Virus record (IMG/VR): IMGVR_UViG_3300035698_024184 | Location: 1 to 64,000 of that record | Strand: one strand, 5' to 3' | Length of the DNA: 64,000 bases | Origin: a virus | In this document: positions 1-64,000 of the stretch, piece after piece | Numbering within the stretch: position 1 is the first letter of the stretch | Layout: each line of letters opens with the position of its first letter | Notes under the pieces: model-generated | Databases searched by the model: none | What the model was told of the DNA's origin: nothing | The model's input: only the letters and a program-made list of their open reading frames with translations | Program-made: the position numbers and the translations under genes

Positions 1-225
1 ATTGACGGTACTGTTGTCGTGAGCTTTGACTGTACTGCTGTCGTAAGCCTTGACGGTACTGCTGTCGTAAGCCTCGATGCTACTATTGTTGTAAGCCTCG
101 ATGATACTGCTGTCGTAAGCCTTGACGGTACTATTGTTGTAAGCATTGACGATACTGCTGTCGCAAGCCTCGATGCTACTATTGTTGTAAGCATTGACGG
201 TACTATTGTCATAAGCATAGACTTG
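1..225 (-). repeat. 24-bp tandem repeat inside the partial repeat-protein gene
   Basis: The DNA repeats with a 24-bp period (for example GACGGTACTGCTGTCGTAAG followed by CCTT), about nine degenerate copies before the window edge. Period 24 equals exactly 8 codons, so copy-number change would keep the reading frame. Differences are mostly at codon positions that swap D/N, S/T and K/E/N. Confidence 0.85.
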
Positions 226-546
226 CCGATCTTTGATGATATGCTCACCTTTTTTGAGAACCTTACGCTTGATCCAGTCAGGCAAAGCCAGTCGCACAGC
301 CTTTTCAGCTTCTTCGGCATCATACCAATTAGGTATTAAATCCTGATCAATTTGGTATTTCCACTGTTTTTTCGGTAACGTTAAATCGCCATCGGGCGGA
401 CAAATCTCAACTCGGACAAAATTGACCTCATTCCGTACATTTTTCTCCTTGAGGCTAAATTCCTCAATAATATCTTCGTGAGAGTCCGTTTTTTCCGACC
501 ACAAAACTTTAGTCTTTGTTACGATCATACTTGCTGGTCTACACAT
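1..546 (-). CDS. Repeat protein with 8-residue AYDSSTVK-type repeats, 3' end cut by window edge
   Basis: An open frame begins at ATG 546 and runs off the left edge without a stop; the visible part is 182 codons. Upstream there is an AAAGGA ribosome site. The N-terminal ~105 residues are ordinary (starting MCRPASMIV), with a Trp/Lys-rich stretch near residue 80. From about residue 108 the protein becomes a tandem 8-residue repeat of the form AYDNSTVK/E with D/N and S/T variation. Such short repeats usually build a solenoid or beta-helix with Ser/Thr/Asn ladders. The plus-strand reading of the same DNA (VVSLDGTA repeats) is a shadow. Similar 'MC.PAS' proteins with such repeats occur in other phages, but I know no established function. 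Confidence 0.75.
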   Translation of the reverse strand, partial: MCRPASMIVTKTKVLWSEKTDSHEDIIEEFSLKEKNVRNEVNFVRVEICPPDGDLTLPKKQWKYQIDQDLIPNWYDAEEAEKAVRLALPDWIKRKVLKKGEHIIKDRQVYAYDNSTVNAYNNSSIEACDSSIVNAYNNSTVKAYDSSIIEAYNNSSIEAYDSSTVKAYDSSTVKAHDNSTVN

Positions 547-655
547 GTTTTTTCCTTTCGATTTTTAATTGTCTGCATACTGTATAAATTTTCCCTTTTC
601 CTGTTAAGTTATCATATTTTTCCCTTCATTGTAGGATATACCTGCCTGCCAGGGG

Positions 656-760
656 TCAATCGATCAATTTTTTCCATTGTTCAACATCTTCATAATAGCT
701 GTAACCCGTATTCTGGTAATGGGGTAAATCCGCCGTGTTTTTACACTTTATTTTAGTCAT
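656..760 (-). CDS. Small hypothetical protein (34 aa)
   Basis: ATG 760 opens a 34-residue frame (MTKIKCKNTADLPHYQN...). Its ATG overlaps the TGA of the preceding reading frame in an ATGA arrangement, which suggests translational coupling. It ends at TGA 656-658. Aromatic and acidic residues (YSYYEDVEQWKKL) are typical of a folded small domain. No function is recognised. Confidence 0.55.
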   Translation of the reverse strand: MTKIKCKNTADLPHYQNTGYSYYEDVEQWKKLID

Positions 761-852
761 TTTCCAGCTATAAACATCTCATATAGATTTCTCAATTTGT
801 AATTCTCCAAGTCTATATAAGGAATATAGAGTCTTAAAACCTCGACATCTTT
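757..852 (-). pseudogene. Coding-like remnant in frame behind the stop of the 853-1101 gene
   Basis: After TAA 853-855 the same frame continues for 31 codons with strongly protein-like sequence (KDVEVLRLYIPYIDLENYK, then a tail ending in MFIAGK) until TGA 757-759, which overlaps the next ATG. No convincing start codon lies inside. It is either the true C-terminus of the upstream gene after a nonsense change or insertion, or a decayed gene. The TAA sits exactly where a 45-bp segment duplicated from 4270-4320 joins the frame. Confidence 0.45.
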
Positions 853-855
853 TTA
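832..855. repeat. 24-bp direct repeat, copy 1
   Basis: Perfect 24-bp match to 1151-1174 (plus-strand TCTTAAAACCTCGACATCTT then TTTA). A third, diverged copy is at 7094-7114. On the transcribed strand it reads TAAAAAGATGTCGAGG, immediately behind or overlapping stop codons. Copies 1 and 2 also share about two-thirds of the next 10 bases. The role is unknown; it could be a conserved coding fragment (KDVEVLR) or an RNA element. Confidence 0.75.
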
Positions 856-1101
856 CATCATCAGCCTTCTTTTTGGCCGCCGCTTCTGTCGCAACATAGT
901 AAGCCAGCTACTAAACAAACCATTTAGTAACGCCATTTCATATGTTCCTCCATACTTATTAATACACCACTGAATAAATTCTTTAGTAACCTTCTTACTT
1001 GGTGTTTTTGCCTTTAAAGTTCCTGCAATATATTCTATCAGATTTTTATCTTTTTCTTCTAATTTTTCATACCAATCATCTAATTTTTTATTTGCTTTCA
1101 T
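853..1101 (-). CDS. Small hypothetical protein (82 aa) with foreign C-terminal tail
   Basis: ATG 1101 follows an AAAGG ribosome site. Residues 1-66 are acidic/basic helical sequence (DDWYEKLEEKDKNLIEYIAGT). The last ~16 residues (MLRQKRRPKRRLMM) come from a ~45-bp segment nearly identical to 4270-4320, where it is read in another frame as YVAIEAAAKKKADDV. The C-terminus therefore looks like a recombination scar. Function unknown. Confidence 0.6.
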   Translation of the reverse strand: MKANKKLDDWYEKLEEKDKNLIEYIAGTLKAKTPSKKVTKEFIQWCINKYGGTYEMALLNGLFSSWLTMLRQKRRPKRRLMM

Positions 1102-1150
1102 TTTTTACTACCTTTCTATTGCCAAATCCCCTAAAACAAGAAATATATCA

Positions 1151-1174
1151 TCTTAAAACCTCGACATCTTTTTA
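1151..1174. repeat. 24-bp direct repeat, copy 2
   Basis: Perfect copy of 832-855, lying just downstream of the 1223-1387 gene. Here the KDVEVLR reading frame is closed by TGA directly after the repeat, so this copy is not part of a longer coding frame. Confidence 0.75.
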
Positions 1175-1222
1175 GTTAAAACTGGATAGAAACACCTGTA
1201 ATTGTTGATAAATGCAGGCTTT

Positions 1223-1387
1223 TTATCTTTTATAATAGAAATATCCAATTTTCTTTTGCGCCATATCTCTTATCTTTTGTATTTCTTCTTTAGGCATAAT
1301 AAGAGCATAATGTCCTAAAGTAATGGACAAGATTTTTCTCCAATTTTCAATTTGTTTCTCATTTAATTTTTCTTCTTTTATTTTCAT
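1223..1387 (-). CDS. Small hypothetical phage protein (54 aa)
   Basis: I start this at ATG 1387 rather than the longer frame because GGTAAAG precedes it at good distance. The 54-residue product is Lys/Glu-rich with a conserved-looking core (NWRKILSITLGHYALIMPKE) that I associate with small uncharacterised phage proteins. No catalytic motif or membrane segment is seen. Confidence 0.6.
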   Translation of the reverse strand: MKIKEEKLNEKQIENWRKILSITLGHYALIMPKEEIQKIRDMAQKKIGYFYYKR

Positions 1388-1407
1388 TTCTTTACCTTTC
1401 AAAAATG

Positions 1408-1434
1408 GCGGAGTGATATTAAAAATCACTCCGC
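1408..1434 (-). terminator. Stem-loop with 10-bp perfect stem, terminator-like
   Basis: GCGGAGTGAT at 1408-1417 pairs perfectly with ATCACTCCGC at 1425-1434, with a 7-nt loop. On the minus strand the stem is followed by CCATTTTTG, a short T-run, consistent with intrinsic termination between the 1500-1781 and 1223-1387 genes. Confidence 0.6.
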
Positions 1435-1499
1435 TGTGTCTTAGAATGTTTGGTTTTTAACCAGAAGTCATAATAATCACCACCTTTTTTACTTCCTTT

Positions 1500-1781
1500 T
1501 TATTGCCAAATCCCACAAAAATGTGGTAATTCTCTTACAAATGTATCCTCCTGATATACACGAATAGTTTTTAGAGGATAATCAATCCTATCTATATCAG
1601 GCCATTTAGCCTTCAAAAACCTACTCATATCATCATCTTCTTCAAGATATACTAAATCCGTATTTTTATCATAATAACTATAAGAGGAAATTACAGTCAT
1701 TAAACCTAATTCTTTTATTTCAGCAAGAGATACTTCCAACCATCCATGCCCCGGATCTTCTATAAAACGATAAGTTTTCAT
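1500..1781 (-). CDS. Hypothetical protein (93 aa)
   Basis: The start is placed at ATG 1781 (MKTYRFIEDPGHGWLEV) because AAGGAA lies just upstream; the frame is open 15 codons further. The N-terminal motif EDPGHGWLEV.LAEI.ELG is one I associate with small conserved phage proteins of unknown role. The centre is acidic (LEEDDDMSRF). It ends in CGIWQ. Confidence 0.6.
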   Translation of the reverse strand: MKTYRFIEDPGHGWLEVSLAEIKELGLMTVISSYSYYDKNTDLVYLEEDDDMSRFLKAKWPDIDRIDYPLKTIRVYQEDTFVRELPHFCGIWQ

Positions 1782-1871
1782 TTTTAATTCCTTTCTAATA
1801 GTATAGCGAACCATCTTATCAATCACTCAATAAGTGGCCCGCCATACTAACCAAAGTGAACATGTTAGAAT

Positions 1872-2129
1872 TTAACTTTTTTGTAATTCACAACATAGAT
1901 ATTTATTATACTCAACATAAATTATACCCTTATCCATATCAGTAGTACGATCAAAATATAGCTTTTTAGGAGAAGTTTTGAAAAAATTCTTACTTACAAA
2001 CGCTGTTAATTGAACATCATCTTCCCAGTCTCCATCATATTCAACTTCACTATGTGGCCAAGAATCATTAACTTCAAATCCATCAACAGGATTTCCAATA
2101 ACATCATATTTTCTTATTTGTACTAACAT
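1872..2129 (-). CDS. Hypothetical protein (85 aa)
   Basis: Starts at ATG 2129 behind AGAAAGAAG. The product is acidic in the middle (EVEYDGDWEDDVQL) and has two adjacent cysteines near the C-terminus. No family is recognised. It sits in the leftmost block of small genes, each with its own ribosome site. Confidence 0.55.
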   Translation of the reverse strand: MLVQIRKYDVIGNPVDGFEVNDSWPHSEVEYDGDWEDDVQLTAFVSKNFFKTSPKKLYFDRTTDMDKGIIYVEYNKYLCCELQKS

Positions 2130-2161
2130 ATTTTACTTCTTTCTAAAATTTAATATAAAGC

Positions 2162-2190
2162 CTGCGTAGGATCTTCGCACTCCCACGCAG
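2162..2190 (-). terminator. Hairpin between lysozyme-like gene and next gene
   Basis: CTGCGTAGGA at 2162-2171 pairs with TCCCACGCAG at 2181-2190 (9 of 10 positions). It lies in the short gap downstream of the 2215-2715 gene. The following bases on the minus strand are only moderately T-rich, so it may be a processing or stability hairpin rather than a terminator. Confidence 0.45.
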
Positions 2191-2214
2191 ACTCCGAAAG
2201 GAGGAACCAGAAAA

Positions 2215-2715
2215 TTACTTATTAAATTTATTAAACCAATAGGTAACATTTCTTATCCAATTATGATTTACATCATATACATCATCTTTATCATCAAGAG
2301 GGCAGTATCTATTTCCCAAAAATTCAATATATTTTCCTGGACAACCAGCTTTTTTCCACCTAACACGATTTTTTACAACCGTAGCTGCTGCCCATCCAGC
2401 TTGAGTATCAAGATTAGTATTTTTAACTTTTTTAACTCCGAACTCAAATCCTTCTTGGCCATTTTCTGCCTTCCATATCGCTAATAGTATCAAAAAATCA
2501 TCTTCATAACATTGATTTCTAGCTGCTGCTATATGAACAATAGCTAATTGTGCTATTGGAAAAAATTGATCGTAATACGATGATATAAATGGGGGTCTTA
2601 TTTCTTGAGCTTCTACTACAGATTTTCGTAATGATATTATCAAACAAAAAACTGAAAATAGAATAATCAGTATCACAATACTCGTAAAAATCTCATACGT
2701 AAGTTTAGTTTTCAT
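2215..2715 (-). CDS. Membrane-anchored lysozyme-like / lytic transglycosylase-like protein
   Basis: The 166-residue product begins with a hydrophobic segment (about residues 10-30, IFTSIVILIILFSVFC), then a soluble domain. The region ILLAIWKAENGQEGFEFGV contains a Glu after a short helix, as in lysozyme-like folds. TQAGWAAATVVKNR and the CPGKYIEFLGNRYCP segment match a phage/plasmid glycoside-hydrolase-like family I recognise only by pattern. It probably acts on peptidoglycan, for entry or lysis, with the N-terminal segment as export signal or anchor. AGGA precedes ATG 2715. The exact catalytic residues are not assigned. Confidence 0.55.
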   Translation of the reverse strand: MKTKLTYEIFTSIVILIILFSVFCLIISLRKSVVEAQEIRPPFISSYYDQFFPIAQLAIVHIAAARNQCYEDDFLILLAIWKAENGQEGFEFGVKKVKNTNLDTQAGWAAATVVKNRVRWKKAGCPGKYIEFLGNRYCPLDDKDDVYDVNHNWIRNVTYWFNKFNK

Positions 2716-2745
2716 TACTGGGTTCCTAAAAAGAGGTTAAAATTT

Positions 2746-2769
2746 AACAGACTGGTAGATCAATCTGTT
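2746..2769. repeat. Intergenic hairpin element A, copy 1
   Basis: AACAGACTGGTAGATCAATC followed by TGTT; the ends AACAGA and TCTGTT are complementary. Related copies lie at 3204-3227, 3625-3648, 3876-3900 and, inverted, 4859-4883, each between two genes. Confidence 0.7.
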
Positions 2770-2785
2770 GTATAATAACATCTTT

Positions 2786-3181
2786 TTAATTCGTATCAAA
2801 ACGATTGCGGCCCCTAAAACTCGTATTACTTATGGTTTTATTTTCAACTTTTATTTCAGGTTGACTTTGTAAACTTTCGACTTTTTGAGTAGCTAACAAT
2901 CCCATTAAATTTACCAACGTCTGTTTACGAGTATTTTCATCAATTTCCTTATATTCATTAGAAATTGGTATATCAACAAATTCGTATAGCTTTTGTATAG
3001 CAGAAGACAACTTTGGTCCTTTAATAAGTATTAAAGCATTATCATCTTCAATAAAAACTATTAATAATTTATTAAAGAGAAAACTAGGGCCTTTTTTATG
3101 ATCCCCAACTTTAATATCAATATCAAAATTTAATAATGCTTTTAATTTATCAAAATTATCCAAAAATTCTTCAATAGTCAT
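2786..3181 (-). CDS. Hypothetical protein (131 aa)
   Basis: The start is set at ATG 3181 (MTIEEFLDNFDKLKALL) behind GAAAGGATAAT; the longer frame would cross hairpin element A and the neighbouring small gene. The product has a two-layer alpha/beta look (hydrophobic strands LLIVFIEDDNALILI) and a basic tail. No recognised domain. Confidence 0.55.
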   Translation of the reverse strand: MTIEEFLDNFDKLKALLNFDIDIKVGDHKKGPSFLFNKLLIVFIEDDNALILIKGPKLSSAIQKLYEFVDIPISNEYKEIDENTRKQTLVNLMGLLATQKVESLQSQPEIKVENKTISNTSFRGRNRFDTN

Positions 3182-3203
3182 ATTATTATCCTTTCTTATA
3201 TAC

Positions 3204-3227
3204 AACAGACTGGTAGGATAACCTGTT
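3204..3227. repeat. Intergenic hairpin element A, copy 2
   Basis: AACAGACTGGTAGGATAACC then TGTT. It is about 80% identical to copy 1 and lies in the 5' region of the 2786-3181 gene. Confidence 0.7.
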
Positions 3228-3237
3228 ACAAATATCA

Positions 3238-3402
3238 CTATACTGAATTTTTAATGTCTAAATGTAATTGTTTCAATTTTGGAGCTTCAGTTACACAATT
3301 TATCCAAAAAAGTTGCTCTTCGTTCATATTATAGACTATCACGTCTGTATCTAACAATTCAGGATATTCTTCTAACTTTTTAATAAGTTCTTTATACGTC
3401 AT
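3238..3402 (-). CDS. Small MTYKELIK-family protein (54 aa), paralogue of 3424-3600
   Basis: ATG 3402 opens a 54-residue frame (MTYKELIKKLEEYPELLDT) ending at TAG 3238-3240, with GAAAGGTAGG upstream. It is clearly paralogous to the adjacent upstream gene: the same MTYKELIK start, then a LE.YPE helix and D(T/A)DVIV strand. Such short domains are common in phages with unknown role. It escapes a 60-residue ORF cut-off. Confidence 0.65.
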   Translation of the reverse strand: MTYKELIKKLEEYPELLDTDVIVYNMNEEQLFWINCVTEAPKLKQLHLDIKNSV

Positions 3403-3423
3403 AATTTACCTACCTTTCTATAC

Positions 3424-3600
3424 TTATAAATGATCTGCCATTTTATAAAATTGTAATACAAGCTGGTCAATATCACCATTCATAAAGATATGCTGTACAG
3501 AATAACATTCATCTTCTTCTAAAGAGCAAACTATTACATCCGCATTTAACTCTTTTTCAGGATATTTTTCAAGCATTTTAATAAGTTCTTTATACGTCAT
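3424..3600 (-). CDS. Small MTYKELIK-family protein (58 aa), paralogue of 3238-3402
   Basis: ATG 3600 with CGAAAGGATG upstream opens 58 codons (MTYKELIKMLEKYPEKELN) ending at TAA 3424. The middle DVIVCSLEEDECYSV resembles DVIVYNMNEEQLFWI of the neighbour, showing a tandem duplication followed by divergence. Acidic, no membrane segment. Confidence 0.65.
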   Translation of the reverse strand: MTYKELIKMLEKYPEKELNADVIVCSLEEDECYSVQHIFMNGDIDQLVLQFYKMADHL

Positions 3601-3624
3601 AATTTACATCCTTTCGGTATTCGT

Positions 3625-3648
3625 AACAGGCCAGTAGAACAATCTGTT
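3625..3648. repeat. Intergenic hairpin element A, copy 3
   Basis: AACAGGCCAGTAGAACAATC then TGTT, between the CsrA-like gene and the 3424-3600 gene. Confidence 0.7.
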
Positions 3649-3659
3649 AATCATTTGTT

Positions 3660-3848
3660 TTATATTGTTACTGCATCCTTACGAGTTCCATCCTTATTAT
3701 ACACATCTTTAACTTTTTCTCTCTGAATTGCAACGGTTACCGGAGCCTCAATTCCGATTCTTATACGATTTTTATTAGCTTTTAATATTTGAATTTCCGC
3801 ATCACCAATACTAATTACCTCATTAGGTTTTACAGTTAAAATAAGCAT
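3660..3848 (-). CDS. csrA-like: CsrA-like translational regulator (short paralogue)
   Basis: The 62-residue product (MLILTVKPNEVISIGDAEI...) follows the CsrA pattern: MLILTR.....I.IGD, a strand with V/I, IRIGI.AP..V.I.RE, then a short tail. CsrA dimers bind GGA-containing hairpins in mRNA leaders to alter translation. The usual R44-containing segment appears as VTVAIQREKV. AAAGGAAAT lies upstream of ATG 3848. The window holds a second CsrA at 46751-46954. Host CsrA titration or control of phage mRNAs are both possible roles; I infer this from the family only. Confidence 0.75.
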   Translation of the reverse strand: MLILTVKPNEVISIGDAEIQILKANKNRIRIGIEAPVTVAIQREKVKDVYNKDGTRKDAVTI

Positions 3849-3875
3849 ATAGATTTCCTTTCTAACAAATTGGTT

Positions 3876-3900
3876 AACAGACTGGTAGTAAATCCTGACT
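3876..3900. repeat. Intergenic hairpin element A, copy 4 (left arm of inverted pair)
   Basis: AACAGACTGGTAGTAAATCC then TGACT. Its reverse complement matches 4859-4883 at 23 of 25 positions, so the 3944-4831 gene is bracketed by an inverted repeat. Confidence 0.75.
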
Positions 3901-3943
3901 ATTAAATTTATGATTTATCCTTAAATTAAACGCAAATCAACTT

Positions 3944-4831
3944 TTATTTACGTTTACGTTTTCCTGACGCAGTAGACCTACTTCTACTACGACTTACAGC
4001 GATTTTTAATGCTTCTGTACCACTTTTACCAGCGGCGGTTTTCAACGCTGCTTCCTTAGAAGCAATTTCAGCATCTGCTTCTTTAACAGCGGCTTCTTTT
4101 GCAGCTTCTACTTTAGCTTTTTCAACATCTTTTTCTTCTTTAGCTTTAACCTTTTCAGCATCTTTTTCTGCTTTAGCCTTAGCTTTTTCAACATCACGTG
4201 CTGCTTTTACCTTAGCTTTTTCAGCGTCTTTTTCTGCTTTAGCTTTGACTTTTACTGCTTTAGCTTCAGCAATTACATCATCAGCCTTCTTTTTTGCCGC
4301 CGCTTCTATCGCAACATAATTAGGAAGTTTACGTTTCCCAAAACCTTTGCACTTTTGCACAAAAACTTTGGCATCACGCATATCAATTTCCAAGGCTGCT
4401 TCTGACGACCAAACATCATCAAAATTATCTTCTGTCTCAGCTATCCGCAAAGTAAAATCATGTTTCACACACAAAGCAGAAATAATCTTATTAATTTCTG
4501 TAAAAATTTCCTTCGGCATACCGCCATTAACTCGATTATTACGTTCAATTGCCTTTTCACGATGAGAGTTAATCAGCACCATAACTGGATCAAACGGACT
4601 TACAAAAATATAAGCCTCATGTGAACGATGTGCTCGTCTACCTCTTTCACGGAAAACTTGACAACCTGATCGGGCTTTTGGCGCTCGGTAATAACATACC
4701 CTAATACTAGGGATTTGTAATGTTATACCTGTACGAATATCTTCCATCAACTGACGATAATTTGATTCAACACTTTTGGTAGTAACTTCAGTTTCGGCCT
4801 GAGTTTCTACCACACTATTAGAATTAGCCAT
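3944..4831 (-). CDS. Hypothetical protein with long Lys/Ala/Glu helical tail
   Basis: 295 residues, ATG 4831 behind GAAAGGACA. Residues ~20-170 form a globular domain of unknown family (LMEDIRTGITLQIPSIRVC, later FVSPFDPVMVLINSHREK). From ~175 to ~265 the sequence is an almost pure K/A/E/D heptad-like helix (AEKDAEKAKVKAARDVEKAK type), then a Ser/Arg repeat and a KRKRK end, suggesting nucleic-acid or membrane contact. The tail is internally repetitive at DNA level. A fragment of it was copied to 860-905. Possibly a scaffold-like or DNA-bound protein; not identified. Confidence 0.6.
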   Translation of the reverse strand: MANSNSVVETQAETEVTTKSVESNYRQLMEDIRTGITLQIPSIRVCYYRAPKARSGCQVFRERGRRAHRSHEAYIFVSPFDPVMVLINSHREKAIERNNRVNGGMPKEIFTEINKIISALCVKHDFTLRIAETEDNFDDVWSSEAALEIDMRDAKVFVQKCKGFGKRKLPNYVAIEAAAKKKADDVIAEAKAVKVKAKAEKDAEKAKVKAARDVEKAKAKAEKDAEKVKAKEEKDVEKAKVEAAKEAAVKEADAEIASKEAALKTAAGKSGTEALKIAVSRSRSRSTASGKRKRK

Positions 4832-4858
4832 GATTTAATGTCCTTTCATGCTAAGAAT

Positions 4859-4883
4859 AGTCAGGACTTACTACCAGCCTGTT
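4859..4883. repeat. Intergenic element A, inverted copy
   Basis: AGTCAGGACTTACTACCAGC then CTGTT; the inverse of 3876-3900 with two mismatches. Confidence 0.75.
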
Positions 4884-4893
4884 TTACAAGCTG

Positions 4894-4917
4894 TAATGTA
4901 TCATTACTTTGATACAT
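4894..4917. repeat. 9-bp perfect hairpin
   Basis: AATGTATCA pairs with TGATACATT around a 6-nt loop in the gap between the 4967-5290 and 3944-4831 genes. It may be a terminator-like or processing structure; no T-run follows on the minus strand. Confidence 0.5.
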
Positions 4918-4935
4918 TGTTACAAATAATATACA

Positions 4936-4958
4936 TCAATCCCTATTTTGAGCCACGT
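4936..4958. repeat. Intergenic element B, downstream arm (gene 4967-5290)
   Basis: ATCAATCCCTATTTTGAGCC then AC. Related arms are at 5348-5369 and 5747-5766; complementary arms (CCCAAAATAGAGATTGA) are at 5309-5330, 5718-5738 and 6096-6119. Confidence 0.75.
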
Positions 4959-4966
4959 TTATTAAA

Positions 4967-5290
4967 CTATTCTTTATCAGAATTAAACCAGATAAAAATA
5001 ACGTTATCGATCGTTGCTTCAATCAATTTTAATTTTGCATTAACACTTTTGGTAGAAGCTACCAAAATTGTCAACACTTGAAAATTGATTGCCATCGTCA
5101 TAACTACAGGCAAACTAAGTTTACTTTGTAATATAATTTTCAAACGATTGTCTGCTTGAACTCTGGCATAAATTAACTTAGACGCATCTTTCATCTCATA
5201 TTTTTCATTTATTTTAACGAGAAATTCTTCAAGAGAATTACCCGTTTGAGCAACTTCAGATACATATTCTTTTAATGTTTGTTCACTCAT
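4967..5290 (-). CDS. Hypothetical protein (107 aa)
   Basis: Start chosen at ATG 5290 (MSEQTLKEYVSEVAQ) with GAAAGGATT upstream; the longer frame runs into hairpin element B. N-terminal half is amphipathic helix, middle hydrophobic (LPVVMTMAINFQVLTILVAST). Function unknown. The gene lies between complementary B arms (4936-4958 and 5309-5330). Confidence 0.55.
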   Translation of the reverse strand: MSEQTLKEYVSEVAQTGNSLEEFLVKINEKYEMKDASKLIYARVQADNRLKIILQSKLSLPVVMTMAINFQVLTILVASTKSVNAKLKLIEATIDNVIFIWFNSDKE

Positions 5291-5308
5291 AATAAATCCT
5301 TTCATGTA

Positions 5309-5369
5309 AATAAACATGACCCAAAATAGATATTGACAGATTTTAATATCAATCCCTATTTTGAGTCAT
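5309..5369. repeat. Intergenic hairpin element B between two small genes
   Basis: ATGACCCAAAATAGATATTG at 5309-5328 pairs with CAATCCCTATTTTGAGTCAT (ending near 5369), a ~20-bp stem with few mismatches and a ~16-nt loop. It fills the whole gap between the 5380-5694 and 4967-5290 genes. There is no T-run, so an RNA processing or stability role is more likely than termination. Confidence 0.75.
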
Positions 5370-5379
5370 ACTTTAATTT

Positions 5380-5694
5380 TTAGCTTCTTCGTGAGGATAT
5401 TTGAGATTTCTCATCCCAATATGTTGGTAAATCACTTTCAACTTTGAAAGCAAAATCCGTTTCTTCTTGATTTTCAGTATCATAATCGATTACAACTTCA
5501 ATATAATCCCCAAAATCATGTGCCTGTTTGATTAAACGAAACTTTGCTCTATTAGGTGGTTCTCCAAAAACTCGTTTTAATTGTGCAATATATGCTTTAC
5601 ATTCCAAACGAGCTTTTCGATTATAATCAGAATCACCAACTTGAACACAATTTTCGTCGGCTGGAGTAGGCCCAAGATATAAATACTCAATCAT
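5380..5694 (-). CDS. Hypothetical protein (104 aa)
   Basis: ATG 5694 behind GAAAGGAAC. The start MIEYLYLGPTPADENCVQVG is a pattern I associate with small conserved phage proteins. Mixed alpha/beta, one possible strand IEVVIDYDTENQEETD. Bracketed on both sides by element B hairpins. No function assigned. Confidence 0.55.
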   Translation of the reverse strand: MIEYLYLGPTPADENCVQVGDSDYNRKARLECKAYIAQLKRVFGEPPNRAKFRLIKQAHDFGDYIEVVIDYDTENQEETDFAFKVESDLPTYWDEKSQISSRRS

Positions 5695-5717
5695 AATAGT
5701 TCCTTTCTATTTTAATA

Positions 5718-5766
5718 TGACCCAAAATAGAGATTGATACAAACGTCAATCCCTATTTTGAGTCAT
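5718..5766. repeat. Intergenic hairpin element B, second full copy
   Basis: ATGACCCAAAATAGAGATTG at 5718-5737 and CAATCCCTATTTTGAGTCAT at 5747-5766 form a ~20-bp stem with a short loop (9 nt or so) between the 5786-6067 and 5380-5694 genes. Confidence 0.8.
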
Positions 5767-5785
5767 GTTTTATTATTCTCAATTT

Positions 5786-6067
5786 TTATCCATAAGCTAT
5801 TAAAGCGAGTTCTTCATAACACGCCCTAACAAGCGACTTTTTTGCATCTATATCATAACATTGCATAATTGAATTTACAAGAACTGACACACATTCTATA
5901 ACTAAAATTCCACCTTCTGATTCTACAACCATATGACATATAGTAAACTCGTCATCATTAGTATCCATTTTTTGAATACCATCATAGATTGCTTGATAAG
6001 CAATAATTTTTTCTTTACTATGAACAATACACTTCAAAGACATTTCAAAGTAATCTTTTATTAACAT
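5786..6067 (-). CDS. Hypothetical protein (93 aa)
   Basis: Start chosen at ATG 6067 (MLIKDYFEMSLK) because GAAAGGAAAC precedes it; the upstream part of the open frame overlaps an element B arm. The rest is alpha/beta with an acidic segment (MDTNDDEFTICHM) and two cysteines near the end. First gene after the promoter at 6544-6572. Confidence 0.55.
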   Translation of the reverse strand: MLIKDYFEMSLKCIVHSKEKIIAYQAIYDGIQKMDTNDDEFTICHMVVESEGGILVIECVSVLVNSIMQCYDIDAKKSLVRACYEELALIAYG

Positions 6068-6867
6068 AATAGTTTCCTTTCTATTTTTAGATAAACATGA
6101 CCCAAAATAGAGATTGACATTATCTGCCACAATAAAGGATTATTAAAAACTCATCATTCGAGTATAACACATCACATGTTATTCATCCTAAATATCGTAT
6201 TATCTTTTTGGTTTTTAACGTGGTTTTCAATGGCTCCTCTACACGTAAATGCCATTCTTTCGATTTTGAGGTTTATTTAATGGCTAGTATTTATACTACT
6301 TCGTGCAATTCGTTAAAGAATCGACCGCTAGATCAGTATTCGCTGCTAGTCCATAGCATATATTTGATCCTAGTCATGTTTGTCCTTAACAGGTAATTTA
6401 CAGCAACTAATCTGAAATGAATTTGTCGATCAGTCTAACTGGTGGATTGTATTTTCGCATGGGTGGCTAAAAATACGCAGTTACAAGGCGATTGTATTTT
6501 ACTGTTGTCGTATTCGATTGTCAAAGAACAGACAATAAAATGTATAATATACATTACACATCATATTGTCAATTATTTAGCATTATAGCATATCTAATAT
6601 AGGTGTAAAGAATAAAATAGTAAAATTTTATATTATTTTATAATAGCTATTTTATTGCATATTTAGCCACAATTAACCTCAAAAATAAATTTCATTAAAA
6701 TACAATCTCCTCAATCAGTAATTTACAGGTAGTACAGGTCAAAAAAGATTAGATAGTTGAACACACTTGAAATGAAGACGTTTTTATTTGAGTTTCTTTA
6801 CAGTATCAAGACATAATTCATCATTTGTTACAAATTAGCCTTAAAATACATCTTAATTCATCAGCTA
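6068..6867. other. 800-bp gap with one promoter and no supported gene
   Basis: No minus-strand frame with a ribosome site is seen. A 62-codon plus-strand frame (6208-6396) has no supporting signal. It contains an element B arm at 6096-6119, the promoter at 6544-6572, two copies of ATTGTATTTT around 6445-6505, and a very AT-rich part (6590-6720). It separates the leftmost gene array from the next block. Confidence 0.6.
6544..6572 (-). promoter_or_regulatory. Consensus sigma-70 promoter
   Basis: On the minus strand TTGACA (6572-6567), a 17-bp spacer, then TATTAT (6549-6544). Nearly perfect consensus. It should drive leftward transcription of the hairpin-separated gene array that ends with the repeat protein at the left edge. 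The leader is long (~470 nt). Confidence 0.8.
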
Positions 6868-7008
6868 TTACACACACCTTTTTCGTATTATCATAGTCCT
6901 TTTTCTATTTAACAGTCCACCGTCTATAGTTAAAAGTACATCTCCTGCTTTTACTAGCCGAAATTTACCATTTATAAGCATCCATTTATCTTTTTTTATT
7001 CTTTTCAT
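6868..7008 (-). CDS. Small basic hypothetical protein (46 aa)
   Basis: ATG 7008 with AAAGAGGTA upstream opens 46 codons (MKRIKKDKWMLINGKFRLV...) to TAA 6868. It looks like a short beta-rich domain (GDVLLTIDGGLL) with basic ends. No family recognised. Confidence 0.55.
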   Translation of the reverse strand: MKRIKKDKWMLINGKFRLVKAGDVLLTIDGGLLNRKRTMIIRKRCV

Positions 7009-7022
7009 CTTAAATACCTCTT

Positions 7023-7118
7023 TTATTCTCTATTAAACTCGCTAAATAAATCTCGAAACTTCCCACCAAATTTTTGTATTGCATCAGGTAATACCAAACC
7101 TCGACATGCTTTTAGCAC
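7023..7118 (-). CDS. Small protein (31 aa) with GTG start, overlapping the previous gene
   Basis: GTG 7118 overlaps the end of the 7112-7300 gene. The frame encodes a protein-like sequence (LKACRGLVLPDAIQKFGGK, then FRDLFSEFNRE) and ends at TAA 7023 next to the following gene's ribosome site. The ribosome site is weak, so translation may be by coupling. The region includes the third, diverged copy of the TGTCGAGG repeat. Confidence 0.4.
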   Translation of the reverse strand: MLKACRGLVLPDAIQKFGGKFRDLFSEFNRE

Positions 7119-7300
7119 TTCTCAGCATCAATTCTATAAAGTATATCTTTTTGTCTTTTAGAAAATCTTTTTGGTGGATAGTCTATTAAATTACTAATGA
7201 AATTAACTTCCCATTCAGTAAGATTCATCGCTGTTTTATCAATACATTCTACTAATTTATGTAAATTTATTATTTCTTCATCTATTTTATTTCCTAACAT
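7112..7300 (-). CDS. Hypothetical protein (62 aa)
   Basis: I choose ATG 7300 (MLGNKIDEEIINLHK) because GGAAG lies 7 nt upstream and it overlaps the preceding stop; ATG 7306 and 7330 are alternatives. The C-terminal half (LTEWEVNFISNLIDYPPKRF, then SKRQKDILYRI) matches a helical module common in small phage proteins, 'WE..F..sl.....ls..Q...l..I'. No function known. Confidence 0.55.
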   Translation of the reverse strand: MLGNKIDEEIINLHKLVECIDKTAMNLTEWEVNFISNLIDYPPKRFSKRQKDILYRIDAEKC

Positions 7301-7551
7301 ACACATTCTTCCGAAATTTCTTTCATCCATCCAATATTATACTTTTTATAATTATCATTTCCATTTGGATATCTATTACAAGGCTCTATCCTGTCCTTTT
7401 TATCTGCTAATTTTTCACCTTTAGGAACTTCAAAAATATCTGTATCATCCATAAAATTTGATGACCTTAAAATAATTTTAGCACCCCTTTTACGAGCATC
7501 TTTTCGATATTGTTTTAAATTACAATAATTACATGTAGTTAATTCACTCAT
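7294..7551 (-). CDS. Small Cys-containing phage protein (85 aa)
   Basis: ATG 7551 behind GAAGGATTT. It begins MSELTTCNYCNLKQYRKDA with a CxxC pair and ends EECVC, so a zinc site is possible. The segment 'VPKGEKL' after an acidic turn is typical of a small phage family that I recognise by pattern only. Its ATG overlaps the stop of 7548-7754 (ATGA). Confidence 0.6.
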   Translation of the reverse strand: MSELTTCNYCNLKQYRKDARKRGAKIILRSSNFMDDTDIFEVPKGEKLADKKDRIEPCNRYPNGNDNYKKYNIGWMKEISEECVC

Positions 7552-7754
7552 AATAAATCCTTCTTGTTTATTCTTATATCTTTATTTACAATACTAGTAT
7601 GTTTAATATTCCAAAAATTAACACACTCTTTAGTACCATAATTTTTACAATCTGTTAAATAACTTTGTAAATGTTTATATGGTATAGCTTTATATCTATA
7701 ACAACCTCTTTTATTTGGGCATTTATCATTCAAACACATTGAAATATCTGGCAT
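7548..7754 (-). CDS. Small Cys-rich phage protein (68 aa)
   Basis: ATG 7754 behind AAGAGATA. The pattern C...(K)CPNKRGCYRY.A.P, then LQSYLTDC, with four or five cysteines, suggests one structural zinc. Such proteins are frequent in phages, usually next to the CxxC protein seen here. No catalytic motif. Confidence 0.6.
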   Translation of the reverse strand: MPDISMCLNDKCPNKRGCYRYKAIPYKHLQSYLTDCKNYGTKECVNFWNIKHTSIVNKDIRINKKDLL

Positions 7755-7756
7755 AA

Positions 7757-8131
7757 TTATCTCTTTTTGATATTTTTATGATCGCAAAGTAGGATACTTA
7801 ATTGATTACAATTATATTCAATATCGTCTATAATTTTTTCATATCCACAAATTTTACATTTATATAGTTTATTTCGTCTCATATTATTATACGGTCCTAT
7901 AGCTATAAAATCCGATTCAATAGGCTTAGCACCATAATCACAGTATTTATCTTTCCAGTACCTTGTCGGATGATTTTCGTGATCGTTTGAATCCACCATC
8001 AATTTAGACCTATCTAATAAACGACTACAAATTTCCTTTGTTTCTTGCAAAGATTTTTCTTTCATAAATATAGCCATCAAACCTATTGCTACACCTAAAT
8101 ATGTTAATAAAACATATATACCTAAGTTCAT
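7757..8131 (-). CDS. Single-pass membrane protein with zinc ribbon (124 aa)
   Basis: The N-terminus is a hydrophobic helix (LGIYVLLTYLGVAIGLMAIF, residues 3-22) followed by a charged region. The C-terminal ~30 residues carry a CKICGYEK knuckle and further Cys near the end, a probable zinc ribbon. The ribbon side should face the cytoplasm if the N-terminus is out. Role unknown. Start ATG 8131 has AGAAAGAA upstream. Confidence 0.55.
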   Translation of the reverse strand: MNLGIYVLLTYLGVAIGLMAIFMKEKSLQETKEICSRLLDRSKLMVDSNDHENHPTRYWKDKYCDYGAKPIESDFIAIGPYNNMRRNKLYKCKICGYEKIIDDIEYNCNQLSILLCDHKNIKKR

Positions 8132-8132
8132 T

Positions 8133-8612
8133 TTATATTCTTTCTATTAAATCAAAAGCATCTAAAATCTGTTCATCAGTAGACGATATATAAATATATG
8201 ATCGAAATAAGGCTACGAAATCACCTCTTTCGTAATCAGTTACCCACATAAATCTTATAAAATACACGGAAGCTAATAATTTCATTTTTTCTGATGAAAC
8301 CAAATAATTCTTAAACATTATCTTAAAGTCAGCAAACTTTTTTAATGTCCTTTTATCAAATCCCCAATCTCCCTTTTTAGAAGCATCTTTATACTGACTT
8401 TTTCGTGTACCTAAAACTAAATAAGCATCATCTACAAGATGTTGTGAGTAAGGACCATGTTTGTACCAACCAAATCCATAGCCCAATTCGATACCAAACG
8501 CCTGTAACATATAAATAATTTTTTGCAGTTTTAACCTATTTTCAAAAGAATCTCGTTTCAAATCAAATTCTTTTGCTACCATGTATAAAACTGCTTTTTC
8601 GTCAATCTTCAC
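8133..8612 (-). CDS. Panacea/YwgA-like (SocA-type) domain protein
   Basis: 159 residues from GTG 8612 with AAGGT 8 nt upstream. The segment LKLQKIIYMLQAFGIELGYG, then FGWYKHGPYSQHLVDDA matches the N-terminal signature of the YwgA/Panacea group, in which related domains act as antitoxins (SocA, GepA). A helical C-terminal half follows. In a phage it might neutralise a host toxin. No toxin partner is evident next to it; assignment is by motif only. Confidence 0.5.
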   Translation of the reverse strand: MKIDEKAVLYMVAKEFDLKRDSFENRLKLQKIIYMLQAFGIELGYGFGWYKHGPYSQHLVDDAYLVLGTRKSQYKDASKKGDWGFDKRTLKKFADFKIMFKNYLVSSEKMKLLASVYFIRFMWVTDYERGDFVALFRSYIYISSTDEQILDAFDLIERI

Positions 8613-8799
8613 TTACAGTTACCTTAAAATATCTAACTAACTCATCTACAATATATTTACGAGCCTCAAGTTTACCTTTATGATAATATGCCATAGAACT
8701 ACATGCTCCGTTAGCAATGGTTTCGTTCTCATAAAGAGCTTTATCTACTAGCATATCAGCCAAAATACTTTTATATAATTCTTTTATTGTTTTACTAAT
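8602..8799 (-). CDS. Small protein (65 aa) without a normal start codon
   Basis: The frame ends at TGA 8602, overlapping the next gene. Coding-like sequence (SKTIKELYKSILADMLVDK..., later AYYHKGKLEARKYIVDEL) runs back to a TAA at 8803-8805. A good GAAAGGG site is at 8806-8812, and the codon at the right distance is ATT (8799). Other starts would be TTG 8763 or ATG 8754, without a ribosome site. Either ATT is used or the start codon has mutated. Confidence 0.5.
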   Translation of the reverse strand: MSKTIKELYKSILADMLVDKALYENETIANGACSSMAYYHKGKLEARKYIVDELVRYFKVTVSED

Positions 8800-8821
8800 T
8801 ATTTACCCTTTCAAAGGTAGT

Positions 8822-8962
8822 TTAATCTCCAAACAGCATAATTCCAACAGCAGCCAACAGATAACTGCCAGCCATTATATAATTCGTTATCACATCATTT
8901 GCCTGCGAAATACAAACGCCTGCCAGTATCAAGCAACCGACTATGTAAATGTCTTTTTTCAT
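8822..8962 (-). CDS. Small membrane protein (46 aa), paralogue of 11676-11816
   Basis: ATG 8962 with a perfect AAGGAG 8 nt upstream. 46 residues: MKKDIYIVGCLILAGVCISQ, then a second hydrophobic stretch (MAGSYLLAAVGIMLF). Two short transmembrane helices are likely. It shares start, length and M(K/R)(K/D)DIYIVG motif with 11676-11816. Small size and two helices fit a holin or similar pore, but that is only a guess. Confidence 0.6.
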   Translation of the reverse strand: MKKDIYIVGCLILAGVCISQANDVITNYIMAGSYLLAAVGIMLFGD

Positions 8963-8990
8963 TCAAAAACTCCTTAGATAATTTCTGGCA

Positions 8991-9080
8991 TCATTTCTCG
9001 TTGAAACATACTCCGTGTGCAGAACCACTTTGATTTCGCCACCATCTGCAATTGTAACAGGTTTTATTATCGGTACTCAC
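8991..9080 (-). CDS. Tiny Cys/Trp protein (29 aa), GTG start
   Basis: GTG 9080 overlaps the TGA of the preceding gene (GTGA). The 29-residue frame contains CYNCRWWRNQSGSAHGVCF, a compact knuckle with three cysteines like small zinc-binding phage peptides. It ends at TGA 8991. Confidence 0.5.
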   Translation of the reverse strand: MSTDNKTCYNCRWWRNQSGSAHGVCFNEK

Positions 9081-9514
9081 TTTGCACCTTTACTTTCTTT
9101 TGCCCTCTCATAAGGTGAATCCACCATTTTGTCGGGATCATCATGTATATTACCTATAAGAGATATACCTTCTTTTAAGTAATTAGGGTTGTATAAATGA
9201 CACTTATTTAAGAAACAGAAATCGCCATCTATGAATTCGATTTTAGCTACTTTCTCAACACCACAAATATCAAATCTTACTATATCACCTTCATATAACT
9301 GAAATCCACATCTATCAATACGTCCAGATAATTGTCCAACGGTTTCAGGTATAATGCCAAAAAACACTTCTGGGTTAAAGTCTGATTGTACTGTATCGTA
9401 ATCGTTTCTACATATTTTAGCTCGTTGAAATCCATCAGTTGTATATAAAACTAAGTTACCATATACCCATTCATTATTATCAATTTATTTACCTCTGAAT
9501 TTTATCTCTCGCAT
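9077..9514 (-). pseudogene. YopX-family protein interrupted by TAA at codon 10
   Basis: From ATG 9514 the frame reads MREIKFRGK, then TAA (9485-9487), then continues in the same frame (IDNNEWVYGNLVLYTTDG..., later GFQLYEGDIVRFDICG and LIGNIHDDPDKM). Together they make a 145-residue protein that fits the YopX pattern: MREIKFRGK.id..EWVYG at the start, LYEGDIV in the middle and IGNIHDNP at the end. The part after GTG 9367 alone (96 aa) is still open. Either a nonsense mutation, readthrough, or re-initiation after AGAGG just before the TAA. Confidence 0.6.
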
Positions 9515-9523
9515 TTTTCATTC

Positions 9524-9718
9524 TCACTTTCTTGGATTCTTTTTTGATCTTCTACACGCATTGTAAATTGCAATACAATCCTCGCACGTTATTGGTTTCT
9601 TTGTAAATTCATCATCGTCAAAAAATCGACTGGCATTACAAAGAGGTCGATTATCATATATGGGACTGGTAAAGTGAACTATGGTTCCGCTCCAGTGATA
9701 TAGGTTTCTACGTTTCAT
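9524..9718 (-). CDS. Hypothetical protein with CxxC (64 aa)
   Basis: ATG 9718 behind AAAAGGAAAA, overlapping the TGA of the upstream gene. Basic, with LCNASRFFDDDEF and ITCEDCIAIYNACRR; a Cys site as in many small phage proteins. Function unknown. Confidence 0.55.
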   Translation of the reverse strand: MKRRNLYHWSGTIVHFTSPIYDNRPLCNASRFFDDDEFTKKPITCEDCIAIYNACRRSKKNPRK

Positions 9719-9960
9719 TTTGTTTTCCTTTTACCCAGATTATTTTGCTCATATACAACTTCTTCTGTCGGCTTTGATCCGTCAAATAACCACAAATAAA
9801 CCCTGGCTTCTTTCAATGTATCAAACGAATCTTGACAATATGCTCCATCTGAATTTAACGAAGCATCTACCCACCACCATCGAAACAATGAATGTTTCTG
9901 CTGAATTACAAATTCAACACGACCCTTAAACCCTGTTCTTTTAATTATTCTACATTTCAT
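9715..9960 (-). CDS. Hypothetical protein (81 aa)
   Basis: ATG 9960 behind AAAGGATT. Mostly beta-rich with a Trp triplet (FRWWWVDASL) and EARVYLWLFDGSK, reminiscent of small phage single-domain proteins. TGA overlaps the next ATG. Confidence 0.5.
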   Translation of the reverse strand: MKCRIIKRTGFKGRVEFVIQQKHSLFRWWWVDASLNSDGAYCQDSFDTLKEARVYLWLFDGSKPTEEVVYEQNNLGKRKTK

Positions 9961-9987
9961 TTATTTTTAATCCTTTTATATCTAACG

Positions 9988-10125
9988 CTAACAGGCCATT
10001 CTGCAACAATGTCCACCTTGTAGATAGGCTCCAGTAATATCCCCGTCGCTGCAAACAAAACCATGAAAAATATAACCCTCTGGTGCTGGTAAGCGTTCTC
10101 GCATTCGCCACGGGAGCTTATTCAA
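9988..10125 (-). CDS. Small protein (45 aa), probable TTG start
   Basis: The frame from TTG 10125 (or ATG 10104) encodes NKLPWRMRERLPAPEGYIFH, then GFVCSDGDITGAYLQGG and HCCRMAC, ending at TAG 9988. The composition is clearly protein-like although the ribosome site is poor (AAGG 11 nt upstream of TTG). No family recognised. Confidence 0.4.
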   Translation of the reverse strand: MNKLPWRMRERLPAPEGYIFHGFVCSDGDITGAYLQGGHCCRMAC

Positions 10126-10136
10126 TTGTCAAAAAA

Positions 10137-10200
10137 CCTTGCCTTGTTAAGCCCTGCTTGGTCTCGCCGAGCCACGCCCGCCAAACCTAGCCTGACCCTG
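10137..10200. repeat. Degenerate GC-rich 5-bp repeat array
   Basis: The plus strand divides into 5-mers CCTTG CCTTG TTAAG CCCTG ..., about 12 units with C-rich first and G/C-rich last positions. It is far richer in GC than its surroundings and lies between two small genes. No reading frame uses it. It may be a remnant of a pentameric repeat or an early-gene leader structure. Confidence 0.5.
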
Positions 10201-10234
10201 AATTCACCCTTTTTATCTCTGTAAATTTCTATTT

Positions 10235-10834
10235 TCATTTTCTTCTATACCTCACAGCAGTTGGCCATATGATATCTTCCAAAGGTTTTCTTATAGGGTA
10301 CAAACTAACCTTACCATCCTCATACACAAAACCATCCAGTACGTAGCCACCTGGCGGAAAGAAGTGTAAAACATCAGTATACGGAACTTGTCTGCCGTTG
10401 AGCATTATACGTTTACAGTCAAGAAAATTATTGATTATAAGATCAATATATTCCGGCTCAGGTTCCAGTTCGTAATCTTCGGATAGTCTGTAAACATCGT
10501 TTAACATGAGATGTCGTTTTGGCAATACATTTACCCACTTGCCATGAGCATCAACCCTTTGACAATGCTCCTCATGTTCTCTTAGGTATTCCTGTACCTC
10601 TTTCGACAAGAAACAATAAACTCTCTCGTTCTTTTTCAGTAATTCAACTATTTCTTTTTCAGTCATTTTATTCCCACTTTCTGGGTCATAACCTAAAGGT
10701 TGCCCCAAAACCCAAGGCGTTTTACGAGACCGTTCCTGCCAATCAAAAAGATCCTGAAGCAATTGCTTCTCTCTCTCTGTTGGTTTTAGATCGTCATCGG
10801 TCAGAGAGCATAGTATTTTATTATCATTACTCAT
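10235..10834 (-). CDS. Hypothetical protein (199 aa)
   Basis: ATG 10834. Several segments (YCFLSKEVQEYLREH, VYRLSEDYELEPEPEYID) are a recognisable phage family without known function. It is soluble, acidic, with a C-terminal strand-rich part (PPGGYVLDGFVYEDGKVSL). Weak ribosome site. The neighbouring plus-strand frames are shadows. Confidence 0.6.
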   Translation of the reverse strand: MSNDNKILCSLTDDDLKPTEREKQLLQDLFDWQERSRKTPWVLGQPLGYDPESGNKMTEKEIVELLKKNERVYCFLSKEVQEYLREHEEHCQRVDAHGKWVNVLPKRHLMLNDVYRLSEDYELEPEPEYIDLIINNFLDCKRIMLNGRQVPYTDVLHFFPPGGYVLDGFVYEDGKVSLYPIRKPLEDIIWPTAVRYRRK

Positions 10835-10865
10835 TTTTTGACTTTTTCAGTCATTTTGTTCTCGT

Positions 10866-11216
10866 TCATTCCAATAACTCCTTTTCATAAACATGCCAAT
10901 CTTGTCCATTATCTTCGCCATACTCTTTTTTACTTTCAGCCATTGCCTTTTCCGCCCCTTTCTTCGTCTTATGTATGGAATGTAAATACACGAATCCATC
11001 ATCATCGCTAGATTCAAAAATACAGACATTCATACGGAGTAATTTATTCTCCTTCGCCATTCGTAGTACTGCCTTTTCCAAGCCATCGAAGCCTTGGTAC
11101 AACTGTTGATTCTTCTTCGCCAGTTTACAGTTATCCCTCTCCAGTTGTTCAAAATGCCTCTCTCTGCAATCGCAGGCGTGAAAATGGGTTACACATGGTT
11201 TATCTATTTCGGGCAT
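10866..11216 (-). CDS. Coiled-coil hypothetical protein (116 aa)
   Basis: Starts ATG 11216. Begins with His/Cys-rich THFHACDCRERHFEQLERD, then a coiled coil (residues ~25-60, LAKKNQQLYQGFDGLEKAV), then an alpha/beta module with HSIHKTKKGAEKAMAES. No function known. A second minus frame at 10847-11029 overlaps it and is a shadow. Confidence 0.5.
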   Translation of the reverse strand: MPEIDKPCVTHFHACDCRERHFEQLERDNCKLAKKNQQLYQGFDGLEKAVLRMAKENKLLRMNVCIFESSDDDGFVYLHSIHKTKKGAEKAMAESKKEYGEDNGQDWHVYEKELLE

Positions 11217-11249
11217 TATTCACACTCGCTTTCTTTCGTGGTCTATATT

Positions 11250-11372
11250 TCATTTTTTGAACCTCGTTGGTTTTGCTTTTACACCACAGAACGAACATCT
11301 TTGACCATCGGACACTTTAGAACAATCGCAACTATAACACCAACCCCTGGATTTTCTGGGTTTCAACCTCAT
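11250..11372 (-). CDS. Small zinc-ribbon protein (40 aa)
   Basis: Start chosen at ATG 11372 with AGGA upstream; the longer frame overlaps the MazG-like gene in another phase. Sequence RGWCYSCDCSKVSDGQRCSF, with CxxC...CxxC spacing and a Lys-rich end, predicts one zinc ribbon. Confidence 0.55.
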   Translation of the reverse strand: MRLKPRKSRGWCYSCDCSKVSDGQRCSFCGVKAKPTRFKK

Positions 11373-11394
11373 TGTCCTGTTAGTATCAAATTTT

Positions 11395-11661
11395 TCACGG
11401 ATCGTGTTTCTTTCTATAATAATTAGCCATAAACATCGCAAAATTTGCAATATCGGCACATTCTAATATAACGTCATCTGAACTTTTCCTATTTATCAAA
11501 GCATCTTCAAGCTCTCGTAACTCCTCTTTAAGTCGTCTAAGAAAAAACGTCATACTATCAAAGGGAAAATCAAAATCCTGATCGCATTTAGGTTCCAGTT
11601 TTTCCCACATCTTTTCATTAAACCATATCAGGAGGTTTTTTGTTCTTTTCGTATGTTCCAT
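11395..11661 (-). CDS. MazG-like NTP pyrophosphohydrolase (88 aa)
   Basis: ATG 11661 behind AAAGGAAT. The helical segment FLRRLKEELRELEDALI carries the EExxE metal motif of the all-alpha MazG/dUTPase-like family, and ECADIANFAMFMAN supplies the second ExxD motif. The enzyme would hydrolyse nucleoside triphosphates or related signal molecules such as ppGpp, as proposed for other phage MazG proteins. Family match is by motif only; length suits a single-domain member. Confidence 0.6.
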   Translation of the reverse strand: MEHTKRTKNLLIWFNEKMWEKLEPKCDQDFDFPFDSMTFFLRRLKEELRELEDALINRKSSDDVILECADIANFAMFMANYYRKKHDP

Positions 11662-11675
11662 AATTTATTCCTTTT

Positions 11676-11816
11676 TTATATTTTTGAAAGTATAATAATC
11701 CATGCAAATAATATAAACAAACTACCAATTATTATACACGTAACTGGTGAACAAATTTGAGCCATAAATACACTCGCACTTACTAAACTTCCCACTATAT
11801 AAATATCATCTCTCAT
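11676..11816 (-). CDS. Small membrane protein (46 aa), paralogue of 8822-8962
   Basis: ATG 11816 (GGGATTAAA upstream) opens MRDDIYIVGSLVSASVFMAQ, then a long hydrophobic stretch (TCIIIGSLFILFAWIIIL). Two transmembrane helices are likely. Same length and same N-terminal motif as 8822-8962, 2.8 kb away. Confidence 0.6.
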   Translation of the reverse strand: MRDDIYIVGSLVSASVFMAQICSPVTCIIIGSLFILFAWIIILSKI

Positions 11817-11842
11817 TTTAATCCCTTTTTAATACAAAATCT

Positions 11843-12037
11843 TTATTCAATCTTAACTACTTTAGAATCATCAATATCACACCATCCTATCACTCCTCCC
11901 ACAATAGGAATTGCAATTCCAACAATCCCAAAAACTTCAGCTTTATACGGAGCTTCAAAATCACATTCTACCACATTAATAATATTCTTTACATATCCAA
12001 CTAACATAAAAGATATTACTAACATAAGAATTAGCAT
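11843..12037 (-). CDS. Small membrane protein (64 aa)
   Basis: Two hydrophobic helices (MLILMLVISFMLVGYV and FGIVGIAIPIVGGVIGW) flank a polar loop VVECDFEAPYKAEV, a motif I have seen in small phage membrane proteins. The ribosome site at ATG 12037 is weak. An ATG at 12063 with a good site reads only 7 codons in another frame, so a small frameshift at the 5' end is conceivable. Confidence 0.5.
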   Translation of the reverse strand: MLILMLVISFMLVGYVKNIINVVECDFEAPYKAEVFGIVGIAIPIVGGVIGWCDIDDSKVVKIE

Positions 12038-12059
12038 CGTTATTGCTGGTATTTTTCTT

Positions 12060-12842
12060 TCATTTTAATCCTTTTTTAATTTTATCTACCATTGGTCTAG
12101 TTTTTGTAGTCAACACACCTTGTTGATCCGCATGAGCCTCATTAAACATTTGCTTAATATCTAAGAAAAGTGAATTTGTAGCTCCATATTTCTTTTCAAG
12201 ATTACTTTTAAATTTTTCTCCACCATTAACAGTTTCAATAAATGAAGCTTCTTTTTCAGATATTCGTTTACGCCCTATAGCAATTTCTGTAATTGAACCT
12301 GTAGCTGGAAACATACCAGCAATAAAACGTAAAATTCCCATCGCAATAGGAGCAGTTATCGGACTAAACAACATTAACACTAATATCAAAATAATAAATG
12401 TTGAACCAAATAATACTGTCCAAAATACACCTCTTATCCACACCCAAAATTGCTCCCAAGCTCCATATCCGTGCATACTTCCTACCGTCGAGCCTCCTTT
12501 ACCATCAAAAGTAAATCCTTGATCTTTTGCCGCAGCTTCATTAGCAGACAAACCAAACCAACTTATACCTCGCCAAAATGATTTATCAGAAGTTATTTCT
12601 GAATTTACACCCTGAGCAGATTTTTCTGCCTGACGTACACCTTCATCTAATTTATATTCAACTTCTACATTATCAGGTAAATCAGCAACTAATTGTTCAA
12701 TTGCTGTTGGAGATACAATTTCTTTACTACCAAACACTTGTTTTCCAATACCACAACCCAATAAAAAAGAAGCTACACAAAATATCACTACCATAATAGG
12801 AACTATTAAGGATTCTTTAGTTTCTAATTTTTCTGTTAACAT
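12060..12842 (-). CDS. Multi-pass membrane protein (260 aa)
   Basis: Start at ATG 12842 (MLTEKLETKES) with GAGGAAAAG upstream. A membrane helix at residues ~13-32 (IVPIMVVIFCVASFLLGCG), a periplasmic-type loop of ~100 residues rich in A/E/D, then two helices (WIRGVFWTVLFGSTFIILIL and MLFSPITAPIAMGILRF) and a basic cytoplasmic tail. It may belong to the lysis or envelope functions together with the overlapping lipoprotein gene; no family recognised. Confidence 0.5.
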   Translation of the reverse strand: MLTEKLETKESLIVPIMVVIFCVASFLLGCGIGKQVFGSKEIVSPTAIEQLVADLPDNVEVEYKLDEGVRQAEKSAQGVNSEITSDKSFWRGISWFGLSANEAAAKDQGFTFDGKGGSTVGSMHGYGAWEQFWVWIRGVFWTVLFGSTFIILILVLMLFSPITAPIAMGILRFIAGMFPATGSITEIAIGRKRISEKEASFIETVNGGEKFKSNLEKKYGATNSLFLDIKQMFNEAHADQQGVLTTKTRPMVDKIKKGLK

Positions 12843-13014
12843 TCTTTTCCTCCTCAGTATCATAATATCTAATAGTTAATGATTCAGTTCGATATGGACC
12901 CGAACTTTTTTCATTATAGCTATCTCCAGTATTCTTTACTTGATTTTTTAATCCCGCTGCACTACAACCAACTAGAATAAAAATCAATGTCAATAACACA
13001 ATAAATTTTTTCAT
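12817..13014 (-). CDS. Small lipoprotein (65 aa)
   Basis: ATG 13014 with GAAAGGTG. Signal sequence KKFIVLLTLIFILVGC with an LVGC lipobox at residues 14-17, so the mature protein should be lipid-anchored at Cys17. The rest (about 48 residues) is polar. Its stop overlaps the start of the membrane-protein gene. Small lipoproteins paired with membrane proteins can form spanin pairs, but nothing here proves that. Confidence 0.6.
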   Translation of the reverse strand: MKKFIVLLTLIFILVGCSAAGLKNQVKNTGDSYNEKSSGPYRTESLTIRYYDTEEEKNVNRKIRN

Positions 13015-13039
13015 ATTACACCTTTCATTTAATTAATAA

Positions 13040-13100
13040 TATCATTAAATACAATTATAACATATCTTCAAAAATTCACAAGTAAAAATTAAATTATTTT
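13040..13100 (-). promoter_or_regulatory. Extended -10 promoter in a 61-bp repeat (copy 1)
   Basis: Identical over 61 bp to 37379-37439. On the minus strand it contains TTGTGA (13081-13076), a 16-bp spacer, and TGTTATAAT (extended -10, TATAAT at 13059-13054). It lies right behind a gene end and upstream of the lipoprotein gene. Conservation of the whole element over two sites 24 kb apart suggests a regulated, same-class phage promoter. Confidence 0.75.
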
Positions 13101-13284
13101 ACATAAACTTATATGTTAAAATATCTAATTCATCACTACATTCTCTTACTGCTGAAACAGCATCTTCTATATTTGTTACAGAAAATACTTCCTCTAAATC
13201 CAATTTTTTTAAAGGATTTTCTATATCTCGTATCACTCCAATAAATCGATCATCTTCTTCTAAAATTGCAATAAATTTCATCAT
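13099..13284 (-). CDS. Small hypothetical protein (61 aa)
   Basis: ATG 13284 behind AAGGAATTA. Alpha/beta, acidic: FIAILEEDDRFIGVIRDIEN, later EDAVSAVRECSDELD. No family recognised. Its last codons lie inside the 61-bp repeated promoter element. Confidence 0.5.
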   Translation of the reverse strand: MMKFIAILEEDDRFIGVIRDIENPLKKLDLEEVFSVTNIEDAVSAVRECSDELDILTYKFM

Positions 13285-13293
13285 TTTAATTCC

Positions 13294-13563
13294 TTATAAA
13301 TCAGTTACTACCCAAGATAAAAACAAACCCCTATTAACACTTATACGTAATGGTTGTCTTATAAAATCGTTAGCATATCCTACTAAACATATAGAAGTAT
13401 CTCTGGCTATGTTTGTCTTTTCTAATAATGTTTTTAATTTTTCAACTGCGGCATTTGTCATAATAATTTCAAAATTTTCAACTGCTGTATTTATTCTAAG
13501 ATACTTAAATTCATCATTTTTTTTAATTTTTTGAACTTCTAGGTTTTTCTTGATGTCTTCCAT
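13294..13563 (-). CDS. Hypothetical protein (89 aa)
   Basis: Start ATG 13563 is preceded by a perfect AAGGAGGT, so the longer frame is rejected. Sequence has a helical N-terminus (EDIKKNLEVQKIKKNDEF) and beta-rich C-terminal half (ICLVGYANDFIRQPLRISV). Unknown function. Confidence 0.55.
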   Translation of the reverse strand: MEDIKKNLEVQKIKKNDEFKYLRINTAVENFEIIMTNAAVEKLKTLLEKTNIARDTSICLVGYANDFIRQPLRISVNRGLFLSWVVTDL

Positions 13564-13675
13564 TATACCTCCTTTTTTTCGGAAGAGAACAAAATGGACA
13601 TACACCTGTTGTTCCTACTGGAATAATATAAGCACGACCACATTTTTTACACTTATTTATTTTAGTATTCTGCAT
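13523..13675 (-). CDS. Small zinc-ribbon protein (50 aa)
   Basis: Start chosen at ATG 13675 (AAGGAG 7 nt upstream); two more ATGs precede it. CKKCGRAYIIPVGTTGVCPF then CSLPKKRR gives two CxxC knuckles. Its start overlaps the end of the previous gene, and its basic tail overlaps the next gene's leader. Confidence 0.55.
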   Translation of the reverse strand: MQNTKINKCKKCGRAYIIPVGTTGVCPFCSLPKKRRYNGRHQEKPRSSKN

Positions 13676-14207
13676 CATCATTCTCCTTATATTCAATATT
13701 AGGAATTTCAACTTTTATTAAAATTTTTCTTAAATTTTTCAATTTTTGTTCTCTAAATGATATAAAATTTCGTAAAAAATAAGTCCGTAAATTTCTTGCA
13801 TTTTGCCATTCTTTAGGTAATTGAGTAAATAATAACCATTGAATACCCCATTGTTGACAAATTTCAAAAGCCTTTAAAAATAAACTCATTTTTGTATTAT
13901 TAGTATCTTGATTATAATTACTATTAAAAGTCATCCAACGTAATTCAGCACATCTATCCTCTTTTAACTCACTTTTAACAACACTAGGAATATACCAACT
14001 AGCATCTAAAGTTACACATCCTAATATTATCCTTCCAAAAATTACAAATATAGTTAAAAAATGTTGCTCTTGTTCAATCCAATAAATATATTTATCCTTT
14101 AAAAAAGGTTCATCCCAAATTTGCAAATTTTTATTATAATATTCTTCAATAAAATGTACCCCTAATGGATGAAAACCTACGACGACTTTTTCAATTTTTT
14201 TCGGCAT
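13662..14207 (-). CDS. Hypothetical protein (181 aa)
   Basis: ATG 14207. Trp/Tyr-rich with a central hydrophobic strand (HFLTIFVIFGRIILGCVTLD), a helix with QWGIQWLLFTQLPKEW and an acidic end. The pattern of a strand, then conserved helix, is loosely GNAT-like but no acetyl-CoA motif can be seen. Left as unknown. Confidence 0.5.
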   Translation of the reverse strand: MPKKIEKVVVGFHPLGVHFIEEYYNKNLQIWDEPFLKDKYIYWIEQEQHFLTIFVIFGRIILGCVTLDASWYIPSVVKSELKEDRCAELRWMTFNSNYNQDTNNTKMSLFLKAFEICQQWGIQWLLFTQLPKEWQNARNLRTYFLRNFISFREQKLKNLRKILIKVEIPNIEYKENDDAEY

Positions 14208-14311
14208 TTTATTTTCTTAATCTTATCCTGTTGTTTTCCAAATATATACTCATAATTTTCATTATATCTTTTTAAATTTACAGGTCGATATTTATCTCCT
14301 TTTCCAGCCAT
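14177..14311 (-). CDS. Small conserved phage protein MAGKGDK (44 aa)
   Basis: ATG 14311 behind AAAGAGGTA opens MAGKGDKYRPVNLKRYNENY, then EYIFGKQQ and a basic tail. The MAGKGDKxRPVxxxxYxExYxxIFG pattern is a small conserved family seen in phages. It overlaps the next gene start by 31 nt. Function unknown. Confidence 0.65.
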   Translation of the reverse strand: MAGKGDKYRPVNLKRYNENYEYIFGKQQDKIKKIKCRKKLKKSS

Positions 14312-14657
14312 TAATTATACCTCTTTTTCGTTTTTTATTAAAATCCTGAAATTGTCTTATTTTCTTAAATACAAATTTATTCTTATTTATTTTAGATAAT
14401 TTTAAATAAATTGCATTAACATCTACTTCCATTCCTTCAAATACACAATCTTTTTCTTTACATCCATGTAAAACATAACAAGGTAAAAATATATCTACAA
14501 TATCATCAATTTTTTGACTAACTTTAATTTTTTCTGTAATTTCACAAACAATTTTACGAGAACGAATTTCAATAACTCGAAACCATGTACCATAAATATC
14601 AAAACAACAATCTATAGAAATTTCACCAGATTTCAAAGCTTTTTTACGAACACCCAT
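14292..14657 (-). CDS. Hypothetical protein (121 aa)
   Basis: Start at ATG 14657, supported by GGAGGT 4 nt upstream and overlapping the reductase stop; the longer frame only shadows the reductase C-terminus. Beta-rich N-terminal half (EISIDCCFDIYGTWFRVIEI), a LPCYVLHGCKEKDC motif and a very basic end. No family recognised. Confidence 0.5.
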   Translation of the reverse strand: MGVRKKALKSGEISIDCCFDIYGTWFRVIEIRSRKIVCEITEKIKVSQKIDDIVDIFLPCYVLHGCKEKDCVFEGMEVDVNAIYLKLSKINKNKFVFKKIRQFQDFNKKRKRGIINGWKRR

Positions 14658-17600
14658 TACTACCTCCACAATCTCGACATACATAACATTTACCACCAGC
14701 CGTAGTCTGAATGTTATGTGAACCACAAAAAATACACATTCGTCCATCTTTAACATCTATATTATCGTCTTTTATACTAACTATTTTTTCATCATCTTCA
14801 TTATTAATAAAATTTATCCAATTTTCACCATTATCATTTAATTCTTTCAAAAAACTAAAAATATAATCAGTCAAACTTCTCGTTGTTTTTAATGCCCTTA
14901 GTTTGTCTCCAGTAAAACCATTTGGTTCAAAAACAATTCCGTGCATTTTATCATATAATTCATCTATATCAATTCCACTTTGTAAACAATAACTAATTAA
15001 TATTCCAATAGTATCAGCTAATCCCGCAAAAGTTGACCCTTCCTTAGAACAAGTAATAAATACTTCTAAAGGACGATAAATTTTGGAACAAAATCCCACA
15101 TGAATATAGCCACTTAATGTTCCTATTTGAAAATGTTTTCTAATTGATAACACTACATCAGGAAGTTTATATCGAATAGGCTTAGGAATTACCTCTTTTA
15201 TAATTTCTTTTTCTATTTTTGTTTTATTATAAACATCACAAACCTTACTTTTAGCTCGATAAAGTGCAATACATTTTAAACCCATTTCCCATGCTTTTAT
15301 AAATGTATTCTTTATATCTTCCACAGTAGCTTTTTCTGGAAGATTTACAGTCTTACTAATAGCCCCTGTTAAAAACTGTTGAGCCGCTTTCATAATTCTA
15401 AGATGCCCATCAACAGAAATTGCTTTTTCTTTCAAATTAATTGGAACAGCAACAGCAAAAACCTCTTCATGTTCTTTTTTCAACAATGGACACCCAATAA
15501 TAGTTTTGTTCTTTAATAGATAATCTTTAATAGTTTTAATATCATTTTCATTATAATTTAGTGTTCGTAATCCTCTTTCTACACTAGAATTAACCATCAA
15601 CAACTCTTCACCTTCAAGTATAGATTTAGTTTTAACTAAACAATACTCTGGTTCAATTCCAGTTGTATCACAATCCATCATTAAACTAATGGTCCCCGTA
15701 GGAGCCAATAATGTAAGATGTAAATTTCGTAAATCTAATTCAGGAAAGGACCAATCTAATTTAGTATCAAATTTTTTAACTAAAGATAAATTTACCATCT
15801 TTTTACAAGTATTAACCGAAACTTTATTATACTTTATTAAATTTCCACGAATTTTGCACCTAACTTCGGGTGTTACTTTTACACCTACCCCCACAATTTC
15901 TCCTAATTCAATCGATGTTTTCATTGCTTTATGAGTTAAAAAAGCCGTTAAAAATTCAGTTATAACTTCTGCTTCCATAGAATCATAAGCTACGCCTATC
16001 GACATAAATAAACTACCTAAATTTGTATAACCTAACCCAATAGGACGATATTCATGTGAATTATCTTCAATTTCCTGTGTAGGATAACCACTTAAATCAA
16101 TTAATATATCCTGAGCAATAAACATAGTTCTTATTACTTCACCAAATTCCTCATAATCAAATTTATCTTCTTTCATAAATTTTAATAAATTAATACTAGC
16201 TAAATTACAAGCACTATTATCAACAAAAACAAACTCAGAATTATGTACAATAACTCCTGGATGTTCTCTATCTCCAGCAACAATAAAATTATGATAATCT
16301 TCTACTTCTATATCATAAACCGCACATTCTCTAACTTCTTTATACCAAACTGAATTTACTCTAGTTTCTTTATAACTCATAAAAAATTGAGCTTGTTGTA
16401 ATACAGTATTTGGTTTTAAATCTTTTGCTGCTACCCATTCACCAGAAGCTAATAAATACTTATGCTCTGGAGTTGACAAAAGTATAGTTTCTTTATTAGT
16501 TGTTACTTCAACTAATTCAGTTGTATAACCAGAACACCAAACCTTTTTTATTTGAGCAAATCGTAATTTTTGATTTTGTTTATCATATACTAATGCTTTT
16601 GGTAACTCTTTTCTCCCTATTAAATCTTCTATTTTAACACGACCACCCGCAATTTCTACATAAGTATTCCCTACAAAACAACAAGGATTTGTCCCTCTAA
16701 TTTCATCAGTAACAAAAGAATCTTCTTGCATACGATCCCCAAAATGAACTCCTGGATCACCACACTTATGAGCATTTTCACAAAGTTGATTAAACAATTC
16801 TAATCCATTTACTTTTTCAAACTCGGCATCATTACGATTCTCTAAATAATACTCTTCTTCTTGTAAAACCATTTGTTCCATAAATGAATCAGGAATACGA
16901 ACTGATATATTAGCATTTTGATAAGCTACACTATTAACAGCCTCTCCATTAAACTCTTGTGAATAACCAAAATCAATTAAAGCTCGAATTTTATCTTCCT
17001 CTTTTGCTTTACAAGAAATCCATTCAAATATATCAGGATGATCTATATCTAAACTAAATAATTCTGCGGCTCTTCTTGTAACACCTCCTGATTTTACCAC
17101 TGACGCAATAGCATCATATATCTTAAAAAAAGATAGTGGCCCCGAAGGACTACCCCCACCAGTCAACTTTTCATTACACCCCCTAATTTTAGACATATTA
17201 ATTCCTACCCCACTACCTTGTTTAAATACATTAGATAATACACTCATTGCTCCATTAATAGAATCCATATTATCTTCAATGCCATAAATAAAACAAGCAG
17301 AACTTTGAGGATCTTCTTGAATACCTACATTAAAATAAACAGGGGAATTAAATGCTGCAATTTGATGATATTGTATATACAAAAGCGCTCTTCTAAATTT
17401 TTCTTTTTCAGTTTCATTAAAATATTCCTTTTTAACTCCTTCATCCGCAATATTTTTAGCCACACGATCTAAAACCTGTACAACACTAACTTCCTTTAAA
17501 ATTGTACTATTTCCTCCATACATATACTTAGTAGCCATAGTACGAACAGCCTGATCGGACCATTTTGGAGGAGCTAAAACTTCTACTTTTTCACCTCCAA

Positions 17601-17661
17601 ATAATTTGATAAAACGTAATTCTTCAGGAAATTTTTTATTATAATCAGAAAACGTCAACAT
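14644..17661 (-). CDS. nrdJ: Class II (B12-dependent) ribonucleotide reductase with mini-intein
   Basis: 1005 codons from ATG 17661. Typical class II motifs: AFNSPVYFNVG near residue 102, SACFIYG at 121 (redox Cys), GSGVGINMSK at 149, the NxCxE thiyl-radical site, ACNLASINL near 484, and LAPTGTISLM (loop with TGT). The end carries a CxxC...CxxC knuckle (CIFCGS and CYVCRDCGG), usual for thioredoxin-linked re-reduction. It converts ribonucleotides to deoxyribonucleotides with adenosylcobalamin and oxygen-independent chemistry. A 147-residue intein interrupts the NPC-SE active-site motif; the mature enzyme would be 858 residues. It follows the GroES-like gene with no gap and overlaps the next gene. 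Confidence 0.92.
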   Translation of the reverse strand: MLTFSDYNKKFPEELRFIKLFGGEKVEVLAPPKWSDQAVRTMATKYMYGGNSTILKEVSVVQVLDRVAKNIADEGVKKEYFNETEKEKFRRALLYIQYHQIAAFNSPVYFNVGIQEDPQSSACFIYGIEDNMDSINGAMSVLSNVFKQGSGVGINMSKIRGCNEKLTGGGSPSGPLSFFKIYDAIASVVKSGGVTRRAAELFSLDIDHPDIFEWISCKAKEEDKIRALIDFGYSQEFNGEAVNSVAYQNANISVRIPDSFMEQMVLQEEEYYLENRNDAEFEKVNGLELFNQLCENAHKCGDPGVHFGDRMQEDSFVTDEIRGTNPCCFVGNTYVEIAGGRVKIEDLIGRKELPKALVYDKQNQKLRFAQIKKVWCSGYTTELVEVTTNKETILLSTPEHKYLLASGEWVAAKDLKPNTVLQQAQFFMSYKETRVNSVWYKEVRECAVYDIEVEDYHNFIVAGDREHPGVIVHNSEFVFVDNSACNLASINLLKFMKEDKFDYEEFGEVIRTMFIAQDILIDLSGYPTQEIEDNSHEYRPIGLGYTNLGSLFMSIGVAYDSMEAEVITEFLTAFLTHKAMKTSIELGEIVGVGVKVTPEVRCKIRGNLIKYNKVSVNTCKKMVNLSLVKKFDTKLDWSFPELDLRNLHLTLLAPTGTISLMMDCDTTGIEPEYCLVKTKSILEGEELLMVNSSVERGLRTLNYNENDIKTIKDYLLKNKTIIGCPLLKKEHEEVFAVAVPINLKEKAISVDGHLRIMKAAQQFLTGAISKTVNLPEKATVEDIKNTFIKAWEMGLKCIALYRAKSKVCDVYNKTKIEKEIIKEVIPKPIRYKLPDVVLSIRKHFQIGTLSGYIHVGFCSKIYRPLEVFITCSKEGSTFAGLADTIGILISYCLQSGIDIDELYDKMHGIVFEPNGFTGDKLRALKTTRSLTDYIFSFLKELNDNGENWINFINNEDDEKIVSIKDDNIDVKDGRMCIFCGSHNIQTTAGGKCYVCRDCGGSNGCS
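16240..16680 (-). mobile_element. Mini-intein in ribonucleotide reductase
   Basis: Residues 328-474 of the precursor. It starts at Cys328 (CFVGNTYVEI, block A), has STPEHKYLL (TxxH block B) near 396, VYDIEVEDYHNFIVAG (block F) near 448 and ends GVIVHN (block G, His-Asn) followed by Ser475 as the +1 nucleophile. At 147 residues there is no room for a homing endonuclease, so it is a mini-intein. It lies exactly between the radical Cys327 and the Ser-Glu of the NxCxE motif, so the enzyme is inactive until splicing. Confidence 0.93.
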
Positions 17662-17943
17662 TTACTCTTCATCCTCATCTAAATAAGCCCACACACTTTC
17701 TTCGGAAATAAAATATAATTTTTCTTTAGTATCATATACAATATTATCTTTCAAAGACGCAATTATTTTTTGCCCTACATAAAAATTGGATTCTCCATCT
17801 TCAATATGAACAGCCCTAACTACACAATAATCTTCAACTTTAAATTGCTTTGTATTACTTGGTATTGCAATTTGACCAATTTTTTTAATAGGAACAAGTT
17901 GAACTAATAACCAACCATCCATCATCTTCATTTTTTCAATCAA
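17662..17943 (-). CDS. GroES/Cpn10-like protein (93 aa)
   Basis: TTG 17943 is preceded by AAGGAG with 7-nt spacing; ATG 17931 is the alternative. The pattern DGWLLVQLVP..K..GQIAIP....KVEDYCVVRAVH......F.VGQKIIA, then ..YFISEESVWAYL reproduces the Cpn10 beta-barrel (start strand, mobile-loop position, valine-glycine strand, C-terminal strand). Phage Cpn10-like proteins can replace host GroES for capsid folding. It sits between DpdA and the reductase and overlaps DpdA by 8 nt. Assignment is by pattern; the mobile loop is short. Confidence 0.5.
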   Translation of the reverse strand: MIEKMKMMDGWLLVQLVPIKKIGQIAIPSNTKQFKVEDYCVVRAVHIEDGESNFYVGQKIIASLKDNIVYDTKEKLYFISEESVWAYLDEDEE

Positions 17944-19642
17944 TGTTTATCTCCTTAGATTGTACCGTAACTACATCTCGTTCTTTTTCAGGGCCTTTAT
18001 TAAATCCCTTTAAAAATTCTCCAATAATACCCTTTCCACCTTTCGCTTTAATTTCAATAGATTCTTTTTCAGATATTAATTCAGTAACTCGTTCAATAAA
18101 ATCTAACATTCGATTCATTTCTAAAGATACATCTTTTGAAACTGCTCCACCTTCCATTTTTTCTACTAAAATAGCCCTCATAACTCTTTCATATTGAGCC
18201 GATAATAAATTCTGAATAATTAAAGGAAAATCTTTCGCATCGGCAATAGGTCTAACAAACTTATAACCACAAGTAGACCCTTTCTTATATCGAGGACAAT
18301 TAATAGCTATATGACATAAATCACATAATAAAGGCTGTAATAATCTATCATCAATACGATCTAAAACATCTTTATCTATTTTTTGTAAAGCCAAAACATA
18401 CTTATTTTTTTCAATAGCTTCTTGTTCTTGCTCTTCTGTAAACATTGGAGGTTTTAAATCATCTAAATTTTCAGGTGAATTATCCTTAGAATAATCTAAC
18501 CTAGGTTCAAATTCTTCTTCATCTTTCTTTATAATCGCTTTATCTTCCACCTTTTCATCTACAAAATTAAACTCCTGTACATACTTTCGTATTTCTTCTG
18601 GCATAGGGCTTCTTTGATTCAACTCTTTAGCTGCCACCTCAGTCATACCAAAATGACCATGCTCACAAGTCCCATATTGAATAAGCTTATCAATTTCTTC
18701 TCGATCTTTACCATTTAACCAATAAGAATTTTTAATACGAAGTTGCATCCAATCAGAAAAATCTTTCCACGCATAAAGACTCATTTTATCCACTTCAACA
18801 CTATCATCATCCATAATTTTATCAAAATTTAAATCTCGACTAATTATATAGTTTTTAAGGTACTTTCTAACTTTCTCCTTAATCTTATGATAATAATATC
18901 TCATGCGACCCTGTTCAAATCGCATTGTAACTCCAAATTTACTACCATCTTTCCAAGTAGTAGAATCCATAGAATAATAATAACTATCCCTAAATATATT
19001 TAGATCAGTTACTCCAAATCCATGAATCAAAATCCCTTCTTCAATACATCGCTCTATAAATTGACGACTCGTTGCACCAGATCCAGATCCACGAATAATA
19101 TGTAATGAACCAATAGCAATATAGGGGTAATCATCAAACCAACCCATACTATCCATTAATTCATAACTATAGTCTTGACATACAGGGATGACCAATATAC
19201 CCATCCCATTCAATCGCTGACGTTCTTTCTCACGATAGTCCCATCCTAACTCATCTACATCTACCTCTGCCGCTACATCAATCCACGCACGATTCTGAAT
19301 CAACCACTGATAATATGAATCTGCAAACTCCATTATCTCACTTTGTTGTATATCAGGTCTATTTCGTAGGGTATAACCACCCGAATCGACAAAAACAAAC
19401 TCAAACCGACCAAAATCCTCCTGTAAGTCCACAATTGACATATTACGAATTTTAGTTCGTAAATAGTAATATGAAACAAGTATATGCTTTACACCAACAG
19501 CATACATCATATCTCTAATACTTCGATCTTCGGCTCCAGCTAAAAGTATTTTAGGTCCATAATGCCTTTCCCCCAAAGTACGTCCTCTATCCCACTTATC
19601 TAATATACTATCAGCTTTAGAATTTACACGCTCATAATTCAT
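17936..19642 (-). CDS. dpdA: DpdA-like DNA transglycosylase (7-deazaguanine insertion into DNA)
   Basis: 568 residues. N-terminal TIM-barrel of the tRNA-guanine transglycosylase superfamily: VFVDSGGYTLRN at 84-94 (the DSGG(F/Y) loop with the catalytic Asp), EVDVDELG near 126-133, YIAIGSLHI near 174-182, GFGVTD at 208 and MDSTTW at 225-230. DpdA enzymes swap guanine in DNA for a 7-deazaguanine. After the catalytic domain there are ~250 further residues with a Cys cluster (C440, C443, C449, C458; CxxC-x5-C-x8-C) which may hold zinc. It is ATGA-coupled to the radical-SAM gene and downstream of QueC/FolE/QueE/QueD. A pure tRNA enzyme is less likely because the whole pathway is clustered with it. 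Confidence 0.8.
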   Translation of the reverse strand: MNYERVNSKADSILDKWDRGRTLGERHYGPKILLAGAEDRSIRDMMYAVGVKHILVSYYYLRTKIRNMSIVDLQEDFGRFEFVFVDSGGYTLRNRPDIQQSEIMEFADSYYQWLIQNRAWIDVAAEVDVDELGWDYREKERQRLNGMGILVIPVCQDYSYELMDSMGWFDDYPYIAIGSLHIIRGSGSGATSRQFIERCIEEGILIHGFGVTDLNIFRDSYYYSMDSTTWKDGSKFGVTMRFEQGRMRYYYHKIKEKVRKYLKNYIISRDLNFDKIMDDDSVEVDKMSLYAWKDFSDWMQLRIKNSYWLNGKDREEIDKLIQYGTCEHGHFGMTEVAAKELNQRSPMPEEIRKYVQEFNFVDEKVEDKAIIKKDEEEFEPRLDYSKDNSPENLDDLKPPMFTEEQEQEAIEKNKYVLALQKIDKDVLDRIDDRLLQPLLCDLCHIAINCPRYKKGSTCGYKFVRPIADAKDFPLIIQNLLSAQYERVMRAILVEKMEGGAVSKDVSLEMNRMLDFIERVTELISEKESIEIKAKGGKGIIGEFLKGFNKGPEKERDVVTVQSKEINID

Positions 19643-20694
19643 CTATAATCTCGATGTAAAAAATGTTGTTGACCTACTTTTGAATTTCTCATCCACTCTG
19701 CCATACAATGTGTTGACCAAAAACAACCCAAACAATATTTAGAAACTGCTTCTTTATGATCTCTAATAAACTTTTTAAACTTTTTATTAACTTCGCTACT
19801 TTCGTGTACCCCAGGATTTTCAAAATCAAATATCGAATATTTATTTATTAAAGGATGCCAAAAATCATCACAACCACCTAAATACCCATCTGCATCCACA
19901 GTTATAGAATCTGGGTAAGAACACTTCCATTTAAGATTAACATAATCAGGATTTTTCCACATTTCAAACACCTCATCCGTCTGAAACATCATATAATTCT
20001 TTGATTTATACATCTGAATTAACTCATCAGCTACTTTTCCTAAAGCTTTATAATCTTGAAAACAAAGATTTTTAATTTCTGATTTATCTACTGCAAATTC
20101 ATTCCATTTATTTCTAGCCCAATGAAGTAGGTCCACCTGTGTCCATATCCCTAATTTAGTTTGTTCTCGAATTATCGTTGGAATCTCTCTAAAATTAAGA
20201 TTAGTTGCACAAATTGTACCAGTTACATCTCTTAATCCTAATTCAACAAATTTGCGTAAAATTTTTCTTCCCCACAAAGTTTTTAATCCTATATGAGTAC
20301 GAAGATTTAACGCATAACTATTTGAAAAATCGATACTTGCAGTCCAGCTATCAAGCCCTACTTCCATCATTTTTTCCATCTTTTCAGTTGTTAAACCAAT
20401 ACAATTAGAAAGAATACTAAAACTATGCCTCCTTTTATCATGTCTACTACAGTAACTAATTAGTTCAATTAAATCATCACCTAATAAAAGAGGCTCACCC
20501 CCATAAAAAGCAATAAAAGTAGCCCCTAAATCGAAATAAATTATATCCGTAGCCCTTTTCCATTGCTCTAAAGTAAGTTCTTTCCACTCTCGTCCTAAAC
20601 GTACAGGAGGTTTCTTTAAATTACAATAAGAACAATCTAAATTGCATTTTCGAGTTAATAAAACCTCGGCTTTTAATATTTTTTGTTTATTCAC
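19639..20694 (-). CDS. Radical SAM enzyme with SPASM-like C-terminus
   Basis: GTG 20694 (or TTG 20697) start. CNLDCSYC at residues 17-24 is the canonical CX3CX2C [4Fe-4S] site of AdoMet radical enzymes; GGEPLL follows near 65. The C-terminal third holds further cysteines (KCSYP, GGCDDF, KYCLGCFWSTHC), as in SPASM/twitch domains that bind auxiliary clusters. Such enzymes catalyse difficult C-H chemistry on peptides or small molecules. It is distinct from QueE, the usual radical SAM enzyme of this pathway. Wedged between QueC and DpdA with overlaps on both sides, so a step on the deazaguanine or on its sugar decoration is plausible, but not shown. Confidence 0.85.
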   Translation of the reverse strand: MNKQKILKAEVLLTRKCNLDCSYCNLKKPPVRLGREWKELTLEQWKRATDIIYFDLGATFIAFYGGEPLLLGDDLIELISYCSRHDKRRHSFSILSNCIGLTTEKMEKMMEVGLDSWTASIDFSNSYALNLRTHIGLKTLWGRKILRKFVELGLRDVTGTICATNLNFREIPTIIREQTKLGIWTQVDLLHWARNKWNEFAVDKSEIKNLCFQDYKALGKVADELIQMYKSKNYMMFQTDEVFEMWKNPDYVNLKWKCSYPDSITVDADGYLGGCDDFWHPLINKYSIFDFENPGVHESSEVNKKFKKFIRDHKEAVSKYCLGCFWSTHCMAEWMRNSKVGQQHFLHRDYR

Positions 20695-21418
20695 CAATTA
20701 ATTGAAACTTTCCTTTGTCATAAGCTTCTTTTGCCCATAAAATTCTTTTATTACGTTTTTCCGAATAATAATTATTTTGACCTCGTTCCAAATACATATT
20801 CCCAACTTTTGTACCCCACATATCCTCTTCACAAACTTCATAATAACCATTATTTAATAAAGCAATTTGTCTTCGTAAACAAGCGCCACATTTTCCACAT
20901 GCTCTATCAGTTTCTCCATCATAACAACTTCTAGTACAACGTATCAATGTTACCATAGATAATCCTTTACTAATATAATAACTAATCATATCAGTTTTAT
21001 CCATATTATTAAATAATGTTCTAAAACTAAACTTTTTATTTGGCATTAGTTTTTGTAAAAGAATTTCTGCTTCTAAATAAAATATTAATTCTCGATCAGG
21101 AATTGAATGTTCATCCTGTTGAGTAATTAATAAAATTGAACCTTCTATTTCTAATACTTGCACCGCCTGCATAAAAAGATACAAATTCCTCATAGGAATA
21201 TTTCCATCTGCTTCTTCATATGCTCCTAAATCTAAACGAGAAGCATATTTGAGTCGCATCTCTGGATGTTCTAACTGACATCTTAATAAAGCCTCTATCT
21301 CTTTTCCCATATATTTATGACACAAAGGTACATTAACACACACTGGTTTATCTAAACAATGCCAAGCAATATAAGAATCCATACCACCAGAAAATAATAA
21401 CAAATCTATATTATTCAT
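20687..21418 (-). CDS. queC: QueC-like 7-cyano-7-deazaguanine synthase
   Basis: 243 residues. PP-loop LLLFSGGMDSYIAW at 6-19 (ATP pyrophosphatase), and a C-terminal zinc site C165, C174, C177, C180 (SCYDGETDRACGKCGACLRR). QueC converts 7-carboxy-7-deazaguanine to preQ0 with ATP and ammonia. No glutamine amidotransferase fusion is present, so amide (ADG) formation is not indicated here. Start ATG 21418 overlaps the upstream small gene. Confidence 0.85.
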   Translation of the reverse strand: MNNIDLLLFSGGMDSYIAWHCLDKPVCVNVPLCHKYMGKEIEALLRCQLEHPEMRLKYASRLDLGAYEEADGNIPMRNLYLFMQAVQVLEIEGSILLITQQDEHSIPDRELIFYLEAEILLQKLMPNKKFSFRTLFNNMDKTDMISYYISKGLSMVTLIRCTRSCYDGETDRACGKCGACLRRQIALLNNGYYEVCEEDMWGTKVGNMYLERGQNNYYSEKRNKRILWAKEAYDKGKFQLIGE

Positions 21419-21560
21419 CTTTTATAATTTCTTCATCATTTAATTTTCGTGTTACTAACTTTATTTTTCCATTTAAATGAGCTAATATATCTTCTATTCC
21501 TTTTTTAACACCTTCATATAATTTTTTATCAGAACAATTATTTTTCTTATCTTTTTTCAC
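21411..21560 (-). CDS. Small protein (49 aa), GTG start
   Basis: GTG 21560 overlaps the TAG of the glycosyltransferase gene; ends TAA 21411, overlapping QueC. KKDKKNNCSDKKLYEGVKKG, then IEDILAHLNG and a basic/acidic tail (KLVTRKL). The pattern 'L.EGL..ai..l.G....tr.v' resembles antitoxin-like/HTH leader peptides of phages, but too short for a firm call. Confidence 0.5.
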   Translation of the reverse strand: MKKDKKNNCSDKKLYEGVKKGIEDILAHLNGKIKLVTRKLNDEEIIKDE

Positions 21561-22426
21561 TAATTAACCCCAATATATTCTAACTGTTTCTCAATAGAAA
21601 CACCATAGTCTTTTTCAATTGTTTCTGGTATAGACTTAATAAAATAACCTCTTTTTATAACTTCAGTACCTGGAGAAGTCAAAAAGTGCTCCTTTACCCA
21701 CTGTTTCTTTGCAATATTCTTTTCATACAAAAATTTCCAAATATCTAATTCACTACGATAACCATTTATTATTCGTCTCCAACCTTTATTTTTAGCATCT
21801 CCTGGCCTACTACATAAATGTAATAAATGAGTTTCCAAATCAAGTACTCCAGTACATCCTTTTGCAGACATCATTAAAGATGCTAATACATCTTCTCCAA
21901 TATGATTCCAATCTTTCCACCAATCAAAATAATTAGCCATTTTCAACGCATCTTTAGTATAGGCACACCCCGACATAGCCACTGCATCAATAGGACAATA
22001 CCCCTCTCGTATTTTGTACCAACTGGAATCATTATGAGGATGAATAATACCTGGACTATAAAAGTCATAACCTGCTGAAATAGCATAGTGTATTCTTTCA
22101 ATAAAATTAGAAGGAACTAAAACATCATCATCTAATATTATAATAGCATCACTCTCTTTAGCAATATACTCACACATTGTATAGCGAATTTCTGCATAGC
22201 ATAAACTTTTAGTAGTTTTAAATATTATTTCAACTTTTGTACCCCTATTACGATGAGTCTCCAATAAACCTAAAATTACATCGTCTAAACCAACTTTACC
22301 TTCTAAACTAACATAATCAAAAATTAAAGTTAATCTATTTAATCCAACCTTTTGTTGTAATAAACTACTTAACGGAAACATTAATCGTTCTGATTTATTA
22401 GCTGCTAATATAGCTTGATAATTCAC
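21560..22426 (-). CDS. GT-A-type glycosyltransferase-like protein 3
   Basis: GTG 22426 with AGGAG upstream. GT-A fold features: N-terminal AILAANKSERLM..., IIILDDDVLVPSNFIERI with a DDD (DxD-type, metal/nucleotide-sugar binding) near residue 97, and HIGEDVLASLMM (a conserved acidic helix, base candidate) near 180. It is likely a family-2-like transferase. Clustered with two others between FolE and QueC, so a substrate within the base-modification pathway is plausible. Confidence 0.65.
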   Translation of the reverse strand: MNYQAILAANKSERLMFPLSSLLQQKVGLNRLTLIFDYVSLEGKVGLDDVILGLLETHRNRGTKVEIIFKTTKSLCYAEIRYTMCEYIAKESDAIIILDDDVLVPSNFIERIHYAISAGYDFYSPGIIHPHNDSSWYKIREGYCPIDAVAMSGCAYTKDALKMANYFDWWKDWNHIGEDVLASLMMSAKGCTGVLDLETHLLHLCSRPGDAKNKGWRRIINGYRSELDIWKFLYEKNIAKKQWVKEHFLTSPGTEVIKRGYFIKSIPETIEKDYGVSIEKQLEYIGVN

Positions 22427-23273
22427 AATTTTCTCCTATTAATAAGCTCCGCAAAAATTTCACATCGTATTCCCGATTATACTCTTTACAAATTTGTTCG
22501 CCCAAAAATTTCTCTGAAAAATGTGTTGTATAAAGATTACCTGGATAATGATTTAAATATTGTATAACAGTATCCATATTTGTTAATTTAATAAAAGTTT
22601 TTAATACATCTAACTTCTGTAAAATCCCAAAAGAACTGGCACTAGATGAATCTTTTTCTAAAATTAATTTCATATCAATTAAAGTACAATCCGTACAACA
22701 TTTTACTATCTTATTATTTTTCCACAATAAAAAACTAAATAAAGAATCAATATTTCCTATTAAATCTTGACCTAATTTAGTATAATTTTCGCATAAAAAT
22801 TTAGCACTATTTTGACTATAAAAAACAACCTTATCAGAAAAACTTACTGAATCAAAACACCAATCAGTTTTGTAAATTTTTTGACCAAATTCTGCTACTT
22901 TATAATATAATACATCAAAAATCATTTGAGATAATCGATAATCAAAAGAAGCTAATATTTCACTATCTAAAATAACATTAGCATCAATATTACAAATCCA
23001 AAATGCAGACCCATATTTTAAATTTCGCATTCTCATATCATATAAACTTTTCTCTTTCTTTGAAAAAGTTATATGTTCAACATGAATCCCTCTTTTTAAT
23101 AACATATCTAAAACAATATGCAATTCTTTTTTTCCAATAGATATCCCATCTTCAAGAATTACAATACGAGATACATATTTATCTATTAATTTTCTATCCA
23201 TTACTAAAAAGGTTTGTAATACACGAACTAAAGAATTTGTTCGATTATTAGTCGAAATTAGAAAATCTATCAT
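22398..23273 (-). CDS. Glycosyltransferase-like protein 2, with degenerate DxD
   Basis: MIDFLISTNNRTNSLVRVLQ start typical for GT-A family-2 proteins. At the usual DxD position it reads NIDANVI, so metal binding may be weakened or lost. The C-terminal half is divergent, with several Cys. It may be inactive, a substrate-recognition subunit, or use another motif. Overlaps both neighbouring glycosyltransferase genes. Confidence 0.55.
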   Translation of the reverse strand: MIDFLISTNNRTNSLVRVLQTFLVMDRKLIDKYVSRIVILEDGISIGKKELHIVLDMLLKRGIHVEHITFSKKEKSLYDMRMRNLKYGSAFWICNIDANVILDSEILASFDYRLSQMIFDVLYYKVAEFGQKIYKTDWCFDSVSFSDKVVFYSQNSAKFLCENYTKLGQDLIGNIDSLFSFLLWKNNKIVKCCTDCTLIDMKLILEKDSSSASSFGILQKLDVLKTFIKLTNMDTVIQYLNHYPGNLYTTHFSEKFLGEQICKEYNREYDVKFLRSLLIGENCELSSYISS

Positions 23274-24088
23274 TTACCAAATTCCTCATTAAAATTTAAA
23301 TCTAATTTCAAACAATCTCTTTTAAGAACTTCAATAACATTTTGAAATGGTTTTCCAGGAAAATCACCCATTAATTCCCAAAAGAAATTCTTACCAAATT
23401 CACGATAAATAATTTTCCAAACTTTAATATGATATAAAGGTTCCTGACTATAAATTTTTTGATTATCAGTTGCTAATACTTTACAATTTACAACACATAT
23501 TGGAATTGCCTTTCCAATATATCCTTTTTTTATTATTTTTATTCCAAATATAGTATCATCACCCAGAAAAAAATTAAGTAAACCACAATGTGAATAATAA
23601 TCAACCTCTTCAATTACTTCTCGTCTAAGCATTACACAACCACCATAAACATTTTTAGTATTCATAGCTTTTTGTAAACATATCTCTTTTTTTCGTCTAT
23701 CATCCACTTCATAGTAATAAACCGGAACAACAAATCCAACTTTTTGCTCTTTTAAAACTTTTATTCCTATTTCTAAAAGATTTGAAGGAATCACCATATC
23801 ATCATCTACAATTAAAACATATTGATTTTTTACCTGTCGAAGTAGAACATCTTTTGCCCAACCTCCATGTTTAGTAGGAAATGGATTATATATAATTTTT
23901 ATATCCACTCCTAAATTTCGTAAAACTTCTAAATACCTCTGAAAAAAGGTATTTTTAGCTACTATAGTATCCTTACAACCATCAAAATAGATAATTAAAC
24001 GATCAAATTTTTGAGTCTGTACAACCAATCCCGCTAAAACAGTTATAATAACTCCAGGATTATTTGTTGCTATTAAAACATCAATCAT
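23270..24088 (-). CDS. GT-A-type glycosyltransferase-like protein 1
   Basis: 272 residues, ATG 24088 overlapping the FolE TGA. MIDVLIATNNPGVIITVLAG start, IIYFDGCKDTIVAKN, QYVLIVDDDMVIPSNLLEI (DDD motif near residue 95) and FFLGDDTIFGIKI (acceptor-side acidic motif near 175). A family-2-like glycosyltransferase fold is clear. Sugar and acceptor cannot be read from sequence. Confidence 0.7.
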   Translation of the reverse strand: MIDVLIATNNPGVIITVLAGLVVQTQKFDRLIIYFDGCKDTIVAKNTFFQRYLEVLRNLGVDIKIIYNPFPTKHGGWAKDVLLRQVKNQYVLIVDDDMVIPSNLLEIGIKVLKEQKVGFVVPVYYYEVDDRRKKEICLQKAMNTKNVYGGCVMLRREVIEEVDYYSHCGLLNFFLGDDTIFGIKIIKKGYIGKAIPICVVNCKVLATDNQKIYSQEPLYHIKVWKIIYREFGKNFFWELMGDFPGKPFQNVIEVLKRDCLKLDLNFNEEFGK

Positions 24089-24627
24089 TTCTGAATCCCA
24101 ATTAAATTAAAAAATTCTTCTTTATCTATATCCCCATGATAAGCACACGTCATAGTATTAACATTCGGAGCCTTTACTCCTCTTACTGACATACACATAT
24201 GACAAGCCTCAACTACTGCAATTACATTATGCGGCTTTACTACATCATATATATAATCCACAATTTCTTGTGTCAACACTTCTTGTATTTGTGGTTTTTT
24301 AGCAAAATAATCAACAACTCGAACAATTTTGGATAATCCCACTAATTGTTCATTTGGTAAGTAACCTACATGAGCTACCCCTACAAAAGGAATTAAATGA
24401 TGTTCACACATCGATCTAACTGGAATATTAAATAGAGTAACCAATTGATCGACTTTTTTTTCATTAGGAAACACCTTTAGCACAGGTGGTTCGGTTTTTA
24501 AACTAGAAAATATCTCACTATACATTCTCGCTACTCGTTGTGGCGTTTCTAACAGTCCAGGTCTATTTATGTCTTCACCAATCTCTTGTAGTATAAATCT
24601 AACAGCATTTTCAATTTTTTTATTCAT
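24085..24627 (-). CDS. folE: GTP cyclohydrolase I
   Basis: 180 residues. RPGLLETPQRVARMY near residue 22, MCEHHLIPFVGVAHVGY with Zn ligands C74 and H77, and EACHMCMSVRG with C145 (third ligand). It converts GTP to dihydroneopter in triphosphate, the first step toward 7-deazaguanines and folate. Its place between QueE and the glycosyltransferases makes the deazaguanine route more likely. Length close to the bacterial enzyme. Confidence 0.93.
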   Translation of the reverse strand: MNKKIENAVRFILQEIGEDINRPGLLETPQRVARMYSEIFSSLKTEPPVLKVFPNEKKVDQLVTLFNIPVRSMCEHHLIPFVGVAHVGYLPNEQLVGLSKIVRVVDYFAKKPQIQEVLTQEIVDYIYDVVKPHNVIAVVEACHMCMSVRGVKAPNVNTMTCAYHGDIDKEEFFNLIGIQK

Positions 24628-24629
24628 TT

Positions 24630-24920
24630 TTAATTAACTATATTAGAATTAGGAACCACAATTTGGGGTGTTTGTACCTGTGCTCGTTTTTGTTTTTGTA
24701 TAAAATTCATTTGTATAGGCATATCTACTAAACTAACTTGTAAATTAGTTAAAATAAAGCCTGTTTCCATTAATGATAATCCCTGTGTAACCACATTATA
24801 ATTATTTTTAGGTTCTTTTACTCCAATTAAAAATCCTTCAGCTTCTATTTCCGTTTTTTCACCTTTTGGATCTTCTAATGTAATTTTCCAAATATTATCT
24901 TTTTTAACTTCTTCACTCAT
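24630..24920 (-). CDS. Hypothetical protein (96 aa) within the deazaguanine cluster
   Basis: ATG 24920 overlaps the QueE TAA (TAATG). Beta-rich acidic N-terminus (IWKITLEDPKGEKTEIEAEG) and a Gln/Val-rich, possibly disordered C-terminal part. No recognised motif. It lies between queE and folE, so a supporting role is possible but unsupported. Confidence 0.5.
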   Translation of the reverse strand: MSEEVKKDNIWKITLEDPKGEKTEIEAEGFLIGVKEPKNNYNVVTQGLSLMETGFILTNLQVSLVDMPIQMNFIQKQKRAQVQTPQIVVPNSNIVN

Positions 24921-25591
24921 TAAGCAACTCCCAGTATTTTATGTATTTGTACTTGAACCTGTATATCACAATATTTAACATCTTTTACTATTTCTTCAAC
25001 AATTCGTTTCCCCATCAAAAACTCACCTGAAACATAACATGGAGAAAAAAAACAACTAATTTTACATTCTATCACTTTTTTAAACCAAAGATATAAATTT
25101 AAAGCATTCATTAAATCATCTTCATCTTTAATTACAAACTTTATACAATCACCATCTTTATACTAACCAGTAATATTTCTAGGTATTTGTCCTTGTAACT
25201 CACGATCAATTTTAGCAGAATTTAATTTAACATCCCAAGAAACACTAATATATTTACGATTTTCTGGTAAAAAATAAAACTCAATTATACTATTAGTTTC
25301 AATATTAATTTTACAATCAGGAATTTCTCGTATTAATTGTATAACTAACTCTCGTAATTCTTCTAATTGACAACAAGGTTCCCCACCAGTAATACAAATA
25401 TATTTTGAATTTAATTTTTTTACTTTCTTAACTATTTCAGATATAGAAATTAACTCACCATTTTTAAAATCTGTGTCGCAATAGCTACAATTTAAATTAC
25501 ATTTTGAAAAACGAACAAAAACTGTAGGAAATCCAGTATATAAACCCTCTCCCTGAATTGATTTAAAAATTTCTTTTATTTCTATTTTCAT
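24920..25591 (-). CDS. queE: 7-carboxy-7-deazaguanine synthase QueE, split by in-frame TAG
   Basis: ATG 25591 overlaps the QueD TGA (ATGA). Residues 1-142: IFKSIQGEGLYTGFPTVFVR and CNLNCSYC at 31-38 (radical SAM cluster), TGGEP near 68. Codon 143 is TAG (25163-25165). The same frame then continues with YKDGDCIKFVIKDEDDLM..., FFSPCYVSGEF and QVQIHKIL to TAA 24920, which is exactly the QueE C-terminal region. Together 224 codons, the usual QueE length. With TAG as a stop the enzyme lacks its last third. No ribosome site precedes the downstream half. QueE makes carboxy-deazaguanine from carboxytetrahydropterin. Confidence 0.8.
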
Positions 25592-25959
25592 TGTATTATC
25601 ACTGGATATTGAGCAAACGCATCTTTTGTTTCCCAAACACGAACTCCACAAACTTCCGATAAAGCTTTTTTCATTACATTATATATCCATACACAAATAT
25701 TTTCAGCCGTTGGATTCTCCATATAATCATTTAAGTATTGATGATCCAATACATTATTTACTAATGTATCCCATATATCAGATACATCATGGAAATCAAT
25801 TACCATACCCTGTTTTGCACCTTTAATTTGAATTTTACCCTTTATATAAATCCGAACTTTATAAGAATGCCCATGTATATTTTTACAATGATGCTCAACA
25901 TGTGGTAAACGATGGGCCATTTCTAATTCAAAATCTTTCGTAATTAATATTTCACTCAT
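25588..25959 (-). CDS. queD: 6-carboxytetrahydropterin synthase QueD
   Basis: 123 residues. Zn ligands H16, H29, H31 (MAHRLPH and NIHGHSY), catalytic-type C25 just before, and VWETKDAFAQY near the C-terminus with the substrate-binding Glu. It turns dihydroneopterin triphosphate into 6-carboxytetrahydropterin. Ends at TGA overlapping QueE. Confidence 0.9.
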   Translation of the reverse strand: MSEILITKDFELEMAHRLPHVEHHCKNIHGHSYKVRIYIKGKIQIKGAKQGMVIDFHDVSDIWDTLVNNVLDHQYLNDYMENPTAENICVWIYNVMKKALSEVCGVRVWETKDAFAQYPVIIQ

Positions 25960-26422
25960 TATTAAACCTCGAATATTTAAAAATTTTCTTTTGTAATTCA
26001 GCTTTTTTAACTAAATCTTTTTCATTATTTAATTCATCAACAATAGCAGTTATAACTAAACTAAAAGGCTGTGTTTCAAATTGTACTAAGGTAGTTTTTA
26101 AATGAGGATATTCCAATTCTTTACAAGCTTTATATAAAGCAACAAAGTCTTCTACAAACATACAAAATATCGGTTTTTTACCAAATTCAGCATGACAAGC
26201 AAGCGGAAACTTATCTTTTTCATATTCCTCCGCTTGAACCAAAGATTTTATTGGATTTGGAGTTTTTGTAGTACTCTTAGTAGCTTTTTTACATTCAATA
26301 GCTAAAAATGGATGCTCCACATCACTAACTGCTTGACCTAATGCCGCACTATGACTTCCATTTAATAATTTCATTACTAATCGTTGTAATCCTTGCCAAC
26401 ATTGTTTTTTAGCACTACTCAT
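25952..26422 (-). CDS. PD-(D/E)XK-type nuclease-like protein (156 aa)
   Basis: ATG 26422. The segment GQAVSDVEHPFLAIECKKAT is a plausible D...(E)xK active site of the restriction-endonuclease-like superfamily (Asp near 36, ECK near 44-46), after a Gly/Ser-rich loop (LLNGSHSAALG). This is like Holliday-junction-resolvase or VRR-type folds. The C-terminal half is helical with KKAELQKKIF. Specific class unclear. Confidence 0.5.
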   Translation of the reverse strand: MSSAKKQCWQGLQRLVMKLLNGSHSAALGQAVSDVEHPFLAIECKKATKSTTKTPNPIKSLVQAEEYEKDKFPLACHAEFGKKPIFCMFVEDFVALYKACKELEYPHLKTTLVQFETQPFSLVITAIVDELNNEKDLVKKAELQKKIFKYSRFNNE

Positions 26423-26626
26423 TATTACAATCCTCTAATAATTTGTTATGTACCACCTCATACATAGGAATTATCCCAAGACGCAAACACTGCCTAATAA
26501 TACTTACTGTCTTTTAGCTTCTACTGTTTCACAATCAACTAAAATCTCTTCCCAATCTTTAGTATCATTGTATTTATTTACTCTATTAATTCGATCATAT
26601 AAAGTATTATATGTTAATTTATCCAT
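26415..26626 (-). pseudogene. Small gene (~70 aa) with apparent -1 frameshift
   Basis: ATG 26626 starts MDKLTYNTLYDRINRVNKYN... and hits TAA 26504-26506. From the AAAA run at 26512-26515, the -1 frame gives KTVSIIRQCLRLGIIPMYEV, then VHNKLLEDCNNE up to TAG 26415, which has no start codon of its own and reads as good protein. A slip back by one base at GCT AAA AGA, or one missing A, restores a single ~70-residue protein. Its start overlaps the SpoVS-like gene end. Confidence 0.5.
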
Positions 26627-27032
26627 TAAGAAGTTCCTTATCTGTAATAAGTATCTTTCCACTATTTAATACAATAGGACGAATAACACCAATACTAATA
26701 CTTTTTTCTTGAAATTCCTTTTGTTCACAATTTGGACATTTAATTGCCTTTTCAGCAAACCAAAATCGTCCACAATTACTACATTTATAATTTTTCTTTC
26801 CTTCTAAATTATCAACATCAACGAATCCTAAAGAAAAAACACAAACAATTCCTTTACGACTTAATTCAACAGCAGCCCATGAACAGGCTTTTTGAGCTTG
26901 ATACATAGCACCATGCCCGACACCTCGAACTACCACTTCTTTACGATCAAAAACAAAAGAAAATATAGCTCTTCCAACTTTTTGAACAGAACTATCATTT
27001 TTTACACGAATTTCGATTACATCTTCTTTCAT
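26619..27032 (-). CDS. SpoVS-like (Alba-fold) domain with zinc ribbon (137 aa)
   Basis: Residues 1-75 (IEIRVKNDSSVQKVGRAIFS..., later RGVGHGAMYQAQKACSWAAV) follow the SpoVS pattern of an Alba-like nucleic-acid-binding fold. From 80 a zinc ribbon (YKCSNCGRFWFAEKAIKCPN then CEQ). Such fusions suggest binding to nucleic acid. ATG 27032. Confidence 0.55.
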   Translation of the reverse strand: MKEDVIEIRVKNDSSVQKVGRAIFSFVFDRKEVVVRGVGHGAMYQAQKACSWAAVELSRKGIVCVFSLGFVDVDNLEGKKNYKCSNCGRFWFAEKAIKCPNCEQKEFQEKSISIGVIRPIVLNSGKILITDKELLNG

Positions 27033-27041
27033 AAAAAAACC

Positions 27042-27623
27042 TCAATTATTTAACATTTGAATTTCTAATGAACTACGACGAGTCATTTCTCTTGAAACTG
27101 CACTATAAATACGATCATAATTATAAAACATCGTTTTCATTATTGTTTTCTTAACTTCTACACCAACTAATTTCGATTGAGTAAGTAGTACTCTTCTATG
27201 TTTATTTGCCGCCACTTTTTGATTTGTAACGTTACTTTGTAAAGATTTTTCTTCATATATTGCTACATTCAATACATAATCCGCTAATGATTCTGAACAA
27301 GTACATTGGGCATCTAATAAAGCTAATTCTACAGCCGCATAATTACACCAACATGTAGCTTTTGTTGCCAATTGTCCCAATTCTGGAGCAGATAATTTTG
27401 TTAAATCCTCCGGCATTTTCGGAGTTTCTAAAACAGGTCGCCAATCAATAGTAAACCCTTTTTCACTTAAAACTTTCTTAGCATCAGAAACAGACTTAAA
27501 ACTTGTTTCAAAATCACAATTAGAACAATATGGCCCAACCATTAACTGTCTACATTGTGGACATCTTCCATCTAATAAAGTTTCATAAGTTGGTTCTTTT
27601 GATTTTTCAACAATTTCACTCAT
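27042..27623 (-). CDS. Zinc-ribbon protein (193 aa)
   Basis: Start ATG 27623 (MSEIVEKSKEPTYETLL). N-terminal four-Cys ribbon CPQCRQLMVGPYCSNCD (residues ~22-38), then a helical domain with several Cys (ATCWCNYAAVEL, CTCSESLADY). The helical part may be a recombination-mediator or clamp-like module; no known family identified. Confidence 0.5.
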   Translation of the reverse strand: MSEIVEKSKEPTYETLLDGRCPQCRQLMVGPYCSNCDFETSFKSVSDAKKVLSEKGFTIDWRPVLETPKMPEDLTKLSAPELGQLATKATCWCNYAAVELALLDAQCTCSESLADYVLNVAIYEEKSLQSNVTNQKVAANKHRRVLLTQSKLVGVEVKKTIMKTMFYNYDRIYSAVSREMTRRSSLEIQMLNN

Positions 27624-27633
27624 TTTAATCACC

Positions 27634-28599
27634 TTATACGATATTTGTTAATATACTATACTCTTCAAAAGAATAGTTTTTATGACAATAATCTATCATA
27701 GAACATTTTGAACAAGTACCTTTTGCCTGCTCTATTGAAGTATTTAAATCTGGTAAAGTTTTGTTCATAATATGTTCACTACCACATACCATAAAATCCA
27801 TCTGTTGCTTAAACCTTTTAGCATCAAATGATACATTATGCTCTCTTCGAGCCGCAGTATTTTTATTAAAATATATTATAACCCCATTTTTTACAGGTTC
27901 CTTAATATGAGAATGCCATTGTGATAACCCCATATACATATTTAACTGGTCATAATGTTCGGATTTTGGGCCTACCACAACATTATTAAATCCCCATTCA
28001 TTAATAGTCTTAAATTCTAAAAATACAGGAATATCCAAATTTAATAATCCATCACAATGACCAGAAACTTTTGGAAATTCTAACTTAAAAGGAACTTCTC
28101 GATATTCTAAACCACCAACAAACTCATTACAATAAACACATCCCATATAATTAGTAGTTTCTTTAACTTCTCGTTTACAACGGGGGCAATTTTTCCAAAC
28201 TTTAAAACCACAATCAGGACAACCAGATTTATACATGGGATTCTCTGCCCAAAATTCTTTTTCACAAGAAGGACAAAACCACATTCCCTCTAACAACATA
28301 CCTCGTGAAAGATTTTGTTGAACCATATTATGACAACCTGTTCCAATATTAAAAATTGTCATAACCTTAGAATCAAAACGTTTATATTCTACAATATCCC
28401 TAGAAATAATTCGCTCTAAAACTGCCGCTCGAATACAACCCAAAGAAGCCATTTGAGAAGGATGAAAACTTATATCATTTTCTTTTGGTTCTTGTTGAGC
28501 CGAAACCAATAAATCATTATAATAAGACAAAAACCTTATTTTTTGAGCTTGTTGTACCTGTTCCTCTGTTTTACCAGCCAAACGATCATTTAACTTCAT
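27634..28599 (-). CDS. Cas4/RecB-like PD-(D/E)XK nuclease with zinc knuckles
   Basis: 321 residues, ATG 28599 with AAAGGAG. Region 95-150 inserts zinc knuckles (FCPSCEKEFW..., CPDCGFKVWKNCPRC, CVYC). The nuclease core is at ~170-230: GHCDGLL (Asp), VFLEFKTI (ExK) and a following EHYDQLNMYMG (QxxxY helix). A C-terminal Cys cluster (GTCSKCSMIDYCHK) fits a Cas4-like Fe-S site. It probably processes DNA ends in replication/recombination. Confidence 0.65.
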   Translation of the reverse strand: MKLNDRLAGKTEEQVQQAQKIRFLSYYNDLLVSAQQEPKENDISFHPSQMASLGCIRAAVLERIISRDIVEYKRFDSKVMTIFNIGTGCHNMVQQNLSRGMLLEGMWFCPSCEKEFWAENPMYKSGCPDCGFKVWKNCPRCKREVKETTNYMGCVYCNEFVGGLEYREVPFKLEFPKVSGHCDGLLNLDIPVFLEFKTINEWGFNNVVVGPKSEHYDQLNMYMGLSQWHSHIKEPVKNGVIIYFNKNTAARREHNVSFDAKRFKQQMDFMVCGSEHIMNKTLPDLNTSIEQAKGTCSKCSMIDYCHKNYSFEEYSILTNIV

Positions 28600-28610
28600 T
28601 ATAAACTCCT

Positions 28611-28997
28611 TTAAATATCAGCTTTTTTTGGATAATCACAAGTAGAACAACTAATTCCATTAAATGTAGGACGACCACAAGCTCGACAAATTTGATTATA
28701 ATTTGCCTGCTGAGGAACCATATTCCCTTCACTATCTATTTGACTATTACCTAAATTAACCATACGTCTACTTCTTTGTTTAGTATCTATTCCAGCTTTA
28801 CGAGCTTCTACAATTCTATTTTGTTCTGCTACAACTTGAGAAATCGCGTCAGTTTCCGCAGTATTTCCAGCAACTTTAGCTTTTTCAACTATTTGTTGTG
28901 TTTCATATTTTGAAGAATCAACTACAGGAACTTGAATTGTGGATACTTGAATTGAATCTTTTTTATTACCTGTCTTTTTTCGATGAATAACTGCCAC
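28611..28997 (-). CDS. Hypothetical protein with C-terminal zinc knuckle (128 aa)
   Basis: GTG 28997 with CGGAG upstream. Mostly disordered/helical (AGNTAETDAISQVVAEQNR) with CRACGRPTFNGISCSTCD at the end, one zinc knuckle. Next to the nuclease gene. First gene downstream of the tRNA. Confidence 0.5.
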   Translation of the reverse strand: MAVIHRKKTGNKKDSIQVSTIQVPVVDSSKYETQQIVEKAKVAGNTAETDAISQVVAEQNRIVEARKAGIDTKQRSRRMVNLGNSQIDSEGNMVPQQANYNQICRACGRPTFNGISCSTCDYPKKADI

Positions 28998-29031
28998 ATT
29001 TAACTCCGTTCTTTTTAATTTTTTATAAAAA

Positions 29032-29104
29032 TAGCAGGGGTCGGAATCGAACCGACCTAACCAAGGTTATGAACCTCGTGAATTCACCAGAATTCTACCC
29101 TGCG
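29032..29104 (-). tRNA. tRNA-Met (CAT), initiator-like
   Basis: 73-nt cloverleaf: acceptor CGCAGGG pairs with CCCTGC from position 2 (positions 2-7 pair with 66-71; C1 and U72 do not pair), D stem GAAT/ATTC with A11:U24, anticodon loop TTCATAA (CAT), T arm GTCGG TTCGATT CCGAC, discriminator A73, no encoded CCA. The unpaired 1-72 and A11:U24 are hallmarks of bacterial initiator tRNA, but the anticodon stem has only two, not three, G:C pairs next to the loop. The promoter at 29142-29169 precedes it. Confidence 0.85.
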
Positions 29105-29141
29105 ACCTTCAGGTTGTGATCCTGTTTATCTCGCTACTCTT

Positions 29142-29169
29142 ATAATAACAGATATGCTACACTTGTCAA
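29142..29169 (-). promoter_or_regulatory. Sigma-70 promoter of tRNA-Met
   Basis: TTGACA (29169-29164), a 16-bp spacer and TATTAT (29147-29142; shifted registers also give TTATAA). It drives the tRNA about 35 nt downstream and the 28997 gene behind it. Confidence 0.75.
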
Positions 29170-29183
29170 CATAAAAACAAATT

Positions 29184-29387
29184 TTATTTTATTAAATATT
29201 CTAATCCTACTAATCTAATAGCATTAACTAATGCTTCTTTTGAATTATACCCCTCACTTGTTGTCCAGATAATCTTATGATTACCTTGACTTTTTATTCT
29301 AGCCCTATAACACCCTCTAACATCAGTATAAACTTGAATATATACACTTTTACTAGAATTTAACTTTGAACACAACCATTTAAACAT
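29184..29387 (-). CDS. DUF1508/YegP-like small protein (67 aa)
   Basis: ATG 29387. VYIQVYTDVRGCYRARIKSQ...IIWTTSEGYNSKEALVNAIR matches the YegP-type DUF1508 beta-beta-alpha unit (strand-Gly-strand, SEGY.SK..a...I). One copy here; YegP proteins usually have two. Function unknown. Confidence 0.6.
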   Translation of the reverse strand: MFKWLCSKLNSSKSVYIQVYTDVRGCYRARIKSQGNHKIIWTTSEGYNSKEALVNAIRLVGLEYLIK

Positions 29388-29390
29388 AAC

Positions 29391-30374
29391 TTACCCTTTC
29401 AAATGAATTAACACTTTATCTAAAGTACACTCTTTTTCACCAATATCAGGTCGCCATCGTATAAACCTAGGATGTCGAATACTAAAACAACCATTTTTCT
29501 TTTCATTAACTTCTTGACCTCGAATTTCAAAACATTCAAACAATAGATTCTCTTTATTCTGAGTAATATATGTCCTTATATTATCATCCATTCCAGAACA
29601 TTTTCCTAATTCTATCACTAAATCTTTATCATAAACTCCAAATTTTATAGCACCTACTAATCCCTCATATTTACCTTTTTTAGCTGGCATAAAACCAATA
29701 CAAAATACATCTAAATCACACACTTGTTTAGCTTTATACCATCCTTTTCCATAAACTGCCTTAGAATCCTTTATCATTCCACCTTCATATCCTTCATCCA
29801 TCATCCCTCTACAAATACCCAACAACCCTTCCGAATGATCGAATTCTGTATACTGAGTAGATACATGGAAATGCCCATAAGCCTTTTCATCAATAATTTG
29901 TAGTTCCTCATAGAATTTCTCTAAATATTTTCGCCTCTCAAATTCAGGAAAGCCTCTTAAATCACACCCCTTAAAGAAAAGAATGTCAAACATTACCCAA
30001 TGTAAAAATCCAAACTTTTTCTGCCGTTCAACTGCCTTTTCAGCAGAACATCCCATTATTGTAGTTACATCTTTAGAAGATTTCTTTTCACCTGCAATAA
30101 TTTCACCCTCAACAATAGTACCAATCCAATTTGATAAATCTAATCCAGTAATATGAGATACTCGATCTGTTTTTTCAACAAATTCATTTGTAATAACAGA
30201 AACCCTACGACTTTGTAGGACATTTGTTTCCCCAATAATTAGTCGATATCTAGCTCCATCATATTTTAATTCAACTAGCATATCGGGATTTTTCCATATC
30301 TTTGAATCTAACTGGTCAATACTACCACCCTTAGCTTTAGCAAAAGCTAATTTTTGTGTATCAATAATTAACAT
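29391..30374 (-). CDS. ATP-dependent DNA ligase
   Basis: 327 residues. Nucleotidyltransferase motif I VELKYDGARYR with Lys37 as AMP-bound lysine, motif III-like GTIVEGEI, motif IV EGGMIKD and motif V near YKAKQVCD. It closes nicks in phage DNA. ATG 30374 with GAAAGGTAG. Size fits small phage ligases with an OB domain. Confidence 0.85.
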   Translation of the reverse strand: MLIIDTQKLAFAKAKGGSIDQLDSKIWKNPDMLVELKYDGARYRLIIGETNVLQSRRVSVITNEFVEKTDRVSHITGLDLSNWIGTIVEGEIIAGEKKSSKDVTTIMGCSAEKAVERQKKFGFLHWVMFDILFFKGCDLRGFPEFERRKYLEKFYEELQIIDEKAYGHFHVSTQYTEFDHSEGLLGICRGMMDEGYEGGMIKDSKAVYGKGWYKAKQVCDLDVFCIGFMPAKKGKYEGLVGAIKFGVYDKDLVIELGKCSGMDDNIRTYITQNKENLLFECFEIRGQEVNEKKNGCFSIRHPRFIRWRPDIGEKECTLDKVLIHLKG

Positions 30375-30384
30375 TTTCTACCTT

Positions 30385-31275
30385 TCATATCTTTATAGTA
30401 TACAAACTCTTTAAATTACGAAATTTATTTCCCAATCCCATTCCACAACCAATAATAAATGCCTCTACTGGTACTTTCCATCCCGCCCATTTTTGCTCCT
30501 TATTTTTTCTAACCAAAGAACAAACTTGTATATCCTCAGAGGAAAGTATAGACCTAATAAACTCAATTGTATTTCCTGTATCTACAATATCATCCAATAT
30601 TAAAACAGCATCATTTTTATCTACCTCTAAATCTAATGGATAAGTTAATTCAGGAGTTTTAATTGCCTGAACATCTTTTTCATAAGATGAAACACCTATA
30701 AACCCATAATCAAATTCAAATTTAAAATATTCCATTATCTTAAATGCAAACCAAACTCCTCCTTTTAATGGAATTATAATTTTTACAGGCTGTTTTATAT
30801 TACCATAACAAATATTTATATATTCACTTAATTTTTTAATACGATCTTCCACTTCACGTGCAGTTTTAAATAACTCTAAATTAGAAATATTTTCTTTTTT
30901 TGGATGATAATGCCCACCATCATCAACTTTCATACCACCGTCTAAAATTAATACTTCATCTACAGCTTTCTTCCAATCACCCCTATATCCAACTCCACGA
31001 TCATCAATATAAGCAATCGCCACAGGCTTATCAGCCTCAATAATACCAGTATAAGGTAACTGATGTTCTTTCATAAATTCTTTAATTATATCTACATGCT
31101 TTTTATTAATCGTTCCCCAATAAGTAGAATTTCGACAAGAATGAATCCAAATTTCAAATCCAGCCTTAATTAATCTCTCCAATCCTTCTTTAACTCCTGG
31201 TTCTAAAGAACCAACATCAGGAAATTTATGCTGACATATTGTACCATCAAAATCAATACAAACTACTTTACTCAT
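30385..31275 (-). CDS. HAD-like phosphatase fused to phosphoribosyltransferase
   Basis: ATG 31275 (GGAG upstream; TAATG overlap with the metalloprotease gene). Residues 1-125: HAD fold with VVCIDFDGTI (DxD at 8-10), IHSCRN (Thr/Ser motif) and YIDDRGVG (acidic motif). Residues 160-236: PRTase with a PLKGGVWFA PP-loop at 169-177 and VLILDDIVDTGNT (PRPP motif) at 224-236, as in hypoxanthine/xanthine-guanine transferases. The two halves together could first dephosphorylate and then phosphoribosylate (or reverse) a base or nucleotide. An unusual fusion in a phage; substrates unknown. Confidence 0.75.
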   Translation of the reverse strand: MSKVVCIDFDGTICQHKFPDVGSLEPGVKEGLERLIKAGFEIWIHSCRNSTYWGTINKKHVDIIKEFMKEHQLPYTGIIEADKPVAIAYIDDRGVGYRGDWKKAVDEVLILDGGMKVDDGGHYHPKKENISNLELFKTAREVEDRIKKLSEYINICYGNIKQPVKIIIPLKGGVWFAFKIMEYFKFEFDYGFIGVSSYEKDVQAIKTPELTYPLDLEVDKNDAVLILDDIVDTGNTIEFIRSILSSEDIQVCSLVRKNKEQKWAGWKVPVEAFIIGCGMGLGNKFRNLKSLYTIKI

Positions 31276-32060
31276 TATACTAACTCCGTTTGACACTGTT
31301 TTTGTAACCAATGTGATACCATATCACAAATTTTTCCTTCACCAATTCGTTGCTCTACAGTATAATCCTTAGTACCCAATAACAAATGAGATAACTCATG
31401 GCTAATAACAGAAGAATAACGAAACAACCATTGAAAATCTTCCATAATAGGAACAAACCCTTGAGAATCCACAGGAATAGCAGGAATTAAATTCCAATCA
31501 ATAAACTTTCTATTAATATAAATACGCTTATCACATACCATCATAATAATATTATCTATTTTCTTTTTATTTTTTATTTGTTTTTCTGAACAACTAACAT
31601 TTAAACTAATAGTATTTGTAATATCTCCAACTACAATTTGATCTATATCATATTCACATTTAGCTAATTCTTTAATTACTGTCTTAAAAAATTCACATAT
31701 TCGATTTTCTCGATCATTTAATGGCCCTCGATTACTAATAGTCAACTTTTCTTTTGGAACTCGAATATCACTTATATCAATTCCTTTTGGATGGTTTTTT
31801 AATAATTTTCTCTGAACATCACCAGAAATAATAATAACATCATATCCTAATTCTCGTAATAAACTTACTTTAAATAATTGACTAGAAATATAATAATCTA
31901 ATCCAAATATAAATATATCCTTCTTCATTAAATCATCCCAAGTATACTCACTAGTATCATCTATATTAAAAATATTTATTTCTTGAGATAAAGTGTGTAA
32001 TATATCTTTTTGACTCATCAATCCAATATCCAAATTAGAATCTTCATTCTTTCCAGCCAT
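31275..32060 (-). CDS. HExxH metalloprotease-like protein (C-terminal part behind TAG)
   Basis: From ATG 32060 the product has 261 residues; HELSH at 221-225 is a zinc-protease motif in a SSVISHELSHLLLG helix. The frame actually continues upstream without a stop to TAG 32142-32144, coding DRYLTEEELQKLVKFGLKSG, then FNKVYDE. No ribosome site precedes ATG 32060. The N-terminal part otherwise has no recognised motif. It shares its frame with the GHKL ATPase, so one long protein of 584 residues would form by TAG readthrough. Confidence 0.6.
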   Translation of the reverse strand: MAGKNEDSNLDIGLMSQKDILHTLSQEINIFNIDDTSEYTWDDLMKKDIFIFGLDYYISSQLFKVSLLRELGYDVIIISGDVQRKLLKNHPKGIDISDIRVPKEKLTISNRGPLNDRENRICEFFKTVIKELAKCEYDIDQIVVGDITNTISLNVSCSEKQIKNKKKIDNIIMMVCDKRIYINRKFIDWNLIPAIPVDSQGFVPIMEDFQWLFRYSSVISHELSHLLLGTKDYTVEQRIGEGKICDMVSHWLQKQCQTELV

Positions 32061-32141
32061 TTCATCATATACTTTATTAAATCCTGATTTAAGCCCAAAT
32101 TTTACTAATTTTTGTAACTCTTCTTCAGTTAAATATCTATC

Positions 32142-33029
32142 CTAAGTTTCTAACCATCGAGAAATAGATTTCGAACTTCCTTCTTTTAATACTTTTTTAC
32201 ATAATAGTACTGCTTCCGTATGGATATGCCGCAACAACCCCTCATAAGCATAATTTTGAATAAATTCCTTTCTATCAGGACATCTTAATCGAACTAACTT
32301 ATCTGTTATATGAATAATGCCCTCTAATTTATACCCTGTTAGTTCTTTTACATATCTATATTGATAATATAACTTTATGCTACCATATACAGCGGGTGTT
32401 ATAGCTCCCACTCCCCAATCAGTTTTAAAATTATATTGAATTTTAGTTTCATTACCATAAAATGCTGGTATAGAATCATGCCAATTTTTAATTTCTAAAA
32501 GCTTATAATCTTCTTCCATTTCACGATAATATACCTTAAAAGGCACATATTTAGCTAACATATATACGCGATCACGAAATTTATAAACCTCAAAATTTTC
32601 TTTTAAACAACTTAATATTAAAACAAAACCCTTTGAAACTTTACCTTCACTTTCATTAACAACATCTAATCGTTGTTCCTCAAACATTTTAGCCACATCA
32701 AATTCTGCTTTTCGATTTTTACTTTCCACAGTAATAAAATCAGAAATACACATTCCAGAAAAGAAACCCATTCCAAATGGGTTCTCTTCTTCAACTTCCT
32801 TTCCCCAATCAGAACGACTCTGAATAAACAATACACTTAGATCATCACAACCACATCCATCATCATAAAAACGAACATGTTCCTTTGTTAACTCAACATA
32901 CAATTCAGTTGCTTTAGCACGTTGAGCATTCTGAAACGCTTCATCAACAAATGAATACGGATCTGCAAACGTATCTAAAGTATTTTTCATATGTTTCAAA
33001 ACATCCACTGACACTTCAATTTTTCTCAT
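32142..33029 (-). CDS. GHKL (Hsp90-like) ATPase
   Basis: 295 residues from ATG 33029. N box DEAFQNAQRA at 29-38, G1 box YDDGCGCDD at 55-63 and G2 box ENPFGMGFFSG at 82-92 define the GHKL ATP-binding fold (Hsp90, MutL, MORC type). The C-terminal half is beta-rich transducer-like. It ends at TAG 32142, in frame with the metalloprotease. GHKL ATPases occur in several defence and ubiquitin-related gene sets; the role here is inferred from operon position only. Confidence 0.75.
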   Translation of the reverse strand: MRKIEVSVDVLKHMKNTLDTFADPYSFVDEAFQNAQRAKATELYVELTKEHVRFYDDGCGCDDLSVLFIQSRSDWGKEVEEENPFGMGFFSGMCISDFITVESKNRKAEFDVAKMFEEQRLDVVNESEGKVSKGFVLILSCLKENFEVYKFRDRVYMLAKYVPFKVYYREMEEDYKLLEIKNWHDSIPAFYGNETKIQYNFKTDWGVGAITPAVYGSIKLYYQYRYVKELTGYKLEGIIHITDKLVRLRCPDRKEFIQNYAYEGLLRHIHTEAVLLCKKVLKEGSSKSISRWLET

Positions 33030-33044
33030 CACAATACTCTATTA

Positions 33045-33695
33045 TTAAATAGTGTTATCAATACAATCTAAACTCAAAATATTAAATTCTACATCCTTTT
33101 TAATAGGAAATCCTCTTAAATATTTTACAAACTGGGATACCATTATTCCCGCCACAATATTTGCACAATATATAGTACTTTTCGCTGTACAAGGAGCCTC
33201 ATAAGCATCTTCTTTTTTAAATAAGGTGTTAGAATAAAAAGGCTCGTCATTTACCACCGTAAGTACTCGACATATTTCTGCTGCCATACGTCCATCACAC
33301 CAAAATGGTAAAAGTCCTCCAATCTCACCCCAAATTTGTGCTCTTGTTTCAATAGAGTCCACACAACAAAATACTCTATCATTAAACTCTATTTTGTCCA
33401 TTGAAAATGGTATTTCAAAAGTTTGAATACAACAATTAGGATTAAATTGACTACACATCTCTTTTGTCGCATGAGTTTTATATTTATCTAAATCTTCAAC
33501 CTTATATCCTTGTGGACCTAAATTTTCAACATTTACTTTATCAAAATCAACTAATTGAATTTTATCCACCCCCATTATAACCAATTGTAAAGCAACTTGT
33601 CGCCCAATAGCACCAACTCCAATAATAGTAACACTATTAGTCTGTAATTGTTCTTGTGTTACTAATCCCGAATACCTAGAACCTCTATCTAGCAT
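33045..33695 (-). CDS. ThiF/E1-like adenylyltransferase
   Basis: ATG 33695 with AAGGAG 6 nt upstream; overlaps the JAMM gene end. IIGVGAIGRQVAL with GxGxxG at 26-31, the acidic VDFDKV strand end at ~49-53, then catalytic-region cysteines (APCTAKSTIYCAN; C169, C177). E1-like enzymes adenylate the C-terminal Gly of a ubiquitin-like protein and usually pass it to a cysteine. At 216 residues it is a minimal ThiF-like E1. It is paired with the Gly-Gly protein at 35274. Confidence 0.85.
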   Translation of the reverse strand: MLDRGSRYSGLVTQEQLQTNSVTIIGVGAIGRQVALQLVIMGVDKIQLVDFDKVNVENLGPQGYKVEDLDKYKTHATKEMCSQFNPNCCIQTFEIPFSMDKIEFNDRVFCCVDSIETRAQIWGEIGGLLPFWCDGRMAAEICRVLTVVNDEPFYSNTLFKKEDAYEAPCTAKSTIYCANIVAGIMVSQFVKYLRGFPIKKDVEFNILSLDCIDNTI

Positions 33696-34488
33696 ATCCA
33701 ACTCCTTGTTCTCTCCGAAATTCTCTATACCAATATGCTTTTGATGCCCGATCTAATCCATTAAAATCAATCATCAACTCATTTAAATATATATGAAACA
33801 CTTCATCTTCTTCCCACATTAGTTCATCGTTAATAGTACCTAAATTACTTTGAAAATTACCGCAAAAATTCGGAACACCCCCATTAAGATAAGAATAATT
33901 AGTAACGTTTGATTCAACATTTTCTTCAAATTCTTGATCCCAAACCACTTTATCTATAGAACCAGTAATCTCTTTAGTTATTTTTATTGGAATACAAAAA
34001 TCTTTCTGTAACGAAGAATTTATTTTCAAACGACAATACCCTCTCTTTAACTCATCATTTAAAATACACATAACCGCCCAATCTGATTTTCCAAAAACAC
34101 GTTTAAATGTTTCTTCATCAATAAAACTAGGATTAGTATTCATACCAGGATGAGTATGTATCCAAATTCGACTTATTTGACAAATTTGTCTACCCTCAGA
34201 TATTTGTTGAGCATAAAAATCAGCAATAGCCTCATCATCAAACTTAATTGAAGACAAACCAACTTCTTGTTTTACAATAGCTATATCTTTAACATATAAC
34301 ACATCTTTAATATCAGTAATACCAAAACCACTAACTTCATTAGGGCTTTTATTATACATATACATCATTTTAGCCCAAGCACTTTTACTAAATCGCAAAA
34401 CTGGAGGTTGTAATTTAAATAATGGCTTACTTTTAATATTAAAATTTTTATACTCACGTATCTTATTTATCACATTCTTCTTAATCAT
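33685..34488 (-). CDS. JAB/JAMM-domain protease
   Basis: Start ATG 34488 (TTGGAG upstream). E51, then H111-T-H113-P, S121 and D124 give the exact JAMM pattern (HxH-x7-S-x2-D plus upstream Glu), as in RadC/Rpn11-like metal deubiquitinases. The C-terminal ~120 residues are additional, with Trp/Phe-rich acidic helices. It should cleave the ubiquitin-like protein from its targets or process its precursor. Gene order Ubl-E2-JAMM-E1 fits a conjugation operon. Confidence 0.85.
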   Translation of the reverse strand: MIKKNVINKIREYKNFNIKSKPLFKLQPPVLRFSKSAWAKMMYMYNKSPNEVSGFGITDIKDVLYVKDIAIVKQEVGLSSIKFDDEAIADFYAQQISEGRQICQISRIWIHTHPGMNTNPSFIDEETFKRVFGKSDWAVMCILNDELKRGYCRLKINSSLQKDFCIPIKITKEITGSIDKVVWDQEFEENVESNVTNYSYLNGGVPNFCGNFQSNLGTINDELMWEEDEVFHIYLNELMIDFNGLDRASKAYWYREFRREQGVGYAR

Positions 34489-34502
34489 TTTTAACTCCAA
34501 AT

Positions 34503-35204
34503 TTAATCAATATATTTCCCTAAAGAACTATAATTAGAATAACTCCTATGACCATTAGTACTATATGTTTGTAACATCAATTCTAAAGCAATTATAAAAC
34601 TATCAAATTGTAACTCTCTTAAATTCTTCTGTATCATCGCACTACTATATCCAAAACACACCTCTCCGTCTGAATCCGTAAAAGGATGACAACAAAAAGA
34701 AGTATTATGTTTTTGTGAAAATAAAGTTACCCCCCCGATAAATAAATTTCGTACCTCAATAAAAACGTCAAAAACTCCAAAATTAATTTGCCTATCTTCA
34801 CCCCTAAATACAATATCACTCGTTTCAAAAATCATTTTCTTTTCAGAAAATCGAACAACATGACTTTTACGAAGTAACATCAAACTATCAACAAAACGTG
34901 TCTTATTTGGAAAAATAGCTTGACATTTTTGAAAAACTGGTTTAAATTGGTCAAAATAACAATTTTTCTCGAATTTTATTAATTGCATAAGACAAGATTG
35001 AAGTTTTGTCAAAGTTTTTACTTCTTCTATCTTTCCAATGCCCTTTTTAAACTTTTCCAATAACATCAAATTATGCTCTATATCTACTTTCTGCTCAAAT
35101 TGTATCCGAAAATACCTACTATAAGCGAAACAAAGTCCATTCCAATTTCTTTCAACAAAATCTTCACAATTTTTTCGATTAGTAACAACTACTCCTTGAC
35201 TCAT
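34503..35204 (-). CDS. E2-like ubiquitin-conjugating-fold protein
   Basis: Start ATG 35204 (MSQGVVVTNRKN) with GGAG upstream; 233 residues. The region HPFTDSDGEVCFG at 173-185 matches the E2 catalytic segment (HP...G.(I/V)C), with Cys183 as the likely thioester residue, preceded by a strand block (DVFIEVRNLFIGGVTLFS). The N-terminal ~110 residues are helical and unfamiliar. Similar to the E2-like partner of phage/plasmid JAB-ThiF operons (PRTRC-B-type). Family call rests on the motif and operon. Confidence 0.65.
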   Translation of the reverse strand: MSQGVVVTNRKNCEDFVERNWNGLCFAYSRYFRIQFEQKVDIEHNLMLLEKFKKGIGKIEEVKTLTKLQSCLMQLIKFEKNCYFDQFKPVFQKCQAIFPNKTRFVDSLMLLRKSHVVRFSEKKMIFETSDIVFRGEDRQINFGVFDVFIEVRNLFIGGVTLFSQKHNTSFCCHPFTDSDGEVCFGYSSAMIQKNLRELQFDSFIIALELMLQTYSTNGHRSYSNYSSLGKYID

Positions 35205-35226
35205 TATATTACTCCAAAATAAAACA

Positions 35227-35262
35227 AGTATAGTAGATAGATTTAACACTATCTACTATACT
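35227..35262 (-). terminator. 14-bp perfect hairpin between Ubl and E2-like genes
   Basis: AGTATAGTAGATAG at 35227-35240 pairs perfectly with CTATCTACTATACT at 35249-35262 around an 8-nt loop; on the minus strand TGTTTTATTTT follows. It could be a leaky terminator or processing site that makes the Ubl more abundant than the enzymes. Confidence 0.65.
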
Positions 35263-35273
35263 CTTCCTTTTTA

Positions 35274-35489
35274 TTAACCACCATCAATATCTTTAGGTGA
35301 ACATACAACACAATCCTTATCTTTCAAAATTGCAGTTGCAATAACAGGCCTACCATTTACACGAATCACAAAACGAATATGCGACTCACCAATTTGAGCT
35401 TCTAAAAAAGCATTAACAGTAGTTCTTGCCTTAATAGTAACTTCCTCAGCATACCCTGTTCCATCATTATTAATATACGTTACTTTCAT
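35274..35489 (-). CDS. Ubiquitin-like protein ending in Gly-Gly (71 aa)
   Basis: ATG 35489 with GGAG upstream. MKVTYINNDGTGYAEEVTIK starts a beta-grasp pattern of the MoaD/ThiS/Ubl type: strand, strand, helix (VNAFLEAQIGE), strands IRFVIRVNGRPV and KDKDCVV. It ends in DIDGG; the last two residues (70-71) are Gly-Gly directly before TAA, the mature ubiquitin-like C-terminus. Upstream of E2-like, JAMM and E1 genes. Two Cys (60, 63) are unusual. A sulphur-carrier role is the main alternative. Confidence 0.85.
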   Translation of the reverse strand: MKVTYINNDGTGYAEEVTIKARTTVNAFLEAQIGESHIRFVIRVNGRPVIATAILKDKDCVVCSPKDIDGG

Positions 35490-35589
35490 CTATAAACTCC
35501 AATTAAATTCTACAATTTTACTACATATTATCACAATTACTACTACCTTTTTTATTATATTATTATTATTTCATTATACACAAACCTTT

Positions 35590-36135
35590 CTACACATTAC
35601 CATATGTAAACATACCTCTAACTTGATCGTAAGCACCAACTCTTGCCGCAAATTCAACAATACCATTTAAAACACAAAAAACATAATATTTATATTTTAC
35701 TATAACACAATCTTGATATTCATCTCCAACTTTTAACTTTTGATTAATACGAATACTAATCAAAGATTCTTCCATACCCTCATCAATTAACTCAATCGCT
35801 TCTTCAATAGAATACCCCTGTAAACTTTTCACCCAATTTTTAAATTTATCTGATTCAACAGATATAGGAATCCCTCCCTCTTGTACATCATATAAAACAT
35901 TTAATAATTCTGCTACTTCATATACAGATACAGAAGTACCTGGATACATATACAAAGGAGCCTTATTACCTTCCAATTCAAGATAAGACCCATAAATATA
36001 ATAATTATGAGCTAATCGTACCCCTTCAATGATATCTACATCATCAATAACTTTTTGAAATGAACTTAAAAACCAATGTAATCCTTTAATAGTTTCCCAA
36101 TCAAGACTTGTTCTATGCTTTTTACCAATCATCAT
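35590..36135 (-). CDS. Hypothetical protein (181 aa) upstream of the ubiquitin-like gene
   Basis: ATG 36135 with GGAG. Mixed alpha/beta: LDWETIKGLHWFLSSFQKVI, an Asp/Glu-rich helix (YSIEEAIELIDEGMEESL). No family recognised. Possibly in the same transcript as the Ubl operon; an ~80-bp AT-rich gap separates them. Confidence 0.5.
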   Translation of the reverse strand: MMIGKKHRTSLDWETIKGLHWFLSSFQKVIDDVDIIEGVRLAHNYYIYGSYLELEGNKAPLYMYPGTSVSVYEVAELLNVLYDVQEGGIPISVESDKFKNWVKSLQGYSIEEAIELIDEGMEESLISIRINQKLKVGDEYQDCVIVKYKYYVFCVLNGIVEFAARVGAYDQVRGMFTYGNV

Positions 36136-36174
36136 AATACTCCATTTAACTAATGACAAATAACACTTAATAAA

Positions 36175-37083
36175 TTAAAAAATATCTGGTTTTAACTGTT
36201 TTATTTTTTGATAGCATAATTTCTGTAATAAATTAAACTTTATTTCAGGGTTCCTGAACTTTTTAACAAAATTCCAACATTCCTCTGATACCAAATCATG
36301 GTAAACTGTATGTAGCAGGCGGAGTATATGCTTGCTCTCCCACCCTCCGGTTGTATTGACTATCTTAACATAGGTTTTTTCTACCAATGCTCCAGTACAA
36401 TAACAATTAACAATATCCTGTTCTGTTGTTTTTCCACCTTGCATCTTCGGAGCACCCATTGTTTTATCATGTAATTCCTGAAATTCAGACTTTACTATTT
36501 TTGCCCATGTTTGTCGTCCATACTTATTATAATAGTCGTAATTTTTAATTACTACACCTTCGCCTGTTCCCTGTCCGTCCTGTATAAGAAAAACATTTCT
36601 CTCTAATTGATGATAAAATTGCTCTTCAGTACCATTTTGAAAACTGCATAAAACAGGAATAAAATCAAGATTAAACTCTTCTAATAATTGCTTATAAACA
36701 CTATAAGGAATATATTCTAAACTCCTATTATTAACATTTATATCAAGAGTAACATCGAATATATAAAATTTATTCCAAGTATCATCTCTATAAGTTTTAA
36801 GGCTATGTCTAACTAAAAACTCACCAAATAACCTATGTGTCGGGTGTTTCTGTAGATATTCTTTTATGTTTTTCTGTTGTTGTATATAAGTCTTAAAACC
36901 AATATTGTCAAGATTGTCAATTAAATGCCTTGTCCGACTGCCACATTGTACTTCACCCTGGTCCAGCCAAACAGAGCCATTGGTTCCATCTATTTTCGGC
37001 ATCAATACACATTCCCCTATTTCTATACCCTCTACCTCAGAAGTCCCCCATCTTTCTATATGTTGATATTTAGCAAACTCCAC
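36175..37083 (-). CDS. RNA ligase, Rnl2-type
   Basis: 302 residues from GTG 37083 with AAAGG. Motif I KIDGTNG with Lys30 (AMP acceptor), motif III FGEFLV and YIFDV, motif IV EGVVIKN and motif V AKIVK. RNA ligases of this class seal nicks in RNA duplexes, for instance in tRNA repair. It lies 12 kb from a second RNA-ligase-like gene. Confidence 0.8.
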   Translation of the reverse strand: MEFAKYQHIERWGTSEVEGIEIGECVLMPKIDGTNGSVWLDQGEVQCGSRTRHLIDNLDNIGFKTYIQQQKNIKEYLQKHPTHRLFGEFLVRHSLKTYRDDTWNKFYIFDVTLDINVNNRSLEYIPYSVYKQLLEEFNLDFIPVLCSFQNGTEEQFYHQLERNVFLIQDGQGTGEGVVIKNYDYYNKYGRQTWAKIVKSEFQELHDKTMGAPKMQGGKTTEQDIVNCYCTGALVEKTYVKIVNTTGGWESKHILRLLHTVYHDLVSEECWNFVKKFRNPEIKFNLLQKLCYQKIKQLKPDIF

Positions 37084-37128
37084 ATTATACCTTTCATATT
37101 AAAAATTACAATTTTTATCAAGCATAAA

Positions 37129-37338
37129 TTATCCATATATTTTTGCTTTTTCTAACTTTCTTATTAGTATTTCTTTAGCTTGAGGCCAACTTCCATCAAA
37201 AATACTTTCATAATAACATTTATCAAAATCAGCATTAAGCCATAAATTTGAAAATTCTTTAAGAATTTCTTTAACTAACTCTATATCATCACTTTCAAGA
37301 GCTTCTTTTCTTAAATCAAATAATTTACAAAAATTCAT
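37129..37338 (-). CDS. Hypothetical protein (69 aa)
   Basis: ATG 37338. Helical: LFDLRKEALESDDIELVKEI, then PQAKEILIRKLEKAKIYG. It is the first gene after the repeated promoter at 37379-37439. Function unknown. Confidence 0.55.
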   Translation of the reverse strand: MNFCKLFDLRKEALESDDIELVKEILKEFSNLWLNADFDKCYYESIFDGSWPQAKEILIRKLEKAKIYG

Positions 37339-37378
37339 ATTATATCTTTCATATTAAAATAATTTCAATACATAATAG

Positions 37379-37439
37379 TATCATTAAATACAATTATAAC
37401 ATATCTTCAAAAATTCACAAGTAAAAATTAAATTATTTT
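37379..37439 (-). promoter_or_regulatory. Extended -10 promoter in a 61-bp repeat (copy 2)
   Basis: Identical to 13040-13100. TTGTGA (37420-37415), 16-bp spacer, TGTTATAAT (TATAAT at 37398-37393). It drives the 37129-37338 gene and probably the RNA-ligase/Ubl region. Its upstream end lies in the last codons of the resolvase gene. Confidence 0.75.
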
Positions 37440-37787
37440 CAACAACTTTTCAAAAAAAGCTAAAGAAATAATTGCAACTTGATTACCTGTTTGTTCAAAT
37501 TGTATAATAAACACAGGTTCTTTTAAAGAATCTGTTGCTTCCTGCTCAATCTTTTGTAACATATTTTCACTAACACGAAATGAACTAAAAGAAGTTGTCT
37601 TCGCTTCACATATACATTCCCCAAAATGTACATCACCCTTCATTCCTAATGCTCCAGAAGCAGGTGTTCGTTTACCATTAAATCTATTAGCTAATTCATT
37701 TTCTTGTTTTAAACTCCGTTTTTTAATAGTTTCAATATTACCCCTCGGAACTGGCCTCTTCGGAACATGCTGTTTCGGTCTTGGCAT
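37428..37787 (-). CDS. Holliday-junction-resolvase-like nuclease (119 aa)
   Basis: ATG 37787 with GAGG. SLKQENELANRF, then TPASGALGMKGDVHFGECIC with EAK shows a Hjc-like PD-(D/E)XK site: Glu near the start of the first helix, Asp in MKGDV and ExK in CEAKTT. It would resolve four-way junctions. It overlaps RecA's end by 50 nt, consistent with a recombination role. Confidence 0.65.
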   Translation of the reverse strand: MPRPKQHVPKRPVPRGNIETIKKRSLKQENELANRFNGKRTPASGALGMKGDVHFGECICEAKTTSFSSFRVSENMLQKIEQEATDSLKEPVFIIQFEQTGNQVAIISLAFFEKLLKII

Positions 37788-38865
37788 ATTTTTCTACCTC
37801 ACTAAATAAATTATTTCTCTCTTCTTCATGTTTCATAATATAAGCATATAAACCATCACTACCATGAAACTTCTCTTCCTTATACTTAAACCAACTACCC
37901 GCTTTTTCAACAATTCCGTATCTAATAGCATAAATTATCATTCCCTGAACAATATCAACATGCCCCTTAGAAAACTTAATACCTTTTCCATCAATATAAT
38001 CAGCTACAGTCAACCAATAACTACCCTCCCTACGAGCAGAAAAAGTCTTATTTTTCTGAGTAAAGAATTTAATTTGTTGTTGAACAGCATGTTTTTCACC
38101 TTCTATTTCCTCATGTTCAACTGCTCCAGCCGAACAACGAATTCGTATTGAATGAAAATGCTTCATCGCCTGACCACCACTTACAGTTTCAGGATTACCA
38201 TAACCACTCAACTTATATCTTATTTGACGAACACCAATAATAGAAGGATGAGTTAAATCTTTTTGTCTTAAATAATTATATGCAGAGGTCCATTTTTTAG
38301 CTGCTAATGCTAACATACGTGCTTCTAATGCCATATGACTATTTTCAGCAGATTTTTCAATTTTTCCAGAAGGAACCATACTATCATAATCATCAATAAT
38401 AATAGCTCCAACTGTACCAGAACGAATTAAAGATTCAATTATATCAACAGACTGTTCTCCATAATCACAATTCATTTTTATAAAATTTGGATCTTCAACA
38501 TCAACACCTAAATTAGCAAACCATTCGGGATCCCAAGCCCCATCTTCATCATTCCAAACAACAATTGGACATACTCCTTCTGGTAAAGCTCCTTTTTTAG
38601 CTAATCGTTGAAAATTTGCTACCCACAACGCCGCAGTAGTTGTTTTCCCACCTGATTCCGGCCCAAATAATTCAGTTGCTCTACCAACAGGAATACCACC
38701 TCCTACTTCAGTATCCAATGCTGGTATTCCCCAAGGTATTCGTAATACACCAGCTTTTTCTTCAGAAGCAAATGAAATCACAGTAAGTTTATCCTTAGCT
38801 GCTTTACTATACTTACTATTAATTTCTTTCATTAAAGTTTTTAAAACTTCTAATTTTTCATTCAT
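37738..38865 (-). CDS. recA: RecA-like recombinase
   Basis: Start ATG 38865 with GAGG upstream. GPESGGKTT Walker A at 68-76, VVWNDEDGAWD, AIIIDDYDSM Walker B, GVRQIRYKLSG loop L2-like. 375 residues. Acidic C-terminal tail. It performs strand exchange in phage recombination and repair. It is downstream of the SSB-like gene and hairpin 38887-38941. Confidence 0.9.
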   Translation of the reverse strand: MNEKLEVLKTLMKEINSKYSKAAKDKLTVISFASEEKAGVLRIPWGIPALDTEVGGGIPVGRATELFGPESGGKTTTAALWVANFQRLAKKGALPEGVCPIVVWNDEDGAWDPEWFANLGVDVEDPNFIKMNCDYGEQSVDIIESLIRSGTVGAIIIDDYDSMVPSGKIEKSAENSHMALEARMLALAAKKWTSAYNYLRQKDLTHPSIIGVRQIRYKLSGYGNPETVSGGQAMKHFHSIRIRCSAGAVEHEEIEGEKHAVQQQIKFFTQKNKTFSARREGSYWLTVADYIDGKGIKFSKGHVDIVQGMIIYAIRYGIVEKAGSWFKYKEEKFHGSDGLYAYIMKHEEERNNLFSEVEKYAKTETACSEEASSEG

Positions 38866-38886
38866 ATAAATCCTCAATAAAAAAAT

Positions 38887-38941
38887 TGGGACCGAAATTC
38901 GGTAATTCAATAAAATAGTAGATAAATTAATCTCGGCCCCA
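38887..38941 (-). terminator. Hairpin between SSB-like and RecA genes
   Basis: TGGGACCGA (38887-38895) pairs with TCGGCCCCA (38933-38941, one G:U), and an internal ACCGAAATTCGGT palindrome sits at 38891-38903. On the minus strand a T7 run follows the stem directly, 20 nt before the RecA start. It is a terminator or attenuator. Confidence 0.65.
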
Positions 38942-38949
38942 TATAATTC

Positions 38950-39702
38950 TTAGAACCGAACTCGTTGATCTGCCTCATTATACTGTGGTACAGCATCACT
39001 ACTAGTATTACCTTCAGTATTACCTTCAATATTTGGAGCCTTATTAGATGCTACACTTAACTTTTCAACATCCAACATCGCTTGTTCAATTGTATAAGGT
39101 TTTAATACATCTAACATATCTATTGATTCAATTAACTCAACAGGATAGGTACTAAGATCAGCCTTTTCTACATAACTATAATTCGTACCCGAAGCATTAG
39201 ATTGAGCATCATTAGGCCGAATTATCTCATATTGTAAACCAATTAAAGTACCACCTTTTTTCGCAATTTGTTTCAAAATAATATCTGAAACCTCACCTTT
39301 AACCATTAACAATTTCTTTTCATCTTTATGTTCATTACCCTTATTATCAATCCAAGTTGTATGATCTATAATCGAAAAGAAATTCGCTATATAAGATTTA
39401 ATCCCTGCTTCACAATAGGGACAACGATCATCACCATTACCTCTCAAACAAGTACGAAAATTATGCCAATCAAGTTTACGCTTAGCAGTATTATAAAGAG
39501 CAAATTGATGTTCTCGAATTACAAAAGGCTCAAATTCCATATTATCAGACTTAAATGGCCCTAAAAAAGTAACTTCTGTTTCAGAATTCACCTTCATAAA
39601 AAATCTACGAACACGTCCTGATTGACGTTCTTGCTCTTCTTTTTCACGCTCTTGTTGAGCTAAATCTACATTACCACCAACTATCCAACTTTTTTCTGTC
39701 AT
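38950..39702 (-). CDS. Single-stranded-DNA-binding protein, gp32-like
   Basis: 250 residues. MKVNSETEVTFLGPFKSDNM, TCLRGNGDDRCPYCEAGIKS (zinc-type CxxC), then beta strands and a Gln/Ser/Glu tail ending in a terminal Phe (RVRF). A zinc-bearing OB fold and an acidic tail with a terminal aromatic are typical of T4 gp32-like proteins. Position next to RecA and replisome supports it. Confidence 0.6.
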   Translation of the reverse strand: MTEKSWIVGGNVDLAQQEREKEEQERQSGRVRRFFMKVNSETEVTFLGPFKSDNMEFEPFVIREHQFALYNTAKRKLDWHNFRTCLRGNGDDRCPYCEAGIKSYIANFFSIIDHTTWIDNKGNEHKDEKKLLMVKGEVSDIILKQIAKKGGTLIGLQYEIIRPNDAQSNASGTNYSYVEKADLSTYPVELIESIDMLDVLKPYTIEQAMLDVEKLSVASNKAPNIEGNTEGNTSSDAVPQYNEADQRVRF

Positions 39703-39725
39703 TTTTTTACCTTTAACTATAATAG

Positions 39726-40136
39726 TTATTTTTTACCATATATTTTTATTTGACAACCCACGATAATTTTCCCTGGAACTAAACCCAAACCGTGTACAAT
39801 TACATCACCAACTTCATTTAGTTTTAATGCTTCTGTTAGCATTTTAGCAACATCTTTAGGAATATAACCTACTTGAACATAACTTCCTTCTAATCTAAAT
39901 AACACTTTAACCGCAAATTCATCATATTTATTATCAGGCTCTCGTTCTAAACAAACAGGTATCCAATCTTCTTGTATATGAACTGTTAAAGCCTTATTTA
40001 AATAATTTTGTCTTACAGTCCCATCATCATTAGAAAAAGTTACACCAACTACCGATATTAAATTTTCATCACTATAATCGACATCAGGTTTTTGTTCACC
40101 AAATGTCGCGCCAAAAAAATTCTTTAATTCAGTCAT
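39726..40136 (-). CDS. HIRAN-domain protein (136 aa)
   Basis: VVGVTFSNDDGTVRQNYLNK, then VCLEREPDNKYDEFAVKVLF and VQVGYIPKDVAKML match the HIRAN domain, which binds DNA 3' ends or forks. Stand-alone HIRAN proteins occur in phages. ATG 40136 with GGAG; overlaps the upstream gene. Confidence 0.7.
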   Translation of the reverse strand: MTELKNFFGATFGEQKPDVDYSDENLISVVGVTFSNDDGTVRQNYLNKALTVHIQEDWIPVCLEREPDNKYDEFAVKVLFRLEGSYVQVGYIPKDVAKMLTEALKLNEVGDVIVHGLGLVPGKIIVGCQIKIYGKK

Positions 40137-40786
40137 TTATCAATCTCCATGTTTAAATTCTTTTCTTTAATTCGCATCGAACCAATTTCTGTCTCAATAA
40201 ACTCATCACTACAATCTACCTTCCCTTTTAATGTCTTAAATAACACATTAACATTCCTCTGAAAATATTCATTCGCTGCCTTTCTACGACCTTTAAATTT
40301 AATACATTCCATATAATATAAATACTTCATTCCAACTACATGATTCATTGTATATAATTGGCTTTTATTTGATCTATTAATAAAAGGAGCCGGAGGTACA
40401 ATACTTAATTTACTCCAACGTCTTATTGTATCAGTACTTACACCAATATATGCCGCTAAAAATCCAATAGTATAAAGTATCAATTCTTTTCCACCATACA
40501 TAATCTTTTTCGTACTACCTACTTTAGTAAACAATCCCTGAATAGTCAACCCTTGTTCTCCCAAAGCCTCTTCAATTTCAGCGGCACGAACAAAATCACC
40601 CTCCATGATAGCATCCCTTAACTTCTTTCGTAACTCTAAGGCAGTAGCTTCACGCTCTATTCGTTTCTTATATGCTCGAACCCTCTCCCCCTTCAAAGCC
40701 CTATAACGATCAAAAGATTTTCTTTTTAATCGTTCTTTATTTCTTTGATAATACTTTTTATTTGTTTCAGTTCTATCCTTCACCAT
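40133..40786 (-). CDS. MerR-like helix-turn-helix protein (217 aa)
   Basis: N-terminal basic coiled region (ETNKKYYQRNKERLKRKSFD), then at ~105-150 YTIGFLAAYIGVSTDTIRRW, a MerR-type winged helix (wing PAPFINRSNKSQLYT). The rest is a helical tail. Likely a DNA-binding regulator or replication-associated protein. Confidence 0.6.
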   Translation of the reverse strand: MVKDRTETNKKYYQRNKERLKRKSFDRYRALKGERVRAYKKRIEREATALELRKKLRDAIMEGDFVRAAEIEEALGEQGLTIQGLFTKVGSTKKIMYGGKELILYTIGFLAAYIGVSTDTIRRWSKLSIVPPAPFINRSNKSQLYTMNHVVGMKYLYYMECIKFKGRRKAANEYFQRNVNVLFKTLKGKVDCSDEFIETEIGSMRIKEKNLNMEIDK

Positions 40787-42324
40787 TTATACCTCTTTTT
40801 ATCATACACAATTTCAGGTACAACTACACCAAATCCTTGTTGTTTCATAGTTTCTATTCGTCGATAACTATGTCTTCGTAATAAACCATTATGATTATCT
40901 AAAAAATCAATAACAATTGCTTTATCTTTACCCTTTGATATACGTAAAGAACGCCCAATTCGTTGCACTACTTTTGTACAACTACAACCACCACCAGCAA
41001 GTATAAGAACATCGATCACTGGCACATCAACACCTTCATCATAAATTGACGTACCAATTAAAACTTTTATTTCTCCTTCTCGAAATTTATGTAGTGTTTC
41101 TATTCGTTTTTCACTACTAACTTGTCCGTGCATAAATACAGAAGAAATTCCACGATATTTTAATAACTCTTTTAATATTTCACCATGTTCAATTCTTTGA
41201 ACTAATATTAAAATAGATTTTTCTTTATTATAATGCTCTTCTACTTTATCTAATATCTGACTATTTCTCTCAACATGCCTCACAATTCCCGTTGTATAAA
41301 CATTATGATAAGAATTATATTGTACCATAGGCAGATTAATTAGCACAATCTCAATTTCAGGACAAACTAAATATCCAGCCTTTTTTCCTTCAATAGCATT
41401 CATTTTATATAAAATTCGACCCGTTGCTGCCATTAAAGCAATCCCTGCATCATCATTCCGAAAAGCTGTCCCACTCAATCCAAATTTATAATAAGCATTT
41501 ATTCCCATAAATACCTTAAACCAACCTAAAGCTCCAACATGATGAATCTCATCCCCAATTAAACAATCAGAATTAGAAAACCATTCTTTAATTTTAGCTC
41601 TATATTCCCGCTGTTTTTTAGTAGTATTGATTAACCTCTTCGTAAATAAACTTAATAAAGAACCAACTGTTACTACAGTAATAAATCCTGGTGTATGTAC
41701 ACCCCCACCATATCGCCCAATTAACGGAATATCTTCATTTAATTCAAAGCAATGAACTGTCTCTGGCCCAATAATATGTTGTTTTAACACCCCATAAGTC
41801 TGTTGTAACAGCTCTTTCGTATGTACTAAAAAGATACTTCGACAACCTAATTCAGTTAGTAATTTGGTAGCCAACAAACTTTTACCACCACCTGTAGCAA
41901 TATTAAATATTCCTCTTGTACTATTAATTCCCCTCCTAATAGCTTCTGTTTGTTCAGGACGCATACTTCGATCTTCATTTTCAACATCTACTTCGCGATA
42001 TTTTAATGCCAAAATATTGCGTGGCTTCACACGTTCATCCACTAAATCATACTTTATGCCTCTTTCCTCTAAAATATCCAAACATAAAGAAATTAAACCC
42101 GTTGGAAACCTCTGCATTTTTTTATTAAAAAGATGTATAAAACCATCCCATTTTAATTCCATTCCCGTTTCTTTTAACTTTTTTTCTTTCGCCATTTCTA
42201 AATATTGTTCCTGTATTACAGGAAATGAAAATGCCTCATCTAATACCAATAATGGAATCTTACCATATATCTCTGTATTTGCATTTCTCATTACAATCCT
42301 TACTTGTTGACTACTAAAAGCCAT
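40780..42324 (-). CDS. SF2 DNA helicase (UvsW/RecG-like)
   Basis: 514 residues, AGGAG before ATG 42324. Walker A ATGGGKS at 143-149, LVHTKELLQQ (Ia), DEIHH (II), GLSGTAFRND (III), FMHGQVSSEKR (IV), IYDEGVDVP (V) and QRIGRSLR (VI). It should unwind branched DNA or R-loops, like T4 UvsW. Confidence 0.85.
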   Translation of the reverse strand: MAFSSQQVRIVMRNANTEIYGKIPLLVLDEAFSFPVIQEQYLEMAKEKKLKETGMELKWDGFIHLFNKKMQRFPTGLISLCLDILEERGIKYDLVDERVKPRNILALKYREVDVENEDRSMRPEQTEAIRRGINSTRGIFNIATGGGKSLLATKLLTELGCRSIFLVHTKELLQQTYGVLKQHIIGPETVHCFELNEDIPLIGRYGGGVHTPGFITVVTVGSLLSLFTKRLINTTKKQREYRAKIKEWFSNSDCLIGDEIHHVGALGWFKVFMGINAYYKFGLSGTAFRNDDAGIALMAATGRILYKMNAIEGKKAGYLVCPEIEIVLINLPMVQYNSYHNVYTTGIVRHVERNSQILDKVEEHYNKEKSILILVQRIEHGEILKELLKYRGISSVFMHGQVSSEKRIETLHKFREGEIKVLIGTSIYDEGVDVPVIDVLILAGGGCSCTKVVQRIGRSLRISKGKDKAIVIDFLDNHNGLLRRHSYRRIETMKQQGFGVVVPEIVYDKKRYKW

Positions 42325-42339
42325 ATAATACTCCTATAT

Positions 42340-43214
42340 TTACATTGGTAATGAACGAATTTCTAAAGCAACTCTATCTCTATGTTTTCCAATACTATCA
42401 AAAGGTTTAATATTTAATTTACAAGTCATTAAAGGTCTAGCTGGATAAGAAGCTCTGGAAGCATATGTTGATTTTCCAACTCTATGAGAGTAAACCCAAC
42501 ACCCCCAATTAGCCGCCCATTTATATCTTTCTGTGCACTCCGAATTTTTATCTAACTTTTCAGGCATACCCATTACAGGCTTCGGCGGTAAAATACAAAA
42601 AGTATGAGAATGTCCTCTAAATGCAACATCACAATCTTTATCTTCAACCATACGAGTTAAATGATTAGGCTCCGCACCTGCTGTTCTACCTCCACCATGA
42701 CCATGCTGAATATATAATATGACACTACGAGTTGAACTACCTCTACGAAACTTTAATCGTATAAATGCTTCATCAGTAAGATCATAAGTATCCAAATCTT
42801 CCACTAACCTTTGTTGTATATTCTCATTATGATATTTTTTAATAAAAAACAATGGTTACCTTCAATTAAACCCAAACATTTATCTTTTATCGGCTTAATA
42901 ATACTTAAAAATCGACAACGTTGCTGCATCAAAACATCGGATAATTTTTCTCTAGTTGTTTCTGCATCTTCATCTAACATCCAATCAGGTAATACATCAA
43001 AATCAAATCTTTTAATATCTTGGGGTTTAATCGCATCTAATAAATCCCCTCCACCAAACCAATATGAATTAGGTTGATTTTTTATTTCATATACTAATTG
43101 ACGAAATTTTTGTTCAGCACAACCCCTCGCACCAATATGCACATCCCCTATAGGATATATTGTAAACACATCTGTTCTTGAAGAAACTTTTATAACCTTT
43201 TCAATTAATCTCAT
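42340..43214 (-). pseudogene. Calcineurin-like metallophosphoesterase requiring a -1 frameshift
   Basis: Frame 1 from ATG 43214: IYPIGDVHIG (D24, H26), GGGDLLDA (D57, D60) and LIEGNH (N120, H121) then runs to TAG 42804. In the -1 frame the C-terminal half continues FIKKYHNENIQQRLVEDLDT..., ILYIQHGHGGG and FRGHSHTF, ending TAA 42340. The shift point holds T TTT TTA at 42843-42849, a perfect slippery heptamer, then A AAA AAT. Joined, the protein is ~291 residues with all metal ligands. It is a programmed frameshift, a natural mutation or a homopolymer error. Confidence 0.75.
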
Positions 43215-43221
43215 TTATCAC

Positions 43222-43440
43222 CTATTCATCTAATTTTAAATTACCCACCTTAACTTCATCTTCTATTAATTTACGAATTAACTGTGTAATAATTTCATTT
43301 CGTGTGATCTTTGCAGTACCTTCTATACTAACTTCTCGATAATGATTTTTTAATTTATCTAAAGATTCAATTAAAACCTTTGGCAAATAACACATAATAG
43401 GAACTTTTTGTTCTTTTACTTTTGACTTAATTGTTGACAT
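43222..43440 (-). CDS. Ribbon-helix-helix-type DNA-binding protein (72 aa)
   Basis: KVPIMCYLPKVLIESLDKLK starts with a short strand then helix; ITRNEIITQLIRKLIEDE gives the second helix of an RHH (CopG-like) fold. Probably a small repressor or regulator. ATG 43440 behind AAAGGG. Confidence 0.6.
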   Translation of the reverse strand: MSTIKSKVKEQKVPIMCYLPKVLIESLDKLKNHYREVSIEGTAKITRNEIITQLIRKLIEDEVKVGNLKLDE

Positions 43441-43451
43441 AATACCCTTTC

Positions 43452-45584
43452 CTAATACTCGCTTGTATGTATATCTGTATCACTAATTACTTCTGTATCT
43501 TCTGATTCTTCCAATTCTTCTAATCCATATTTACTATCTGACCAATTATATCCCAATTTTCCATCAACCAAAACAGGTACTCTTAATTCTACTGCATTTT
43601 CTAACACCTCATTAATTTCTTTTACAACTTCCATATTTTTCTCTTCACCTCGATCTTCAAATTCTAATACTAATTCATCATGTATTTGTATCAATTGATC
43701 GACATAAAACATCTCTTCACTTTGAACTTTTTGATATAAATTTCTCATAGCAATTTTTATTAGGTCTCCGGCCGAGCCTTGAATAACTGAATTAACAGTT
43801 TGTCGCAATGCCGCCTGTTTCTTAATCCAATCAATCCCTTGTATATCTGGCAATCGACGCCGACGACCTGACATAGTAGTAACATATCCATTTATTTCCG
43901 CATTTCGTTGTATATATTGTATATACTTATGTACATACTCATACATACCAAAATAATTATCCAAGTATTCTTGAGCTTCTTCTTCTGATATTTTCAACGT
44001 TTTTGATAATCCATATTGTGTTTTTCCATACACAATTCCAAAATTAATTGCTTTTGCTTGAGAACGAGTCATATCCATATCGTATTTCTCTACAATTAAA
44101 TCACAAGTATATTGATGTAAATCGGCACCATTTAAAAATGCCTGACACATAATTGGATCCTGCGAAAAATGAGCCAATACTCTTAATTCAATCTGACTAT
44201 AATCCGGTACATATAATATCTTACCTTCTCCAGCAATAAAAGCAGAACGAATAACTCTACCTGTTGGTTGATTTTGTAAATTAGGTTCTTTACAAGATAA
44301 CCTCCCCGTTCGTGTTCCATGTTGTAAAAAGCTACCTCGAACACGATTATCTATATCAACTTTTTCTAATAATCCTTTAACATAAGTTGACTGTAATTTA
44401 CCCCATTTTCGATTTTCTAATAATACTTCAGCAAATTTAGAACCACCTTCCACTAAAAATTGAAGTGTTTCAGCATCAGTAGAAGGCCCAGTCTTACCTA
44501 CTTTTAATGGTAAAGGCTTAGCTTTTTCTTTAGCAATATAACTTTTTGCTTTTTCAATTTCTGCTACATCAGTAAGCACCAATAAATCCTTTTGTACTCT
44601 TTCAACTTCTTTTTTATCAGCAAAAAGTATCTTTGCTAATTGATTAGTACTACCAAAATTAATTTTATCTTTTTCAGTTTTCCCGCTTAATATTAATAAT
44701 TGTTCTTTATATCCAATTAAATCACTAGCAATTTTTACTCCTAATTCTTCTAAATACTTTTTATTAAGAGTTATCCCTTTCCACTCAATATCCGCTAAGA
44801 CATATACAATTGGCATTTCCAATTCATTGAACACCTTTGTAAATTCTAACTTTTCCAATATAGGTTTATATACTTCCATTAACCGATAAGTATGAAAACT
44901 ATCATCACAAGCATACTCTCCCATTTTATGAATTGGAGTAGTTCTAATTTCCTCATCAGCTACTTCCGAAAAAGAAGAGGGTTCCCTACCCAAACGATTT
45001 TTAGCTTGAATTTTTAACCCATGCCTCTCATTTTCATCAATCAACCAAGATGCAATCATACCATCAAATAACCGAGTTGTATAAGGAACATAAACACCTT
45101 GCGACTTCAATATATTCAAATCATATTTAGCATTCCACATAGCTATCAATTTTTCACCATTTATAAAAAATGACCTTAATTTATCATAAACTATATTAGA
45201 AGTCAATTGTTCTGTAATAATTTCAGTAACTTCCAAATCAGCAATTTCTTCTATTATAGCTTGTTTTAATCCGGCCCATGTTTCAATTGATGCTTCAACC
45301 CTAGCTCTTCTTAACTTTTTATCATAAAATATTAACTGTGATTCAAGTTGTAACTTTCTTTCTTCTTTTGTTTGAATTTTATGTCCAATAGGAATATAAA
45401 AATTCTCATATGAATCTTCTTCTATTCCATCTCTAACTTTAATAGTAATAGAACATCCAACGTGTTCACACGAAAAAGGTCTCACCCCTGTATTTTCTGT
45501 ATCAAAAGCAAACACATCAACAGCCTCTAACTGTTGAACTAAATAATTTAATTTTTTCATTGTATTTACAATAAAATTCTTCAT
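43452..45584 (-). CDS. polA: Family A DNA polymerase (Pol I type) with 3'-5' exonuclease
   Basis: 710 residues. Exonuclease: FAFDTENTG (DxE), WNAKYDLNIL and GEYACDDSFHT (YxxxD). Polymerase motifs: PDYSQIELRVLAHFS (A), RSQAKAINFGIVYG (B, Phe at the ddNTP-selectivity position) and QIHDELVLEF (C). The ATG at 45584 overlaps the primase TGA. The replicative polymerase of this phage. Confidence 0.95.
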   Translation of the reverse strand: MKNFIVNTMKKLNYLVQQLEAVDVFAFDTENTGVRPFSCEHVGCSITIKVRDGIEEDSYENFYIPIGHKIQTKEERKLQLESQLIFYDKKLRRARVEASIETWAGLKQAIIEEIADLEVTEIITEQLTSNIVYDKLRSFFINGEKLIAMWNAKYDLNILKSQGVYVPYTTRLFDGMIASWLIDENERHGLKIQAKNRLGREPSSFSEVADEEIRTTPIHKMGEYACDDSFHTYRLMEVYKPILEKLEFTKVFNELEMPIVYVLADIEWKGITLNKKYLEELGVKIASDLIGYKEQLLILSGKTEKDKINFGSTNQLAKILFADKKEVERVQKDLLVLTDVAEIEKAKSYIAKEKAKPLPLKVGKTGPSTDAETLQFLVEGGSKFAEVLLENRKWGKLQSTYVKGLLEKVDIDNRVRGSFLQHGTRTGRLSCKEPNLQNQPTGRVIRSAFIAGEGKILYVPDYSQIELRVLAHFSQDPIMCQAFLNGADLHQYTCDLIVEKYDMDMTRSQAKAINFGIVYGKTQYGLSKTLKISEEEAQEYLDNYFGMYEYVHKYIQYIQRNAEINGYVTTMSGRRRRLPDIQGIDWIKKQAALRQTVNSVIQGSAGDLIKIAMRNLYQKVQSEEMFYVDQLIQIHDELVLEFEDRGEEKNMEVVKEINEVLENAVELRVPVLVDGKLGYNWSDSKYGLEELEESEDTEVISDTDIHTSEY

Positions 45585-46564
45585 CTAATATTCCTTATTT
45601 TATTTACAAAACATAAATTTATATGACTTTCTAACCATTTAACTTCATCTGAATCACAATCCCCTACATCATTATATGATTTATCATATTTCTTCTCTAA
45701 ACCTTCCCAATCAATCACATAAGTTTTTATTCTGTCCTGAATCATACCAATTAACTTACTGGAACCTTTTTTACCTGACAAATCATTATCAAACCAACAT
45801 ATCATAGATAAACCAAAAGAAGCAATTTGGTCCACTTGTACCTTAGATACAGAAGAACCCATAATTGCCACACAATTTTTAATCCCTACCTGACTAGCAA
45901 AAATAACATCCAAAGGCCCTTCAAAAACATTTATAAATTCTTCTTTTATATCTATTTGATCGATTCCAAATACTATACTAGATTTTTCAAAATGCCAATA
46001 ATTATAATATTTTATAGATTCCATATTATCATCAATAATACGCCCAACAGCACCTCTTAATCTTTTTTGTCGATCATAAATTGGTATAACAATTCTTTTT
46101 AATGTTTCATCATAACTTAAATCCCATCCATTTATTGAGACACTACTAATTCCTCTAATATCACAATATTTTTGAGCTTCTTGTACCTCTTCTATACGAG
46201 TATAAAAAGATAACAAATTAGAACTATATATTGAATATTGATCTTTTATTATTTCATATTGCCATTCCGTCAACTCTTTTATAATTTCTTTAGGATCATA
46301 AAATTGTGCTTCAATAATCAACTTTTCAAAATCAATTAAATCAATATCTTTATTAATGGCACCTACAGCTATAACTAACTGTTCTAAAGTCCCATGAGCA
46401 TTACAACTTAAACAATTATACAAATGAGGTATTTGTACTCTAACACCAGCGCTAGGATGACTATCTTTATGAAAAGGACAAGAAAAAGAGATATTTTTAG
46501 GCCCAACTTTTACATCCTTTAAATCCAATCGTTCTAATAAATTTTCTAATTCCTTAGTTTTCAT
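45581..46564 (-). CDS. DnaG-like primase
   Basis: 327 residues. N-terminal CHC2-type zinc site (ISFSCPFHKDSHPS, then LYNCLSCNAHGT) and a TOPRIM domain INVFEGPLDVIFASQ (Glu) with CWFDNDLSGKKG (DxD). It makes RNA primers for the lagging strand. Located between the polymerase and CsrA genes. Confidence 0.85.
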   Translation of the reverse strand: MKTKELENLLERLDLKDVKVGPKNISFSCPFHKDSHPSAGVRVQIPHLYNCLSCNAHGTLEQLVIAVGAINKDIDLIDFEKLIIEAQFYDPKEIIKELTEWQYEIIKDQYSIYSSNLLSFYTRIEEVQEAQKYCDIRGISSVSINGWDLSYDETLKRIVIPIYDRQKRLRGAVGRIIDDNMESIKYYNYWHFEKSSIVFGIDQIDIKEEFINVFEGPLDVIFASQVGIKNCVAIMGSSVSKVQVDQIASFGLSMICWFDNDLSGKKGSSKLIGMIQDRIKTYVIDWEGLEKKYDKSYNDVGDCDSDEVKWLESHINLCFVNKIRNIR

Positions 46565-46788
46565 TTATGATCTCCAAAAGGAACTCGATTTCCATTTTTA
46601 TCAACAACATACCTCTTTCCCTGACGTAGACGTTTAAACCCCTCTGTTTGTTCATATCCAACTATATCTAACTTCATTGGCTCAAAACCCAAACAATGTG
46701 GATCTCCTTTACATATTTTTCGCTTTCCACATCTTTGACAAATTTTACTATTATTTGGATATTGATTCTTTTTTATTATCGTTACCAT
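46561..46788 (-). CDS. Cys-rich small protein (75 aa)
   Basis: ATG 46788 behind AAGGATAC. KICQRCGKRKICKGDPHCLG has four Cys and one His for a zinc site. Basic. It overlaps the CsrA gene end by 38 nt, and its TGA overlaps the primase start. Function unknown. Confidence 0.55.
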   Translation of the reverse strand: MVTIIKKNQYPNNSKICQRCGKRKICKGDPHCLGFEPMKLDIVGYEQTEGFKRLRQGKRYVVDKNGNRVPFGDHK

Positions 46789-46954
46789 CTAGTATCCTTT
46801 CATATACTTCTTTACGATAAATAGATACTTTATCAGAAGCCTTAAAGCCTAATCGAACTTGTTTACCATTTACATTAGTAACCTTAACAACAATTATTTC
46901 ATCTCCAATCGCAATAATTACTTCTTGATCTATTTTACGTCCTAAAACTAACAT
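46751..46954 (-). CDS. csrA: CsrA family translational regulator (67 aa)
   Basis: MLVLGRKIDQEVIIAIGDEI, KVTNVNGKQVRLGFKASDKV, then SIYRKEVYERIL match CsrA closely, better than the 3660-3848 paralogue, including R in QVRLGF and the IYRKEVYE helix start. It is placed in the replication cluster behind AAAGGATA. It could bind phage or host mRNAs with GGA hairpins. Confidence 0.9.
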   Translation of the reverse strand: MLVLGRKIDQEVIIAIGDEIIVVKVTNVNGKQVRLGFKASDKVSIYRKEVYERILDGNDNKKESISK

Positions 46955-46959
46955 ATGTA

Positions 46960-47433
46960 TTATCCTTTAAAATAATTTAAAATACTTATTACACAATCTC
47001 CTACTCCACCAATAGAATAACAATGATATACTAACCAAGGATGTTTCTCACGTCCATTTGTTACAACAGCAAACACTGGAATACCTAATAATTTAGCATA
47101 TACAATTTCTTGAATTGTTCCATAAGAAACCGAACCATCAATTATCGCAATCACTCCTTGACTTTTTGCAATCGCTTCTAAATCCCTTTCTACTAAAGGT
47201 TTATAATCTACATCATCTCTATTTTTTTCTCCGGCATCAATAACAATAATATCACTTCGTGATAAATCATAAAATGGATTAACAATCTCCCATCCATATT
47301 TTAATTCAAGTTGTTGTTCCCATATCTTAATTCTTGATCGAGAATCAAAAGGATGAGCTAAATATAAACAAATAGGTTTACATCTAAAAATTCGTTTAAC
47401 TCGACTACAAAATTGTATCCATTTTAAATTCAT
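46960..47433 (-). CDS. Nucleoside 2-deoxyribosyltransferase-like protein
   Basis: 157 residues. CLYLAHPFDSRSRIKIWEQQ, then DIIVIDAGEKNRDDVDYKPL, VERDLEAIAKSQGVIAIIDG and SYGTIQEIVYAKLLGIPVF are the order of a Rossmann-like NDT fold (YLAHP, D, E in TIQE). It would exchange bases on deoxyribosides or degrade nucleotides. Family call by motifs. Confidence 0.6.
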   Translation of the reverse strand: MNLKWIQFCSRVKRIFRCKPICLYLAHPFDSRSRIKIWEQQLELKYGWEIVNPFYDLSRSDIIVIDAGEKNRDDVDYKPLVERDLEAIAKSQGVIAIIDGSVSYGTIQEIVYAKLLGIPVFAVVTNGREKHPWLVYHCYSIGGVGDCVISILNYFKG

Positions 47434-47442
47434 AATATTTCC

Positions 47443-48669
47443 TTAAAAATCAATAATATGCTCACTCATATCTATATTATCAGAAAAATTCATTATATCA
47501 AAATCCCAATTTATAGTTACCGTAGCAGTTTCCCCTTCACGATGCTTCTTTAATTCCAAATCCATAATTTTCTGTTCCTTCATTTCATTATTCTGATATA
47601 ATAAAATTACTGTATCAGCATCTGGAGCAAGATTAGCATACCCTATATCCCCTAAACTTCCTCGATTATTTCGACCAGGTTTTCTATTAAATTGTGTAGT
47701 AGCAATCCCACATTTTTGCGTTCTCTGTAACATACTCTTAAAGGCTCTTGAAACTCCTATATCTCCTCGCCAATCTCTATTTTTACTATCTTCATCTTCT
47801 AATAAATATATACCATCAATTATAATAACATCAGGATTATACTCTTCAACATACGACTCAATTTCTAACATAGTTGATACTTCGCTAGAACCAACAATCC
47901 AAAAAGGAACTTCACTCTTTAATTCTTTAATTAACCTCTCTTTCCATTCTATTTCCTGCATCGATGCAATAGTTCCATGTCTAATATCTTCATACTTAGT
48001 TTGTGTAATAATAGCAGAAAGCCTACGAGCAAATAATTCAGGCGACATTTCTTTTGTAAAAATTACCGGAACCTTACTTTGTTTCCATATTGAATAAGCA
48101 ATATAACAAGCAAGCCAACTTTTTCCAATACTAGTAGAAGCGGCAATTAATACATATTCTTCTGAATGAAGACCCATAGTAACATTATCTAATTTATGCC
48201 ACCCCATTTTTATTCCATCAATACCAATAATCTTCTTTTCATCATAATTCCGAATAATATCAGGTCCAGCTTTTAATAAATTCAATTCTCTTGACAACTT
48301 AACTTCTACATTATACTGACTAATTCCTTTTCGTAAAGCAACTAAAGCTTCTTTTGAATTATTCTCCTTTAAATTTTCTGCTGCCTGTGTAATAGTTTGA
48401 GCTACTATATTGTATTCATATCGTTGCCTTAATTTTTCAATATAGTATAAAATTGGCTCACTAATAGAAATTGGAACAAAATCAACAAATTTTTCTTGCA
48501 CTGTTTTAACAGTAGGAACAACACCATAATTCTTTTTATGAGCTAAAATAAAAGAAAAAATCGCTTTATATCGTCCATAAAAAAAGGTAGCTGTTAATTT
48601 ATGTTGAATTACCATTTTTACATCCTGCGTCTCTAATAATGAACTCAACAATTGTAATTCAATATCCAT
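47443..48669 (-). CDS. DnaB-like replicative helicase
   Basis: Start ATG 48669 (MDIELQLLSS) because GAGG lies 6 nt upstream and the promoter starts transcription at about 48689. ASTSIGKSW Walker A at 177-185, VIIIDGIYLL Walker B, TTQFNRKPGRNNRG (DnaB loop). N-terminal helical domain present. 408 residues. Confidence 0.85.
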   Translation of the reverse strand: MDIELQLLSSLLETQDVKMVIQHKLTATFFYGRYKAIFSFILAHKKNYGVVPTVKTVQEKFVDFVPISISEPILYYIEKLRQRYEYNIVAQTITQAAENLKENNSKEALVALRKGISQYNVEVKLSRELNLLKAGPDIIRNYDEKKIIGIDGIKMGWHKLDNVTMGLHSEEYVLIAASTSIGKSWLACYIAYSIWKQSKVPVIFTKEMSPELFARRLSAIITQTKYEDIRHGTIASMQEIEWKERLIKELKSEVPFWIVGSSEVSTMLEIESYVEEYNPDVIIIDGIYLLEDEDSKNRDWRGDIGVSRAFKSMLQRTQKCGIATTQFNRKPGRNNRGSLGDIGYANLAPDADTVILLYQNNEMKEQKIMDLELKKHREGETATVTINWDFDIMNFSDNIDMSEHIIDF

Positions 48670-48695
48670 AAACATCCTCAAATAAGCATAAGTAT

Positions 48696-48724
48696 ATTAT
48701 ACAACGCCCTTTATCAATTTTCAA
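48696..48724 (-). promoter_or_regulatory. Sigma-70 promoter upstream of DnaB-like helicase
   Basis: TTGAAA (48724-48719), 17-bp spacer, TATAAT (48701-48696) on the minus strand. The start of transcription should be near 48689, leaving a leader of only ~20 nt. Confidence 0.75.
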
Positions 48725-48740
48725 GAAAATAAAAATAATT

Positions 48741-49331
48741 TTATCGAAAATCACAACACTTTACTTTAGTAATGATTCTTCGTCCCGCACGATTAGATAA
48801 TCCAACCCTCGGTCTAGCCACAATTCCTTCTGCTTCAAACTCCCCATAATATGATTTAAACCCCTTTTTAACTGTTTCAATTGCTTTTCCTAACGTTCCA
48901 ATCCCCCAACAGGGTACTTGTAAAACTTCATGCTCTAAAGCCCACAAATCCACATCATTTTGCGTTAACCACCATTTTCCACATCTAATATCAAAAAGTA
49001 CAAATCGTTGATCTGTAAAATATTTATCACCACCTTGAATTTTTGGACCAACACCTTCTCCATATAATATAGTGTTTTCAAACAATGAGGGATCTTTAAA
49101 TTTATTTTGTAAATACTCTATTAATTGTTTAGGTAATTCGGCTTTATCAGTACGACCTGCAAATCTTATTTCTTCATTCTCAAAAATAACTCGAATATTC
49201 ATTCCATCTAATTTTTCACTAAGTAACCAATCATTATTAAACAAATATTGAAACTCAGGTTCACTGAATTCTCCATTAAATTTATGAGTATCATGGTCCC
49301 TTTTATAAATTGATTGAATTTTATGATACAT
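48741..49331 (-). CDS. RNA ligase-like protein (second)
   Basis: 196 residues. SEKLDGMNIR motif with Lys40, YGEGVGPKIQGG (motif III), FDIRC and EGIVARPRVGL (motif IV), then TKVKC (motif V). Shorter than Rnl2, lacking a C-terminal domain. With the Rnl2-type gene at 36175, it suggests RNA repair capacity. Confidence 0.75.
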   Translation of the reverse strand: MYHKIQSIYKRDHDTHKFNGEFSEPEFQYLFNNDWLLSEKLDGMNIRVIFENEEIRFAGRTDKAELPKQLIEYLQNKFKDPSLFENTILYGEGVGPKIQGGDKYFTDQRFVLFDIRCGKWWLTQNDVDLWALEHEVLQVPCWGIGTLGKAIETVKKGFKSYYGEFEAEGIVARPRVGLSNRAGRRIITKVKCCDFR

Positions 49332-49911
49332 CCTTTATCTCCAGTAAAAAATTTGGATATCGAACATTTTTATACATATATTCACAAAATATACGCCAAT
49401 GTTCTAACTTATGATTTTTTCTCTGTAACATTATATTTCGTAACGTCTTATAACTAAACATCCACATTCGAGTTTGTAAAAATCCTTCAGGTAATCTTCT
49501 TTTTATAGAACTTATATCATCTTCTTGTATATAACTTAACAATAAACGTAAATCAACTAAAGTAATTGATTCACTTTCAAAATTTTCAATACAAAATTTA
49601 TTTAATTCATCTTTATCTTCATATACAATATTCTTTAATTCTTTTACTAAAGTGTGCATTGTACTTTCAGAAGATTTACTGGATAAACGATATGTATCAG
49701 CTTCCTGCCACCAATAACGAGGTGCTCGAACTTTTACCCAAATCATCATATGTTCTAAAAATTTATTATGACCACCATCAAAATCACATAATCTTTCAGC
49801 CACATTTTGCATCAAATGAGCCTCTTGTTTCTTATTTAATGATAACCCATACATAGCAGAATTAAATCCACACTCTTCTAAAATTTCAACTTTCATTACA
49901 CTATCAATCAT
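49321..49911 (-). CDS. Possible ThyX-like (flavin-dependent thymidylate synthase) protein
   Basis: 196 residues from ATG 49911. The segment APRYWWQEADTYRLSSKSSE then STMHTL, and LPEGFLQTRMWMFSYKTLRN..RKNHKLEHW, fit a widespread phage family that resembles ThyX (Arg/His-rich motif with Ser-rich signature). The exact RHRxxS motif is not visible. I cannot confirm the activity; an uncharacterised family is equally possible. Confidence 0.45.
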   Translation of the reverse strand: MIDSVMKVEILEECGFNSAMYGLSLNKKQEAHLMQNVAERLCDFDGGHNKFLEHMMIWVKVRAPRYWWQEADTYRLSSKSSESTMHTLVKELKNIVYEDKDELNKFCIENFESESITLVDLRLLLSYIQEDDISSIKRRLPEGFLQTRMWMFSYKTLRNIMLQRKNHKLEHWRIFCEYMYKNVRYPNFLLEIKDVS

Positions 49912-49926
49912 GTATTACACCTTTAA

Positions 49927-50580
49927 TTATACCCAAGTACCTTCTTTAAATAAATTTTTATATACAATTCTAGTATATTCATTTTGTTTTTCTACATCCA
50001 TATCCCTATTTTTAAATACAGTAATATACTGTCCAAATATTTCGTGATTTTCAATTCCATCTAATTCAATTTCACTACGATGATATTTATTCTTACGAGT
50101 AAAAAAGTAACAAATTCTACCCCAAAATTTGTGGCACTTAGTAGGTAAATATACTCCATAAGGATTTCTTTCTAATCTTACAATATGAGCATGATTATTT
50201 GCCGCCCATCTTATCTCATTTATAAATCGAGCATCTGAAATAACAATAAAAGAATTCTCTGGAGTAGCATTGACAAAATGTTCCAAAGCAAAAACATGAG
50301 CATCTACCCAAAGTTTTCGTAAAACATCTGTTCCTAAATAAACCATCAATTTTCTAGCACTTTTCCCACAAGCTAATTTTTCATTCTTAGATTTATTACT
50401 ACCATTAACTTGTTCCTCAGTAGCACCAAAAAAGACTTTTACCAATTCTTTTAAGGATTGAGCAAATTTTAAATGATATAATGTCTTTTTCTCCTTTAAT
50501 GCTAATTCATTTAAACAATTACAAAAAGTATCTTTTCCACTCTGTAACTTACCACATACTACAATAATAGTTCTACTCAT
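49927..50580 (-). CDS. Deoxynucleoside monophosphate kinase (T4 gp1-like)
   Basis: 217 residues. P-loop VCGKLQSGKDTF at 8-19, a middle segment KLMVYLGTDVLR, and FIVISDARFINEIRWA for the second ATP motif. It would phosphorylate modified or ordinary dNMPs, possibly needed for precursors of phage DNA. GAGG before ATG 50580. Confidence 0.75.
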   Translation of the reverse strand: MSRTIIVVCGKLQSGKDTFCNCLNELALKEKKTLYHLKFAQSLKELVKVFFGATEEQVNGSNKSKNEKLACGKSARKLMVYLGTDVLRKLWVDAHVFALEHFVNATPENSFIVISDARFINEIRWAANNHAHIVRLERNPYGVYLPTKCHKFWGRICYFFTRKNKYHRSEIELDGIENHEIFGQYITVFKNRDMDVEKQNEYTRIVYKNLFKEGTWV

Positions 50581-51005
50581 TCTAACCTCATAATTTGATT
50601 TATATCCTTAACAACACGTCCCACTTTTCCAAAATCCCTCATGTCATCCACAGAAAAATGATAATAATATTTCATATTATATTGCTTAATAAGTCTTTTT
50701 ATTTCTTTGTAATCATCAATAATTTCAAAATAAGTATACTGATAATAGCCTAAAAAATCACGTAACATATCTTCATGTTCTAATACTCCCTGATAAATAA
50801 TCAAAATATTAAAATACTTAGAAAGTTTTTCACAAATTTTTAAAGCTAATAAATCAGGACGTAATTCATATTTTGCTCTACTAAACAACTTTTTCTTATA
50901 ATAATCATATGCTCTATCCCACTGTACATTTTCATCTTCCATTAAAAAACGTATATCGATACCTAATACTGATAACAATCGAGTATCCAAATCTCCATTT
51001 TTCAT
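50577..51005 (-). CDS. Hypothetical protein (142 aa)
   Basis: No family recognised. Residues ~20-70 have two helices, then strands FNILIIYQGVLEHEDMLRDF, that resemble a small phosphatase-like (HAD-like) core, but no DxD is seen. It ends just before the kinase. Its start overlaps the preceding gene. Confidence 0.45.
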   Translation of the reverse strand: MKNGDLDTRLLSVLGIDIRFLMEDENVQWDRAYDYYKKKLFSRAKYELRPDLLALKICEKLSKYFNILIIYQGVLEHEDMLRDFLGYYQYTYFEIIDDYKEIKRLIKQYNMKYYYHFSVDDMRDFGKVGRVVKDINQIMRLE

Positions 51006-51373
51006 AAACGCATAGCCTCTACAGATTTTTTAGCATTAAAATCTTGACGTTGTTGCTCTGTAAAATGCCCACTAAATCGGGGTGCTTTATAATAATGAAA
51101 TTTTTCATACATTTCACCTACACTAATCAAAGTTTCATCCACACTATCCCATATTTGAGGAATACTAACTTTATCTTTTTTAGTTAAATTCTTCAATTCT
51201 TTATAAAATTTATCACCAAATACTCCATCTAAATACTTTACTACAAAAGAGATATGTCTACTAGCCATAAACTTCAAAATATCATGGACAGAACGTTTAA
51301 CAAACTTTTGACTACCCTTACTCCAAATGGGCACTTGTACTTGAATACCATGACTAATAAATAAATGTAACAT
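51002..51373 (-). CDS. Hypothetical protein (123 aa)
   Basis: ATG 51373 behind AAAGGAG. Contains KGSQKFVKRSVHDILKFMAS and FTEQQRQDFNAKKSV, an alpha-helical basic protein. No domain recognised; ATGA overlap with the next gene. Confidence 0.45.
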   Translation of the reverse strand: MLHLFISHGIQVQVPIWSKGSQKFVKRSVHDILKFMASRHISFVVKYLDGVFGDKFYKELKNLTKKDKVSIPQIWDSVDETLISVGEMYEKFHYYKAPRFSGHFTEQQRQDFNAKKSVEAMRL

Positions 51374-51389
51374 AATAAACTCCTTTAAT

Positions 51390-51575
51390 TTATGATTTAT
51401 CTTTATTAATTAACTTTTGTAAACGAACAACCTCATTACATAATTCTAACATTTGTTCTGAAACAAACAACAAATTTGAAATTTTCATATTACGAAATTC
51501 TTCTTTTGTCTTTTTTAAGAATCGTATTGTTTGTTTCGCATTATCTCGAATTTTTTCTATATCTTTTATTTTCAT
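51390..51575 (-). CDS. Small coiled-coil protein (61 aa)
   Basis: ATG 51575 with GGAG. Helical (DIEKIRDNAKQTIRFLKKTK, then EEFRNMKIS) with several Leu heptads. Overlaps the RNase H gene end by 35 nt. Role unknown. Confidence 0.5.
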   Translation of the reverse strand: MKIKDIEKIRDNAKQTIRFLKKTKEEFRNMKISNLLFVSEQMLELCNEVVRLQKLINKDKS

Positions 51576-52152
51576 CAACTATTACTCCAGATAATAATTT
51601 AAACCAATCTTCCAAAATCAATGCCTCTTTACCTATTAAAACTAAACTCTTCTCATGGCTTATTTCCCAATAACTACCACTATAAGTAGCAAGTAAATTA
51701 ATTTCTTCTCGTAATCTACTACAAAGCTCATCACACCGTTCATTTCCTTCATTACCTACATGTCCTTTTACATGTTCAAATATAACAAAAAAAGGAACCC
51801 GCTGTATCAAACTGAATAATATATGCCACAATTCTAAATTTTTAGCTCTTCCACCACTACTATTATACCCTCCATTTCTTAACCATTTTAAAAACCAACC
51901 ATCATTAATCCCACAACAAACATATTTAGAATCACTTTTAATAGTTACTCTATCAATAGGTATATTTAATTTCACAAAACCTAATAATCCAATAATAACC
52001 GCTAATAATTCCGCACGATTATTTGTACTATGTAATTCATACCCAACAAAAATACAATCATCTTTTTTATTATTACTAGTTGGAATAATAGCTGCAAAAG
52101 TACCCATACCTCCGGGATTAGGATAAATTCCACCATCAACATAAATATCCAT
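51541..52152 (-). CDS. rnhA: Ribonuclease HI
   Basis: 203 residues. D6 (MDIYVDGGIYPNPG), E48 (TNNRAEL), D74 (IKSDSKY), and the H131/D141 loop (HVKGHVGNEGNERCD) give all four DEDD-type catalytic residues. It removes RNA primers from RNA-DNA hybrids. The C-terminal ~50 residues are extra, Leu-rich. Confidence 0.88.
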   Translation of the reverse strand: MDIYVDGGIYPNPGGMGTFAAIIPTSNNKKDDCIFVGYELHSTNNRAELLAVIIGLLGFVKLNIPIDRVTIKSDSKYVCCGINDGWFLKWLRNGGYNSSGGRAKNLELWHILFSLIQRVPFFVIFEHVKGHVGNEGNERCDELCSRLREEINLLATYSGSYWEISHEKSLVLIGKEALILEDWFKLLSGVIVDENKRYRKNSR

Positions 52153-52172
52153 AATAACTATCCTTATAAAAT

Positions 52173-52207
52173 GGGTGGTGATTTACGTCAACACAACTAC
52201 ACCACCC
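52173..52207 (-). terminator. Hairpin upstream of RNase H
   Basis: GGGTGGTG at 52173-52180 pairs with CACCACCC at 52200-52207, loop of 19 nt. On the minus strand ATTTTATAAGG follows. Terminator-like, between the 52220-52378 gene and RNase H. Confidence 0.55.
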
Positions 52208-52219
52208 CAAATCAATTGG

Positions 52220-52378
52220 CTATTCTTTAATAATTTTATTCTCAGAAATTTTTAATACTTTTTTCAAATCAAATTTATCATCATCAGAAGCGTGTTTAAC
52301 CCAATGATACCAACAAATATCATATCCATAATAAATTATTTCAGGATATCTTCTACATTTGTTATCTTTGCATATCAC
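52220..52378 (-). CDS. Small protein (52 aa), GTG start
   Basis: GTG 52378 overlaps the end of the DUF932 gene, with GAGG three nt upstream. ICKDNKCRRYPEIIYYGYDI, then CWYHWVKHASDDDKF and a Lys-rich helix. Cys and Trp suggest a small zinc-knuckle-like domain. Ends TAG 52220. Confidence 0.55.
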   Translation of the reverse strand: MICKDNKCRRYPEIIYYGYDICWYHWVKHASDDDKFDLKKVLKISENKIIKE

Positions 52379-53780
52379 ATTCCTCACCTTCGTCGATTTT
52401 TGCTTCCTCTAATTTAATAAGAGCATCTACATCAAAAACTTTTCTCATATCATTATATAAAATCCCTACTTCTTCCACAGACATCTCACCACGAAAACGA
52501 TCATAAAAAGCATCTCGTTGTTCTTCAGAAATTTCATATTCTGCTACTGCATCCAAAACAGTTATTAACATACGAACAGTAATACTAACTTGTTCTTCTT
52601 CACAAATCTCATTTTCAATATTACCCATATGATTTTCTGTATTCAAAGAACTATCTTCATCAGGTTCTCTTACATCTCTATTCAACTCACTACTTATCAT
52701 AGTAATATTACCTTTTAATCGTCGTTGAGAATCATTTAAATACTTACCAGCCGCTTCTTCAAATTTTAAACGATCTTCAATCTCAAATCCCTGACAAGCA
52801 TGAGTAATAGCTTGAATAACTCCGAATACCGAAGCAGGTTCATTACGACTTACAAAATCTTCCATAACAGCTTCATAATATCTATTACTAGGTAACGTAT
52901 ACCTCTTAAACATATCTTTAACTTCACTAGCAATATCTTCTTTAGGAATTATCATCTGTTGAGCATCACTATACCTCTGCACCATACCATTCATTCGAGA
53001 AGGAATTAAAGCTACTTTCTCGCCAAATTTCTCACCAAATTCAGTATATTCCAACCGTGAATGTTTCATCCTAAACAACTTTTCATGTTCAAACATCTCA
53101 ATCATTCCATTACTACATATCAAACGATATATCATAGCATCACCAGTACAAGCCCTAGCTCCTACCTCACTATTTCCAATATGTAATCCTATTTGTACAT
53201 TATCAGAAGACCCATCATCCAACTTCCCAATTTCATATCTACCTGGAAAAAGTAGTTTTGCATGAAATACATGATCCAAAATATTATAATCAGCAACTTG
53301 AAAACCATACTCTTCAAACAAACTTTTCATACGAATAATCATATTTGTATTATCAAACTTAGCATAAGTACAAGATACAATTCCTCGTAAAGAATAATTC
53401 TTTCCATCTTCATTTTCAAATTCACGATAGCGTAATAAAACATCGCTACCATTTTGTTTAATCCAAAAATTAATATTCTCTAAAGCTAAATGTGGACTAC
53501 ATTTAATTAAATACTCTCTTGGAATACCCAACATATTTAAAAATTGTTGAAAAGACCACCTCGTAAATTCCAACTTCATATCTTCTAAAAATAATGTTAT
53601 AACAGTCTTTTTCTGTACCTCATTAATTTGGGCTTCTACTCTCAAAGCATGAGTTGGGCAATACTCTTCTTTCTTAGTTTTATCATCCTCTAAAAGAGCA
53701 TCTAATAACTCTTGAAAAGTAGACTTTCGCGGTTGCTCTTTCAAAATTTCTTCATTACGATACACTTCTACATCACTCAT
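52362..53780 (-). CDS. DUF932 (YfjQ-like) protein
   Basis: 472 residues, GGAG before ATG 53780. Region ~100-250 (LIKCSPHLALENINFW..., LRGIVSCTYAKFDN, GLHIGNSEVGARACTGD, LICSNGMIEM) is the DUF932 pattern, common in phages and plasmids with unknown role. C-terminal ~150 residues are acidic and helical. Confidence 0.7.
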   Translation of the reverse strand: MSDVEVYRNEEILKEQPRKSTFQELLDALLEDDKTKKEEYCPTHALRVEAQINEVQKKTVITLFLEDMKLEFTRWSFQQFLNMLGIPREYLIKCSPHLALENINFWIKQNGSDVLLRYREFENEDGKNYSLRGIVSCTYAKFDNTNMIIRMKSLFEEYGFQVADYNILDHVFHAKLLFPGRYEIGKLDDGSSDNVQIGLHIGNSEVGARACTGDAMIYRLICSNGMIEMFEHEKLFRMKHSRLEYTEFGEKFGEKVALIPSRMNGMVQRYSDAQQMIIPKEDIASEVKDMFKRYTLPSNRYYEAVMEDFVSRNEPASVFGVIQAITHACQGFEIEDRLKFEEAAGKYLNDSQRRLKGNITMISSELNRDVREPDEDSSLNTENHMGNIENEICEEEQVSITVRMLITVLDAVAEYEISEEQRDAFYDRFRGEMSVEEVGILYNDMRKVFDVDALIKLEEAKIDEGEECDMQR

Positions 53781-53798
53781 AACTATACTCCATACTAA

Positions 53799-54113
53799 TT
53801 ATTCTAAATTTTCTTCTACAATTAAACTTTCTACTTTATCATCCCCACCTTTTTTAGCCCAATCTTTATATTCTAAAATTACTAACCAAATCATTTCAAT
53901 AACTAATCGAGATATCCCAATAGCTAATTTTTCTCTTTTCGCTAAATTTAAAGCTAGTTTTTTAACTCCTTCCTCACCACAAACCCTCCTTACTTCTACA
54001 ATATAAGCTTCAGTTAACAAATTGATTTCCATAAAAACCGGATTAATTAAACCCCTTATTTCTTTACTATTTTCCTCTTCATTTTCACTAACTTCAAATC
54101 GACGTATTACCAT
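53799..54113 (-). CDS. Hypothetical protein (104 aa)
   Basis: Start ATG 54113 (MVIRRFEVSENEEENS). Alpha-helical, with a hydrophobic helix (GISRLVIEMIWLVILEYKDW), acidic end. No family recognised. Overlaps the end of the helicase-loader gene by 20 nt. Confidence 0.5.
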   Translation of the reverse strand: MVIRRFEVSENEEENSKEIRGLINPVFMEINLLTEAYIVEVRRVCGEEGVKKLALNLAKREKLAIGISRLVIEMIWLVILEYKDWAKKGGDDKVESLIVEENLE

Positions 54114-54666
54114 TATTAAACCGCCTATCTTTATCATTATAAACAACAGGTATTACACATTCATACAATAAACTAAACAACCCATTTCCATAAATTTCTT
54201 TTAATGACTTAACTACCAAATTAGTACTAAGTATAACAGGTAATAATTCTTGACTACGAAATCGTAACAAATTATCATATTGAACTATAGCATATTCAGA
54301 CGTTTTTTTACGATATTCCTTACCAAAATCATCCATAATCAAAATAGGAATTCTTCTATACATATCCTCAAAAGTTTCATTCACTGAATAATATTCAACG
54401 CGACGCAAATTATCCACCATATCAGCGGCCCTAGCAAAATGCACCCAAATATCTCTTAATAAAAAAAATTTAGCTAATGCGCACATGTCCCAAGTCTTAC
54501 CTTGTCCATTACCTCCAATTAAAAACAAACCACATCCTTTAATATACTCTTCATCTCGACAATACTTCTTTAGTTCTTCCTTACTTTCTGTAGTAAGACA
54601 ACACTCCTCTCCCCAATATCTTCGCGGAATCCCTGCTAATTTTAATACCCCTTTAGTTAATTTCAT
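54094..54666 (-). CDS. DnaC/DnaI-like helicase loader
   Basis: Start ATG 54666 with AGGTGA. LIGGNGQGKTWD Walker A at 49-60 and ILIMDDFGKEY Walker B near 108; a small AAA+ ATPase with a sensor-like Ser/Asn-rich strand (LPVILSTNLV). It would load the DnaB-like helicase. 190 residues. Confidence 0.75.
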   Translation of the reverse strand: MKLTKGVLKLAGIPRRYWGEECCLTTESKEELKKYCRDEEYIKGCGLFLIGGNGQGKTWDMCALAKFFLLRDIWVHFARAADMVDNLRRVEYYSVNETFEDMYRRIPILIMDDFGKEYRKKTSEYAIVQYDNLLRFRSQELLPVILSTNLVVKSLKEIYGNGLFSLLYECVIPVVYNDKDRRFNNGNTSI

Positions 54667-55097
54667 AACTTCACCTGAATAACATATATTGGCTCCCAAT
54701 CAAACCCTTTTTCTTTTTCACTATCAAGCCAATTCCATACTTTCATACTTATATTAACACTTTGATGAGGATCATAAACAGTCTTATAATATGATACTAA
54801 AGATTCTTCATCTACAACACGACAATCAAAAATAACCCAATGTCTTTCATTTTTATTTTTCTCACATTCAATATTTACCAACCAAACATAATTAGCAAAA
54901 TTTATACCCTCATTATAATCATAATGATCCACAATTGTAAAAAAACTAAACTTTCGATTAAATCTAACAATATGTTTTGCATGTAAACTCTTTGGATAAC
55001 CAATCTTTTGTTTTATTTCTTCTATAGATTTTCCTGATAACATAGCAATACAAGCATGACCACAATCATACTTTTCTTGTTGATTAATAAATTTCAC
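54663..55097 (-). CDS. C39/papain-like cysteine peptidase domain protein
   Basis: KYDCGHACIAMLSGKSIEEI with the nucleophile Cys at residue ~11-12, and ERHWVIFDC then YDPH with the His-Asp/Asn pair: the order of C39-like and related papain-fold proteases. 144 residues from GTG 55097 (or GTG 55103/TTG 55106); GAGG upstream. TAG of the upstream gene overlaps. Target unknown. Confidence 0.55.
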   Translation of the reverse strand: MKFINQQEKYDCGHACIAMLSGKSIEEIKQKIGYPKSLHAKHIVRFNRKFSFFTIVDHYDYNEGINFANYVWLVNIECEKNKNERHWVIFDCRVVDEESLVSYYKTVYDPHQSVNISMKVWNWLDSEKEKGFDWEPIYVIQVKL

Positions 55098-55867
55098 TAA
55101 CACCAATCCTCTAAAATATCTTTAGGTTGTTCATCAATTATTACTTCCATTTTTTTATCTTTCATATTAAAAGTAATTTTTTCTTGAGAAATTCTTTTTC
55201 TAATTTCAAATATAACTCCTCCAATTCCAAAATGAGTAAACCAATCTGGAGGATTATCAAATATATTAATCATCTGTTTTTCAATATCTACTACAGAAAC
55301 TTCCTTTAATAATTCTTTAAATTGTTTTAGTACCTTAAATTTATTATCAATAGCTATACAATTAAAACGATCATAATATAAACCATAAAATTTATCACTC
55401 AATAAAACACTTTCAGACTTAACTTTAGGTCTAAAACTTTTTGTAGATTTAATTTTAGTTACTATATCCGTAATTTTATTAGTAGTTTTATTACTAGGCT
55501 TTTTTATTGATTCAACTAATTCCTGAGTAATATTAGAATCAATCAAAGATTCAACTTTTTCCCCTTCATAAATCAATACATTTTTATTATCCAACAAAAC
55601 ATAATCAGAATATAATATATCAGAAATGTTATCTTCTAACTTATAACCTAATTCATATAGATTATCTACTTCAATAATAAAACCTAATTTTAATAAATTA
55701 CCTAAAACAAGAATACTTACATTACCATTTTTATTATCATACAAAAATCGTCTTCCCTTAATCTCTATAGAATCTAACATATATAAATAACTACTGAGTA
55801 ATTTTGCATCTTCTAAAAATTGAAAATAAACTGAATTGAATTGTTTACTACTAATATGTAGTTCCAT
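55097..55867 (-). CDS. Hypothetical protein (256 aa), first gene after the promoter
   Basis: Start ATG 55867 (MELHISSKQFNSVYFQ) with GGAG. Helical N-terminal half, a Lys/Thr linker, C-terminal strands. An association with the sliding clamp or replication origin is possible by position only. No domain recognised. Confidence 0.5.
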   Translation of the reverse strand: MELHISSKQFNSVYFQFLEDAKLLSSYLYMLDSIEIKGRRFLYDNKNGNVSILVLGNLLKLGFIIEVDNLYELGYKLEDNISDILYSDYVLLDNKNVLIYEGEKVESLIDSNITQELVESIKKPSNKTTNKITDIVTKIKSTKSFRPKVKSESVLLSDKFYGLYYDRFNCIAIDNKFKVLKQFKELLKEVSVVDIEKQMINIFDNPPDWFTHFGIGGVIFEIRKRISQEKITFNMKDKKMEVIIDEQPKDILEDWC

Positions 55868-55921
55868 AAAATATAACTCCAATTTATCAATAAAACAAAT
55901 GTTAAAAAAGTAGATAAGTGT

Positions 55922-55950
55922 ATTATAACAACACCTGAAAGGTATTACAA
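55922..55950 (-). promoter_or_regulatory. Sigma-70 extended -10 promoter of the replication operon
   Basis: TTGTAA (55950-55945), 17-bp spacer and TGTTATAAT (TATAAT at 55927-55922), a TG-extended -10. It faces left into the 55867 gene and the replication cluster. Confidence 0.8.
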
Positions 55951-56609
55951 GAACAAAATAAATAATTTTCAAAACTTAATTTATTCTGAAGAAATGAATT
56001 ATTCTGAAGAAATGAATATTTCTGCCAAAATTATTTCTAATATTATAATTTATTCTAAATAAAATATTCAAATAAAATCTGGAAAATGAATTGTAAGCGA
56101 ACAAAGTGAGCCAAAATTAAAATTTTGATTTTAACAATATTTTGGCCACATTAACATTCTAAGAATAAGATTTTTTTTCTTAGAATACTAATTATATTAA
56201 AAGATACTAATTTAATAAGCACTAATATTAATGATGATACTTTATCAAGACAAAATAGTATAATTTTTTTATAAAAAATTGATTAATAATATGGAAATAG
56301 TATATTATTAATATATGTAATAAATCTGAACAATGAAGATATTAATTTATTATATTAATACCGTGCGTGCGCACGCGAGAAAATTAATTTAGCCTATTTT
56401 TCTAGTAATATGAATAGCTAGGAAATTACCAGAAACACTAGAATTAAGTCTACAGTCTTCATATTTCAAATTTCTTTAATCGATTAAGTACTAATTGATA
56501 CAATTAATCAATTTAATCTAACTATTATTAAGTCAATCAATTGTATATCAGGTATCATTATAAGGGATGCTATAAAATATTGCAAGAGAAAAATAAAAAA
56601 AATTAAAAT
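55951..56609. other. Non-coding AT-rich region with repeats, candidate replication origin
   Basis: 660 bp with no supported gene. It holds a perfect tandem 18-bp repeat (TTATTCTGAAGAAATGAA at 55981-55998 and 55999-56016), an 8-bp inverted repeat GCCAAAAT/ATTTTGGC (56110-56146), a hairpin ATTCTAAG/CTTAGAAT (56156-56186), and a GC-rich 12-bp palindrome GCGTGCGCACGC (56365-56376) in an otherwise AT-rich region. Iterons plus palindrome beside replication genes suggest an origin; no initiator-binding consensus is proven. Confidence 0.55.
56365..56376. repeat. GC-rich perfect palindrome GCGTGCGCACGC
   Basis: 12-bp perfect palindrome, exceptional in AT-rich surroundings. Confidence 0.8.
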
Positions 56610-56999
56610 TTATAAAAATAAATCATTATTATCTTTTTTAATACTATTTATTGTCGCTAAATATATGCTTAATAGTCCTTCTTTTTTGCATTTCTCTCTA
56701 CTTTCCTTAATAATTGAACGACATGTTTCTCTATTATCTATAAATTTTACTTTTTTAGATTCTTTAATAATAGCTTTTAAAAAAGTATGGCTTAAAATAT
56801 ACCATACATTTCCATCATAAGCATTATATTTTTTCTGTAAGTATTTTATAGTAGCTATCCTTTTAGTATTACGAAATACAGAACTTAATTTATCGACATC
56901 TTTTTCGGCCCGCGAAATTACTCTCCAGTAATAAAAAGAAAAAGGAATGAACACTGTAGCCATTCCTAAAATAAATGAATAAATTATATAAATTTCCAT
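56610..56999 (-). CDS. Membrane-anchored hypothetical protein (129 aa)
   Basis: N-terminal hydrophobic helix (IIYSFILGMATVFIPFSFYY, residues 4-23) followed by a basic helical cytoplasmic domain (SRAEKDVDKLSSVFRNTKRI). ATG 56999. Last gene before the non-coding region in the transcription direction. Confidence 0.55.
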   Translation of the reverse strand: MEIYIIYSFILGMATVFIPFSFYYWRVISRAEKDVDKLSSVFRNTKRIATIKYLQKKYNAYDGNVWYILSHTFLKAIIKESKKVKFIDNRETCRSIIKESREKCKKEGLLSIYLATINSIKKDNNDLFL

Positions 57000-57002
57000 A
57001 AT

Positions 57003-57070
57003 TGCACCACCAAGGAGTTGAACCCTGAACCATCAGAAATCTGATACTTTTCCTATTAAGCTAGTAGTGC
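57003..57070 (-). tRNA. Degenerate tRNA-Arg(TCT)-like gene lacking 3' side of the anticodon stem
   Basis: 68 nt. Acceptor GCACTAC pairs fully with GTGGTGC, D arm (GCTT AATAGGAA AAGT), T arm CAGGG TTCAACT CCTTG and discriminator A are intact. The anticodon region TCAGATTTCTGATGGTT can be aligned to a normal TCAGA TTTCTAA TCTGA only if about five bases (AATCT) are missing. The predicted anticodon would be TCT (Arg). Probably a pseudo-tRNA. Confidence 0.55.
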
Positions 57071-57090
57071 TTAATAAATTAAATTATCTT

Positions 57091-57501
57091 TTACTTACTC
57101 CACAACCACCATGCGTCTACTGTATGAGCTGCCGGAGTACTTAAAGTAAATTCAAACTGAAAATACGGACAAAAACTTTTTGTTAAATCTGTAGCTTGTG
57201 TTTGATTTTCAAAAGTTGTTTGGACCAGATATTTTGTTCCATCCGCACCAAATTGGGCCATCGATTCCAATTCAACCCAAGTTGAACCATCTAATGAAAC
57301 ATTTATATCTACATCAAAAGTTGCTCCACCCCAAGCGGCTGTTTTTGCAACATCTATTTGTAAGGCTAAATTTCTAAAAGCTGGAAATGGTCCTTGATAT
57401 TCTATTGTACTTGTGGCAATTACAGCTTCACTATCAAGAATTTTTGAATAAATATATCCATCAAAACGATATCGATTACTAAAATCACTTATTGTTATCA
57501 T
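57091..57501 (-). CDS. Virion-type beta-sandwich protein (136 aa)
   Basis: Beta-rich with SLDGSTWVELESMAQFGAD and FENQTQATDLTKSFCPYF; composition (no Cys except one, many T/S/A/V) is typical of phage tail or decoration proteins. Near the tail genes. No precise family. Confidence 0.5.
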   Translation of the reverse strand: MITISDFSNRYRFDGYIYSKILDSEAVIATSTIEYQGPFPAFRNLALQIDVAKTAAWGGATFDVDINVSLDGSTWVELESMAQFGADGTKYLVQTTFENQTQATDLTKSFCPYFQFEFTLSTPAAHTVDAWWLWSK

Positions 57502-57520
57502 ATTTTTTACTCACAAAAAT

Positions 57521-57555
57521 AGATTTGGATAACTAAATATTTTAATTATCCAAAT
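57521..57555 (-). terminator. Terminator hairpin after the virion block
   Basis: GATTTGGATAA (57521-57531) pairs with TTATCCAAATC (57545-57555); the minus strand then reads TATTTTTG. Likely an intrinsic terminator below the 57573-58448 gene. Confidence 0.65.
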
Positions 57556-57572
57556 CAGTTTAGAGGATAAAT

Positions 57573-58448
57573 TTATGCACCAGCTACAGAACGAGTTCTT
57601 TCCTGAGCTATACGAATCCAATCAATATCTAATGTAGAACTAACTGTCCCATCTGCCTGGCAAACAAATGACGGATACAAAGCAATACCATCAGGAATAG
57701 CTGAGGCAGTTGTAATAGTATCTACTAAAACACCATCAACATAGAACTTAATAGAAGTAACTCCATCAATCAAAAGTCCAAAAGTATGATAGTTTACATC
57801 TCCAATATCAACAGCATCTGCACCAATCTCAGGAGAAACAGCGTTTTTTTGAGAAGTAGTAGTCATTTTTTTAGTAGTAACTGCGGAATCAGAATAAAAT
57901 CCAATACCACTATTATCAGCTCCACCAGTAGTATAAATATTCGAAGCCATAATAGCAGTATCTGCTTCTCTTAATCCTAAGAAAATTTCCCCACTAGTTG
58001 CTGAATAAGTAGCATTATTTTTTGCTCTAACTTCAAAATAATTAGTAACACTAGCAGCCAAAATAATTGGAAAACTACTTATTTGTATTTGTGTACCCTG
58101 AGCAGCAGTTGTGGATCCTGCCGTCATAGAAAGTACTCCTTCTGTTAAAGTAATACTAGAACCAACAGTTCCACTGGTTGCTTGAGTAACTATATACCCA
58201 TTAGCACTGGCAGTTGCTCCGGCTACAAGACAATTTGGCCCATTAAAATCATCAAACCAATAATTTCCTACAGCTGGATTTAATAGCATTTCCATAAGGG
58301 GGCAATCGGACCAAATTAAAGTACTAGGCCCTTTTCCTAAAGTACCGTAATCAACATTCTTTGCTTCTAAAGCATTTATATCTGTAACATTTGTTATAAT
58401 ACGATCATCCTGTAAAGAATCCGGATGAGTATGTTGTGGTAATGGCAT
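57573..58448 (-). CDS. Virion protein with LamG/concanavalin-like domain
   Basis: 291 residues. After a beta-rich Gly/Thr N-terminal part it has NYWFDDFNGPN, SASANGYIVTQATSGTVGSS and STLDIDWIRIAQ, in line with a jelly-roll carbohydrate-binding domain often found in tail or capsid-decoration proteins. AGGAG before ATG 58448. Confidence 0.55.
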   Translation of the reverse strand: MPLPQHTHPDSLQDDRIITNVTDINALEAKNVDYGTLGKGPSTLIWSDCPLMEMLLNPAVGNYWFDDFNGPNCLVAGATASANGYIVTQATSGTVGSSITLTEGVLSMTAGSTTAAQGTQIQISSFPIILAASVTNYFEVRAKNNATYSATSGEIFLGLREADTAIMASNIYTTGGADNSGIGFYSDSAVTTKKMTTTSQKNAVSPEIGADAVDIGDVNYHTFGLLIDGVTSIKFYVDGVLVDTITTASAIPDGIALYPSFVCQADGTVSSTLDIDWIRIAQERTRSVAGA

Positions 58449-58525
58449 TATTTTATCTCCTATTATTTTTTAATTAATTAACTAAATAAGTTTAACATAT
58501 CTTTCTATAAAAAGCAAGCATAAAA

Positions 58526-59299
58526 TTAAGTAAAAGTATACCCTAAAACATCTATGGTACAAGTTACCACTCCATCAGCAGCGGTAGTCAATTTAAGTCC
58601 AAATTCAGTTGTTGTTGGATATACCAAAGCCGCTACTGGCGTATCAGCGTGAGTTACCCGTCCAATAGCCAGCATAGCATTAGAAGTTGTATCTAAATTA
58701 GTAAATTTTAACCCACTTCTAAAATTCGTTGCCGAAGCATCTCCTCCAAATCCACCAATTGCAGCGGCGGCGGTTATCCCACTAAGACTATGTACTATAA
58801 CATCAGTAACAACCGCATACTTACTGGTAGGAACTGTATACAAAGTCTGTTTTGTAACTATATTTAAATCAATTGCTAATGTAGAAGATAAAACTCTAAT
58901 ATTATTTCCTAAAATACTATAATTTTCTAAAGCAACAATTGAATCTTGTACATCATTTAAATTAGCAGCTAGTAACACAGAGCCTATTCCATAATATGAA
59001 ACTTCTACTGAACCAGTTGCATCATCTACATGATGAGTAATTTTACCCGTTGTATAATCCACATAATATTCACCTGAAGCTGTTGGTAAATAACTTTTTT
59101 CGATATAACTACCAGCCGCTCCAGGTGGAGTTCCAACAACTGAAACAGTTTCGGTATCTACAGGTCTTTCATCTAAAAAGTAAGTATAAGTAGAAGCTGC
59201 TGGTATAGTATGTGCCTCACTGGAAATTGATTGAGGCGAAATTCTTTTATTTATCTTAGTAATAAAAGAATCGACCGAAGTTGGAAAATTAGTTGACAT
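58526..59299 (-). CDS. Virion-type protein (257 aa)
   Basis: DSFITKINKRISPQSISSEA then AHTIPAASTYTYFLDERPVD, later AAAAIGGFGGDASATNF. A beta-strand-rich structural protein of the tail module; no known family. Confidence 0.5.
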   Translation of the reverse strand: MSTNFPTSVDSFITKINKRISPQSISSEAHTIPAASTYTYFLDERPVDTETVSVVGTPPGAAGSYIEKSYLPTASGEYYVDYTTGKITHHVDDATGSVEVSYYGIGSVLLAANLNDVQDSIVALENYSILGNNIRVLSSTLAIDLNIVTKQTLYTVPTSKYAVVTDVIVHSLSGITAAAAIGGFGGDASATNFRSGLKFTNLDTTSNAMLAIGRVTHADTPVAALVYPTTTEFGLKLTTAADGVVTCTIDVLGYTFT

Positions 59300-59301
59300 A
59301 T

Positions 59302-60108
59302 TTAATCCCTATCTCTATTACTATCAATCGTACCTACAAAACCAGATGGAGCTATTTCTGGACTTTCTGGAAATCCAAATCCATTAGGAACTTCTGTGAA
59401 AATATTAACTTCACCCAAAAATAAATTTTTATTCGCATTATATAATACTGTATCACCCATATACATATTTTGTCCATACATTCCTAAAGTATCTCCTTCT
59501 CCATATTGTCGAGAAGTACCTAATCCACATCCACAATCTGGCCAATCACCAGGATCATGTGTACAATAAGTCGGTTGCGAAGATAGAGGATATCCTTCAG
59601 GTTCTAAAAGTATCTTCCAACTACAAGTATCTATCGAAGGACTTCCTACTGGAATATTTAACCTTAACCATATATTTTTACTCTGCTGAGCAATAAAATC
59701 GCCCAAATTAAATTCAATTGTATCACTAATAGAAGTAAAATTAATTCCATCTAATGAAACACTAAAATATCCATTTTCAACAATTTCTTTTCCACCTTCA
59801 TTAGTATCTTCGATTTTTTCAACCCGCATCTGAACATTATATACTGGAATAGCATTAGGTAATCTTTGTCCCCAATATATTCTAAAGGGTACATCTCTCG
59901 TAACTCCCTGTAAAAAGAAGTCATATAAAATAAATAAAATATCTGCCTCATTAGCATCATCGTCATAATGTAATGAAAAATAACTAGTTAAACCTTTATT
60001 AGTCGTCTCAAATTCAGGATTAAAAAAACCATAAGTAGAAATATAAGAAAAATTAATTCCATCGCTACTTAAAAATCCACTTGTACTAATATAGGTTATA
60101 TCAGACAC
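59302..60108 (-). CDS. Virion-type protein (268 aa), GTG start
   Basis: GTG 60108. N-terminal repeated STSGFLSSDGINFSYISTYG, then a beta-rich domain and CTHDPGDWPDCGCGLGT with Cys cluster near the end. Tail-fibre-like. A minus frame at 59751-59966 is its shadow. Confidence 0.5.
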   Translation of the reverse strand: MSDITYISTSGFLSSDGINFSYISTYGFFNPEFETTNKGLTSYFSLHYDDDANEADILFILYDFFLQGVTRDVPFRIYWGQRLPNAIPVYNVQMRVEKIEDTNEGGKEIVENGYFSVSLDGINFTSISDTIEFNLGDFIAQQSKNIWLRLNIPVGSPSIDTCSWKILLEPEGYPLSSQPTYCTHDPGDWPDCGCGLGTSRQYGEGDTLGMYGQNMYMGDTVLYNANKNLFLGEVNIFTEVPNGFGFPESPEIAPSGFVGTIDSNRDRD

Positions 60109-60813
60109 TTAAACTTTAGTCCTTGCACTAGCCCCAATAGTAAAGGAATACAAATCAATACCACCAGAATCTTTTATTGTAAAAGTAGTCCCACTTAAAG
60201 TGTAATCTCCAATTAAAACAGCTCTAAATAATTCCATAACAGAACCTGCTACTGCATCATGGTCATCCCAAGCTTCTTGCCATACTGCATCTGCAACTTC
60301 GGCTGCTGTTGGTAAAGTTGTAGATGTATCAACCAAAATATCATCAACAATTCCATCAATAGTTGCTATTTCATCATCTATTGTTATTAATGAAGCAGGG
60401 ATAGTCGTCTCTGTATCTTCTAATATAGCATTAATATCTGCACTATTATCATTAGCTGTTTGAGCTGTACCATTAACAGTTATAACATTTACATCTTTAA
60501 TCAAACTTGTACCATCCCAATAAACAGAATCGCCACCAATAGGCTCGTCTGTACCATCAAGAGCAGCTCCCTTATAAATTACCACATTATAATTTCCCGC
60601 AGATAAAGCAGCTGGAAATGTTGCTGTGTATTTTCCTCCTCCACCAGCTTCAGTTAATGGAATATCATAATCGTCAACATCTACATCACTCCACACTTCC
60701 CATTCAGGAACTATAACATCATAAACTTTTATTGTCCCACTATCATTTTTAAATACAGAAGCCCAAAGATCAGTTTGATTGATACCAGAGGTAAATTCAA
60801 TTTCATGTGCCAT
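60109..60813 (-). CDS. Tail-fibre-like protein with DTxTTxP motif (234 aa)
   Basis: ATG 60813 with GGAAA. Contains YDVIVPEWEVWSDVDVDDYD and the ILEDTETTIPASL then ILVDTSTTLPTAAEV motif that also occurs in the 63389-64000 protein. C-terminal TFTIKDSGGIDLYSFTIGAS. Fibre or baseplate component. Confidence 0.6.
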   Translation of the reverse strand: MAHEIEFTSGINQTDLWASVFKNDSGTIKVYDVIVPEWEVWSDVDVDDYDIPLTEAGGGGKYTATFPAALSAGNYNVVIYKGAALDGTDEPIGGDSVYWDGTSLIKDVNVITVNGTAQTANDNSADINAILEDTETTIPASLITIDDEIATIDGIVDDILVDTSTTLPTAAEVADAVWQEAWDDHDAVAGSVMELFRAVLIGDYTLSGTTFTIKDSGGIDLYSFTIGASARTKV

Positions 60814-60885
60814 TATTTTTTATTTCCAATTTAAAGTAGGATATGAGTATCTTAAATCAATTTCCAATTCTGTTTTATTATAAGA

Positions 60886-62763
60886 TTATGCCTCTGAGGC
60901 ACCAACACCTTTTTCGTTTACAACCCGCCATTCGCCATCTTTGAAACACTCTACGGTTAATTCGTAATAAGCATCCGTACCTGGATCACTACCACGATAA
61001 TCACCAGCTCCGACATCTGTACCATCTTCCAGGTAAATATGTTCTGTACTGTCAGGATCGATTGTAACATCCTCACCGGCAGCGTAATCGACACGGCAGA
61101 ATCTGAATTTCATTCCACTAATAGCAGCGGGCAGGTTCCATTCAATGGCACCGGTAACACCTTCATTGGTATAAGTCACCCCGGACCATATGGCCGCAAC
61201 ATTCCATGTAGCAGTACAAACTACCGGATTAGCTGTATAATTATTTTCAAGTACCGAACCGCTGATACCAACATATTTAGTTGCTCCGGTAGCGGCAGAA
61301 TACATGGGCACCGTACAATTGCGTACTATAGAATCCTGTATAAAACCTCTGGAACCAGCTACCGACACTATAACTCCTTCGTAATCAGAACCCATAGAGG
61401 AATCCAAATCAGCAACAACTACATCGGCTATCTTGCAATTAAATATAGTTGCATTTTTGAGATAACCAGCAGAAGAATTACCATTTGCAAGAAAACCGCC
61501 AAAACAACCATGACCACAATCACCACCAGAAGCAAACCCACAAAAGCCTACTCCTGTACCAAAACAACGAATACCACACTTAAAACTTATAATAGAAGCA
61601 TTAACATGACTGCCAAAAGAGTTACATCCACCAAAACAATAATCGCCCATGTTTAAATTACAATGGTAGCCGCTAACCCATCTGGTCTTATCTCCTCCAA
61701 TACTATAATCATCACAAATACAATTCGAGGTTCTGGCCCGCATATCAGATTGATATAGGGTTATTGTTTGGCCAGCAGTATCTTCGACTGTGTGTTCATA
61801 TGTAATGGTAATTGTACTATCTGTTGTAGCAGTAATCTCCGCTCTTGGCTTTTTATATGCCGTACCGACAATCAGGCACACATCGCCAGCTGCGACTTTT
61901 TTACCATCATTGGCAATCAGGGGAACTACCACTGTATGACTTCCACCATCCGTTATAGCCGATGCAGCAGCCATCTCAACCGTTGCATTAGTAGCATCTT
62001 TAACCCGTAACCAACCAAAACCTCCATTACAATCAACAAAGGTACCACCTAAATGGCCGGAAGCTTCACATGTATATGGACCACTCTCGGCACCGGTATT
62101 AATATAGAATTTACAATTACTTATATGTGGCTGCTGATAACAAAGAGAATAGTATACAACTTCAGATGCATCACCAGGGGCACTACCAGAGGTTAGACCA
62201 TCACCTAATGTAAGCGAATCTCCTGATCCTGATATTATAGGATACCAATCAGCCGTTACACCTGCACCCCAAAGGAATATCTCATCCGGCCTGTCAGTAT
62301 AAGTTTGTGGCCGAATATATGTCGCAATAGATGAACTAGCTTTAGTGAACGTTGTACCACTTGTAGTCGCACCAGAACCACGTACCTCATTAGCAATGGT
62401 TACTGTTCGATAGGTGGATGTCGTACCTGTACACTCTAAATCTAAATTACTTAATCGATAATCCTGGGCAGTTATAGCTAATACCGGACCATCAGACCGG
62501 GTCAGTAATGATTGACCAAGCGAGCAAATATCCACAAAAGCGGTATCTATGGCAACAGCAGATGTTACTGTATATTTACCTGGTGATAATATCAATGTCC
62601 GACGATTGTCATATGCTAATGCTCCCATCCTACCATTTCGGTCAGCTGATTTAAGCCAGTCATATTTTGTTTGTATATTATCATCTGGATAAATTGCTAA
62701 AACATTGGCTTTAGATCCATCTAATCGAAACGCACCATAATCAATTATTGTTGAAATTTCCAT
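60886..62763 (-). CDS. Predicted beta-helix tail spike
   Basis: Start ATG 62763 (MEISTIIDYGAFRLDG). The LSPGKYTVTSAVAIDTAF opening and long runs of V/I/T/G/N with many Cys fit a right-handed parallel beta-helix (pectate-lyase-like) typical of tail spikes; GVIVSVAGSRGFIQDSIVRN is a helix rung. C-terminal ends in VECFKDGEWRVVNEKG. Probably binds or cleaves host polysaccharide. No catalytic residues assigned. Confidence 0.65.
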   Translation of the reverse strand: MEISTIIDYGAFRLDGSKANVLAIYPDDNIQTKYDWLKSADRNGRMGALAYDNRRTLILSPGKYTVTSAVAIDTAFVDICSLGQSLLTRSDGPVLAITAQDYRLSNLDLECTGTTSTYRTVTIANEVRGSGATTSGTTFTKASSSIATYIRPQTYTDRPDEIFLWGAGVTADWYPIISGSGDSLTLGDGLTSGSAPGDASEVVYYSLCYQQPHISNCKFYINTGAESGPYTCEASGHLGGTFVDCNGGFGWLRVKDATNATVEMAAASAITDGGSHTVVVPLIANDGKKVAAGDVCLIVGTAYKKPRAEITATTDSTITITYEHTVEDTAGQTITLYQSDMRARTSNCICDDYSIGGDKTRWVSGYHCNLNMGDYCFGGCNSFGSHVNASIISFKCGIRCFGTGVGFCGFASGGDCGHGCFGGFLANGNSSAGYLKNATIFNCKIADVVVADLDSSMGSDYEGVIVSVAGSRGFIQDSIVRNCTVPMYSAATGATKYVGISGSVLENNYTANPVVCTATWNVAAIWSGVTYTNEGVTGAIEWNLPAAISGMKFRFCRVDYAAGEDVTIDPDSTEHIYLEDGTDVGAGDYRGSDPGTDAYYELTVECFKDGEWRVVNEKGVGASEA

Positions 62764-62781
62764 CATTTACCTCTATTAATT

Positions 62782-63093
62782 TTAATCAAGATTTTTATGA
62801 ACATAAAATTGTCCAATATTAGTATGCCAAGTACCTGATGCAAAAATTAGTTTAATTTGAATTTCCCAATTACCACTAGTTTCGAAATCATTTAGTATGG
62901 AAGTATATTTTAATAATCCATCTGTTCCATCAGTAACAAAAACTGCATCTTTAGTCATTATTTGATTATTTGGGGCTTTAAATAGAATCTGTTTAGTAGT
63001 AGCTGTACTTAAATCCACAATACTGTTATTATCTTTTATTGTTACCTGGAATACAGTCCCAATATCTCCTATATGTATTTCACTAGGATTCAT
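62782..63093 (-). CDS. Baseplate/fibre N-terminal-like protein (103 aa)
   Basis: IHIGDIGTVFQVTIKDNNSI, then QIMTKDAVFVTDGTDG and NWEIQIKLIFASGTWHTN, IGQFYVHKNL. This matches the BppU-like N-terminal module of receptor-binding proteins. ATG 63093 with AGAAAG. Confidence 0.65.
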   Translation of the reverse strand: MNPSEIHIGDIGTVFQVTIKDNNSIVDLSTATTKQILFKAPNNQIMTKDAVFVTDGTDGLLKYTSILNDFETSGNWEIQIKLIFASGTWHTNIGQFYVHKNLD

Positions 63094-63095
63094 AT

Positions 63096-63389
63096 TTATC
63101 TTTCTAAAGTAAAAGTTACTGATTGATTTATATTACTATCTTTTTCTGAAAATATACAAGAGCTAACAATATTTTTAATATCTTTTAAAGTAGTATTTAA
63201 CCAAAGATCAATATAAACTATATCTCTTATAAAGGCAGTTTGTGCAAGCCATGCAATACCAGAATAAGCCCACAATAAATGTTGCTTATCTTCCTTATTT
63301 AAAGTTCCAGTATAAGCAGGTACAGGAGTATTATAAGGCTGTAAAAGCGTTATTAAAGCTAATTTTTTATTTTTACTATCAATACTCAT
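63096..63389 (-). CDS. Virion-associated hypothetical protein (97 aa)
   Basis: ATG 63389 overlaps the stop of the upstream gene (ATAATG). Hydrophobic N-terminal region (LALITLLQPYNTPVPAYTG), then LLWAYSGIAWLAQTAF. Similar small proteins occur next to tail fibres; no function. Confidence 0.5.
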   Translation of the reverse strand: MSIDSKNKKLALITLLQPYNTPVPAYTGTLNKEDKQHLLWAYSGIAWLAQTAFIRDIVYIDLWLNTTLKDIKNIVSSCIFSEKDSNINQSVTFTLER

Positions 63390-64000
63390 TATGGACCCGT
63401 TGTAAATTCATCTCTGGTAACAACACTATCAGCTTCACTAACAGAAGCTTTTTGGTCTACAGTATCTTTAGCATCATTATAAACATTGATAACTGAACCA
63501 CTATTAGTAATTTTATTTCGTAAAAATTTGTATATAAATCCAATTTTATTTGCCAATGTTGTTGTCGCCGCAGGAGCACCCTGACCTGGTTCTGCATATG
63601 TATCAGTATTTAAAGCTGCTACTACTTGCGTTTTAACATCTGCTGCTGAAGGTAATCCAGCTAAAGTAGCAGGTAAAGTCGTGCCAGTATCAACTAAAAT
63701 TGCATCAACAACTGTATCTACAGTATCAAGTTTCCCATCATGGGTAGTTAGGGCACTTGTTGTGGCCAATCCTGAAATATCAGCTTTACTTGCAGTTCTA
63801 CTAGCTGCATCAGTGGTAACATTGGTTGACATGGTAGTAACTGTTACTGTATCACAAGCTGTATTTAAATTAGCTACTGAAATATTATTGAGTCCAGTTA
63901 TTTGATTAGGAATTGTAGTCCCTGTATCAAGTAGTATTGCCGCAGCATCTCCAGTTCCACCAGATTTTACAACATTATGAATATTCACTATATTTGTATT
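63389..64000 (-). CDS. Tail-fibre-like protein, 5' end beyond the right edge
   Basis: The frame is open to the right edge (first readable codons NTNIVNIHNVV), so a start beyond the window is likely. VDAILVDTGTTLPATLAGLP and SALTTHDGKLDTVDTVVDAI are repeats that recur in 60109-60813. Coiled-coil/beta-spiral fibre. Alternative start GTG 63988. Confidence 0.6.
   Translation of the reverse strand, partial: NTNIVNIHNVVKSGGTGDAAAILLDTGTTIPNQITGLNNISVANLNTACDTVTVTTMSTNVTTDAASRTASKADISGLATTSALTTHDGKLDTVDTVVDAILVDTGTTLPATLAGLPSAADVKTQVVAALNTDTYAEPGQGAPAATTTLANKIGFIYKFLRNKITNSGSVINVYNDAKDTVDQKASVSEADSVVTRDEFTTGP

Follow-up and report, generated by a model that had tools for sequence, protein, structure and literature searches.

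The window, as we call the whole stretch of 64,000 nucleotides analysed here, covers most of a 64.8 kb record of an uncultured virus, a metagenomic contig, and has a G+C content of 31%. It carries phage replication genes for a polymerase, a primase, a DnaB-like helicase, a UvsX-like recombinase and an RNA ligase. On the minus strand, from 25959 down to 17936, lies an operon that holds every gene a sequence-only reading had named there, and family matches bear out their presence (Table 1). The genes are transcribed in the order QueD, QueE, a 96-aa protein, FolE, GT3, GT2, GT1, a QueC-like enzyme, a radical SAM enzyme and DpdA. Here, GT3, GT2 and GT1 are labels given in the order of transcription; GT2 also names a glycosyltransferase (GT) family, and the GT2 gene is referred to below as the middle GT.

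Table 1. Genes of the operon, listed in the order of transcription, with the match or motif that identifies each.
Feature	Coordinates	Strand	Basis
QueD, 6-carboxytetrahydropterin synthase	25588..25959	-	PF01242 6.6e-34; TIGR03367 5.2e-29, over cut-off
QueE, 7-carboxy-7-deazaguanine synthase	24920..25591	-	phrog_2076 QueE-like 4.3e-28; one in-frame TAG
Small protein (96 aa), QueE/FolE interval	24630..24920	-	no confident family match
FolE, GTP cyclohydrolase I	24085..24627	-	PF01227 1.7e-61; TIGR00063 over cut-off
GT3, GT-A glycosyltransferase (GT2 family)	23270..24088	-	PF00535 1e-9, over cut-off; DDD at residue 95
GT2 gene (middle), GT-A-like protein	22398..23273	-	weak BLAST to GT3; Foldseek matches
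GT1, GT-A glycosyltransferase, GT3 paralogue	21560..22426	-	BLASTP to GT3 5e-7; DDD at residue 98
QueC-like ATP-dependent enzyme	20687..21418	-	PF06508 5.5e-14, over cut-off; alignments with canonical phage QueC and own clade
Radical SAM enzyme, auxiliary Cys domain (SPASM/twitch-like), distinct from QueE	19639..20697	-	PF04055 8.2e-17, over cut-off
DpdA-like DNA guanine transglycosylase	17936..19642	-	phrog_887 'queuine tRNA-ribosyltransferase' 1.3e-44, residues 31-534

Neighbouring genes overlap by 1-29 nt or are spaced by 2 nt (QueD/QueE -4, QueE/small protein -1, small protein/FolE +2, FolE/GT3 -4, GT3/GT2 -4, GT2/GT1 -29, QueC/radical SAM -11 and radical SAM/DpdA -4 nt), the sole exception being the gap of 141 nt between GT1 and QueC. 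The run extends past DpdA into a Cpn10-like gene and then a class II ribonucleotide reductase (RNR), and by its anatomy the stretch from QueD to the RNR is one operon. The 141-nt gap (21419-21559) contains, by eye, a short GTG-started frame that may be a small gene. The RNR (14644-17661) is adenosylcobalamin-dependent and is split by a mini-intein at about residues 328-475 (TIGR01445, TIGR01443).

Two further phages carry a related operon. L013 (IMGVR_UViG_3300018080_000009) was found by a FolE scan of viral contigs, and L028 (IMGVR_UViG_3300017991_000077) was found along with L013 by a radical SAM scan of viral contigs. This second scan was run without DpdA and returned only these two. Scanning viral contigs with one protein at a time (DpdA, GT1, GT3 or the radical SAM protein) gave no relatives. 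The sequences of a mixed DpdA alignment had diverged too far for use in a scan, and a DpdA DNA-motif scan produced three chance matches, which were discarded by tblastn.

In L013, the order is QueD-QueE-small-FolE-HAD-rSAM-small-GT2-GT4-DpdA (rSAM, radical SAM), with QueC in the same record about 12 kb upstream of QueD. Its dpdA operon includes a GT4-like gene (PF13579 8.8e-7), a GT2-family gene (PF00535 3.9e-16) and a gene whose product is related to the radical SAM enzyme over its full length. L028 reads QueD-QueE-small-FolE-HAD-QueC-rSAM-GT2-GT2-GT25-DpdA, with junctions that are mostly overlaps of 4 to 35 nt and a 173-nt gap ahead of the radical SAM gene; the genes of this cluster are all open. 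The HAD gene is separate in both operons; in the window, a HAD phosphatase at 30385-31311 is fused to a hypoxanthine/guanine phosphoribosyltransferase (TIGR01203 4e-27, below cut-off), and this fusion might salvage the guanine released by DpdA. Shortly downstream of DpdA in L028 (13594-14205), a protein without a Pfam or NCBIfam match starts, by eye, with a sulfotransferase-like GLGTGRCGT and could add a further group. L013 has two more adjacent radical SAM genes (L021 8358-9949, which is ~93.4-94.9 kb of the G001 record; PF04055 at 93558 and 94319).

Upstream of QueD in the window, at 26619-28599, lie a SpoVS-like-looking protein, a 196-aa protein and a PD-(D/E)XK-like-looking protein. Their order is partly kept in L013, L028, Bacteroides phage BS162P1 and gut phage MT835482, and the neighbourhood may therefore be older than its GT genes. 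DpdA itself lies in two parts in BS162P1 (L002 10100-11732) and MT835482 (L007 12722-15429), which may represent an intron, a frameshift or a true split.

FolE, QueD, QueE and QueC are all encoded in the window. The QueD and FolE assignments are clear, and small ORFs occupy the place between QueE and FolE in L013 and L028 as well, although they align only weakly with their counterpart in the window. No QueF match above cut-off was found in the window phage, L013 or L028, where sub-threshold matches occur at the FolE position only; the search control, phage R5C, scores 1.5e-31. Without QueF in the three phages, preQ1 is an unlikely product. The sequence-only reading had considered the gene set sufficient for preQ0. 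In that form this is not supported, as QueE contains an in-frame stop and QueC belongs to a clade without two substrate-site motifs.

The QueE frame is open from 25591 to 24920 apart from a single TAG at 25163-25165, and the gene is listed as two ORFs (25163-25651 and 24920-25111). Beyond the TAG follow 80 open codons, and the C-terminal end is still readable in one frame. The pathway could thus be decaying in this genome, so that truncated QueE would leave the phage with no 7-deazaguanine of its own, or dependent on QueE or preQ0 borrowed from the host. TAG is an ordinary stop elsewhere, ending 10 of 80 ORFs, or roughly one in eight of those on the minus strand of the window. In addition, one of the GTs lacks the DxD motif. 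However, the rest of the operon is open, as are the QueE genes of L013 and L028; the stop itself may be an assembly error, a strain variant or suppressed, and many hosts supply QueE. We therefore regard decay as quite improbable. Further in-frame TAGs occur at 32142-32144 in the window and at 11712-11714 in the radical SAM gene of L013, where L028 has Trp. The former separates an ORF that looks, by eye, like a GHKL ATPase from a following open frame in the same frame, with a possible joined frame at 31275-33032. Together, QueE, the L013 radical SAM gene and this possible joined frame raised the option of code 15, in which TAG is a sense codon. As a general code it was rejected on account of the ordinary TAG stops and the absence of internal TAGs from the other operon genes. 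The in-frame TAGs may reflect error, variation or suppression.

The QueC-like protein shares with canonical QueC (PF06508 cluster 1; Libby 2026, PMC13329287) the SGGxDS loop, the RN of VPxRN, the C-x8-CxxCxxC zinc site and the CY tyrosine. In contrast, when aligned with canonical phage QueC as a control, it carries HxYxxxE where the canonical enzyme has YxQxHxxE, and IPDR at the YPDC site. Both replacements are found in the QueC of all three GT-bearing phages (window, L013, L028), and gut phages of the same clade carry APDK at the YPDC position. In E. coli QueC, Y131 of YPDC must be aromatic for function and the Y131A variant is inactive (PMC13329287). By its motifs, the window protein is thus a member of a phage QueC clade lacking two substrate-site motifs of the canonical enzyme, and plain preQ0 is not assured as its product. 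In defence systems, relatives of QueC link 7-carboxy-7-deazaguanine (CDG) through an amide to the N-terminus of a protein (PMC13329287). The end product of the phage enzyme may therefore be ADG, or CDG joined to another amine.

DpdA of the window is 44% identical to that of L028 and 38% identical to that of L013, the latter two sharing 57%; to other phages, identity is at most 29% over the aligned parts. The role of CAjan DpdA in phage DNA has been shown genetically (PMC6884629), and BLAST against this protein gives E values of 4e-6 for the window and 4e-18 for L028. The motifs DSGG, HGFGVT and DST-x-W are invariant in L013 and L028 and probably form the transglycosylase active site. The C-terminal region carries CxxC-x5-C.

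The radical SAM enzyme has the CX3CX2C motif (CNLDCSYC). The earlier assignment to the SPASM type holds for the radical SAM core and, in part, for the auxiliary domain: five auxiliary cysteines (259, 276, 322, 325 and 331) are conserved in the three phages, fewer than in textbook SPASM domains, and we call the domain SPASM/twitch-like. No curated NCBIfam subfamily reaches its cut-off. A weak phmmer match (7e-4) links the protein to the cytosylglucuronate decarboxylase BlsE (7vob), a radical SAM enzyme that acts after a GT on a nucleobase-sugar. The substrate of BlsE is, however, a free nucleoside antibiotic intermediate, and the likeness is at the superfamily level.

As for the three GT-A genes that had been proposed, GT3 and GT1 stand, and the middle gene is doubtful. 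GT3 passes the PF00535 cut-off and is related to L028 GT-b (E=6e-7) and L013 GT-A (7e-5). GT1 resembles GT2-family profiles weakly (PF13632, E=0.003; PF00535 also weak) and is joined to the family by paralogy; both carry a DxD motif. The middle GT has no Pfam or NCBIfam match. At the position of the DDD of GT1 and GT3 it carries NIDAN, a degenerate metal motif, and it may have lost activity or changed its specificity. AlphaFold models it poorly (mean pLDDT 47), with an alpha/beta N-terminal part, and the top Foldseek matches of this low-confidence model are nearly all GT-A enzymes. For this protein and the radical SAM enzyme alike, the AlphaFold models are too poor to infer a function from. 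None of the GTs has a clear transmembrane segment, and among the scanned window genes none was recognised as serving nucleotide-sugar synthesis. The order and families of the GTs vary among the three phages, and nevertheless GT3, L028 GT-b and L013 GT-A are related, with the latter two matching at 63%. The variation in the GT set points to an exchange of the outer sugars from phage to phage around a fixed deazaguanine and radical SAM core.

The GTs are tied to the locus. PF00535 matches are confined to the dpdA operon in all three phages, and none of 15 other virus records with 7-deazaguanine genes has a PF00535 or GT2-family gene; the same search was positive in 14/14 control genomes. The contrast of 3/3 with 0/15 would correspond to p ~0.001 if the phages were independent, and their shared ancestral operon lowers its true weight. 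Our own radical SAM model finds just short QueE-like cores in 14 of the 15 other records. Deposited phage records that match L028 DpdA number 163; the L028 radical SAM protein is matched over its full length in none of them, and L028 GT-b has no match in deposited phages. From these distributions, the linkage of radical SAM enzyme, GTs and dpdA is evidently no accident. The far divergence of the relatives and the partial replacement of the GT set suggest selection for GTs at this locus over mere inheritance.

This linkage bears on what the GTs modify, which the generic GT-A sequence matches do not identify. DpdA might insert an unglycosylated 7-deazaguanine (preQ0, ADG or CDG), while the GTs, and perhaps the radical SAM enzyme too, have a different target, such as a small peptide, a protein of the virion or the surface polysaccharide of the host. 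The Foldseek list of the middle GT indeed includes the surface-polymer enzymes TarP, GtrB and chondroitin polymerase, and the radical SAM profile matches include the peptide maturases PapB and SCIFF as well as PqqE. The continuation of the operon to the Cpn10-like gene and RNR also means that not every member concerns the base. However, all three phages have their GTs inside the dpdA operon and no PF00535 match outside it, and the GT families change while the radical SAM enzyme and DpdA stay. Together with the lack of transmembrane segments and of a recognised precursor peptide, this makes a target other than DNA unlikely. DNA is the putative sugar acceptor, as suggested by the linkage and by a weak match of L028 GT-b to the TAGT (TET-associated glycosyltransferase) profile (E=0.0047, below cut-off). 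T4 DNA glucosyltransferases have a GT-B fold. These enzymes and TAGT add sugars to modified DNA bases in phages, but their acceptor is hydroxymethylcytosine or an oxidised pyrimidine and not deazaguanine. Phage glycosylation of other DNA bases is known from T4 (PMC13216743).

Glycosylated 7-deazaguanines do occur in tRNA, as galactosyl- and mannosyl-queuosine (galQ, manQ; PMC8654956). The operon could therefore boost or alter a queuosine-type modification of host tRNA, with the GTs making a glycosylated queuosine-like base. Animal tRNA offers the precedent of a sugar on a 7-deazaguanine-derived base (PMC8654956, PMC7384130), and QueD, QueE and QueC are common to both pathways. In animal tRNA, however, the sugar sits on the cyclopentene diol of Q; the three phages have no QueF and hence no route to preQ1, no Q-synthesis gene is seen in the operon, and the transglycosylase matches phage DpdA and not a tRNA TGT family. 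We consider a tRNA target very improbable.

Compared with known DNA-modifying phages, the operon shares with the CAjan (dPreQ0 group) and 9g (dG+) types the combination of FolE, QueD, QueE, a QueC-family enzyme and DpdA, and base exchange in phage DNA (Hutinet 2019, PMC6884629). The six reference phages CAjan, JenP2, R5C, Sonali, StAugustine and ZHS differ in having no GT2-family gene, in a single PF04055 match each, which is a QueE-type core only, and in a QueC that is canonical or GAT-fused. In the literature covered, the 7-deazaguanines reported from phage DNA bear small 7-position groups (preQ0, preQ1, ADG, G+). No description of a dpdA operon with GT genes turned up in the literature search, which lacked Cui 2023 and the 2024 MMBR review.

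Taken together, the L013 and L028 operons, the confinement of PF00535 matches, the overlapping genes and the lack of transmembrane segments make a glycosylated or otherwise extended 7-deazaguanine, as first suggested from the window sequence, the best reading. The two further phages raise it from a guess to a supported hypothesis, and the descent of all three operons from a common ancestor, which makes them not fully independent, weakens it. The in-frame TAGs of the window QueE and the L013 radical SAM gene, the missing DxD of the middle GT, the generic nature of GT-A similarity and the lack of a recognised nucleotide-sugar gene also count against it. We estimate a probability of roughly 0.6 that the operon yields a glycosylated or otherwise hypermodified 7-deazaguanine in phage DNA, which would block restriction and similar defences. 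In the proposed pathway, FolE, QueD and QueE would convert GTP to CDG. The QueC-like enzyme would activate the carboxylate with ATP and form an amide or nitrile, and DpdA would replace guanine in phage DNA with the 7-deazaguanine, the base being decorated either after or before this exchange. From the linkage, we infer that the radical SAM enzyme would extend the 7-position group, which would then be extended by GT-A transfer of sugars from host nucleotide sugars. The system would be a variant of phage 7-deazaguanine DNA modification, and the base itself could be new. A bolder proposal, held tentatively and at somewhat less than even odds, is a new class of DNA base. Its 7-substituent would be the work of a QueC-like ligase of non-canonical type together with a dedicated radical SAM enzyme, and interchangeable GT modules would cap it with a sugar or a short glycan, such that the glycans differ between related phages.

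If a glycosylated 7-deazaguanine is indeed formed, it would combine base exchange with sugar capping, both of them strategies against restriction, and DNA modification would gain a step that depends on a radical SAM enzyme. A clear prediction follows from the conserved core and its interchangeable GTs, and it is testable by heterologous expression without phage culture. The QueC clade, in turn, provides a test of whether QueC-like enzymes beyond defence systems also form new amides.

Follow-up and report, generated by a model that had tools for sequence, protein, structure and literature searches.

An in-frame TAG interrupts a predicted Hsp90-type ATPase/metallopeptidase-like gene adjoining a putative ubiquitin-like cassette in a phage

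In crAss-like phages, TAG has been reassigned and is read as Gln with suppressor tRNAs, and one crAss-like genome with an acquired suppressor had begun to accumulate TAG in its conserved genes, according to the part of the source considered here (PMC7886860). In-frame stops in prokaryotic genes have been reported to be widespread, and the portion of that report drawn on here names readthrough, pseudogenes, and sequencing errors as their sources (PMC7918605). The window analysed in this work, which covers 64,000 bases of a 64,815-base IMG/VR record that is probably a genome fragment, is AT-rich and carries nearly all of its genes on the minus strand. One of these genes consists of two open parts separated by an in-frame TAG.

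32145..33029, minus strand: N-terminal part, GHKL (Hsp90-like) ATPase, open frame of 295 aa from the ATG at 33029
32142..32144, minus strand: in-frame TAG, residue 296 of the read-through product, from the sequence
31278..32141, minus strand: C-terminal part, 288 aa, metallopeptidase-like with HELSH, from codon use and collinear relatives

A GTG lies one codon upstream of the ATG at 33029. Downstream of the TAG, the frame was open for 288 codons, a run with a chance of about 1e-12 at the base composition of the window, and was closed by the TAA at 31275-31277. Translation from the ATG at 33029 through the TAG gave 584 residues, in agreement with the length in the original prediction. The TAG was followed by 27 in-frame sense codons (DRYLTEEELQKLVKFGLKSGFNKVYDE) ahead of the first ATG (32060), and their codon log-odds was 0.29. 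Gene segments of the window (266) averaged 0.24, and 77 stop-free segments read out of frame gave -0.58, with no single one as high as 0.29. The ATG at 32060 had no Shine-Dalgarno sequence (-0.4 kcal/mol), the reference being 39 ATG genes of the window with a median of -5.8 kcal/mol, 26 of which were at or below -4 kcal/mol. Both the coding-like stretch of 27 codons after the TAG and the missing ribosome site had been predicted from the sequence, and the reading frame, the codon scores, and the Shine-Dalgarno energy confirmed them. Elsewhere in the window, the UvsX-like gene (37738-38950, minus strand) showed 13 coding-like in-frame codons between an upstream TAA and its first TTG, and its true start may be a non-standard codon.

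Searched with a profile of the GHKL part, viral sequences gave 28 loci and bacterial ones at least 80. Sixteen of the 28 viral loci (L095-L109 and L111) were taken as collinear relatives, 15 of them non-redundant (L096 duplicates L097), while the 11 loci L112-L122, in which the match was confined to the ATPase part or little more, were not used, and L110 was set aside for its contig end and a TAA at codon 12. Two of the 80 bacterial loci listed (L123 and L124) were opened as ORFs, and L123, a contig from a MAG with the name Bacteroides sp., together with the 15 viral loci made up 16 non-redundant full-length relatives. Each of the 16 contained a single uninterrupted ORF of 573-619 aa that was collinear with the whole 584-residue product, and none consisted of two independently started genes. 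Residues 297-323, which would be lost with a start at 32060, aligned with the relatives, and the C-terminal part matched L123 in tblastn with an E of 3.6e-4. At the column of the TAG, all 16 relatives had a sense codon (I in 11, V in 2, F in 2, and L in 1).

Since these relatives have a single collinear ORF, the GHKL and HExxH ORFs are halves of one gene and, judged from the alignments, constitute one gene family with a single ancestral gene. The proposal that the two halves form one protein was upheld in this way, and the comparison with homologues suggested along with it revealed no split homologue among the 16 full-length relatives. The results established one ancestral gene with its frame intact on both sides of the TAG and with no start site behind it. 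The annotation of an ATPase ORF and a protease ORF is thereby corrected to one gene family, with a single ORF in each of the 16 relatives examined; an automatic gene caller would give two proteins and wrongly place the start of the second at 32060.

Other searches for relatives were less productive. Single-protein scans of viral contigs yielded no relatives of the GHKL part, the HExxH part, E1, or the DpdA-like queuine tRNA-ribosyltransferase-like protein, and megablast of 8.5 kb against phages yielded no match. Exact-match patterns for the surroundings of each TAG, in which the stop position was free, hit 0 contigs each; such patterns miss a relative that differs elsewhere, and the record itself was perhaps excluded. 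The GHKL homologues on plasmids (5 of 60 records) and L002, all single ORFs of 542-594 aa, were rejected as evidence of the fusion for the unconvincing alignment of their C-termini with the HExxH part, and a 511-aa ORF behind E1 in L020 was rejected as a GHKL protein, having one motif alone and no real similarity to the query.

The N-box and glycine motifs of the GHKL part were kept in the homologues, the family profile matched HtpG/TRAP1 chains (best E 1e-7), and the top Foldseek match of the ATPase half was HtpG (2iop_A, E 5.9e-12; mean pLDDT of the model 66). With both the fold and the motifs present, the N-terminal half is a predicted Hsp90-type GHKL ATPase. In the AlphaFold2 model of the 584-residue product, which was built from 17 sequences with the TAG set as Q and had a mean pLDDT of 66, residue 296 was located at the end of helix 286-296 and before helix 302-308, and the TAG is predicted to sit in the linker that joins the ATPase and C-terminal halves. 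Searches with the C-terminal half gave no named family. The HExxH motif was HELSH in the window product and HELAH in L108 and L123, and the other 14 of the 16 relatives did not contain it. Since HExxH is kept in just 2/16 relatives, peptidase activity should not be assumed for the family; HELSH is present as predicted, and the label "protease" given to this half is uncertain.

The reading that we favour, at a probability of about 0.5, is an isolated, non-programmed nonsense interruption of a single gene, either as a real allele or as a consensus error. It ranks as the best supported explanation, a tolerated amber codon comes next, and gene fission and programmed readthrough are disfavoured. 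The single gene would encode an Hsp90-type GHKL ATPase, a helical linker, and a zinc-metallopeptidase-like domain, and one nonsense change to TAG would have occurred in the linker, being a recent true allele or a consensus error of the metagenome assembly. Where the host has normal release factors, only the 295-residue ATPase part would be produced, and the downstream part, without a start site of its own, would be largely lost save for trace readthrough. The queE gene would be in the same condition. The nonsense change is presumably recent, and a dedicated readthrough device is probably absent.

This nonsense interruption is favoured because all of the 16 relatives have one ORF and the C-terminal frame is undecayed; because the column of the TAG is hydrophobic, the contexts of the two TAGs differ, and the RNA folds are unremarkable; and because there is no amber tRNA, no RF domain, and ten other ORFs end in TAG. 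It is also favoured because of L110 (5995-6641), a GHKL-family locus closely related to L103 and L109, in which the premature TAA at codon 12 shows that broken alleles of this family occur in metagenome contigs. The point against it, suggestive but not strong, is that one contig has two premature stops, both of them TAG and both in genes that are otherwise well preserved. Because the second gene, queE, carries the same kind of stop, the phage may tolerate TAG.

25166..25591, minus strand: queE N-terminal part (radical SAM 7-carboxy-7-deazaguanine synthase), from NCBIfam QueE models
25163..25165, minus strand: in-frame TAG inside queE, preceding the D..KFV and Q.HK..GV motifs
24923..25162, minus strand: queE C-terminal part, 80 aa, from alignment with seven phage QueE that have no interruption

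The best E with the NCBIfam QueE models was 1.2e-25, under the model cut-offs on this truncated piece. The frame after the TAG comprised 80 codons, 17 of them ahead of the first ATG, and queE is the other gene of the window for which the same arrangement had been noted. The seven phage QueE proteins compared were single ORFs of 235-254 aa. The TAG fell in a variable stretch, with the conserved D..KFV strand and the Q.HK..GV end both located after it, and a truncated QueE would be without these motifs. The gene belongs to a queuosine-type group (17936-26422, minus strand) of queD, queE, queC-like, radical SAM, and queuine tRNA-ribosyltransferase-like genes, with a large ribonucleotide reductase gene downstream, and the named PHROG families of the group suggest 7-deazaguanine DNA modification.

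Across the window, 100 non-overlapping ORF ends comprised 64 TAA, 24 TGA, and 12 TAG. Only two of the 100, those of the GHKL gene and queE, had a coding-like stretch of 15 codons or more after the stop and ahead of the next start, and both were TAG (2/12 TAG vs 0/88 TAA/TGA; Fisher p about 0.013). By codon use, TAG made up 24% of the single-step routes to a stop, and with this mutational share both interruptions would be TAG by chance at about 0.06; the excess of TAG among the interrupted genes is suggestive, not strong. In the other ten ORFs ended by TAG, the frame continued just 0-16 codons past the stop, and TAG is also an ordinary terminal stop in the window.

It is possible, at a lower probability than the nonsense interruption, that the amber codon is tolerated, with a suppressor tRNA of the host or of the missing part of the phage reading UAG, both full-length proteins being made, and TAG at an early stage of accumulation. 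The restriction of the premature stops to TAG, with none at the 88 TAA/TGA ends, is in line with this, as are the intact frames of the GHKL gene and queE past the stop and the precedent, described in the part of the source considered, of a crAss-like phage in which TAG began to accumulate once a suppressor had been acquired (PMC7886860). However, just two in-frame TAG were found against 19,155 codons, TAG terminates ten ORFs, and a Gln would occupy a hydrophobic column; the residues I, V, F, and L of the relatives indicate that the TAG does not stand in place of a Gln column. No tRNA with the CTA anticodon was found in the 64,815-base record either, although its absence proves little because the record is probably a fragment. 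The record contained one tRNA-Met(CAT) at 29031-29105 and one tRNA-like RNA lacking most of the anticodon loop, and neither a release-factor gene nor an RF-1/2 domain was found in it. Recoding of TAG in the whole genome (code 15) was rejected on the two in-frame TAG per 19,155 codons and the 12 of 100 ORFs ending in TAG. It is doubtful that amber reassignment is just beginning in this phage, with two accessory operons (one for 7-deazaguanine DNA modification, the other the Ubl-conjugation cassette with the ATPase-protease) yielding full-length products only in those hosts or infection stages that read UAG as an amino acid, so that DNA and protein modification would depend on a suppressor; if amber tolerance were true, the phage would be a natural intermediate toward a changed code.

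The tRNA-like RNA (57003-57070, minus strand) scored 50.1 bits with the Rfam tRNA model and had its acceptor, D, and T arms complete and its anticodon stem perfect, with 2 nt in place of the 7-nt anticodon loop. It was missed by ARAGORN and had no blastn match in phages. It might serve as a decoy or a processing signal, or be a pseudogene.

Gene fission, in which two proteins are made, the second from a start of its own or through re-initiation past the TAG, is unlikely. The GHKL frame does close at the TAG and is followed by an ORF with an ATG, as other same-frame neighbours in the window lie behind TAA stops, but this ATG is 27 codons downstream and has no Shine-Dalgarno sequence, the codons ahead of it are coding-like and aligned with the relatives, and none of the full-length relatives is split.

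Programmed readthrough that keeps the lone ATPase and the ATPase-protease in a fixed proportion is very improbable: the TAG is at the domain boundary, where a two-product design would put the stop, but its 3' context is not common to the queE TAG (GATAGA vs TATAAA), six folds at the TAG sites gave no notable RNA structure (z -1.05 to +1.13), by which readthrough driven by RNA structure was rejected, the TAG column has no stop in any of the 16 relatives, so no programmed stop is conserved, and two products of queE would not be sensible with the truncated form lacking the conserved motifs. The idea that readthrough occurs or is built in was thus not supported: the base contexts of the two sites, which the original prediction had proposed to examine, shared nothing, RNA structure, amber tRNA, and release factor were not found, TAG is an ordinary stop elsewhere in the window, and the TAA of L110 is a nonsense allele without a change of code.

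More interesting than the stop itself is the location of this Hsp90-like ATPase/HExxH protein, which adjoins a phage cassette of Ubl, E2-like, JAB, and E1 genes and lies behind them.

33045..33701, minus strand: E1-like (ThiF) enzyme, Pfam ThiF E 1.6e-28
33685..34500, minus strand: JAB-type peptidase, HTHPGMNTNPSFIDEE motif; Prok-JAB E 0.026, below the cut-off
34503..35249, minus strand: probable E2-like protein, from its position and the HPFTDSDGEVCFG motif
35274..35489, minus strand: ubiquitin-like protein ending in GG, relatives by tblastn

The assignments of E1 and JAB are supported, the latter by tblastn matches with E of 1e-24 to 1e-44 to JAB ORFs in L015-L018, and that of Ubl is supported by relatives in the same loci (tblastn E 1e-7 to 1e-10; NF005028 E 0.0012, below the cut-off). 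The E2-like protein had no match in the family-profile searches and is assigned tentatively. RNA ligase and DNA ligase genes (36175-37083 and 29391-30374, minus strand) flank the Ubl/GHKL region. Relatives of E1 were found in 0/14 of the virus records with relatives of the ATPase gene (L096 and L103 being outside this search), and a fifteenth record, the MAG of L123, had E1 matches on other contigs. The ATPase fusion gene was found in 0/13 records of E1 relatives by a profile search run without a positive control. The placement of the ATPase-metallopeptidase gene beside the Ubl cassette is so far local to this phage. We hypothesize that the two form a small phage system for energy-dependent tagging and removal, as their adjacency suggests.

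The nonsense allele and the tolerated amber codon are both known kinds. As in the TAG-recoded crAss-like phages, for which an incipient case is known, in-frame TAG occurs here in conserved phage genes; in contrast to the phages in the part of that source considered, there are two TAG only, in early or accessory genes, the fragment has no suppressor tRNA, TAG still ends genes, and the site in the ATPase gene is hydrophobic, not Gln, in the relatives (PMC7886860). With the in-frame stops of prokaryotes, as treated in the part of the report used here, the locus shares a single stop in an otherwise intact frame, here without close relatives (PMC7918605).

The best match of the DNA polymerase, "Acinetobacter phage MD-2021a" (CAKLQH020000014.1; L008, L009), was rejected as a phage, being a bacterial chromosome contig by annotation. 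The crAss-like loci L011-L014 have Ubl, E2-like, JAB, and E1 genes ordered as in the window, with E1 annotated as a thiamine biosynthesis protein and JAB, in some, as a metalloprotease domain protein. The crAss cassettes have no GHKL/HExxH gene after E1, unlike the window. The window E1 matched the crAss-like E1 proteins in phmmer with E of 5e-22 to 1e-16, and the order Ubl, E2-like, JAB, E1 is the same as that of gp79-gp76 of crAss001, where gp79 and gp78 appear from their sequences to be Ubl and E2-like, a likeness that extends to the bacterial JAB/E1/Ubl operons in the portion of the literature considered (PMC1779556).
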